Assembly: GCA_017462785.1 (NCBI GenBank)
Contig: JAFTQJ010000100.1
Span: 1 to 34,325 of the forward strand
Source: Oscillospiraceae bacterium
Lineage (GTDB): Bacteria; Bacillota; Clostridia; Oscillospirales; Ruminococcaceae
Reading direction: 5' to 3'
DNA length: 34,325 bases
Below the pieces are notes generated by a model. That model worked only from the letters and a program-made list of their open reading frames with translations. It made no database searches and was not told the DNA's origin. Below are positions 1 to 34,325 of this stretch, in pieces. Position 1 is the stretch's first letter. Each line of letters begins with the position of its first letter. Made by a program: the position numbers and the translations under genes.

Positions 1-1
1 G

Positions 2-106
2 GGTGCAGTCAATGCGGATGTGGATCTGGACGGCAAGCCCTCCTCCACGGATGCTCTCAACATCCTCAAATATACAGTCAAGATCATCGACAAGCTTCCC
101 GTATAA
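2..106 (+). CDS. C-terminal end of a dockerin-bearing protein (partial)
   Basis: Only the last 34 residues and the stop codon are inside the window; the gene begins to the left. The visible part holds a calcium-binding F-hand loop of the type I dockerin kind. Aspartates lie at loop positions 1, 3, 5 and 12 (visible residues 6, 8, 10 and 17), with Gly at position 6, followed by a helix (ALNILKYTVKIIDK). Dockerins normally carry two such repeats; this would be the second. In ruminococci these modules attach secreted enzymes to cohesin scaffoldins, so the missing part is probably an extracellular, perhaps carbohydrate-active, protein. The catalytic domain cannot be seen. The gene converges on the transport operon and shares the terminator at 115-144. 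Confidence 0.8.
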   Translation, partial: GAVNADVDLDGKPSSTDALNILKYTVKIIDKLPV

Positions 107-114
107 ACAAAAAT

Positions 115-144
115 AATCCCTCCGCTGCTGCGGAGGGATTTTTG
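115..144. terminator. bidirectional intrinsic terminator
   Basis: An 11-bp perfect stem (115-125 with 130-140) with loop TGCT is flanked by A-rich sequence on the left and a T-run on the right. It sits between convergent genes and can end both the dockerin gene and the leftward transport operon. Confidence 0.85.
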
Positions 145-146
145 GT

Positions 147-1208
147 TTAGCCTACCAGACCGGAACGCTCAATACCTTCGGTGAAGTATTTTTGCAGGCA
201 TACATACATGATCAGAAGCGGAGTGACCGCCAGCAGGCAGCCGGCTTCCATCCAGAGGATCTGTTCACGGGCGGATACCTGTACAGTCGCACTGCCGAAC
301 AGCTCGATCAGCAGGAGCTTGTCGAGGTTCTTGAGCATGAGTGCCATGGTGGAGTTCTCGGTGAAGAAGGTGGAGCTGACATAATAGTCATTCCAGTACC
401 ATACAACGGAGAACAGGAACACGGTTAGGAACGAGGACGCTGCATTGGGGATCATGACCTTGATGAAGGTCTTGAACGGACCGCAGCCGTCGAGGTACGC
501 TGCATCCTCCAGCTCCTTGGGAAGTCCCTTGAAGAACTGGCGGAAGATGAAGATCATCAGACCTGCACGGATGCCGTTTGCCGTCATTGCAGGCAGATAC
601 ATCGTCCACGGGGAGTCGATGAGATTGAATGCAGAGCCGGCAGCATTGCCGAATGCATTCTGGATCAGCGGCTGGAGTCCGAAGAAATAACGGAATTCCA
701 TGTACTGCGGAATTGCAATGATCTGGTTCGGTACGAGGATCATCATCAGCACGATGCCGAAGAGCAGGTTCTTACCCTTGAACTTGAATCTTGCAAAGCC
801 GTAGCCCGTGATCGCACAGGTCACGACCTGCACAAGGGAACAGCCGATGTTCAGGAACAGGGTGTTGCCGAGTGTATTCCAGAAGTCCATTGCTCTCATC
901 GTCTGGTCAAGAATCTTCAGTGTGAAATGACGGGGGATCCACATGACTGTGGGGTCGTTCATGTCCTCCTGTGCACGGAATGCACAGCTTACCATGTAAA
1001 TCAGCGGATAGAGGATGATGAAGCACAGACCGAACAGGATGATGAAGCGGAACACCGGCCACACCTTTTCGAGAGCCGCCTTACGCTTGAGGTAGGCGAT
1101 CTCCTCCTTGTTCATATTCTGCATATGGATCTTCTGGATTTCCTTTTTGGAGAGACCATTGCCAATGACCTTCTCACCTGCCGCAGCAGCTAATTCTTTC
1201 TTTGCCAT
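147..1208 (-). CDS. carbohydrate ABC transporter permease, MalG/AraQ-like (second pair)
   Basis: An integral membrane subunit of a sugar ABC importer, 353 residues. It has a cytoplasmic N-terminal extension of about 45 residues, longer than usual for MalG-type permeases, then about six membrane helices. The EAA coupling loop lies near residues 228-252 (EDAAYLDGCGPF and the following KVMIP), where the ATPase docks. The start is set by AAGGAGG seven bases upstream of ATG. This is the last gene of the eight-gene operon, 12 bases after its partner permease. The two should form a heterodimer. The transported sugar cannot be read from the sequence. No ATPase gene accompanies it, so a shared MsmX-type ATPase encoded elsewhere is the likely energy source (inference). 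Confidence 0.9.
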   Translation of the reverse strand: MAKKELAAAAGEKVIGNGLSKKEIQKIHMQNMNKEEIAYLKRKAALEKVWPVFRFIILFGLCFIILYPLIYMVSCAFRAQEDMNDPTVMWIPRHFTLKILDQTMRAMDFWNTLGNTLFLNIGCSLVQVVTCAITGYGFARFKFKGKNLLFGIVLMMILVPNQIIAIPQYMEFRYFFGLQPLIQNAFGNAAGSAFNLIDSPWTMYLPAMTANGIRAGLMIFIFRQFFKGLPKELEDAAYLDGCGPFKTFIKVMIPNAASSFLTVFLFSVVWYWNDYYVSSTFFTENSTMALMLKNLDKLLLIELFGSATVQVSAREQILWMEAGCLLAVTPLLIMYVCLQKYFTEGIERSGLVG

Positions 1209-1220
1209 TGTTATCCCTCC

Positions 1221-2147
1221 TTAATCAACTTCATAGTAGATGAAATGGTTCATGATGACTGTGATGATGCCGACAGCTGCCAGCACGATCAGGAAGTATA
1301 CCCAAGCCATTGCTGCTGCCTGACCATATTTCCAGTCGCTCTGCATGTCCAGTACTCTGCCCATAACGAGGTTGTCGGGGGCGGTAAAGGAGTCGATGAC
1401 GGTGAAGATCAGGTTTGCAAGGATCATCGGGCTTACATACGGAAGCGTGATCTTCCAGAAGTATTCCCAAGCGGTCGCACCCTCCATCTGGGCTGCTTCC
1501 TTTGCAGAAACCGGAATGTTCTGGAGTGCTGCAAGGAAGATCAGGATCTGGATACCGGTGCTCCATACGATGCTGAAGATGTTGTTGGATACGGTTTCTA
1601 CCATGGTCTGCATGTTGTCGCTCAGACCGTAGATGCCGATGAACTGGAACAGCTCACCCATGAGGTCGGTGGAGAACATGGTGGAGAACTGACCTGCACT
1701 GCTTGCACCGCTGTTGGAAATGTCGCCGTTGATGATGCTGTAAACGGGACCTGTCGCAATGATAACGGGCAGGAAGAATACAGCTCTTGCGAAGGTTCTG
1801 CCCTTGAACTTCTGGTTCAGGATGACTGCAATGAACAGCGAGAAGATCAGGATCAGAGGGGTCTGCCAGAGGGTTTCGCCGAGCACGCTGACGAGGTATT
1901 TCGCATAGTGCTGATCCTCTGTGAATACATACTTGTAATTGTCAATACCAACCCATGTACCGGTCATGCCGCCCGTTTCGGGTCTGACATCCATGAAGGA
2001 ATACATCAGGGAATTGGCAAGCGGATAGAGGAAGAAGATCAGTGTTCCCACCATCCACAGTGCAATGAAACCGTAACCGTACAGTCCCTTGCGTTTTTCA
2101 TACGGCAGATTCTTCAGGAATCCGCCTTCTTTTTTGGCTGATTTCAT
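1221..2147 (-). CDS. carbohydrate ABC transporter permease, MalF/UgpA-like (second pair)
   Basis: An inner-membrane permease subunit of about 308 residues with six predicted helices. An EAA loop near residues 207-232 (AKEAAQMEGATAWEYF) marks the binding-protein-dependent sugar permease family. An in-frame GTG at 2159 overlaps the stop of the previous gene, but the Shine-Dalgarno AGGGGAG ends almost directly against it. ATG at 2147 has a workable spacing of about 11 bases and is preferred. A long periplasm-facing insertion follows the third helix (residues about 150-185), rich in Ser and Gly. The gene follows the DUF5696 gene and precedes its MalG-type partner, forming the second permease pair in the operon. 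Confidence 0.88.
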   Translation of the reverse strand: MKSAKKEGGFLKNLPYEKRKGLYGYGFIALWMVGTLIFFLYPLANSLMYSFMDVRPETGGMTGTWVGIDNYKYVFTEDQHYAKYLVSVLGETLWQTPLILIFSLFIAVILNQKFKGRTFARAVFFLPVIIATGPVYSIINGDISNSGASSAGQFSTMFSTDLMGELFQFIGIYGLSDNMQTMVETVSNNIFSIVWSTGIQILIFLAALQNIPVSAKEAAQMEGATAWEYFWKITLPYVSPMILANLIFTVIDSFTAPDNLVMGRVLDMQSDWKYGQAAAMAWVYFLIVLAAVGIITVIMNHFIYYEVD

Positions 2148-2155
2148 CTGTACGC

Positions 2156-4972
2156 TCACTCCCCTTTCTCAGATGCCATATCTGCCAGCCGGTACTCCGT
2201 ACCGTCCACGGTGATCGTTTCCGCCTCATAGTCAACGGTCACAACTGTGCCGTTTTCATACTCAGTCACGGAAACATCGCCGTTTCTCTGGTAATCAGTG
2301 ATGACCTGATCGCTGACACCGGAGAGCACCTTTGCAGCGAGCTGGTAGCTTTCTGCGGCGGTATCCTGCCAGAATGCATAATTTGAATAAAAATAGGTGT
2401 CCAGATCCGTGTCCTTGAGGTCGGAGGCTTCCGCATAGATCATGTCATATGCCGGATTGCAGCCGGTTGCCACGGAGGTCAGGAAGGCATTGGCACTGTC
2501 AGCACTGCCGTTGATCGCCGTACCGGAATACGGGATCAGACCATGCATGACGATCTGATAGAACGGAATGTCCTCATCAAACAGGTCAAAGCCGCTGGAC
2601 TGAAGCGGAACATCGGAAATACGCTCCGCATAGGGGAAAGCATATGCTGCACAGGTATCTGCCAGAATGGAAACACCTGCATCATTGAGTGACTTGTAGG
2701 ATTCCTGCAATGCCGCCTTGGTATCATCACGGGACATTGCCACCTTGCCGTAGTCACCATAGAGTGTGGAGGTCATATCACCGAGGGACACACCGGTCAG
2801 TCCCTTCTTGCTGTAACGGTCTGCGATCTTGCCGTAAAGATCGGTGAACGCATCCGGCGTCAGCAGGGAAAGGGTGGTCACGGAGGTATCCTGCACACCA
2901 TAGGAAAGATTGTAGGTCATCTGTCTGGAATACGAACCGGAAATGCGGATCGCAGTATCCGTAAAGCTGTAATAGCCGTTGCCAGACTTGAATTCCTTGT
3001 TGTTCACGGACGGATAGAATGCGATTCCCTGCTCTGCCAGATAATCGGTCAGGTCATTGAATGCACCATTGCCGCCGAGTGTGCCGGAGGGCTTCGCCTT
3101 ATTATCCACCTTGCCGGAAATACCCTCGTTTGTCCAGTTGTTGTAGACAACGACCATATCATCCACGCCGCTGTCCACCAGACCGCTGACGATCTCCTGT
3201 GCTTCATCGAAGCTGGTCATGGAGGTTTTCATTGTGACCGGAATACCGAGCACGGATTTTGCCTTCATGGTGCCGCCGTACAAATCGAGGTACATTTCGG
3301 TGGTGTTGGCTTCTGTTTTCTTCTCCACGCCGCCGTCCGTCAGGAGGTAGTCACGGTAGACCTGAGCCACATCCACATAGTCCGCATCCTTCTCTGCGAT
3401 CGGGTAGTAGCGGAGCTTGATGTTCTCGGTCTTGATGCCGCCTTCCTCGAATACGGTCAGTGTGCCGCCGTGGTTGCCTGCCATGGTGTAGGTATCGGAG
3501 CCACGGAGCAGGAAGGAGAAATTGCAGATATTGTAGCTGCTCAGGGACTGACCGCTGACGCTGGTATTGAGCGTTGCATTGCCGTCGCCCTCGTCAATGA
3601 TGACTGCCATTGCATTGCCGTCCTTGACGATGCCGTAAACCGGCATGAGGAGCTTTTCGGTAACTGCGGGCTTGGTGGTGAGTACGGTGGTGATGTCCCT
3701 GCCGTACAGCTTCTGGGCATAGCTCTTTGCCTTTTCCTTGCCGTTATTGAAATTCACGATCGCACCGCAGCCATCCGGCAGGACGAAATAGCCATCCTCC
3801 TCGGAGATGCCTGCACCGAAGCTGCCGAGCAGTGTGAGCTGGGTGGCAACCTTGCCGGCTTCGAGCTGTGTTTCCTTGATCTTGGTGCAGTCCACAGCGG
3901 CTTCCATATAGCCGTCACAGAGCTTGTAGGTCACGGGAACGGTTACGCCGGATTTGTCATAGGCGTAGGAAATTTCCACACCGTCGGTGATCTCCTTCAC
4001 CTTCAGCTCCGCCGCATCACGGGAACGCTGGTTGGTGGTGGCAAAGGAAATGCTGTCACCGTACTGCAATACCAGGGAGGACTGCAGTTCGGATGCAAGG
4101 ATCGGGGTCGCACGGATGTCACGGTTTGCATTCAGGGGGGTTGACCACCAGATATAGCCGTTTTCCTTGTTTTCAAGTGCAATCACGCCGGTGTATTCAT
4201 CCACATGCATGATCATGGTGTCATTTTCAGCCGCCTGCTTCACGCATGCCCACGCCTGATCCTTTTCAGGGCTGAGGAACGCCTGCCAGAGCTTGTCGCT
4301 GCTGCGGTAGATGCAGTGCTCGGAGGTTTCCTCCGCCAGCGTCATGGTCACATAGACCTCTTCATAGTCCTTGGCATACAGCTCCAGTGTTTCCTTGTCC
4401 TTGGTCAGGAACAGGTACTCGCTGTCGAGCGTGGATACACGGTAGCGGATCTTCTCGACCTTTGTCAGCTCTTCATTGAGGAACACGAGATATTTGCCGG
4501 CACCGCTGAGGTAAATGGCATCCTCGATCTCTTCGCATACTGCAATGACCTTGCCGGATGCGGTGTCGATCAGAGCGATCTCTGCATCCTTGAGCTGGTC
4601 GATGATCTCATCGGCTGCGTCCTCCGCTTCGTCCTCATCGGCGTACTCGGAGCCGACCTTTGCAAGGAATTCCTCCTCGATCTCGTCCTTGTACTCCTTA
4701 CTGCGGATGTACACCTCATAGCCGTCCGCTTCACCAACGGACTTCATGTACTGCTGCACGGTTTCGGGAGTGATCTCCACCTCTTCGGTTTCCTCCTCCA
4801 CCTTGATCGTGGCAGCGGTTCCTTCTCCGCCGGTGCTCTCACCCTCCGCAGCTGCGGATTCAGCGGATGTTTCTTCTTCGTTTTCAGAATATACGATCAT
4901 AGAATTGACGGGCAATGCAAGCACTGCAGCAAGCATACACGCCAGAACACGTTTCATTTTTAACAACTGCAT
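2156..4972 (-). CDS. secreted DUF5696-type protein, possible glycoside-hydrolase-like fold
   Basis: 938 residues. An N-terminal signal sequence (residues 1 to about 28, KMKRVLACMLAAVLALP) is followed by a strongly acidic low-complexity stretch (about 30-65). Next come a region rich in predicted beta strands (to about 590) and a C-terminal part whose alternating strands and helices look like a TIM barrel. This part includes DMVVVYNNWTNEG and GVSLGDM, with Asp732 at a position suggestive of a catalytic carboxylate. I recognise the overall layout as the DUF5696 family, which often sits next to sugar ABC transporters in Firmicutes; its activity is unknown to me. The export signal and the operon context suggest it works outside the cell on the imported glycan. 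A catalytic role is inference; a purely binding role is equally open. AAGGAGG lies ten bases before the chosen ATG. Confidence 0.75.
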   Translation of the reverse strand: MQLLKMKRVLACMLAAVLALPVNSMIVYSENEEETSAESAAAEGESTGGEGTAATIKVEEETEEVEITPETVQQYMKSVGEADGYEVYIRSKEYKDEIEEEFLAKVGSEYADEDEAEDAADEIIDQLKDAEIALIDTASGKVIAVCEEIEDAIYLSGAGKYLVFLNEELTKVEKIRYRVSTLDSEYLFLTKDKETLELYAKDYEEVYVTMTLAEETSEHCIYRSSDKLWQAFLSPEKDQAWACVKQAAENDTMIMHVDEYTGVIALENKENGYIWWSTPLNANRDIRATPILASELQSSLVLQYGDSISFATTNQRSRDAAELKVKEITDGVEISYAYDKSGVTVPVTYKLCDGYMEAAVDCTKIKETQLEAGKVATQLTLLGSFGAGISEEDGYFVLPDGCGAIVNFNNGKEKAKSYAQKLYGRDITTVLTTKPAVTEKLLMPVYGIVKDGNAMAVIIDEGDGNATLNTSVSGQSLSSYNICNFSFLLRGSDTYTMAGNHGGTLTVFEEGGIKTENIKLRYYPIAEKDADYVDVAQVYRDYLLTDGGVEKKTEANTTEMYLDLYGGTMKAKSVLGIPVTMKTSMTSFDEAQEIVSGLVDSGVDDMVVVYNNWTNEGISGKVDNKAKPSGTLGGNGAFNDLTDYLAEQGIAFYPSVNNKEFKSGNGYYSFTDTAIRISGSYSRQMTYNLSYGVQDTSVTTLSLLTPDAFTDLYGKIADRYSKKGLTGVSLGDMTSTLYGDYGKVAMSRDDTKAALQESYKSLNDAGVSILADTCAAYAFPYAERISDVPLQSSGFDLFDEDIPFYQIVMHGLIPYSGTAINGSADSANAFLTSVATGCNPAYDMIYAEASDLKDTDLDTYFYSNYAFWQDTAAESYQLAAKVLSGVSDQVITDYQRNGDVSVTEYENGTVVTVDYEAETITVDGTEYRLADMASEKGE

Positions 4973-4987
4973 ACCTTCATCGCCTCC

Positions 4988-5617
4988 TTATACCTTCAGC
5001 CGATATGCGATCTCTGTGTAGATGGAATAGACAAATACATACACCTGCTGAATGAGCGAAAGCAGCAGAACGAGCAGGAACAGAATGATCAGCATTGCGG
5101 CAATTGTCAGAACGATCGCTCCGAGTGTTTTCAGGAACGAATACTGATGCACGGACTTGATCGCAGAGAACACCAGAACGATGCTCCAGCCAATACCAAT
5201 GTATCTGACGGCTTCGATGAAGATATATTCATCACGGATCAGGAAATGGGACATGAACACATCCAGATAGATGCTTGCCACATAGGGGATGAGTGCATAA
5301 GCACTATAAACGAAGATATTCTTCATTGTACCCTCACCATCGAGAAGGGTGCAGACTGCCCAGTTGCCGATGACCCATGTCAGGAAGAGCACAATGGTCT
5401 GGACAATGTAGGGGATAATGTTGAACATCTTATCTGCCTCTGCATAGAACTGGAAGCCATACAGACGGTTGTAGAAAATAGAGGCTACAAACCAGAGCAG
5501 AATGATGACAATGGCGTAGGGGATGGAACCAGCCTTCTTCCAACGCATATCCTCAAAGCCTTCAAAGGGGTGCGTGACCGCATGCTTGACCCATTGACGG
5601 TTATTCAAATCCATCAT
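4988..5617 (-). CDS. Yip1-family integral membrane protein
   Basis: 209 residues with five predicted membrane helices and the composition typical of the Yip1 family. The short soluble N-terminus (MMDLNNRQWVKHAVTHPFEGFEDM) resembles the start of bacterial Yip1-domain proteins. The biochemical role of bacterial members is not established. It lies 15 bases upstream of the DUF5696 gene and five bases after the NHL gene, so it is translated as part of the transport operon. It may help organise the membrane complex formed by the permeases and the anchored NHL protein (inference). AGGAGG lies about ten bases before the first of two consecutive ATG codons. Confidence 0.75.
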   Translation of the reverse strand: MMDLNNRQWVKHAVTHPFEGFEDMRWKKAGSIPYAIVIILLWFVASIFYNRLYGFQFYAEADKMFNIIPYIVQTIVLFLTWVIGNWAVCTLLDGEGTMKNIFVYSAYALIPYVASIYLDVFMSHFLIRDEYIFIEAVRYIGIGWSIVLVFSAIKSVHQYSFLKTLGAIVLTIAAMLIILFLLVLLLSLIQQVYVFVYSIYTEIAYRLKV

Positions 5618-5622
5618 ACCGC

Positions 5623-7110
5623 TTACGCCTCCTTTCCTGCGGACTTCTTCCGCTTCTTCAGATAGAAATACAGAACTGTGCCGGCTGCTGCGAGCACCAC
5701 GACGATCACGACGATCTCCGTCAGGTGTGCACTCAGGAATTCTGTACGCCAGCCCTCAAAGGCACGGTTGTAGCGGTACGGGGAATCTGCAAGCTTTGCG
5801 TACTTCATAGAGCCTTCATAATCGCCCTCCACGAGCAGAGCTGCGGAAATGCCGAGGAATGCACGGCGGTAGTTGCCGTCATACTGGAGCACCTCATACC
5901 ACGGGTCAAGAGCTTCCTCATAGTAGCCTGCATTATAGAGGTTGGTTGCCTCGTGCACGATGCTGCCGAAATCGGTTTCCTCGAATACCGTCACATAGTT
6001 CTTACGGGTGTCCACAACATAGACTTCACTGCCGATGGACTCGATCGCTGCAACCTCGGTGAAGCCGCCGAGCTGGTCGGAGGAGCTGCCGAAGATGAAC
6101 AGCAGATTGCCTTCCTTGTCGTACTGGAACACTCTGCCGGAGGTCAGGTCGAGACAGTTGATATTGCCGTCGTCTGCGATCTCAATGTCGCAGATCATGG
6201 ACTGGTAGTTCTTGCTGGTGTTGACATCATAGATGGACTCAAAATCGCCCCATGCTGTTTCCAGACCGGAGAAAAGGTTCTTTCCGGCAGGGTTGAGCTT
6301 CTTGATGGTGTCGGTTTTCTGGGATGTGGACTGTGTGCAGGTGTAGATGAAGCCCTCATCATCCAGATCAAAGCTGGTGATACCCGTCGGCACGGAACGG
6401 GAGGTCTTGGAACGCATCTCGTCCGTGGAGATCATCTTCCAGAAATAGTTGGCAATGACCTCGGAGGTCTGCTCAACGGTATTGGCACCGTAGTAGCCCT
6501 GAAATTCGCCTTCACTGTTGAACATCGCTGCACCGGTGGTGATATTGCCGAGCACGATGTAGACATTGCCTGCCTTGTCCGCCAGCACACGCTGGGGCAG
6601 GAAGGTCAGCTCCTGTGAGAACAGTTCGGAATCGGGCTTGGTGATCTCCAGTGTCACATTGCCGTCATAGTCGCAGACAAGCACACGGGAATTGTTGTAG
6701 TCAGCGATGTACACCAGTTCGCTTTCCGGTGAAACATACACGCCCTCGGGATCCTTGAGCGTGGTCACGCTGCCGTCCTCATAGTAGAATTCGTCCATCA
6801 CCATTACGACCTCTGTCAGGTCACTGTTGGTGACAACGATCCGGTTGTTGCCGGTATCCACAATGAAGAACTGATCGTGGGCATCACGGAAAATATCGCT
6901 GGGACCGGAAAAATTACCGATACCAAGATCCAGACCGGACACGGAACGGCTTGCAAGATAGCCTGCCTGTGAGGGGATCGCCTCGTTCCAGCGGTCGTAG
7001 TTGTAAACGTCATAATGCTCCTCCGCAGAAACCATCAGATTCATGCTGAACACTGCGGTCATCATTCCGGCAAGGGCGGCAGTCAGGAGCTTTTTCAGAT
7101 TTCTCTTCAT
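5623..7110 (-). CDS. membrane-anchored extracellular NHL-repeat beta-propeller protein
   Basis: 495 residues with a signal peptide at residues 1 to about 29. NHL-like blades span about 50-375; recurring motifs such as DTGNNRIVV, ADYNNSRVLV and VDTRKNYVTV mark successive blades. A TPR-like pair of helices follows at about 385-450 (NAGYYEEALDPWYEVLQ and the next repeat). One C-terminal membrane helix (about 463-485) is followed by a positive tail (KKRKKSAGK). The propeller is therefore expected outside the cell, tethered to the membrane. NHL propellers bind proteins, RNA or sugars, and some are lyases; no catalytic motif is visible here. Its place among sugar-transport genes suggests a substrate-binding or scaffold role. 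GGGGAG lies seven bases before the ATG. Confidence 0.82.
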   Translation of the reverse strand: MKRNLKKLLTAALAGMMTAVFSMNLMVSAEEHYDVYNYDRWNEAIPSQAGYLASRSVSGLDLGIGNFSGPSDIFRDAHDQFFIVDTGNNRIVVTNSDLTEVVMVMDEFYYEDGSVTTLKDPEGVYVSPESELVYIADYNNSRVLVCDYDGNVTLEITKPDSELFSQELTFLPQRVLADKAGNVYIVLGNITTGAAMFNSEGEFQGYYGANTVEQTSEVIANYFWKMISTDEMRSKTSRSVPTGITSFDLDDEGFIYTCTQSTSQKTDTIKKLNPAGKNLFSGLETAWGDFESIYDVNTSKNYQSMICDIEIADDGNINCLDLTSGRVFQYDKEGNLLFIFGSSSDQLGGFTEVAAIESIGSEVYVVDTRKNYVTVFEETDFGSIVHEATNLYNAGYYEEALDPWYEVLQYDGNYRRAFLGISAALLVEGDYEGSMKYAKLADSPYRYNRAFEGWRTEFLSAHLTEIVVIVVVLAAAGTVLYFYLKKRKKSAGKEA

Positions 7111-7125
7111 ATGTACTCCCCTTTC

Positions 7126-7998
7126 TTAGTCCTTGATGCCGGAGTGTGCCATTGTTTCAATGACATTCTTCTGGGCGATCATAAAGATGACGATGGGCGG
7201 AATCAGCATGAACACGGCTGCTGCCATTGCAACGCCGGCTCTTGCAAGACCGGAGCTTGCTGCCTGCTGTACAACAGTGGGCAGGGTCTTGAGGGATTCC
7301 TTGTAAACGAGTGTACCGCCCTGAATATTCCATGCAGCCTGGAATGCAAAGATGATCATGGTCATCAGTGCCGGCTTCTGGTTGGGCATCACGATCTTCC
7401 AGCAGATGGTGAACATATTCGCACCGTCCACCTTTGCCGCTTCGATCATGGCATCCGGAATGGTGGTCATGGACTGACGCATCAGGTACAGACACATGGG
7501 GGATGCTACAGAGGGCAGGATGAGTGCCCAGTAGGTGTTGATCATGCCGAGCTGTGCCATGACGATATACTGCATGATGTAGATAACGTTGGACTGGTAC
7601 AGCAGGGATACGACGATCACGCCGTTGAGGAATTTGTTGCCGGGGAATTTGCACTTTGCCAGCACAAAGGCTGCCATGGATGCAAAAACGCACTGTGCAA
7701 CGGTAACGCAGACGGTTACAAATACGCTGTTGAATACATAACGGGAGAACGGAACCCACATATCGGAGAGGGTTGCGAACATATCCTTGAAGTTATCCAG
7801 CGTAGGGTCGATGACATAGAGCTTCGGCGGGAATACGAACAGCTCATGCACGGGCTTGATGGACATGACGCATGCCAGATAGATCGGCAGTGCCATGAAG
7901 GTGCCCAGCAGGAGCAGGAATACGAAGATCGCAACGGTACCGCCGATCTTTCTGCCTGCCTGCTTATTGGAGGCTTTCAGTTTCTTTGTATCTGTCAT
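7126..7998 (-). CDS. carbohydrate ABC transporter permease, MalG/AraQ-like (first pair)
   Basis: A 290-residue permease with six predicted membrane helices and an EAA loop near residues 183-205 (EAAKVDGANMFTICWKIVMP). The length and the N-terminal extent are normal for the AraQ/LacG type. AGGAGG six bases upstream fixes the ATG. It lies 11 bases after its MalF-type partner and 15 bases before the NHL gene. Together with 8010-8942 it forms the first of two permease pairs in the operon. Its closeness to the solute-binding protein gene suggests this pair is the main partner of that protein. Confidence 0.92.
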   Translation of the reverse strand: MTDTKKLKASNKQAGRKIGGTVAIFVFLLLLGTFMALPIYLACVMSIKPVHELFVFPPKLYVIDPTLDNFKDMFATLSDMWVPFSRYVFNSVFVTVCVTVAQCVFASMAAFVLAKCKFPGNKFLNGVIVVSLLYQSNVIYIMQYIVMAQLGMINTYWALILPSVASPMCLYLMRQSMTTIPDAMIEAAKVDGANMFTICWKIVMPNQKPALMTMIIFAFQAAWNIQGGTLVYKESLKTLPTVVQQAASSGLARAGVAMAAAVFMLIPPIVIFMIAQKNVIETMAHSGIKD

Positions 7999-8009
7999 GT
8001 TGTGCCTCC

Positions 8010-8942
8010 TTAGTCCATGTACTTGCTCAGGATCTTGCTGATGAGCTTGTTGACAAGGAACATCGCAATGAAGAGCACCATACAGATTGCGGATGCATAT
8101 CCCATCTCATAACGCACCCAGCCGTAGTCATAGGCATGGGTCATGATGGTATGTGCCTTATAGTCCGTACTCGGGAAGCCGACCAGACTCTGTGCAACAG
8201 TGCCGGCGGTGAAGGAGCTGACGATCTGCATGACAGCGGCGAACATCAGCTGCGGTCCCATGGACGGGATGGTGATGTAGATCAGCTCCTGCCAGCGGTT
8301 CTTGATGCCTTCGATGGCACCAGCCTCATACTGGGAACGGTCGATATTCTGGAAGCCTGCACGCAGGGACAGGAAGCCCGCACCGAGGGACAGCCAGAGC
8401 TGTACCACGATGGTCACGCCCAGAACATACTCGCCGTCCGTCAGCCACTGGATCGGGGAATTGATGATGCCCAGATTCAGCAGAACGGAGTTGAGATAGC
8501 CGTAGGAGTCACCGCTGAAGATCAGCTGCCATACCGTGTAGACATTCGCCATGGACGGTGCATAGAAGATCAGGGTGAAGATGGTTTTGAGCTTGGGATG
8601 CAGCTCATTGATGAGCCATGCCAGCAGGAAGCAGAGCACATAGCTCAAGGGTCCTGTGAAGATGGCAAATACGAGTGTGACTCTGATGGACTGTACGAAA
8701 ATACTGTCGTTCAGGAACAGAGTGGTGTAGTTGGACAGACCCACGAATTTCGGGAGCTGTACCATATCGAAATCAGTGAAGCCCATGGGCAGGGACATCA
8801 CAACGGGCACGGTGGTGAAAATGAAGAAGATCACCATGAACGGAAGCATCATGAGATAGCATTCCTTATTCTGTTTCATTTGCAGCCAGATCAAACGTCT
8901 GTTTTCCGCTTTGCTGCGTTTGCCGATTGCAGCATTATCCAA
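8010..8942 (-). CDS. carbohydrate ABC transporter permease, MalF/UgpA-like (first pair)
   Basis: 310 residues with six predicted helices and an EAA loop (about 220-245: YEAGAIEGIKNRWQELIYI). The start codon is TTG: AAGGAGG lies eight bases upstream of TTG at 8942 and no in-frame ATG is equally placed. The first in-frame Met comes more than 20 residues later, at QMKQNKECY. The N-terminal cytoplasmic stretch is basic. The gene follows the solute-binding protein gene by 40 bases. The substrate is not evident. Confidence 0.9.
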   Translation of the reverse strand: MDNAAIGKRSKAENRRLIWLQMKQNKECYLMMLPFMVIFFIFTTVPVVMSLPMGFTDFDMVQLPKFVGLSNYTTLFLNDSIFVQSIRVTLVFAIFTGPLSYVLCFLLAWLINELHPKLKTIFTLIFYAPSMANVYTVWQLIFSGDSYGYLNSVLLNLGIINSPIQWLTDGEYVLGVTIVVQLWLSLGAGFLSLRAGFQNIDRSQYEAGAIEGIKNRWQELIYITIPSMGPQLMFAAVMQIVSSFTAGTVAQSLVGFPSTDYKAHTIMTHAYDYGWVRYEMGYASAICMVLFIAMFLVNKLISKILSKYMD

Positions 8943-8982
8943 ATGAAACCCCTCCTTACTTTAATTATTTTGACTCCTCCTG

Positions 8983-11900
8983 CTATTCGGTTTCCAATCC
9001 GAGATTCTCACGCTTTCTGGTAATTTCAGTGTTGATGTCACGGTTGTACCAGAGCAGCGTGTCACGGGGATTCTCGTTATTGTTGACCGTTTCACGGAAT
9101 GCGTTCATTACATTACGGGTCACTGCATAGGAAGCCGGAATGATCGGGATCTCCTTCAGCTCGCTCTGTGCTTCCAGCAGAGTTGCCTGTTCATCCTTTG
9201 ACCAAGAGAGCTGCTGCAGTGCTTCGGTATTTGCGGTGGTATAGCGGCCGAGCTGACCGAGCAGACCTTCGATCTGTCCGCCGTAGGCTGCCTGCACCTC
9301 AGTGGAGGTGAACCACTTGATGAATTCCCATGCACCTTCCTTGTCCTTGCACTTGTCAAAAATGACTGCACCGGAGGAGGTGGAGTTGACTGCATGGGAG
9401 ATGCTGCCGTCATCCTGCACGGTTCCCGGAATCTGTGTGAAGTCCCAAAGGCCCTTGATCTCGGGGGATGCTACGGTCAGCTGATTGAAGAACGAATAAT
9501 CGGAAATGACGATGGGATATTCACCGGTACGGAAACGGCTGAAACCGTCATAGGTCTGCTCAAAGCCGTACTTGGTGTAGAGATCCGTCCACTGTTCAAA
9601 TGCCTGCACAGCCTCGATGCTGTCAAAATTCGTCTTTGTCAGATCCTCATTATAGTAGTTCATGTTCTTTTGCAGCATAAGCGTTGCAAAGGTATGTCCG
9701 GACTCCGTTGCTGCGGAAATGGTGGCATTCGTACCGGATACGACCGGCAGCACCAGACCGACATACATGTAGTTTCTCTGGAGTGCGGGGAGCATGTCGA
9801 TGATGTCATCCCATGTTTCCGGAGGCCCTGTGAAGCCCATCTCGGAGAGGATGTCCTTGCGGTAGAACATCATTGCCCAGCTCTGTGTCAGCGGAATGCC
9901 GTACACGCCGTCCTCATACTGGTAAGGAACGGTGGCATACTCCTGAAAACGTGCTGCCACTTCATCATAGTCCTCGAATTCCTCCTTGACATCCACCAGC
10001 AGGTTTCTTGCTGCAAGATTGACGGGGAATTCACCGCCGAGGAAGAGTGCCACATCGGGACCTTTTCCGGCGAGGGTCGCTTCTACGACACCGCCGACTA
10101 CGAGGTTGACTGCGATATTGGCATCATGATTCGGGGCAAACTCGGAATCCACGAGGGACTTGACCACCATTGCCTGATCTCTGCCGAGGCTGACCCATAC
10201 ATTGATGGCATCATCGCCGGCATCGTCGGAGAGGTTGGTATAGTCCTCAAAGAAGGAGCTGTAGAATCTCTGCCAGCCGAAGCCCAGAGATTTGAACATG
10301 TTCTCCTTGACGGAGCTGAACTCCTGATCTGCGGATGCAATTTCGAGGTAGTCCACCTCCAGCGGCTGACCACGGTAGTCGAACATCCATGCAGAGAGTG
10401 CGGTGATATTGTCCTTGATCTGGGACTGGTAATCCGGAATTTTCAGCGGCTCGTCGATGCAGTTGTCCAGCACCAGATACATACGCTCAAGTGCCGCCGC
10501 CTCGGAGCCTTCGGAACCTGCAAGCGTTTCAATACTCTTCTTGATCTGCTTGAGATCCTCGGACAGGCGGGCAAATTCATCCAGCAGCTCCGGAATCTTC
10601 TCATGTACATAATAATCGGTATACTTGTCGGGGGAGGGTCCTGTGATCATCAGGATCTTACGGTAATAAGTATTGATGTCCAGCACGGCGGCATCCAGTA
10701 CACGCATGGATTCGCCGATCTCACCGGGCATGACTTCAAGGGTGATGGTGTGATCCTGACCGCCTTCAAGGTAGACATAGATCTCGTCACCGTTTCCGTT
10801 CTCCGGTTCGATCACCTGCCACTCGGTATCGTAGTAGCATTTGATCTGGTTCAGCTCTTCGCAGAGCACTTCACCGTCCACATACATTCTGCGGTTGGAG
10901 TAGAAACCACGCATGGAGGACTGACGAGCCTTGATGCCGATCTTATACCAGCCGTCGGAGGTCAGTTCTTCTGCCGGAATCTCCCAGGTGATGGTCTGCA
11001 TTGCCTTTGTCCAGTTGCCGGCACCGATGGTATTGTACACGGTCTTTGCCGGATTGGACGGGGACGCAAGGTAGCTGGAGTTATCCGCTGTGGGGTAGAG
11101 CGTGGATGCACTCTTATAGGCTGCATCCTCACCCTCAATGCGGATGAGCGTGGAAGGGGTTCCCTCCACAGTGACGCTGCTGTCTACGCTGCTCTTGTAG
11201 GCATCATAGGACTGCAGGGCTTCGGGGTTGTAGAATTTCAGATATTCCAGTGCAAAATAGCCCTTGGTAATATCCAGTGTGATCTCATGCTCACCCTTTT
11301 CAAGGTAGAAAATGAGGGGGTCGTTGAACAGACCATCCACATCCATCAGCGATGTGGTCTGCCACATGCCGATCTGTTTCTGTGCCGGACGCACCTGATT
11401 CCCCTTGGAATCCAGCTCGATCTCACCGTCGTTGACATACACCTTATTCAGCGTTGCACGGGACGCTGTGTCGTAGGGTACTTTTCCGTCAATGAGAATA
11501 CTGAACTCGATATTTGCCATGTTGGAGGGAATCGGCAGGTAGGAAAGCTCCATACAATAGATTCCGGTTTCCGGTACGCTGATCCGGTAACCGACGGTGC
11601 CGTCAGAGGCGTTCCAGATGAGCACATCATCCTTGTTTTCCTGAGAATATTCTGCTCCGCAGCTTCCCATGGAAACGTCCTCCTCCGGATCGTAATCCAT
11701 CGTTGTGCAGGAGGTTCCCCGCACCATGATCTCCTGATCGGGACGGTGCTCGCCTGCATAGGCATCGTAGTAGTCGCTGTAGGTCGCCTGCTCCACATAG
11801 AGAGCTTCTGTTCCCGTTCCGGTCACAGCATCCGCAGCATCGACCGCCGTCAGGGTCAATGCCGCAGCTTCCTCGCTGTCGGGCACTTCGGTGTCAGCCA

Positions 11901-11985
11901 AAGCTGTCATCGGAAATGCCTGTGAAGCAAGAAATGCCGCTAACAGCACGCTGACTAGCCGTACGGACATTTGTTTGCTTTTCAA
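8983..11985 (-). CDS. giant extracellular solute-binding protein with N-terminal carbohydrate-binding-like modules
   Basis: About 1000 residues, more than twice the usual length of a sugar-binding lipoprotein. A signal sequence (SVRLVSVLLAAFLASQAFPM) ends in ALA without a lipobox cysteine. A beta-sandwich-like module spans about 60-250. A second spans about 275-435; it opens with IRIEGEDAAYKS and resembles CBM6/35-type domains. A helical linker (about 440-560) precedes a family-1-type solute-binding domain (about 575-960) with typical stretches such as AGKGPDVALFLGGE and TWDDIIDMLPAL. TTG at 11985 is chosen as the start: GGCGGAG lies about five bases upstream, whereas an in-frame start at 12096 has no such site and would put 37 odd residues before the signal sequence. 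This is the first gene of the operon and presumably captures the sugar outside the cell. Confidence 0.85.
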   Translation of the reverse strand: MKSKQMSVRLVSVLLAAFLASQAFPMTALADTEVPDSEEAAALTLTAVDAADAVTGTGTEALYVEQATYSDYYDAYAGEHRPDQEIMVRGTSCTTMDYDPEEDVSMGSCGAEYSQENKDDVLIWNASDGTVGYRISVPETGIYCMELSYLPIPSNMANIEFSILIDGKVPYDTASRATLNKVYVNDGEIELDSKGNQVRPAQKQIGMWQTTSLMDVDGLFNDPLIFYLEKGEHEITLDITKGYFALEYLKFYNPEALQSYDAYKSSVDSSVTVEGTPSTLIRIEGEDAAYKSASTLYPTADNSSYLASPSNPAKTVYNTIGAGNWTKAMQTITWEIPAEELTSDGWYKIGIKARQSSMRGFYSNRRMYVDGEVLCEELNQIKCYYDTEWQVIEPENGNGDEIYVYLEGGQDHTITLEVMPGEIGESMRVLDAAVLDINTYYRKILMITGPSPDKYTDYYVHEKIPELLDEFARLSEDLKQIKKSIETLAGSEGSEAAALERMYLVLDNCIDEPLKIPDYQSQIKDNITALSAWMFDYRGQPLEVDYLEIASADQEFSSVKENMFKSLGFGWQRFYSSFFEDYTNLSDDAGDDAINVWVSLGRDQAMVVKSLVDSEFAPNHDANIAVNLVVGGVVEATLAGKGPDVALFLGGEFPVNLAARNLLVDVKEEFEDYDEVAARFQEYATVPYQYEDGVYGIPLTQSWAMMFYRKDILSEMGFTGPPETWDDIIDMLPALQRNYMYVGLVLPVVSGTNATISAATESGHTFATLMLQKNMNYYNEDLTKTNFDSIEAVQAFEQWTDLYTKYGFEQTYDGFSRFRTGEYPIVISDYSFFNQLTVASPEIKGLWDFTQIPGTVQDDGSISHAVNSTSSGAVIFDKCKDKEGAWEFIKWFTSTEVQAAYGGQIEGLLGQLGRYTTANTEALQQLSWSKDEQATLLEAQSELKEIPIIPASYAVTRNVMNAFRETVNNNENPRDTLLWYNRDINTEITRKRENLGLETE

Positions 11986-12005
11986 TTGATCTCCGCCTTT
12001 CTCAA

Positions 12006-12071
12006 CTGCTGCACGGTACAGCAGAGGTAATTTTTGTGCATATGCACAAACATGACTGCCGTCCGGCAGTC
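12006..12071 (-). promoter_or_regulatory. leader of the transport operon with three consecutive palindromes
   Basis: Between the promoter and the TTG start lie GACTGCCG/CGGCAGTC (12054-12071, loop of 2), an 18-base perfect palindrome TTTGTGCATATGCACAAA (12033-12050), and CTGCTG/CAGCAG (12006-12024, loop of 7). The perfect palindrome is a good candidate operator for a dimeric sugar regulator placed just downstream of the start point. The others could be RNA hairpins. No regulator gene is present in the window. Confidence 0.5.
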
Positions 12072-12122
12072 CTTGTATGCTCATTCTGTCACGCAACGTT
12101 CACAGCATAATCATACAATTAT

Positions 12123-12152
12123 ATTATAGCAGGAAACAGCCCTTTCTGTCAA
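12123..12152 (-). promoter_or_regulatory. sigma-A promoter of the eight-gene transport operon
   Basis: On the minus strand, TTGACA (12147-12152) and TATAAT (12123-12128) are separated by 18 bases. Both hexamers are perfect. Transcription should begin near 12115, giving a leader of about 130 bases. Confidence 0.85.
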
Positions 12153-12243
12153 GCTTTTTTCAAATAGAATACACAAAAATTCTACATACAGTTTTGATAC
12201 TATGTACACATCCGATAAAATACTGCATGTTTGTAATGAAATT

Positions 12244-12265
12244 AAATGATTTGACCAAATCATTT
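12244..12265. repeat. 22-base perfect inverted repeat between divergent promoters
   Basis: AAATGATTTG (12244-12253) and its complement (12256-12265) are separated by two bases. The loop is too tight for a normal terminator, so an operator site is more likely. It lies midway between the leftward transport promoter and the rightward ferredoxin promoter. The rest of 12153-12361 is AT-rich with no gene that I can support. Confidence 0.5.
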
Positions 12266-12361
12266 TCAGCCTGAAAAGACGCTTTTTCGGTACTTTTCGA
12301 GTTCAGAATTCGGACATATTTGAATTTTCTCACAAAGAACAATATTTTTTTCAGAAAAGAC

Positions 12362-12389
12362 TTGATTTTTTCTGAAAATATGTTAGAAT
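12362..12389 (+). promoter_or_regulatory. promoter of the ferredoxin gene
   Basis: TTGATT (12362-12367), a 16-base spacer and TAGAAT (12384-12389), with a TG one base upstream of the -10 hexamer (extended -10). A small hairpin TGTATTC/GAATACA (12409-12424) lies in the short leader. Confidence 0.7.
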
Positions 12390-12439
12390 AGTAGTAGCAG
12401 AATACGCTTGTATTCTCGAATACATATCCGGAGGTGTAA

Positions 12440-12616
<177 letters not shown>

Positions 12617-12640
12617 GTTCTGTGAACCCGATACACAAAC

Positions 12641-12674
12641 AAAACCGCTGCATTCTTCGGAATGCAGCGGTTTT
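12641..12674. terminator. bidirectional intrinsic terminator after ferredoxin and folD
   Basis: A 15-bp perfect stem (12641-12655 with 12660-12674) closed by a TTCG tetraloop, beginning with four A and ending with four T. It serves the convergent ferredoxin gene and the folD operon. Confidence 0.93.
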
Positions 12675-12678
12675 ATCA

Positions 12679-13536
12679 TTATTCGAGATTGTTCTGCTTC
12701 TTCATCGCAGTGAGAGTATTCTTCATCAGCATTGCAATGGTCATCGGGCCTGCACCGCCGGGAACGGGGGTGATCCAGGATGCCTTCGGTTCTACTGCTG
12801 CAAAATCCACATCGCCGCAGAGCTTGCCGTTGTCCAGACGGTTGATGCCAACGTCAATGACAACAGCACCTTCCTTGACCATGTCCGCAGTCACGAAGTT
12901 TGCCTTGCCGACTGCTGCCACCAGAATGTCCGCTTCTCTTGTCACAGAGGGCAGATCCTTGGTTCTGCTGTGGCAGATGGTCACGGTGCCGCTTCTGTGC
13001 AGCAGGAGCATTGCCATGGGCTTGCCCACGATATTGCTTCTGCCGATGACCACACACTTCTTGCCGCTGATCTCCACGCCCGTGGAGTCGATCAGCTCCA
13101 TTACGCCTGCCGGTGTGCAGGGCAGGAATGCATAATCACCGATCATGATTCTGCCGACATTCTCCGGATGGAATGCATCCACATCCTTTTCCGGCGAAAT
13201 TGCGTTGATGATCGCTGTGTCGTCGATTTGCTTCGGTACGGGGAGCTGTACCAGAATACCATTGACCTTGGGGTCATTGTTCAGCGTTTCTACCAGTTCG
13301 AGCAGCTCTTCCTGTGTGGTTTCCTCCGGCAGTGCATACTCAAAGGACTGGAAGCCCACTGCTTCACATGCCTTCTTCTTGTTGTTCACATATACACGGG
13401 ATGCCGGATCATTGCCCACGATCACCACTGCAAGTCCTGCCTTGATGCCGTGCTTTTCGTAAATTGCCGCTGCCTCCTCACGCACCTGCTCCTTGACCTG
13501 TGCGGAAACCAGCTTGCCGTCAATCAGTTTTGCCAT
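12679..13536 (-). CDS. folD: bifunctional methylenetetrahydrofolate dehydrogenase / methenyltetrahydrofolate cyclohydrolase
   Basis: 285 residues, the normal length. FolD oxidises 5,10-methylene-THF with NADP+ and hydrolyses the methenyl product to 10-formyl-THF in the cytoplasm. Family motifs are present in order: YVNNKKKAC (Tyr49, Lys53), ILVQLPVP (about 95-101), PEKDVDAFHPENVG (about 115-128), PCTPAGVMEL, GRSNIVGKPMAMLL and PGGAGPMTIAML near the end. The start at 13536 is fixed by AGGAGG eight bases upstream; an in-frame upstream extension lacks such a site. The first 17 bases overlap the end of lgt, which indicates translational coupling as the last gene of the M16-lgt-folD operon. Confidence 0.97.
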   Translation of the reverse strand: MAKLIDGKLVSAQVKEQVREEAAAIYEKHGIKAGLAVVIVGNDPASRVYVNNKKKACEAVGFQSFEYALPEETTQEELLELVETLNNDPKVNGILVQLPVPKQIDDTAIINAISPEKDVDAFHPENVGRIMIGDYAFLPCTPAGVMELIDSTGVEISGKKCVVIGRSNIVGKPMAMLLLHRSGTVTICHSRTKDLPSVTREADILVAAVGKANFVTADMVKEGAVVIDVGINRLDNGKLCGDVDFAAVEPKASWITPVPGGAGPMTIAMLMKNTLTAMKKQNNLE

Positions 13537-14623
13537 TGTTTTCGTCCTCCTGTTTGTCAGTTGTGATAATATCCTCATCCGGAAGGATCTTCCTCTCCAG
13601 ACGCTTTTCCAGTTTTGCTTCTTTCTTTTCCAATTGGGCTGCCTTCTTCTCCATATACTTCAGGTAGGCTTCCTCCGCCCTTGCAGCTGCCTGTTCGAGC
13701 AGTTCTCTGGATTCCTTGGAATTGCAGTAGAGTACATAATCCCTGCCCATCCGCTTGACCTTTGAGCCGCACACGATCAGCATCACAACAGCGAACACCA
13801 CACACAGAGCTGCAAGCACCTGCGATACACGCAGCGTTCCGATCATCAGGCTGTCCGTCCGCAGACCCTCGATCAGGAATCTGCCCAGTCCATACCAGCC
13901 AATGTACATCAGAAAGATCTGTCCGTCAAATTTACGCCATTTTCTGGAAACGATCGCCAGCAGGACAAATCCGAGCAGGCACCATGCAGATTCATACAAA
14001 AAGCACGGATGCACAGCATAATTCGGATTCAGGGAGGGATCCCCCGCTGCGGTGTAGTGGTATTCGATCCACCTCTGGATGCGTCCGCCTGTCATGCAGA
14101 ACAGGCTGTCGGTATTGGAGCCGAATGCTTCCTGATTGGTGAAATTGCCCCATCTGCCGATGCCCTGTCCGAGCAGGAAGCCCACCCCGACCACATCGAG
14201 CAGCGGCAGCAGCCGTGCCTTGCGGATTTTCGCAACGATGCCGCCGACAAGCAGTGCACCGATGACACCGCCGTAGATCGCAAGACCGCCGCCCCTTGTG
14301 TTGAAAATGGAGGGGATGTTGTCAGCGAATTCCTCCCAGTTGAAAATGACATAGTAGGCTCTTGCACCCACAAGACCGCCGATGATGCCGCCGATGACGG
14401 CATCAATGGCTCTGTCGGGATCAATGCCGACACGCACCATATTCCGGAAGCCATAGATCAGAGCCAGCAGCATACCGAAGGTGATGAGCAGTCCGTACCA
14501 CTGGATATTGATGCCGAACAGCGTAAAAGCGGTGGGGTCGATGGTTACGTCAATTCCGAGATGCGGAAAAATGATCTCATTCAGATCGGGATTGCCGCAT
14601 CCCATTTCCTCGATTGTTGACAT
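13520..14623 (-). CDS. lgt: prolipoprotein diacylglyceryl transferase with a long C-terminal tail
   Basis: Lgt transfers diacylglycerol from phosphatidylglycerol to the lipobox cysteine of prolipoproteins in the membrane. The core has the expected helices and the signature GRWGNFTNQEAFG (residues 156-168), with YGGVIGALL before it. At 367 residues the protein is some 80-100 longer than usual. The extra part (about 288-367) is a highly charged, coiled-coil-like tail rich in Lys, Glu and Ala (KYMEKKAAQLEKKEAKLEKR). It should lie in the cytoplasm. ATG at 14623 is chosen because AAGGAGGG sits about five bases upstream; a GTG two codons earlier overlaps that site. It overlaps folD by 17 bases. Confidence 0.95.
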   Translation of the reverse strand: MSTIEEMGCGNPDLNEIIFPHLGIDVTIDPTAFTLFGINIQWYGLLITFGMLLALIYGFRNMVRVGIDPDRAIDAVIGGIIGGLVGARAYYVIFNWEEFADNIPSIFNTRGGGLAIYGGVIGALLVGGIVAKIRKARLLPLLDVVGVGFLLGQGIGRWGNFTNQEAFGSNTDSLFCMTGGRIQRWIEYHYTAAGDPSLNPNYAVHPCFLYESAWCLLGFVLLAIVSRKWRKFDGQIFLMYIGWYGLGRFLIEGLRTDSLMIGTLRVSQVLAALCVVFAVVMLIVCGSKVKRMGRDYVLYCNSKESRELLEQAAARAEEAYLKYMEKKAAQLEKKEAKLEKRLERKILPDEDIITTDKQEDENNGKTD

Positions 14624-14636
14624 AGGCACCCTCCTT

Positions 14637-15917
14637 TTAGCTGCGGATCACAGAGAGGGATGCATTGTCCGTGTTGATCTCATCACGCAGGAACTGCAAA
14701 GCTTCCTCATAGGTGATGGATGCGAGGATCTCCGCTGCGGAGAACGGGGGGATGCCTGTGATGAATGCACCGACCATTCTGGTGGCATTGACTTCCACAT
14801 TTTCACAGCCACGGATCATGCTGCCGTATCCGACACGGCGGATCAGCTCAAAGCCCTCACGGTCGAAGCCGTTCTTCTTGGCATCCTCGATGACCTCGAA
14901 GATACGGTCACGCACAGCCTCGGGATCTCTGGACTCACCGCCGCAGGTCACTGCAAAATAGCCCTCACCCGTGAAAGGTGCATCTACGGAGAATTCGGAG
15001 TTGATCAGTCCCTTTTCCGTCATTTCCTGATAGAATGCGGAGCTGGGATCGAAGAGCGTCTGCATGGTCATGGAGGCGAGGTACTCGGCTCTGACCTGTT
15101 CCAGACCGCTTCTCGGCTTTAACTTGAAACCGAGGTTGAAGATGGGTGCACCGGTCGGGAGGGTGTCATAGACCAGCTTCTCCCTGACCTCATACGGCTC
15201 ATCGGGGAATACCTGCTCCAGCCCCTGATCCTCACAGGGTTTGAGGAGTCTGTCACAGATCTCCAGTACCTCCTGTGCATTGACATTGCCTGCAACGGAC
15301 AATACCATATTGTGGAGGTTATAGAAGGTATAATAGCAGCGGTAAAGGAGGTCAGCGTCGATCTGTGCGATGCTTTCCTTGGTGCCGGCAATATCGATCC
15401 TCACCGGATGCTCATGGTACATGGCACGGAGGAGATTGAAGAATACCTTCCACGAGGGTTCATCATCATACATCTGGATCTCCTGTCCGATGATGCCCTG
15501 TTCCTTGTCCACATTTTCCTTGGTAAAGTACGGAGCCTGTACAAAGGAGAGGAGGATCTCCAGCGACTGTGCGAAATTGTCCGAACAGCTGAACAGGTAG
15601 CAGGTACGGTCAAAGGAAGTATAGGCATTGGCATCCGCACCGGTCTTGGCATACTGTGCAAATGCGTCACAGTCCTCATTTTCAAAGAGCTTATGCTCCA
15701 GAAAATGGGCGATGCCGTTGGGTACTTCCGCATAATCCGCCTCACCGTTCAGGCGGAAGCGTGTGTTGATGGAGCCGTAGCGTGTACCGAACAGTGCATG
15801 GCATGTCTGGTAGCCGGGCATTTCCATGATATAAATCTCCAGACCGCTTTCGTGTCTGACATGCAGGCAGCTCTCGCCGGTCACTTCAGATCTGATGGTT
15901 TCAATTGTTCTGTTCAT
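14637..15917 (-). CDS. ymfH: M16-family zinc peptidase, YmfH-like (catalytic partner)
   Basis: 426 residues. The inverted zinc motif HxxEH is intact (His71-Phe-Leu-Glu74-His75), with the downstream glutamate region GIIGQEIQMYDDEP. The second half carries the inactive M16 C-terminal fold. YmfF/YmfH pairs in Bacillus are tied to completion of the 5-aminopentanol modification of elongation factor P (family knowledge); whether that holds here is not shown. AGGAGG six bases upstream of ATG at 15917 sets the start rather than the GTG two codons earlier. The start overlaps the end of the partner gene by 17 bases, suggesting co-translation and a heterodimer. Confidence 0.9.
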   Translation of the reverse strand: MNRTIETIRSEVTGESCLHVRHESGLEIYIMEMPGYQTCHALFGTRYGSINTRFRLNGEADYAEVPNGIAHFLEHKLFENEDCDAFAQYAKTGADANAYTSFDRTCYLFSCSDNFAQSLEILLSFVQAPYFTKENVDKEQGIIGQEIQMYDDEPSWKVFFNLLRAMYHEHPVRIDIAGTKESIAQIDADLLYRCYYTFYNLHNMVLSVAGNVNAQEVLEICDRLLKPCEDQGLEQVFPDEPYEVREKLVYDTLPTGAPIFNLGFKLKPRSGLEQVRAEYLASMTMQTLFDPSSAFYQEMTEKGLINSEFSVDAPFTGEGYFAVTCGGESRDPEAVRDRIFEVIEDAKKNGFDREGFELIRRVGYGSMIRGCENVEVNATRMVGAFITGIPPFSAAEILASITYEEALQFLRDEINTDNASLSVIRS

Positions 15918-17181
15918 TCGCACCCTCCTGCTGCATCAGGTAAATGGTATCCAGACGCAGTGCATTGGCTGCGTCGATCACATCCTGTCTGGTCAGTTTC
16001 TGATAGGCTTCGTTCATCTCCGGAATGCCGTCATGATCCTCATCGCAGTATCTGTGATGGCTCCAGAGGATGCAGGACATCGGGGTATCCCCTGCACCAT
16101 GCAGTCCGTTGAGCAGGCTGCGTCTTGCGTCCTCAAGCATATCATCGGTGAAGTCGCCGTTCTTGATGGACTCAAGCTGTTCGAGGATGGCATCCGTGGT
16201 CTTTTCGGCATTCTCCAGCTCCACGCCGCTGCTGATGAGCAGGGATTTCTTGACACCTGCCATACGGCTGGAACAGTAATAGCACAGGCTCAGCTTCTCA
16301 CGCACATTCATGAACAGCATGGAGAACGGGGAGGAGCCGAACATGACATTCATCAGGTTCATGGCGTATTTCTTCGGTGCATCGCCCTTGAGTACCACAA
16401 CGAGCTTGGACTGGTTCACGGGCATCGGCTCCGTGATCCGCTGCACCTCCTCATGACAGGGGCTGGGGCTGCGGAAGGTCAGCGGCACGGGGCGGCGGGG
16501 CGTGCCTGCAAATGCAGTTTTGAGCCGTTCACCGATCTCAGGTGCATGCTCAGGACCCACATGGTAGATGCGGATGACTGCTTCTTCAAGCATTTTCCGG
16601 TACACCGCATACACGGAAGCAGGTGTGAGCAGCTCAACATCCTCCTTGGTGCCGTCCGTCGGATAAGCATAAGGCTCACCCTCAAAGGCAGCTGCCGCCG
16701 CACGGGTCACGGCATAGGAACGCTTGTCATTGATCTCCGCTTCGATGGCATCGAGCAGATCCTGCTTTTCAATGCGGAAATCCTGTTCGGAGAAAGCTCC
16801 GTTTTCCGCATGGGGTGCAAAAATACAGCCGAGCAGGAGATCAGCCGCTTCTGCAAGCAGATCCTCCTGATTCAGTGCATAGCGGTTGGCAATGGTGCAC
16901 ACGGAGAAGGTGATCTGCATCATATCGCCGTATTTTCCGCTGCCTCCTTTGAGGGATGCACCGTACATGCCGCTGAGTTTGCGGCTCATGGCGTTGATGG
17001 TGGGATACGCTTTGCTTGTGGATGTGAGCAGTGCCTGGAGCAGTGCATAGGAGGAATTATACTCCTTGCCCGCCGGCATCATAAAGATCATTTCAATGGT
17101 ATTGGTCTTGAATTTCGGCTCTGCAATGGTGATATAATCAATGCCTTCGCCGATCCTCATTTCTTTTTCATTCACAGACAT
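15901..17181 (-). CDS. ymfF: M16-family protein without zinc motif, YmfF-like (non-catalytic partner)
   Basis: 426 residues, almost equal in length to its neighbour. The position of the zinc motif reads MPAGKEYNSSYALLQALL, so HxxEH is absent. The C-terminal part keeps M16 features such as SPFSMLFMNVREKLSLCYY. This is the usual arrangement in two-subunit M16 peptidases: one subunit is catalytic and the other supplies the substrate-binding half. It is the first gene of the operon ymfF-ymfH-lgt-folD. The ribosome site AAAGGAG lies only three bases before the first ATG. A GTG two codons later has a better spacing, so the true start may be 17175. Confidence 0.88.
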   Translation of the reverse strand: MSVNEKEMRIGEGIDYITIAEPKFKTNTIEMIFMMPAGKEYNSSYALLQALLTSTSKAYPTINAMSRKLSGMYGASLKGGSGKYGDMMQITFSVCTIANRYALNQEDLLAEAADLLLGCIFAPHAENGAFSEQDFRIEKQDLLDAIEAEINDKRSYAVTRAAAAAFEGEPYAYPTDGTKEDVELLTPASVYAVYRKMLEEAVIRIYHVGPEHAPEIGERLKTAFAGTPRRPVPLTFRSPSPCHEEVQRITEPMPVNQSKLVVVLKGDAPKKYAMNLMNVMFGSSPFSMLFMNVREKLSLCYYCSSRMAGVKKSLLISSGVELENAEKTTDAILEQLESIKNGDFTDDMLEDARRSLLNGLHGAGDTPMSCILWSHHRYCDEDHDGIPEMNEAYQKLTRQDVIDAANALRLDTIYLMQQEGANEQNN

Positions 17182-17262
17182 TCACTCCTTTCACAGATTA
17201 CCTGACAGGAACAACGCAGAAGCAATTCTGTTCCTGCGGACCCTCAGAAGGTGTTACATTTT

Positions 17263-17291
17263 ATTATACCATGAAACTGTAAATAATGCAA
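17263..17291 (-). promoter_or_regulatory. promoter of the ymfF-ymfH-lgt-folD operon
   Basis: On the minus strand, TTGCAT (17286-17291) and TATAAT (17263-17268) are separated by 17 bases. The leader contains a 7-bp stem CAGGAAC/GTTCCTG with a 17-base loop. Confidence 0.7.
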
Positions 17292-17306
17292 GCTTTTTTC
17301 AGGCTC

Positions 17307-17335
17307 TTGACATCCGGCGGCGATTGTGCTATACT
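17307..17335 (+). promoter_or_regulatory. promoter of the TPP riboswitch-thiT unit
   Basis: TTGACA (17307-17312), a 17-base spacer and TATACT (17330-17335). It lies back-to-back with the leftward M16 operon promoter. Confidence 0.85.
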
Positions 17336-17348
17336 ATATCTGTAATTG

Positions 17349-17432
17349 AATACCAAGGGGAGCTGTTACAGGCTGAGAGGAAACGTAGTTTCGACCCATC
17401 ACCTGATGCGGATAATGCCGCCGTAGGGAAAT
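17349..17432 (+). promoter_or_regulatory. TPP riboswitch (THI element) aptamer
   Basis: The conserved TPP-aptamer blocks occur in order: GGGG-AGC (about 17357-17363), GGCTGAGAGG (17371-17380), GACCCATCACCTGAT (about 17393-17407) and CGGATAATGCCGCCGTAGGGAA (to 17430). It binds thiamine pyrophosphate and lowers expression of the downstream gene. It lies between a consensus promoter and thiT, and is followed by a terminator (17447-17477) and a hairpin covering the ribosome site (17489-17506). Confidence 0.96.
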
Positions 17433-17446
17433 GCAGAAAGTTTCAG

Positions 17447-17477
17447 CCATCGCAATTTTGCGGTGGTTTTGATTTTT
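17447..17477 (+). terminator. riboswitch-controlled intrinsic terminator
   Basis: CCATCGCA (17447-17454) pairs with TGCGGTGG (17459-17466, one G-T pair) and is followed by TTTTGATTTTT. The bases just before it (GTTTCAGCC, 17440-17448) can instead pair with GGCTGA and AAC of the aptamer (17371-17376 and 17382-17384), which would dissolve the terminator when TPP is absent. Confidence 0.7.
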
Positions 17478-17488
17478 CCGTGCCTGAG

Positions 17489-17506
17489 CCTCCTCAATAC
17501 AGGAGG
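17489..17506 (+). promoter_or_regulatory. hairpin hiding the thiT ribosome-binding site
   Basis: CCTCCT (17489-17494) is a perfect complement of the Shine-Dalgarno AGGAGG (17501-17506) across a six-base loop, and TTATTTTT follows directly. It could block translation, act as a second terminator, or both. Confidence 0.6.
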
Positions 17507-17514
17507 TTATTTTT

Positions 17515-18141
17515 ATGCAGATACAAAAAACGCTCAGACTTGCAGAAACCGGCATCATGCTTGCGATTGCGACGATCCTGTCCGTCATCAAGCCGTTCCA
17601 GCTTCCGTTCGGAGGGGACATCACCATATTCAGCATGCTGCCCATCGTCCTGCTCTCCTACCGACATGGTGTGGGATGGGGCTTGTTTTCGGGATTTCTC
17701 TACAGCATTTTGCAGATCGCCACGGGTTTTGGCACGGTCAAGGGATTTTTCGTTCCGGAGGACTATGCACTTGCTGCCGGCATCTGCATCGTCCTGATGG
17801 ACTATGTGCTCGCCTACACGGTGCTGGGCTTCGGCGGTGCATTCCGGCGGATGAAGCCGGCACCGGCACTGCTGCTGGGAACGGTGCTTGCCCTCCTCCT
17901 GCGGTATCTGGTACATATCGTGTCAGGGACGATTTTCTTCGGAGCATGGGCGGAATGGTTCTTCACGCAGGAGGGCTTTTACAGCATCGGCGAAACGATC
18001 GTGGAGCATTTTTCCGGCGTGGGGCTTGCGGTGATCTATTCGGTGTTCTACAATGGTCTGTACATGCTGCCGGAGCTTCTGCTGACCTGCCTTGCGGCGT
18101 TGGCGGTGAGCAGGATTCCGTATATTGTGAAGAAGAGCTGA
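17515..18141 (+). CDS. thiT: ECF-type thiamine transporter S component
   Basis: 208 residues with six predicted membrane helices, the size and layout of ThiT. ThiT binds thiamine in the membrane and works with a shared ECF module (EcfA, EcfA' and EcfT), which is not in the window. The N-terminal half carries motifs typical of ThiT, including GGDITIFSMLPIVLLSYRHGVGWG, split here as GGDITIFSMLPI and LLSYRHGVGWG. ETIVEHFSGV precedes the last helices. Control by the TPP riboswitch directly upstream agrees with the assignment. AGGAGG lies eight bases before ATG. Confidence 0.93.
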   Translation: MQIQKTLRLAETGIMLAIATILSVIKPFQLPFGGDITIFSMLPIVLLSYRHGVGWGLFSGFLYSILQIATGFGTVKGFFVPEDYALAAGICIVLMDYVLAYTVLGFGGAFRRMKPAPALLLGTVLALLLRYLVHIVSGTIFFGAWAEWFFTQEGFYSIGETIVEHFSGVGLAVIYSVFYNGLYMLPELLLTCLAALAVSRIPYIVKKS

Positions 18142-18146
18142 TTCAG

Positions 18147-18178
18147 AAAAGCAGGTGGAATGCCTGCTTTTTCCTTTT
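18147..18178 (+). terminator. intrinsic terminator after thiT
   Basis: AAAAGCAGG (18147-18155) pairs with CCTGCTTTT (18163-18171), with a loop of seven bases, then TTCCTTTT. Confidence 0.85.
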
Positions 18179-18187
18179 CCGTCCTAC

Positions 18188-18216
18188 TTGACATCATTCA
18201 CAATTTGTAGTAAAAT
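18188..18216 (+). promoter_or_regulatory. promoter of the nadA-mnmA operon
   Basis: TTGACA (18188-18193), a 17-base spacer and TAAAAT (18211-18216). Confidence 0.8.
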
Positions 18217-18269
18217 AGTATTAACCCCCGAACAAGGGAAAAATTCATCGAAAAAGGCGGTCAGTTACC

Positions 18270-19187
18270 ATGAATATTGCTCAGATGCAGCAGGAGATCC
18301 TGCGGCTCAAAAAAGAAAAAGGCATCTGCATTTTTGCCCATTGCTATGAAGCCCGTGAGATCTGCGAAATTGCGGATTATGTGGGCGATTCCTACCAGCT
18401 CAGTGTCTGGGCTGCCCAGACGGACGCTCGGACCGTGCTGATGTGCGGTGTCCGCTTTATGGCGGAAACCATGAAGATCCTCTCTCCGGAAAAGCGTGTG
18501 CTCCTCTCCTGCCCCACTGCCGGATGTCCCATGGCAGAGCAGATGGATAAAGAGATGATCCGCAGGGTGAGAGAAGAATATCCGGATCATACCGTCGTTG
18601 CCTATGTCAACACCACCGCTGCACTCAAGACCATCTGCGATGTTTGTGTGACCTCTGCCTCCGCTGTGAAAATTTGCAGCCAGATCGAAAATGACAAGAT
18701 CCTGTTCATCCCCGACTGCAACCTCGGTGCTTTCGTGGCGGAAGCTCTCCCCGAGAAAAAAGTGAAGCTCCTCAACGGCGGCTGTCCGGTGCATGCGGCT
18801 GTCACCATGGAGGAAGTGCAGGCGGCAAAGGCTCGCCATCCTGAGGCAAAGCTGCTGGTACATCCTGAGTGCAGACCGGAGATCTCCGCAGCGGCGGATT
18901 ATGCCGGTTCGACCACGGGCATTATGAAATATGCAAAGGAATCCGATGCGAAGGAATTCATCATCGGCACAGAAATCAGCATTGCGGAGCATCTTCAGTA
19001 CGACTGTCCCGACAAGAAATTCTATCCGCTTTCTCCGAACCTCATCTGCCGTGATATGAAGGCGACCACACTTGCGGATGTTTACAATATCCTGAAAACC
19101 GGCGAGGGCGAGGAGATCGAGCTGGATGCACAGACCATCACCGATGCAAGACGCTGCATTGATGCGATGATCGCAATGGGAGGTTAA
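18270..19187 (+). CDS. nadA: quinolinate synthase
   Basis: 305 residues. NadA condenses iminoaspartate with dihydroxyacetone phosphate to quinolinate, the precursor of NAD, using an oxygen-sensitive [4Fe-4S] cluster in the cytoplasm. Recognisable stretches are FAHCYEAREICEIADYVGDS, VLMCGVRFMAETMKIL (Cys59), GGCPVHAAV (Cys171), LLVHPECRPE (Cys200) and LICRDMKATTL (Cys259). The cluster ligands should be among these cysteines. The ribosome site is weak (AAGGCGG, nine bases from ATG). nadB and nadC, the usual partners, are absent here. mnmA follows after a single base, its ribosome site lying inside the end of nadA. Confidence 0.96.
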   Translation: MNIAQMQQEILRLKKEKGICIFAHCYEAREICEIADYVGDSYQLSVWAAQTDARTVLMCGVRFMAETMKILSPEKRVLLSCPTAGCPMAEQMDKEMIRRVREEYPDHTVVAYVNTTAALKTICDVCVTSASAVKICSQIENDKILFIPDCNLGAFVAEALPEKKVKLLNGGCPVHAAVTMEEVQAAKARHPEAKLLVHPECRPEISAAADYAGSTTGIMKYAKESDAKEFIIGTEISIAEHLQYDCPDKKFYPLSPNLICRDMKATTLADVYNILKTGEGEEIELDAQTITDARRCIDAMIAMGG

Positions 19188-19188
19188 G

Positions 19189-20250
19189 ATGGCAAAATCG
19201 GCATTGATCGCCATGAGCGGCGGCGTGGACAGCTCAACGGCGGCACTCCTGATGCAGCAGCAGGGGTATTCCTGTGTGGGGGCAACCATGAAGCTGTTCC
19301 GCACGGGGGATATTGTCTGTGAACGCACATGCGGTGCCCCCGATGATGCTGCCGATGCGGCGGCTGTGGCGGCAAGGCTCGGCATGGAGCATCATGTGTT
19401 TGATTTTTCGGAGCAGTTCCGTGAGCATGTCATGACGCAGTTTGTGCAGACCTACGAAAACGCCGGAACTCCCAATCCCTGCATTGAGTGCAACCGCTTT
19501 CTGAAATTCGGGTGCATGATCGAAAAGATGCATGAGCTGGGGCTGGAGCATGTTGTGACCGGACATTATGCACGGGTGGAGTATGACGAAAAATACGGCT
19601 GTTTTGCGTTAAAAAAGGCGGTGGATGCCGCAAAGGACCAGACGTATTTTCTCTACACGCTCACACCGGAACAGCTGCAATACGTCCGCTTTCCGCTGGG
19701 AGCACTGGAGAAAGCCGAGGTTCGCCGCATTGCGGAGAAAAACGGCTTTGTCACGGCGAAGAAAAAGGAAAGTCAGGACATCTGTTTTGTACCGGACGGG
19801 GATTATGCCGGATTCATTGAGCGTTTTTCCGGAAAGAGCTTTCCGGAGGGCGATTTCACGGATATGCAGGGCAACGTGCTCGGTACGCACAAGGGACTGA
19901 TCCACTACACCATCGGTCAGCGGAAAGGGCTGGGCGTAGCAGTCGGACATCCGGTCTATGTGTGCCGGATCAATGCGGAAAACAATACCGTCACACTCGG
20001 AGAAAACGAGGATCTCTACACGGACAGCGTGACTGCACGGAGGGTGAACCTCATCACCGATCTGCGTGAGCCGGTGCGTGTGCTTGCCAAGATCCGCTAC
20101 CGGCACAAGGAACAGCCGGCAGCGGCATGGCAGGATGCGGACGGGCTGCTGCATGTACAGTTTGATGAACCGCAGAGAGCCGTCACAAAGGGGCAGGCAG
20201 TCGTCCTGTACGATGGGGATACCGTCATCGGCGGCGGCGAAATTCTATAA
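19189..20250 (+). CDS. mnmA: tRNA-specific 2-thiouridylase
   Basis: 353 residues. MnmA adenylates and thiolates U34 of tRNA-Lys, tRNA-Glu and tRNA-Gln in the cytoplasm, taking sulfur from a persulfide carrier. The PP-loop SGGVDS is at residues 10-15. The catalytic cysteines are visible as Cys101 in NPCIECNRFLKFG and Cys199 in ESQDICFVPDGDY. The C-terminal beta-barrel region contains TIGQRKGLGVAVG. The GGGAGG ribosome site overlaps the last codons of nadA, so translation is coupled. The stop is followed three bases later by a hairpin repeat element and then a terminator. Confidence 0.97.
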   Translation: MAKSALIAMSGGVDSSTAALLMQQQGYSCVGATMKLFRTGDIVCERTCGAPDDAADAAAVAARLGMEHHVFDFSEQFREHVMTQFVQTYENAGTPNPCIECNRFLKFGCMIEKMHELGLEHVVTGHYARVEYDEKYGCFALKKAVDAAKDQTYFLYTLTPEQLQYVRFPLGALEKAEVRRIAEKNGFVTAKKKESQDICFVPDGDYAGFIERFSGKSFPEGDFTDMQGNVLGTHKGLIHYTIGQRKGLGVAVGHPVYVCRINAENNTVTLGENEDLYTDSVTARRVNLITDLREPVRVLAKIRYRHKEQPAAAWQDADGLLHVQFDEPQRAVTKGQAVVLYDGDTVIGGGEIL

Positions 20251-20252
20251 AT

Positions 20253-20377
20253 AAAGGAGGAAGTCCTTTGGCGGGTTGAGGGTACGCAGTACCCTCGCAA
20301 TATAGCCCCTCCCCCTCGGGGGGAGGGGGAGGGGTGGGGGCAGCTTTGGGGTGCTAATCCCAGAAAAAAGACTTTTT
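20253..20377 (+). repeat. modular hairpin element, copy A
   Basis: Four hairpins in a row: AAAGGA/TCCTTT (20253-20269), GAGGGTAC/GTACCCTC with loop GCA (20278-20296), CCCCTCCCCC/GGGGGAGGGG (20306-20328), and GGGGT/ATCCC (20348-20361, one G-T pair). An A-run and a T-run follow. Bases 20318-20340 hold four G-runs suited to a G-quadruplex. It starts three bases after the mnmA stop. Confidence 0.75.
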
Positions 20378-20389
20378 TGACAAGCTGAA

Positions 20390-20430
20390 ACGAGCTTCTG
20401 CATGCGTGATGCAGAAGCTCGTCATTTTTA
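20390..20430 (+). terminator. intrinsic terminator of the nadA-mnmA operon
   Basis: A 14-bp perfect stem (20390-20403 with 20409-20422), loop GCGTG, followed by CATTTTTATA. It lies against the convergent gene ending at 20428 and may also help end that transcript. Confidence 0.85.
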
Positions 20431-21354
20431 TAAGCCGATTAAAGCAGTTCCGAATCCAAGAAAACCAAACAGAAACAGGATTGCTGAGAGGATCAGACCT
20501 GCAATACAAATTCCCTTGGCTTTTTTCAGCTCTTCCTTCTGATGTCCGGATAACTGAGCAGGATCATTCTCCAGCTTGCTTGCTTTGGAAAGACCAATGA
20601 TCGCCAGTGCCAGACTGACCATGTTGCAGCCGCATCCGATCACACCGAACACAATGCTCACAATGCCCAATGTCCTGATGGTATTGATCGCAGATGTAAC
20701 GCTGTCCCCCGTCTGTGTGCCGTTACTGCTGAAGTTTGCCGGCTGCGGTACATTGGTGTCATTCACCCGCTGTCTGGGAACGGGAGCAGACGGAGTATGC
20801 ATCGGCTTCTCCGATTCCACATAATTCGTGCCGTTCCAGCTGTAATGACCGGAAAATGCTGCCGGATCATCCTCGGAGGGTACGGGCTTCGGAATGGCAT
20901 TCGCAGGCTTTGCCGCATCCACGGAAGGCATGGGGGTATCATCGGAAGAGAAATCAAAATCCTTCGGCTTCTGCGGAAGCACCGGCTGCGGCGTAACGGT
21001 CGGCTGGGGAATCACAGCCGGCTGGGGTGCAGCCGCAGGTCGGGGTGAAGCTGCGGATCTCGGAGGGGGTGTCACCACGGGCGGCGGCGTAACGACTGCC
21101 GGCTTGGGCATATCCACCTCGTCAATGCTCGGTACATCAAAATCGCTGTCAATCTCCGGAATGTCAAAATCCTGATAGCTGTCAGGCGATGCGGCAGGAT
21201 CGGGAATGCTGTCCAGACCGCCGAGCGTCGTGGAGGAACCATTCAGAAAATCACTGTCATAGGTTGACGGTGATGCCGCCGGATCGGGAAGCGAGGAACT
21301 GTCCCCGAATCCAAAACCATCGGAGGATGTGCCAAAAAGATCCTTGTCGTCCAT
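20428..21354 (-). CDS. proline-rich protein with C-terminal DUF4190-like membrane hairpin
   Basis: 308 residues. The N-terminal two-thirds is disordered. It starts acidic, with a twice-used PDPAASPxxY motif (about residues 23-32 and 57-66), and continues as a proline-rich stretch of PQP and TPPP units (about 85-130). The last 85 residues hold two membrane helices joined by a charged loop. This end is similar to the protein at 21774-22106: LALAIIGLSKAS matches VILGIIGLVKAN, with a comparable loop and second helix. No catalytic motif is visible. It is the last gene of a three-gene operon. AAGGAG lies seven bases before ATG. A signalling or envelope role is possible but not shown. Confidence 0.75.
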   Translation of the reverse strand: MDDKDLFGTSSDGFGFGDSSSLPDPAASPSTYDSDFLNGSSTTLGGLDSIPDPAASPDSYQDFDIPEIDSDFDVPSIDEVDMPKPAVVTPPPVVTPPPRSAASPRPAAAPQPAVIPQPTVTPQPVLPQKPKDFDFSSDDTPMPSVDAAKPANAIPKPVPSEDDPAAFSGHYSWNGTNYVESEKPMHTPSAPVPRQRVNDTNVPQPANFSSNGTQTGDSVTSAINTIRTLGIVSIVFGVIGCGCNMVSLALAIIGLSKASKLENDPAQLSGHQKEELKKAKGICIAGLILSAILFLFGFLGFGTALIGL

Positions 21355-21365
21355 ATTTTTACTCC

Positions 21366-21773
21366 TTACTCAATCGGCAGCATTGCCGGTACAAAATTAC
21401 GAATCAGATTCCAGATGAACTGGATCGCCAGTACGGTCATCCAGAATGCGAGCTTTCTTGGGAGAATTTTGATTGGCTTTCCTAGTGCTGCGGCACATTT
21501 TTCAATGTACACCAAAAAGAGCACCACAAGCAGCAGAGGGGCAGCAGGATTGTTATGGAATGCACGGGGAATGTCGCCGTGCAGCAGAGCCATCATGCTC
21601 CGTGTTCCGCCGCATCCCATGCAGTACAGTCCGGTCGTTTTGTGAAAAACACAGAACATAATGTGATCTGCCGCCCACTGTGCGATCGGAACAAGAAAGT
21701 CACGGCATAAATAGCCGATGATCAGCACCAGGGGCGGCAGCCACAAAACAGCATATTGTTTCAGCTTATGCAC
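21366..21773 (-). CDS. DUF2752 membrane protein
   Basis: 135 residues, three to four predicted helices. The family signature CMGCGGTRSMMALLHGD (residues 51-67) is intact, with the following HNNPAAPLL. The biochemical role of the family is unknown to me. The start is GTG at 21773, directly after the stop codon of the upstream gene with no clear ribosome site of its own, so it is probably translated by re-initiation. DUF2752 genes commonly sit beside small two-helix membrane proteins, as here. Confidence 0.85.
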   Translation of the reverse strand: MHKLKQYAVLWLPPLVLIIGYLCRDFLVPIAQWAADHIMFCVFHKTTGLYCMGCGGTRSMMALLHGDIPRAFHNNPAAPLLLVVLFLVYIEKCAAALGKPIKILPRKLAFWMTVLAIQFIWNLIRNFVPAMLPIE

Positions 21774-22106
21774 TTACATACCAGCTTCGGTCATCATGTT
21801 GTAGAGTGCATTGTTGCCGCTTACCATCATGATGATGTTGATCACGATCATGACTGCGGACATTGCAATTGCAACGATGCTGCAGATCTTTGCTACCTTG
21901 ACGTTCTTCTGTGCATCAGCGGAAAGATCCGGCAGCTTTGCCAGTCCATTTGCCTTTACAAGACCGATGATACCGAGGATGACACCTGCATAAGTACAGC
22001 ACAGACCGCACACGATACCTACAATACCGATGATCATTGCGTTCTTTGCACGCTTGTCAGCTTCCGGATCCCCCGTGGGTACAAAGCCATTGTTCATTTC
22101 GTCCAT
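21774..22106 (-). CDS. small two-helix membrane protein, DUF4190/CD225-like
   Basis: 110 residues. A short polar N-terminus (MDEMNNGFVPTGDPEADKRA) is followed by two membrane segments: a Cys- and Gly-rich one (IIGIVGIVCGLCCTYAGVIL) and a second near residues 78-97. The loop between them matches the paralogue at 20428-21354. ATG at 22106 has GAGGAG eight bases upstream and is preferred over a TTG two codons earlier. It is the first gene of the three-gene operon. Its function is not known. Confidence 0.8.
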   Translation of the reverse strand: MDEMNNGFVPTGDPEADKRAKNAMIIGIVGIVCGLCCTYAGVILGIIGLVKANGLAKLPDLSADAQKNVKVAKICSIVAIAMSAVMIVINIIMMVSGNNALYNMMTEAGM

Positions 22107-22131
22107 AATCAATTCTCCTCACTCTTTTTTT

Positions 22132-22178
22132 ACCGTTTTTCGACAGATTCATTTTCGAAAACGGTTTCTTTTATTATA
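22132..22178 (-). promoter_or_regulatory. extended -10 promoter and leader hairpin of the membrane-protein operon
   Basis: On the minus strand, TGCTATAAT (hexamer 22173-22178) forms an extended -10, with a poor -35. The leader then folds as ACCGTTTT/AAAACGGT plus inner pairs (22132-22164). Confidence 0.6.
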
Positions 22179-22262
22179 GCACAGTACTAAAAGAGAAATA
22201 TAGATTTTTTGTGAACTAAATATGAAATTTTGGATAATTCAATGCAAATATACCGATTTTAG

Positions 22263-22292
22263 ATAAAAAAGAACCTGCGGTGCTTCCGCAGG
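22263..22292 (-). terminator. terminator-like hairpin between divergent operons
   Basis: CCTGCGG (22274-22280) pairs with CCGCAGG (22286-22292), and on the minus strand it is followed by TTCTTTTTT. There is no minus-strand gene directly upstream, so it may insulate the leftward operon from antisense transcription. The remainder of 22179-22314 shows no gene. Confidence 0.5.
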
Positions 22293-22314
22293 AAAAGAAA
22301 AGTCTGGCACGGGC

Positions 22315-22343
22315 TTGACAAAAGACAAAAAACATGGTATAGT
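22315..22343 (+). promoter_or_regulatory. promoter of the ACT-hom operon
   Basis: TTGACA (22315-22320), a 17-base spacer and TATAGT (22338-22343). Confidence 0.85.
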
Positions 22344-22403
22344 ATAGAGAGCGAATACAATTGTACTTTCTACACGGACGTTTTGTGAATCAGGAGGAAT
22401 CGT

Positions 22404-22847
22404 ATGGAACACCGGACACAATTGATTGTGGTGGATGCATCCGTTCTGCCGGAGGTCATCAGCAAAGTGCTGGAGGTCAAAAAGCTGCTTGCCGGCAGGG
22501 AGGAAAAAAGCTCCGCTGCTGCATGCAAGCGTGTGGGGATCTCACGCAGTGCGTATTATAAATACAAAAATTGTGTGTATTCCTATGAGGATAAGATCAC
22601 ACAGCGTATCATCAACCTGCAGGCCGTTCTGCGTGATGAGGCAGGCGTTCTGTCCAATGTGCTTTCTGCTCTCTATGATGCGGATGCCAATATTCTGACG
22701 GTGAATCAGAATATCCCTATTGACAGCGTTGCTTCCGTCACGTTTTCAGTGCGTCTGAACGGTGAGGTACAATCCCCCCATCAGCTTGAAGCTGTACTGC
22801 GTACAGTGCAGGGCGTGGTGGATGTGAAAATACTTTCAGGGGAATAA
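22404..22847 (+). CDS. pheB: ACT-domain protein, PheB/UPF0735 type
   Basis: 147 residues. The N-terminal half holds a short helix-turn-helix-like segment (about residues 40-58: ACKRVGISRSAYYKYK). The C-terminal half is an ACT domain (about 74-145: DEAGVLSNVLSALYDADANI and VQGVVDVKIL), a fold that binds amino acids as an allosteric switch. The gene lies directly before homoserine dehydrogenase and shares its promoter, so it probably senses an aspartate-family or aromatic amino acid. Whether it binds DNA or the neighbouring enzyme is not known. AGGAGG lies six bases before ATG. The gene symbol follows the Bacillus homologue and is tentative. Confidence 0.85.
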   Translation: MEHRTQLIVVDASVLPEVISKVLEVKKLLAGREEKSSAAACKRVGISRSAYYKYKNCVYSYEDKITQRIINLQAVLRDEAGVLSNVLSALYDADANILTVNQNIPIDSVASVTFSVRLNGEVQSPHQLEAVLRTVQGVVDVKILSGE

Positions 22848-22882
22848 TGGCAGTTTTGCCCAAGATTTAGGAGGATATGAAA

Positions 22883-24115
22883 ATGGAAAAATTTGCGGTA
22901 CTTGGCTGCGGCGTAGTTGGCTCCGGCGTGGTCGAGCTGTTTGAAAAGAACAAGGCACTCATCGAAAAAAGATGCGGCAAGTCCCTTGCACTGGGTTATA
23001 TTCTTGATCTGCGTGATTTTCCGGACAGACCCTACGGCGACAAGGTCGTCAAGAACATTGATGTGATCCTTGCGGACAAGGATGTTACAGTTGTTGCTGA
23101 ATGCATGGGCGGCGTGGAGCCGGCATTCACATTTGTCAAGTCCTGTCTGGAGGCAGGCAAGAGCGTTTCCACCTCCAACAAGGAGCTGGTTGCAAAGAAG
23201 GGCGATATTCTGCTGCAAACTGCTAAGGAGCACAATGTCAACTTCTTCTTTGAGGCAAGCGTCGGCGGTGCGATCCCGATCATCCGCCCGATGCACAAGT
23301 GTCTGGCTGCGAATGCATTCTCCGCAGTTGCAGGCATTCTGAACGGTACGACCAATTTCATCCTGAACAAGATGATCTGTGATGATATGGATTTTGCAGC
23401 AGCTCTCAAGCTTGCACAGGAGCTGGGCTATGCAGAAAAGGATCCGACAGCGGACGTTGAGGGTCATGATGCATGCCGCAAGATCTGCATTCTCTCCTCT
23501 CTGGCATTCGGTAAGCATGTGTATCCGGAGTCCGTTTACACCAAGGGCATCCGTGAGGTAGAGCTGAAGGACACCAAGCTCTGTGAGCAGCTCGGCTATG
23601 CCATCAAGCTGATCGCACAGGTGAAGGCACTCGAAAACGGCAAGATCCTGCCGACTGTCATGCCGATGGCTGTGAAGAACACGAACCTGCTCTCTCAGGT
23701 GAATGACGTATTCAATGCCGTGATGACCGACACGGACGGTGCTGACCGTTCCATGTTCTACGGCAGAGGTGCCGGCAAATTCCCGACTGCAAGTGCGGTG
23801 CTCGGCGACATGATCGAGCAGTTCCAGCTTGATGGCACGATCTGTGCACAGACATGGGAAAGTGCTGAAAACACGGACTTTATCGAAGATTTCTCCGCAT
23901 TTGCCGCAAAGCGTTATTTCCGTACCAGTGCAGCGGATGTCAAGCTGCTGGCTGAGGTACTGGGTGATGTGGATGAAAAGACCATTTCCACGGATGAGGA
24001 CGAAACCGTCTGCATCGTGAATACAGAGATGAACGCAGCACAGGTGGATGCCGCTGTCAAGGCACTGGCACAGAAGGGCGTACAGGTGCTGGCACAGTAT
24101 CCGGTACTGGAATGA
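22883..24115 (+). CDS. hom: homoserine dehydrogenase
   Basis: 410 residues. It reduces aspartate semialdehyde to homoserine with NAD(P)H in the cytoplasm, leading to threonine and methionine. The nucleotide-binding motif GCGVVGSG is at residues 8-15. TSNKELVAKKG, GILNGTTNFIL and DPTADVEGHDACRKICIL are family signatures around the substrate and catalytic lysines. A C-terminal ACT-like region follows (about 345-410). ATG at 22883 is preferred: AGGAGG is eight bases away, while the ATG at 22877 lies only two bases from it. It shares aspartate semialdehyde with the polyamine route encoded further right. Confidence 0.96.
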   Translation: MEKFAVLGCGVVGSGVVELFEKNKALIEKRCGKSLALGYILDLRDFPDRPYGDKVVKNIDVILADKDVTVVAECMGGVEPAFTFVKSCLEAGKSVSTSNKELVAKKGDILLQTAKEHNVNFFFEASVGGAIPIIRPMHKCLAANAFSAVAGILNGTTNFILNKMICDDMDFAAALKLAQELGYAEKDPTADVEGHDACRKICILSSLAFGKHVYPESVYTKGIREVELKDTKLCEQLGYAIKLIAQVKALENGKILPTVMPMAVKNTNLLSQVNDVFNAVMTDTDGADRSMFYGRGAGKFPTASAVLGDMIEQFQLDGTICAQTWESAENTDFIEDFSAFAAKRYFRTSAADVKLLAEVLGDVDEKTISTDEDETVCIVNTEMNAAQVDAAVKALAQKGVQVLAQYPVLE

Positions 24116-24150
24116 TCTCTCTGCAATAACAGAATATCATCAGAAGCTGA

Positions 24151-24174
24151 GCCTCCCGCAAAGGGAGGCTTTTC
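24151..24174 (+). terminator. intrinsic terminator after hom
   Basis: GCCTCCC (24151-24157), loop GCAAA, GGGAGGC (24163-24169), then TTTTCT. Confidence 0.85.
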
Positions 24175-24222
24175 TGCATAAAATCCAACAAAATCGGCAT
24201 TGTGCTTTGTTCAATCTGAACA

Positions 24223-24251
24223 TTGACTTATGTCGAAAAATGTGATATAAT
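24223..24251 (+). promoter_or_regulatory. promoter of the lipoprotein gene
   Basis: TTGACT (24223-24228), a 17-base spacer and TATAAT (24246-24251) with TG one base upstream (extended -10). The leader of about 120 bases carries no riboswitch that I recognise. Confidence 0.85.
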
Positions 24252-24381
24252 GTTAATAGTCTATTCATATTGGGAAAATATGTGGATTTTTGGGCAAAAG
24301 CTGCCGGAGAAATGCATATGAATTCTCGATATGAGCGGACAGAAAGACATTTTTATCAGGATGAAGGGAAGGTAACGATTT

Positions 24382-25506
24382 ATGAAAAAGACTCTGAGAA
24401 GCCTTGCAGCAGTATCCGCACTCTGCCTTTGCGTATCTGCATCTGCATGCGGCAAGAAGAGCGTGAATGTCACCGAAAATCTGGAAATCAAATTCAACGG
24501 CTATGACGGCTATGCAACTGCAAGCCTGCTCAATTCCACCGATTGGATCTCCAATGTAGTCACCACCTATGGTGAGGGCATGGACATGACACAGCTTGCA
24601 ATGCTCGAAGCAAATCTCTATGATGCAGTGGACTTTGACATTGTGCCGGCTGAGGATATTTCCAACGGCGATGAGATCACAGTAACAGTCACTGTGGACA
24701 ACACCAAGTTTGAGGATCAGAAGTTCCAGCTTGAGGGCGGTACAGTCACATTTACCGCAGAGGGACTTGAAGAAGTGGAAACATTCGATCCTTTCACCGG
24801 TCTTAACCTCACCTATGAGGGCTTTGCACCGAACGGTACTGCCTATATCAGCAGTTCTTCCGATGCAAACCTGTCCTTCTCCATGGACAAGAGCACAGGT
24901 CTGTCAAACGGTGACACGATCACAGTAACTGCTGAAACCTATACAGGCGTTTCCATGGAAGAGTTCTGTGCACAGTACGGCAAGATGCCTTCCGTCACTG
25001 AAAAGACCTTCACAGTAGAGGGACTTCCGGCATATGCTTCTGAAATCGCAGAGATTCCGGAGGAAATGATGCAGAAGATGGATACACAGGCACAGGACGT
25101 ATTCAAGGCAAGCGTTGCAAGAGAATGGGACGAGCCGGAGGGTCTGCAGAGCATCACACTGCTCGGTCACTACTTCCTCAAGCCCAAGGACATCAACACA
25201 GAGCTGTCCCCGTTCAACAAGCTCTATCTGGTATATGAGGTAAAGGCAAACAACAGCAATATCGGCGACTTCACCTATTTCTACTACACCAGATTCGAGA
25301 ATATCATCCTGCTGGATGACGGTACATGCTCCGTGGATCTGAGCAATTATACCACTCCCGGCAACTCCTGCGTGGTTGGTACATATCCCGGCTTCATTTT
25401 CGAGAACACTCTTTACGCAGACGGCTACAACGATCTTGACAGCCTGTTCAACAACTGCGTGACCACACAGATCGACAAGTATGCATATGAATCCACTGTA
25501 AAGTAA
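24382..25506 (+). CDS. putative lipoprotein of unknown function with repeated beta-rich domains
   Basis: 374 residues. A signal sequence (MKKTLRSLAAVSALCLCVSA) ends at SAC, with Cys23 as the likely lipid-attachment site. Alanine at -3 is atypical for a lipobox. Two related beta-rich units follow: residues about 35-130, ending in GDEITVTVTVDNTKF and a strand pair, and about 135-215, containing GDTITVTAETY. They suggest Ig-like domains. A third region (about 255-370) has a different character, with LYLVYEVKANN and FTYFYYTRFENI. I do not recognise the family. The protein should sit on the outer face of the membrane. It has its own promoter and terminator. Confidence 0.75.
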   Translation: MKKTLRSLAAVSALCLCVSASACGKKSVNVTENLEIKFNGYDGYATASLLNSTDWISNVVTTYGEGMDMTQLAMLEANLYDAVDFDIVPAEDISNGDEITVTVTVDNTKFEDQKFQLEGGTVTFTAEGLEEVETFDPFTGLNLTYEGFAPNGTAYISSSSDANLSFSMDKSTGLSNGDTITVTAETYTGVSMEEFCAQYGKMPSVTEKTFTVEGLPAYASEIAEIPEEMMQKMDTQAQDVFKASVAREWDEPEGLQSITLLGHYFLKPKDINTELSPFNKLYLVYEVKANNSNIGDFTYFYYTRFENIILLDDGTCSVDLSNYTTPGNSCVVGTYPGFIFENTLYADGYNDLDSLFNNCVTTQIDKYAYESTVK

Positions 25507-25522
25507 TCTGCGATATATCAAC

Positions 25523-25557
25523 AAAAATCTGCTGCACGGAATGTGCAGCAGATTTTT
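25523..25557. terminator. bidirectional intrinsic terminator
   Basis: A 15-bp stem (25523-25537 with 25543-25557), loop GGAAT, with an A-run before and a T-run after. It separates the lipoprotein gene from the convergent zinc-ribbon gene. Confidence 0.92.
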
Positions 25558-25570
25558 TTATGCATTGGAA

Positions 25571-26032
25571 TCAGTCGTTTGCAACTGCCGCAACCTCGGA
25601 GCCGTCAGCATCCACAACCACTGTTTCAGCCGGCTCAACCGGAGCTGCTTCCTGTACAGTTTCCTGCTTTGTGCCGCAGTGCGGGCAGAACTTCTGACCT
25701 TCCTGTACATACTTGCCGCAGTTGTCGCAGAGTGCGGCACTGTCAATGGCTGCCAGCTCTGCTCTTGCAGCTGCGATCTTTGCTCTTGCATCTGCAACCT
25801 CTGCGAGCATCTGTGCAAAATCAGCTTCACCCTTGTTGCCGTAGATTTCCTCGTACTTCTTGCCGATCTCGATATATGCTGCATTCAGGCTGCTCTCTGC
25901 CTGAGAAATTGCACGCTTGATCTTTGCCTTTTCAGCCATCTTCTTGGATGTATCAATGGTGCCCTTTGCAAACTTTTCTGCGGAATTCTTAATATCTCCG
26001 CCGATCTTCATAATGGTTTCTTTCATTTCCAT
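25571..26032 (-). CDS. small zinc-ribbon protein with helical N-terminus
   Basis: 153 residues. The first 98 are helical and charged (coiled-coil-like, about 38-98). A zinc ribbon with two CxxC knuckles follows (Cys102, Cys105, Cys116 and Cys119: LCDNCGKYVQEGQKFCPHCG), then an acidic, Ala- and Val-rich tail. No membrane segment is present. Similar double-CxxC ribbons occur in many uncharacterised Firmicutes proteins and do not point to one function. The start at 26032 is set by GGAGG eight bases upstream; 12 in-frame upstream codons lack support. It has its own promoter. Confidence 0.82.
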   Translation of the reverse strand: MEMKETIMKIGGDIKNSAEKFAKGTIDTSKKMAEKAKIKRAISQAESSLNAAYIEIGKKYEEIYGNKGEADFAQMLAEVADARAKIAAARAELAAIDSAALCDNCGKYVQEGQKFCPHCGTKQETVQEAAPVEPAETVVVDADGSEVAAVAND

Positions 26033-26087
26033 GTTGGTAACCTCCAATCGTTGCTTGAACTGCTGCACTGTGCGGCAGTATACATTC

Positions 26088-26116
26088 AGTGTAACATATT
26101 ATCATTGTAAAGTCAA
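26088..26116 (-). promoter_or_regulatory. promoter of the zinc-ribbon gene
   Basis: On the minus strand, TTGACT (26111-26116) and TACACT (26088-26093) are separated by 17 bases. Confidence 0.7.
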
Positions 26117-26166
26117 GGCATAATTTGTTAATTTGTGTGACAAATGGGTGTAATCAGGAGTTTTTG

Positions 26167-26280
26167 GCTTTTTTCTGAGTAAGCACTCCGCAGCTGCCCC
26201 ACCCCCTGCCCCCTCCCCGATGGGGAGGGGGAATCTGAGCCGGTGCTCCGCACCGGCACCGGCAAGGACGATCGTCCTTT
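26167..26280 (-). repeat. modular hairpin element, copy B
   Basis: On the minus strand: palindrome AAGGACGATCGTCCTT (26264-26279), GCCGGTGC/GCACCGGC with loop GGA (26239-26257), CCCCCTCCCC/GGGGAGGGGG (26209-26231), and GAGT/ACTC (26177-26188), then CAGAAAAAAG. The order of parts is the same as in copy A. It starts 26 bases after the stop of the last gene of the polyamine operon. G-runs at 26197-26225 on the minus strand could form a quadruplex. Confidence 0.75.
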
Positions 26281-26306
26281 GAACCAATTGACGTATTTCT
26301 ATGAAA

Positions 26307-26564
26307 TCAGGGGTTTTCGTGTTCTGCCAGCAGGTCGGCAAATTCCTGCATCTGTCCGTCATCCGTCCGGAACACCAGCACGAAGTCCTTGCAGCGTTCA
26401 GTGCCGGTGTCGGTCAGCTGTTCGGGGGAAAGGGCATCGAACAGCTGCTGTGCATGCTCCGTTTCCGGATCAAAGGCACAATCGAGGGGCTGTCCGTCCA
26501 CATAGAGCTGTTTTTCATAGCTGCCGTTCTTCTTCCGGCAGGTCAGCTTGATCTTCCGCATCAT
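26307..26564 (-). CDS. small protein of unknown function at the end of the polyamine operon
   Basis: 85 residues, charged and soluble, with no membrane segment. It starts basic (MMRKIKLTCRKKNGSYEKQL) and ends acidic (FADLLAEHENP). The predicted order is strand-strand-helix-strand-helix. I do not recognise the family. ATG lies four bases after the aguB stop, with AGGTG just upstream, so it is translated together with the polyamine genes. It could be a regulator or a stability factor of one of the enzymes, but nothing in the sequence shows this. Confidence 0.65.
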   Translation of the reverse strand: MMRKIKLTCRKKNGSYEKQLYVDGQPLDCAFDPETEHAQQLFDALSPEQLTDTGTERCKDFVLVFRTDDGQMQEFADLLAEHENP

Positions 26565-26568
26565 GCAC

Positions 26569-27447
26569 CTACTTTTCTGTGATCACACTGTAGCGGTCGG
26601 GTCTGCGATCACGGAAAATTCCCCAGCTCAGACGATCCTGTGCGAGTGCATCCAGATCAAACTCCGCCGTAATCACAGCATCACCGTCCCTGCCGGACTG
26701 CACGAGCAGTGCACCCGTATTGTCGGCAATGAAGGAGGAGCCGTAGAATTGCAGTGCGGAGGTCTGACCTCCATTCTCCGTGCAGGGCTGTACTTCCTCC
26801 AGACCATAGCGGTTGGCAGCGATCACGGGCATGAGGTTTGCCGCCGCATGTCCCTGCATGCAGCGTGTCCAGTGGGGCATGCTGTCGGTTTCGAGGATGG
26901 GTTCCGAACCGATGGCAGTCGGGTAGAAAAGCAGCTCCGCACCGTTCAGAGCGAGTGCACGGGCTGTTTCCGGAAACCACTGATCCCAGCAGATGCCGAT
27001 GCCGATCTTCGCATATCTCGTATCCCAGACACGGAATCCGGTGTCACCGGGGGTGAAGTAGAATTTCTCCTGATAGTAATGGTCGTCAGGAATGTGGGTC
27101 TTGCGGTATACGCCGAGTACCGTTCCATCCGCATCAATGACGGCGATGGAATTGAACAGCCGCAGACCGTCACGCTCATAGAAGCTCACGGGCAGGACCA
27201 CGCCGAGTTCTGCGGCAAGCTTTGCAAAGTGCTGTACTGCGTCGTTTTCCTCCGTGCTCTTGGCAAAATCATAGTATTCGTACTGACGCTCCTGACAGAA
27301 ATACTGACGCTCGAACAGCTCCGGCAGGAGGATGATATTTGCTCCCTTTGCGGCAGCCTCACGGACGAGCGTTTCTGCATGGACGATGTTTTCATAAATA
27401 TTGCGGGTGCAGTTCATCTGCACGGCAGCAACAATGACTTTTCTCAT
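26569..27447 (-). CDS. aguB: N-carbamoylputrescine amidase
   Basis: 292 residues, nitrilase/C-N hydrolase family. It hydrolyses N-carbamoylputrescine to putrescine, CO2 and ammonia in the cytoplasm. The catalytic triad is visible: Glu43 (LLPELFERQYFCQ), Lys116 (YRKTHIPDDHYYQEKFYF) and Cys153 (GIGICWDQWFPETARALAL). These surrounding sequences are diagnostic for AguB within the family. AAGGAG lies six bases before ATG. It follows aguA by 14 bases, which supplies its substrate. Confidence 0.97.
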   Translation of the reverse strand: MRKVIVAAVQMNCTRNIYENIVHAETLVREAAAKGANIILLPELFERQYFCQERQYEYYDFAKSTEENDAVQHFAKLAAELGVVLPVSFYERDGLRLFNSIAVIDADGTVLGVYRKTHIPDDHYYQEKFYFTPGDTGFRVWDTRYAKIGIGICWDQWFPETARALALNGAELLFYPTAIGSEPILETDSMPHWTRCMQGHAAANLMPVIAANRYGLEEVQPCTENGGQTSALQFYGSSFIADNTGALLVQSGRDGDAVITAEFDLDALAQDRLSWGIFRDRRPDRYSVITEK

Positions 27448-27461
27448 GATGCACTCCTTTA

Positions 27462-28634
27462 TTATTCTGCCTTCCTATGCTTCGCAAAAGTCGGCACGGA
27501 TTTCTCTGTTGCCAGCGGCGGCTCGCCGCCTTTCGGAATCTGCTGTGTGATACAATGGATATTGCCGCCGCCGACAATGATCTCCCTTGCAGGGATCTTC
27601 ACGATCTCACGTTCCGGAAAGAGACTTCCGAGAATTGCGGCGGCTCTCTCGTCACTCTCCGCATTCTCACCGCCGAACTGCGGCAGGAGAATCGCATGAT
27701 TGCAGATATAAAAATTCACATAGGATGCCGCCAGCCGTTCGCCGGCTTCACGGGTATCCTCGCCCTCCTCGAATTCATAGCCGTCCATGTCGGATTCCTC
27801 CACGCAGACGGGCACATCCGGAATCGGGAGCTTGTGCACGGTGAATGATCTGCCCTTTGCATCGGTTTCGGTTTTCAGCACATCCATGCATGCCGCAGAC
27901 AGCGGATACTGCGGATCATTTGCATGATCCGTCCACGCAAGCACGACTTCCGCAGGCTTTACAAATGCACAGACATTGTCCACATGTTCGTTGGTTTCGT
28001 CATTGTAAATGCCACGGGGCAGCCAGATGACCTTTTCCGCACCGAGGTATTGTTTCAGCGTTTCGGTGATCTGCTCCTTGGACATATGGGGATTTCTTCC
28101 CTCACTGAGCAGACAGCTTTCTGTGACGAGGATCGTTCCCTCGCCGTCGGAATGGATCGAACCGCCCTCCAGCACAAAATGCTGTGCATCGTAGCAGTCC
28201 GCACCGACTGCCTCACAGAATGCAGAAGCCAGTGCATTGTCCTCCTCCCAATGGGCATAGAGTCCGTCAAACTCGCCGCCCCACGCATTGAACTGCCAGT
28301 CGATGCCACGCAGCTTCCCCTCGTCATTCACGACAAAGGTCGGGGCGGTATCCCTTGCCCATGCGTCATTCTGGGGGATGGTGAGAATGCGGATATTCGG
28401 CGTAGCTCCGAGCATTTCCTCCGCATGCTCCCTCTGTGCTTCACTTGTGAGGACATACATCATTTCGGATTTTGCGATCTCCCTCATGATGCGGCAGAAG
28501 ATCTCCTGTGCTTTCGGGAGGTCACTCCAAGAGCCTTTGCGTTCGGGGAAGATCATGATGGTGCCGTGGTGCGGTGCAAATTCCGCCGGCATATGGAATC
28601 CGTCGGCTTTCGGGATGGTGTGCAGTTTCGTCAT
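27462..28634 (-). CDS. aguA: agmatine deiminase with a repeat-derived C-terminal tail
   Basis: 390 residues. It converts agmatine to N-carbamoylputrescine and ammonia in the cytoplasm (guanidino-group-modifying fold). Key stretches are [12 protein letters not shown] (about 106-117), [22 protein letters not shown] and the catalytic [13 protein letters not shown] with Cys361. Family members usually end shortly after this motif. Here 23 further residues ([11 protein letters not shown] and a basic end) are encoded by bases that include a GC-rich inverted repeat (27511-27530) also found between genes at 31171-31191. The gene overlaps the preceding gene by four bases (ATGA) and is followed by aguB. 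Confidence 0.97.
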
Positions 28635-29749
28635 GACAATCTCTCCTTGAAATCAGAATAGCCGAAGGTTTTCACCGTTTCGCAGCTGCCGTCCGTGCGG
28701 AGGATGCCGATTTCCGGCAGGGGCATGCCGTTGAACGTGTTGTTCTTGACCATCGAATAGATCGCCATATCCTCAAAACAGAGCCGGTCGCCGATGGAAA
28801 GGGGCTGATCAAAGCTGTAATCGCCGATGATGTCACCGGCAAGGCAGGTGCAGGAGGACAGACGGTAGGTGTACGGCTTCTCCCCTGCTTCGCCGCTTGC
28901 AAAGAGGGGCGGTCGGTAGGGCATTTCGAGCACATCGGGCATGTGGCAGGCGGCGGATGCATCGAGAATGGCGATCTGCATGCCGTTTTCCACGATGTCC
29001 ATGACCTCCGTCACGAGGTAGCCCGCACGCAGGGCGATGGCTTCGCCGGGTTCGAGGTAGACCTGCACATCATATTTTTGCTGGAATTCCACAACGAGAT
29101 GTTCAAGCAGTGGAATATCGTAGTCGGGGCGTGTGATATGATGACCGCCGCCGAAATTCACCCATTTGCATTTGCGGAGGTAGTCACCGAATTTTTCCTC
29201 AACCGCTTTGAGCGTGATTTCAAGGGCATCGGCATTCTGCTCGCAGAGGGTATGGAAGTGCAGACCGTCCACATCGGGGAATGCCGTCAGGTCACTGGCT
29301 CTCACGCCAAGGCGTGAACCGACGGCACAGGGGTCGTAGATGGCGGCTTCCTGCGTGGAGCATTCCGGATTGATGCGAAGTCCCACGCTCTTTCCGGCAT
29401 CACGGCACATACTGCCGAACTTGTCCAGCTGACGCAGGGAATTGAACACGATATGGTCGGAAACATCCAGAATTTCGGGCATATCCGCATCCTTGTACGC
29501 AGGAGAAAAGATGTGCACCTCCCCTGCAAATTCCTCCCGTCCGAGCTTTGCTTCATACAGTCCGCTGGCGGTCGTGCCGGAGAGGTATTTTGCGATCAGG
29601 GGATAGACCGAAAACATGGAGAATGCTTTCTGTGCGAGGAGGATTCTGCATCCGGTGCGGTCTTGTACGCCCTTTAAAATCTCCAGATTGGAAATGAGTT
29701 TCGCTTCATCCAGAATATAGGATGGTGTGGGAAATTGGTTCAGGTTCAT
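28631..29749 (-). CDS. nspC: carboxynorspermidine/carboxyspermidine decarboxylase
   Basis: 372 residues, alanine-racemase fold PLP decarboxylase. It removes the carboxyl group of carboxyspermidine (or carboxynorspermidine) to give the polyamine. Lys41 in [11 protein letters not shown] should hold [27 protein letters not shown] and [14 protein letters not shown] are typical of the family. ATG at 29749 is chosen, with AAGGAAG seven to eight bases upstream; the longer in-frame TTG start overlaps that site. A hairpin (29764-29804) lies in the 71-base gap after the dehydrogenase gene. The stop overlaps the aguA start. Confidence 0.94.
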
Positions 29750-29763
29750 TTGGTTTCTTCCTT

Positions 29764-29804
29764 TCAAAAAGGATGGGGAGGGATTTGTGAAATCACCCCT
29801 CCCC
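29764..29804 (-). terminator. hairpin with T-run inside the polyamine operon (possible attenuator)
   Basis: On the minus strand GGGGAGGG pairs with CCCTCCCC, with an inner ATTT/AAAT stem and a three-base bulge, then ATCCTTTTTG. It could reduce transcription into nspC, aguA and aguB, or mark an mRNA end. Confidence 0.5.
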
Positions 29805-29820
29805 TTATACAGATTTTTGT

Positions 29821-31074
29821 TTAGTCAACTAACACAGGATTCTCATCCACAACCCACGGCAGACCGTACTTGTTCAGTGCATCCATGAACGGATCGGGAT
29901 CGAATTCTTCCACGTTGAACACGCCAGCCTTTGCCCAGATGCCGCTTGCCACCAGAGAAGTACCGATCACTGCCGGAACACCGGTAGTGTAGGAAACAGC
30001 CTGTGCACCGGTTTCCTTGTAGCATTCCTGATGGTCGCAGACATTATAAATATAGATGGTACGCTCCTTGCCATCCTTGATACCACGGAAGATACAGCCG
30101 ATATTGGTCTTGCCGACGGTTCTCGGTCCGAGTGTGGACGGATCGGGGAGGAGGGCTTTCAGGAATTTGATCGGGACGATCTCATGACCCTCAAATTCCA
30201 CCGGAGTTGTGCCGAGCATGCCGACATTCTGGAGGCAGTTCATGTGCATCAGATAGCTCTGACCGAATGTCATGAAGAAGCGGATCCTCTTGACATTGGG
30301 GATATTCTTTGCAAGGGACTCGATTTCCTCGTGATGCAGGAGGTACATATCCTTCATGCCCACGCCCTCGAAATTGTATTCACGCTTGATTTCCATCGGC
30401 TCTGTTTCCACCCACTTGCCGTCTTCCCAGTAAGAACCGTTTGCGGATACTTCACGGAGGTTGATTTCCGGATTGAAGTTCGTTGCAAACGGATAGCCGT
30501 GGTCGCCGCCGTTGCAGTCAAGGATGTCAATGTAGTGGATCTCGTCGAAATAGTGCTTCTGTGCATATGCTGCAAAGACGCTGGTCACACCCGGATCGAA
30601 GCCGGAGCCGAGGAGTGCAGTCAGACCAGCCTGCTGGAATTTCTCCTGATATGCCCACTGCCAGGAATAGTCAAAATATGCTGTGAATCCCTTTTCCTCG
30701 CATCTCTTTTCATAGATGGCACGCCACTCGGGATCATCGGTATCCTCTGCCTCATAGTTTGCAGTATCCACATAGTTTGCACCGCAGGCAAGGCAGGCAT
30801 CCATGATGGTGAGATCCTGATAAGGAAGTGCAACATTCAGGACGGTGTGGGGCTTGTACTCGTTCATGAGGGCAACGAGGGAATCCACGCTGTCCGCATC
30901 CACCTGTGCGGTGGTGAGCACTGCATTTGTGGTCGGGCGAAGCTTTTCTGCGAGGGCATCGCACTTGGATTTTGTTCTGCTTGCAATGCAGATTTCAGTA
31001 AATACGGGGTTTGCACAGCACTTGTGGATTGCAACGGTCGCAACGCCGCCGCAGCCGATAACTAACAGTTTCAT
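29821..31074 (-). CDS. carboxynorspermidine/carboxyspermidine synthase (saccharopine dehydrogenase family)
   Basis: 417 residues. It joins a diamine (putrescine or diaminopropane) to aspartate semialdehyde and reduces the imine with NAD(P)H. The N-terminal nucleotide-binding motif GCGGVATVA (residues 8-16) and the ANYVDTANYEAED and GSGFDPGVTSVFAAY stretches identify the family. The next gene is the matching decarboxylase, so the pair forms the aspartate-semialdehyde route to spermidine. AAGGAG lies eight bases before ATG. The gene is separated from speE by 300 bases of hairpin repeats, unusual in the middle of an operon. It could have its own transcript end or start there. Confidence 0.93.
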   Translation of the reverse strand: MKLLVIGCGGVATVAIHKCCANPVFTEICIASRTKSKCDALAEKLRPTTNAVLTTAQVDADSVDSLVALMNEYKPHTVLNVALPYQDLTIMDACLACGANYVDTANYEAEDTDDPEWRAIYEKRCEEKGFTAYFDYSWQWAYQEKFQQAGLTALLGSGFDPGVTSVFAAYAQKHYFDEIHYIDILDCNGGDHGYPFATNFNPEINLREVSANGSYWEDGKWVETEPMEIKREYNFEGVGMKDMYLLHHEEIESLAKNIPNVKRIRFFMTFGQSYLMHMNCLQNVGMLGTTPVEFEGHEIVPIKFLKALLPDPSTLGPRTVGKTNIGCIFRGIKDGKERTIYIYNVCDHQECYKETGAQAVSYTTGVPAVIGTSLVASGIWAKAGVFNVEEFDPDPFMDALNKYGLPWVVDENPVLVD

Positions 31075-31121
31075 AGGTAATTCTCCTTTTCGTAGTTGAT
31101 TGTTTTGCGGTCACTGTATGG

Positions 31122-31268
31122 GGGACGCTGTCCCTTGCGACCTTTGCGGCTTGCCGCATTGGGAGCAGAATGTCAGCGGCGACTCGCCGCCCCCTGCCAA
31201 AGGGATGGAATCCCTTTGGAATCCCATGGCGTTTTCCCATTGCCCCCTGCGGGGACAAAGGGAAAACG
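31122..31268 (-). repeat. hairpin array, partial copy D of the modular element
   Basis: Five inverted repeats in a row between speE and the dehydrogenase gene: GGGAC/GTCCC (31122-31134), TGCGGC/GCCGCA (31145-31158), GCGGCG/CGCCGC (31176-31190), CCAAAGGGA/TCCCTTTGG (31197-31219), and CGTTTTCCC/GGGAAAACG with an inner CCCC/GGGG (31230-31268). On the minus strand the AAAGGGA stem followed by GGC and the GCGGCG stem matches the first two modules of copies A-C. The G-rich third stem is missing. The rest of 31075-31374 holds a further palindrome (31346-31362) and no gene. Confidence 0.65.
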
Positions 31269-31345
31269 TTAAGATTGCAAGCGTTCCATTCTTGACAGAA
31301 GTATGAGAACAGTGTTCCATACCGTATCGCAAACTATAAATATGA

Positions 31346-31362
31346 ATGGGGAAATTCCCCAT
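31346..31362. repeat. perfect palindrome after speE
   Basis: ATGGGGAA, one base, TTCCCCAT, 13 bases beyond the speE stop. It lacks a T-run on the minus strand, so it is not a normal terminator for speE. An RNA-stabilising 3' hairpin is possible. Confidence 0.45.
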
Positions 31363-31374
31363 AAAAATTGTGAT

Positions 31375-32286
31375 TTATTCGATCTCGTCGAAGCTGGAAT
31401 TGAGCACTCGACCTTCGGAGGGAAGCCGTCTGCGTTCCTCCGCCTCTTCCAGCAGATCTTCCACAGATTTCGGGAGCATGAATGCTCCGGTGTGGAGGTT
31501 GGTGGTGTAGTACCATGTCTGCAAGCCCCTTGCTTTCCAGCGTGCGGCATCGAGATCATGCAGAGGATGGTATTTCTTGGACGCAAAGCCGAACAGCCAG
31601 TAGCCGGACGGACAGGTCGGGATATGTGCCTGATACACACGGCTGATCGGGAAACAGCGGAATGCTCTCCGGTGCATCGCCGTGCATGCCTCCTCATCCT
31701 CATCGAAGAACGGACTGCCGTGCTGGTACACCATGATGCCGTCCTCTTTCAGTGCCTTGTAGCAGCTGCCGTAGAATTCTTTCGTGAAAAGTCCTGCCGT
31801 ATGCCCGAACGGGTTCGTGCTGTCATTGATGATGAGGTCGTATTCGTCCTCCTTACGCCGCAGGAACCGCAGACCGTCACGGTAGAAGATGTTGACACGC
31901 TCATCCTCCAGACCCTTTGCATTGTCGGGGAAAAACTCCTTGCAGACCTGCACGAAGAGTTCATCCGGTTCGACCACGTCAATGGATTCGATCTCATCAT
32001 AATGGGAAAGTTCCCTCGCTACGCCGCCGTCACCGCCGCCGATGACAAGGACTTTTTTCACATGGGGATGTACCGCCATCGGCACATGCACGATCATTTC
32101 ATCATAGGTGAACTCGTCCTTTTCTGAAAAGATCACACTGCCGTCCGATGTGACGAAACGACCGAATTCCTCAGATTCAAACACGTCAATCCGCTGGAAG
32201 TCACTTTCACCGGAAAACAGCTGTTTTTCCACACGGATGGACATTTTCACGTTATTGGTATGCAGTTCTGAAAACCAGAAATCCAT
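31375..32286 (-). CDS. speE: spermidine synthase homologue (aminopropyltransferase) with altered active-site motifs
   Basis: 303 residues. An N-terminal beta domain precedes a Rossmann methyltransferase-like domain. The nucleotide-binding GGGDGGVARELSHY (residues 83-96) and VVEPDEL (104-110) are well conserved. The motif usually read as DSxDPxGP is DSTNPFGH (Asp155 to His162), so the second aspartate is Asn158. The usual Gln after LDG and the Gln of YQEM are replaced (SDGSVIF, YDEM). These positions contact the amine or decarboxy-AdoMet in known enzymes, from memory. It lies three bases after speA, yet no speD (the source of decarboxy-AdoMet) is present. Its true substrate is therefore open. 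AAGGAG lies eight bases before ATG. Confidence 0.88.
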   Translation of the reverse strand: MDFWFSELHTNNVKMSIRVEKQLFSGESDFQRIDVFESEEFGRFVTSDGSVIFSEKDEFTYDEMIVHVPMAVHPHVKKVLVIGGGDGGVARELSHYDEIESIDVVEPDELFVQVCKEFFPDNAKGLEDERVNIFYRDGLRFLRRKEDEYDLIINDSTNPFGHTAGLFTKEFYGSCYKALKEDGIMVYQHGSPFFDEDEEACTAMHRRAFRCFPISRVYQAHIPTCPSGYWLFGFASKKYHPLHDLDAARWKARGLQTWYYTTNLHTGAFMLPKSVEDLLEEAEERRRLPSEGRVLNSSFDEIE

Positions 32287-32289
32287 CTG

Positions 32290-33744
32290 TTACTCTCCTT
32301 TCAGCACATTCAGCCTCTCCAGCTCCGGATCCTCCGGACCCTGCATGGAGCAGCCCTTTTCCTTGGCGTAGAGAATATAATCCACCAGCTCCGCTGTGAT
32401 CATCTCGCCGGGGGCAAGGATCGGGATGCCGGGGGGATAGCACATGACAAATTCTCCGCAGATGCGTCCAGCCGTTTCCCGAATGGGAATCAGCTCCTTT
32501 TCGGAGTAGAATGCTTTCTGGGGCGTAATGGCTACGATCGGGGAAATATACTCCGCATTGTGCATCTTGGACTTGTCACGGGAATAGAGCCGCTTGATGT
32601 CCTCCAGTGCACCCACCAGACGTTCAATGTCCTGAATGCGGTCGCCGATGGAGATGTACGCCAGAATATTGCCAATATCGCCGAATTCGATCTGGATGTC
32701 ATATTCATCACGCAGAAGGTCGTAGACCTCAATGCCCGTCAGACCAATGTCCCTTGTGTAGATGGAAAGCTTGGTGACATCATAGTTATAGATGCTGCTG
32801 CCGTTGACCAGATCCTTTCCGTAGGCATAGTAACCGCCGATGGAGTTGATCTCCTCCCTTGCATATTCTGCCATGCGGCTGACCTTTTCAAACGACTCCC
32901 TGCCTCGGAGGGCGAGATTTCGTCGGGAAATATCAAGGCTCGACAAAAGCAGATACGATGCACTTGTGGTCTGGGTGAGATTGATGATCTGTTCCACATA
33001 ACGCATGTTCATGCTCTGTCCGAGGAGCAGGAGCGAGCTTTGTGTCAGGCTGCCGCCGGATTTGTGCATGGACACCGCCGCCATATCCGCACCGGCTTCC
33101 ATTGCAGAAACGGGCAGATCTTCATGGAAATAGAGGTGCGTGCCGTGTGCTTCATCGACAAGGGCAAGCATGCCGTGATCGTGAGCCAGCTTCACAATGG
33201 AACGCAGGTCGGAGCAGATGCCGTAATAGGTCGGATTGTTGACAAAAATCGCCACAGCATCGGGATTTTCCTCAATGACACGCTCCACCTGTGAAAGCTC
33301 CATGCCCAGTGCAATGCCGATGTGACTGTCCACATCGGGGTTGACGTAGACCGGCTCCGCACCGCACAGAACAAGGGCATTGATGACGCTTTTGTGGACG
33401 TTTCTGGGGAGGATGATCTTGTCCCCTGCCTTGCATGCGGTCAGGATCATGGTCTGTACGGAGGAGGTCGTTCCCCCGACCATGAAGAAGGCATGTGCCG
33501 CACCGAAGGCATCCGCCGCAAGCTGTTCCGCCTCCAGAATGACGGAAACGGGGTGGCAGAGGTTGTCCAGCGGCTTCATGGAATTGACATCAATGCCGAC
33601 ACATTTTTCACCCAGAAGCTGCACAAGCTCGGGGTTTCCACGTCCCCGCTTGTGTCCGGGGACATCGAACGGCACAACACGCTGTTTCCGGAAGCGTTCC
33701 AACGCTTCATAGACCGGTGCGGACTTTTGTTTTTCAATATTCAT
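32290..33744 (-). CDS. speA: PLP-dependent arginine (Orn/Lys/Arg) decarboxylase, fold I
   Basis: 484 residues, the length of the shorter Firmicutes SpeA/YaaO class. PFDVPGHKRGRG (residues 25-36), PTYYGICSDL, the PLP-binding DEAH (197-200) and Lys228 in AVSMHKSGGSLTQSS are intact. A C-terminal domain with PPGIPILAPGE follows. The family includes arginine, lysine and ornithine decarboxylases that cannot be told apart by motif alone. The aguA and aguB genes in the same operon make arginine the likely substrate, with agmatine as product. It is the first gene of the operon. GAGGAAAAG lies before ATG. The upstream 580 bases contain a repeat element and a probable non-coding RNA. Confidence 0.92.
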   Translation of the reverse strand: MNIEKQKSAPVYEALERFRKQRVVPFDVPGHKRGRGNPELVQLLGEKCVGIDVNSMKPLDNLCHPVSVILEAEQLAADAFGAAHAFFMVGGTTSSVQTMILTACKAGDKIILPRNVHKSVINALVLCGAEPVYVNPDVDSHIGIALGMELSQVERVIEENPDAVAIFVNNPTYYGICSDLRSIVKLAHDHGMLALVDEAHGTHLYFHEDLPVSAMEAGADMAAVSMHKSGGSLTQSSLLLLGQSMNMRYVEQIINLTQTTSASYLLLSSLDISRRNLALRGRESFEKVSRMAEYAREEINSIGGYYAYGKDLVNGSSIYNYDVTKLSIYTRDIGLTGIEVYDLLRDEYDIQIEFGDIGNILAYISIGDRIQDIERLVGALEDIKRLYSRDKSKMHNAEYISPIVAITPQKAFYSEKELIPIRETAGRICGEFVMCYPPGIPILAPGEMITAELVDYILYAKEKGCSMQGPEDPELERLNVLKGE

Positions 33745-33786
33745 AGGCTTTTCCTCGTTCCTGTAGAATCACCCAAATCGGGTTCT

Positions 33787-33897
33787 AAGGGCATAGCCCT
33801 TGGTCGGCGGAGGCGGCGAAGCCGCCTCCACCATAAGCCCCTCCCCTCGGGGAGGGGCTGGGGTGGGGGGAAAGTTTCACAGAAACTCCCAAAAAAT
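33787..33897 (+). repeat. modular hairpin element, copy C
   Basis: AAGGGC/GCCCTT (33787-33801), GGAGGCGGC/GCCGCCTCC with loop GAA (33809-33829), AGCCCCTCCCC/GGGGAGGGGCT (33836-33859), AGTTTC/GAAACT (33873-33887), then CCCAAAAAA. The order is the same as in copies A and B. G-runs at 33849-33870 suit a quadruplex. It lies between the terminator of the candidate RNA and the speA start, reading opposite to speA. Confidence 0.75.
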
Positions 33898-33923
33898 AAA
33901 ACGGATGATGTCAAATCACCCGT
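33891..33923 (-). terminator. intrinsic terminator of the candidate RNA / attenuator before speA
   Basis: On the minus strand ACGGGTGAT pairs with ATCATCCGT (one G-T pair), loop TTGAC, then TTTTATTTTTT. Confidence 0.8.
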
Positions 33924-34074
33924 TCGTCAATCTCTCATATTCATCACAGAAATACCGATTTTCTGCGATGTTGAAATGATACCGCTGCACATTGCCGCTT
34001 CTTATTGACCGTTTCACAAGTGATGCTGCATTATAAGAATGAAACTGTTCTTTGCTCCGCCGCAGGCGGAGCAA
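33916..34074 (-). CDS. doubtful 52-residue open frame inside the candidate RNA
   Basis: TTG at 34074 has AGGGG five bases upstream, and the frame stays open to a TGA inside the terminator. The predicted product is basic and Arg-, Ser- and Tyr-rich, with segments such as SKEQFHSYNAASLVK and NRYFCDEYERLTNG that look protein-like. Against it: the ribosome site and part of the frame lie in the 15-bp hairpin, and I recognise no family. It may be a gene remnant or chance. Confidence 0.22.
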   Translation of the reverse strand: MLRLRRSKEQFHSYNAASLVKRSIRSGNVQRYHFNIAENRYFCDEYERLTNG

Positions 34075-34281
34075 AGAACCCCTGAAACCTTACAGTTTGA
34101 ATGGACTTTCCATTCTGATCATCTTATAAAATTTGTAAAATTTGGGCTTTGAACCCAATCAATAATGCAGCATTGAAGCTGCCATCGGCAATCCGACCCG
34201 CCTGTCCGTATGGGCTGTCTTTCCGCAGCTGCGGAAAGCGGTCGTGTGCGTAAGCTGTATCGCTTTAGTACGCTATATTGT

Positions 34282-34310
34282 ATTGTAGCATATTTTTTGT
34301 CGTTTGTCAA
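34282..34310 (-). promoter_or_regulatory. strong sigma-A promoter reading left
   Basis: On the minus strand, TTGACA (34305-34310) and TACAAT (34282-34287) are separated by 17 bases in an AT-rich stretch. The first protein gene downstream, speA, starts about 530 bases later. Confidence 0.82.
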
Positions 34311-34325
34311 TTGGTTTTTGAAAAA

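Follow-up and report, generated by a model that had tools for sequence, protein, structure and literature searches.

Multi-hairpin elements flanked by duplicated hairpins in Ruminococcaceae, and their probable movement by an IS1182-family transposase

The 34,325-nt stretch of DNA analyzed here (the window) carries three copies of a module built from several hairpins, which raises the question whether such a module is maintained as an RNA fold or spread as a mobile element. A preliminary description held that the copies share one order of parts, and that both arms of their stems have changed together; it left a choice between a mobile non-autonomous family (REP- or MITE-like) and a structured 3′ UTR family. 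The common order is found in copies A, B and C. Each has a first stem, AAAGGA/TCCTTT (A), AAGGACGATCGTCCTT (B) or AAGGGC/GCCCTT (C), and a second stem, GAGGGTAC (A), GCCGGTGC (B) or GGAGGCGGC (C), in every case with its exact complement, followed by a C-run/G-run stem, G-runs, a fourth stem and an A-run. Folded as single strands and compared with dinucleotide shuffles, the copies have z values of -3.7 (A), -2.9 (B) and -4.8 (C), and 0, 1 and 0 of the 200 shuffles per copy, respectively, fold as well or better. The features are given below together with their matches to R1, a covariance model that covers stems 2 and 3 and rests on 33 cores, chosen by us among 67 distinct ones.

20253..20387, plus strand: copy A, right part of a probable type-1 MITE (stems 1-4 and right end); R1 match 20252-20342
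20373..20387, plus strand: right terminal inverted repeat of copy A, TTTTTTGACAAGCTG, exact
20390..20422, no strand assigned: terminator-like hairpin with a 14-bp stem, directly outside the right end of copy A
26167..26280, minus strand: copy B, B-type core with stem 2 GCCGGTGC; R1 match 26196-26281
33787..33897, plus strand: copy C, C-type core with stem 2 GGAGGCGGC; R1 match 33785-33871

As first described, copy A begins 3 nt past the stop codon of a 353-aa ORF (19189-20250, plus strand), which matches MnmA, and 26 bases separate copy B from an 85-aa ORF (26307-26564, minus strand). Copy A is longer than first described, extending to 20387, and is without about 28 bp of its left end. The hairpin outside its right end (20390..20422) lies between the convergent ORFs 19189-20250 (plus) and 20428-21354 (minus), and the left counterpart of this hairpin expected at copy A is absent. 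No recognizable terminal repeats were found at copy B (best 15-mers at 6 and 7 mismatches) or at copy C (6 mismatches in the best 15-mers), and target duplications were not seen at these two copies either. Copy C lies upstream of, and antisense to, a decarboxylase-like ORF (32290-33744, minus strand), whose matches to Orn/Lys/Arg decarboxylases are weak and all under cut-off. Also upstream of this ORF is a match to the SpF59 sRNA (ldcC RNA) at 34185-34244 on the minus strand (46.8 bits, gathering score 37.2), with copy C between the two in antisense orientation. The window also encodes an N-carbamoylputrescine amidase (26569-27447, minus strand; 447 bits), which, with the decarboxylase-like ORF, perhaps belongs to a polyamine gene cluster. 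A TPP riboswitch match at 17348-17446 (plus strand) scores slightly under the gathering score (52.5 vs 54.3 bits).

The three copies in the window are a mere share of a large, genus-wide multi-hairpin family. In the 2.58-Mb genome that contains the window (the host genome), R1 gives at least 113 matches (E ≤ 0.001), a lower bound because 116 of 1001 first-look candidates were scored. R1 matches occur in 18 of the 38 genomes of the genus, the host included. BLAST matches in the host genome number 46 for copy A, 37 for copy B and 42 for copy C, at cut-offs of 10, 0.001 and 0.001, respectively, and the match sets overlap. The covariance search that the preliminary description had proposed yields, then, many further copies in the host and genus genomes; a module confined to the three copies is excluded by the R1 matches, and pairing is mostly kept in the other copies rather than broken at random.

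Complete members are bounded by CAG..TGTC.AAAAA inverted repeats; those in the host genome have CAGTCTGTCGAAAAA at one side and the complement of CAGCTTGTCAAAAAA at the other. The outward end pattern, TTTTTYKACARRCTG, matches 111 times in the host genome vs 0 times in a backwards-read control. A family-level scan finds the pattern in 87 of 197 genomes, where one or a few matches per genome are at chance level because the control yields 0-4 per genome, and with up to 54 matches in other genera. The complete type 1 element is about 163 bp long and multi-hairpin, while type 2 measures about 290 bp and shares these ends but has other hairpins; a 243-base stretch of type 2 matches 17 of the 38 genus genomes, the host included. 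Loci with both ends (at most two mismatches each), taken with 45-nt flanks, gave 38 host spans; a single left end serves two of them. Of these, 31 are 159-165 bp long, five are 218-222 bp, one is 289 bp (type 2), and one, the second span of a single locus, is 240 bp. Being short, without a transposase gene and present in high copy (at least 113 cores in the host genome), the elements have the features of MITEs. Four type-1 elements of about 220 bp (L066, L112, L241 and L256) carry an extra hairpin module of about 57 bp inside the G-run tail. At loci L440-L446 (genomes G065 and G201), two terminal repeats stand face to face with 2-3 bases between them, 32-33 bp in all, with no clear duplication around them; one flank is common to the four G201 loci.

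In 21 of the 38 host spans (score ≥ 14), one unit of 19-36 nt is present in both flanks; mismatched flank pairs gave 0 of 760. Each of the 21 units forms a hairpin of at least 6 bp, and 20 beat all 100 mononucleotide shuffles. The duplicated unit is usually a terminator-like hairpin, with a T-run beyond the right-hand copy in 15 of 21 cases and an A-run ahead of the left-hand one in 11 of 21. Among the 17 spans without a duplication at this cut-off, L080 carries a pair of 27-bp hairpins that differ by a one-base deletion (score 12), L002, L112 and L256 have shorter repeats of 12, 11 and 9 bp, and L077, L251 and L098 have flank repeats of 5-7 bp, judged by eye; the remaining ones have nothing clear in their flanks. 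In relatives, a duplication of 17-36 nt is found in 34 of 47 candidate spans, some of the 47 being chance pairings of ends and three being, or carrying, IS copies. In 27 of the 34, both borders of the duplication are no more than 1 nt away from the hairpin base, and 32 of the 34 units fold better than all 100 shuffles. At least four T in the eight nucleotides directly after the hairpin are found at 28 of 42 outer junctions vs 9 of 42 inner ones, a difference that entry of the element between the stem and the T-tract would predict. The same architecture, ends and hairpin duplications recur in Ruminococcus sp. isolate SIG541 (L266, L285). At L163 (1501-1664), an element sits, with a duplication, at a hairpin resembling the stem of another family element; at L038 and L024, such a hairpin is in one flank only.

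Orthologous sites were compared at the RNase H gene beside host copy L051. This gene was found in 36 of the 38 genomes and 30 loci were read, four of which (host, G008, G016 and G009) were scored as filled or empty. Downstream of the gene stand hairpin, element and hairpin in the host, and a single hairpin, the empty counterpart of the host site, in G008; the hairpins of this pair have diverged, and the match, confined to the sequence beyond the hairpin, is close there. G016 has a different element of about 77 bp between two similar hairpins, and G009 has one hairpin of the G016 kind with nearly identical downstream sequence. These loci represent two filled/empty orthologue pairs, host/G008 and G016/G009.

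Which transposase might be responsible? The IS1182 transposase model NF033551 (cut-off 270 bits) has matches in 16 of the 38 genus genomes, over the cut-off in two, the host and G024. The host IS1182 copy (C50) encodes 355 aa, scores 272 bits and is open at the contig end; it is followed by a MITE-like right end, in which 3 of 15 bases differ from either MITE end, and then by a hairpin. A 1562-bp element in another genus of the family (L449, genome G062) has a full-length ORF of 482 aa belonging to the IS1182 family (389 bits) and a 39-bp hairpin at both sides, and its end, CAGCTTGTAGAAAAA, occurs also in the host MITE L073. Two further IS1182 copies have hairpin duplications, one of 1532 bp with an interrupted ORF (L211, genome G029; 31-bp duplication) and one of 1473 bp (L209/L168, genome G024; 33-bp duplication). 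The MITE ends CAGTCTGTCGAAAAA and CAGCTTGTCAAAAAA resemble the IS ends of relatives (CAGCTTGTAGAAAAA, CAGCCTGTCGAAAAA and CAGCCTGTCAAAAAA), and insertion at hairpins, published for IS1182 members, is seen here in the host (21 of 38) and in relatives (34 of 47). Transposases with such ends, for which a search had been suggested, occur in IS1182-family elements of relatives. No NF033551 match was found in G007 and G008, despite 47 and 172 end-pattern matches, respectively, either because these are draft assemblies or because the source has been lost. Two candidate autonomous elements were rejected: a 2.7-kb span at G008:C6 consists of two unrelated ends around ordinary genes, and L208 is a type-2 element whose internal ORFs resemble an IS3-type orfA/orfB pair.

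The complete members, with their ends, their hairpin duplications, two filled/empty pairs and IS1182 copies that have such ends and duplications, are very probably MITEs moved in trans by an IS1182-family DDE transposase that recognizes the CAG..TGTC.AAAAA ends and a hairpin target. The transposase would act in trans on the MITE ends, the chosen target would be hairpin-forming DNA, often terminator-like, and joining would leave the target hairpin on both sides of the element. The earlier suggestion of a mobile non-autonomous family stands for copy A and its complete relatives, on the strength of ends, duplications, empty sites and IS elements with such ends. In host copies of the B and C types, the core spans roughly GGRTTCAAAGG through the fourth stem, and no ends were seen around the B/C-type cores examined in the host genome. 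An array in G007 (L409, 4300-5500; G007:C32) has one terminator-like hairpin alternating with element copies. The elements of this array have a B-type core between TIR-like ends, and therefore the mobile form can carry a B core. Copies B and C may be family members whose ends have been lost, or relatives sharing this core; they may also have moved by another route.

A different mover could, in principle, leave long duplications: a wide and near-fixed stagger like the 24-29 bp of the IS1202 group, with the palindromic target a mere sequence preference. The lengths are partly in keeping with this proposal, as 44 of the 55 duplications measure 22-31 nt (host, 15 of 21; relatives, 29 of 34); however, they range overall from 17 to 39, with borders tracking the hairpin base, which argues against a fixed stagger. 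NF033594 (ISNCY_2), which we take to be the nearest model for an IS1202/ISNCY-type transposase, has 0 matches in the host, and among the 38 genomes it has weak matches in 10 and none over the cut-off. An IS1202-type mover was rejected for want of a host match to this model, and the IS elements bearing such ends belong to the IS1182 family, so that we consider the fixed-stagger explanation unlikely. Duplications of the IS1202 group measure 5-6, 15-17 or 24-29 bp (PMC10045372).

Another alternative is that the family is a structured 3′ UTR or cis-regulatory RNA under selection on the RNA fold, with mobility secondary. The claim that both arms have changed together is true: 98.2% of the stem 2 and stem 3 cells pair across 33 sequences chosen among the 67 distinct cores, counted for these two stems because stem 1 is in different registers. 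Changes on both sides occur in 6 of 17 pairs (stem 2, 5 of 8; stem 3, 1 of 9), and the covariation score is 0.264 vs 0.089 for shuffles, with slid controls at or below 0.095, which speaks for an RNA family. Two measures are less distinct, the 6 doubly changed pairs being equalled in 15 of 500 shuffles and the 15 further pair types in 55 of 500; the paired changes are subfamily-level events counted many times, and RNAalifold found few pairs on the 109-hit alignment. If an RNA strand is selected, G-U pairs are expected to outnumber the complementary A-C. Counted by alignment column over the 109 hits, stem 2 leans toward G-U (12 vs 5 A-C without the outermost column pair; 46 vs 5 with it, that pair being, in family A, largely a T-G next to the stem), again in favor of an RNA. 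Stem 3 leans the opposite way (9 G-U vs 14 A-C), stem 4 has 35 vs 54, and the stem 1 count is spoilt by register shifts. Among 106 distinct hairpins, counted at any stem position, G-U is not commoner than A-C (7 vs 9, with 12 other mismatches). Hence, of the proposed selection on the fold, the paired changes are real and the RNA-strand signal is mixed; selection on a DNA hairpin, or copying from arm to arm during replication, would fit the paired changes equally. Many stem 1 and stem 2 loops are C-GNA-G, a loop of particular stability in DNA. Of the 88 hits that reach 100 nt, 74 carry a four-tract G motif, the search profile itself containing the motif.

The TIR-less copies stand in mixed gene contexts. 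Some lie directly upstream of start codons, single cases that favor an RNA and suggested 5′ leaders; this idea was dropped on the mixed orientation of the right-hand gene beside 30 TIR-less host copies with 400-nt flanks, which by crude ORF calls is plus in 15, minus in 10 and uncalled in 5. At the gathering score, Rfam matches neither the three copies nor six other element loci. The association with 3′ UTRs looks like a by-product of target choice, that is, of terminator-like hairpins, and we regard an RNA family as the primary entity as quite improbable.

Very improbable is a REP-like core spread by a Y1 (RAYT) transposase, with the third stem and G-run tail as the REP unit: its motif, CCCCTCCCC..GGGGAGGGG..GGGGTGGGG, is dispersed in Sphingomonas, often as inverted pairs, and also in Prevotella, Phycisphaerae and others, but Y1 transposases (PF01797) number 0 in the host genome (87.9% complete) and occur in 2 of the 38 genus genomes, and complete elements, unlike REPs and REPINs, carry terminal inverted repeats and target duplications. 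The REP-like label holds only for the third stem and its tail of G-runs, which recur as a dispersed motif in distant phyla. Among the 80 of 118 stretches listed (L259-L338), AAGCCCCTCCCCTTCAGGGGAGGGGTTGGGGTGGGG occurs in many sphingomonads, often as inverted pairs, with variants in Prevotella, Phycisphaerae and others.

Hairpin targeting by the IS1182 family is already known from papers on IS1272, TnSha1 and ISCbo5 (PMC5678879, PMC4923244, PMC3098183). According to PMC5678879, IS1272 of staphylococci, an IS1182-family member, replaces inverted-repeat targets, and the legend of Fig. 13 in that paper draws a possible path whereby the entire stem-loop becomes duplicated through joining at the 5′ feet. 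TnSha1/IS1272, according to PMC4923244, inserts in hairpins with partial deletion and no target duplication, and five of the TnSha1 target hairpins are terminators by RNA-seq. The present family is similar in its probable IS1182-family transposase and in hairpin or inverted-repeat targets without primary-sequence preference (PMC5678879, PMC4923244). It differs in that the hairpin is duplicated rather than replaced or partly deleted, and in that the movers are high-copy and non-autonomous. For ISCbo5 (IS1182; Clostridium botulinum group III), all sites but one are gene-end hairpins, called likely transcription stop signals; it is an IS at 12-27 copies per chromosome, whereas the elements here are MITEs, and the word stem "duplicat" is absent from the main text of that paper (PMC3098183). 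The ISMac2 MITEs of Methanosarcina acetivorans (160 and 169 bp; 14 and 7 copies), with apparently 4-bp or no direct repeats, were assigned an IS1182 partner (PMC3852290, the main text of which contains neither "hairpin" nor "terminator"). They resemble the present elements in being MITEs of about 160 bp with an assigned or, here, probable IS1182 partner; the present ones often have hairpin duplications of 17-36 nt. In the open-licence literature searched (titles and abstract starts), no such family is named in Ruminococcus; nor was whole-hairpin duplication by high-copy non-autonomous elements found in the open-licence literature searched. What appears to be new here is a high-copy non-autonomous family that duplicates its target hairpins; hairpin targeting itself is published.

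As a tentative and rather doubtful extension, the family might form a self-building DNA-hairpin system, in which each insertion copies its target and creates new landing sites, leading to insertions into stems, arrays of the G007 type and gain of stems; the stems would be kept as DNA decoys that draw insertions away from genes, not as RNA. The 55 natural insertions (21 in the host, 34 in relatives) retain and double the hairpin, while the outcome for staphylococcal IS1272 is hairpin loss, and borders that follow the hairpin correspond to the path that was drawn, not demonstrated, in 2017 (PMC5678879). The family provides a large natural data set, including filled and empty sites, on how the structure of DNA may serve a DDE transposase as target. 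A way for a high-copy element to stay harmless is suggested as well: a terminator would be entered, and a terminator would be left behind.
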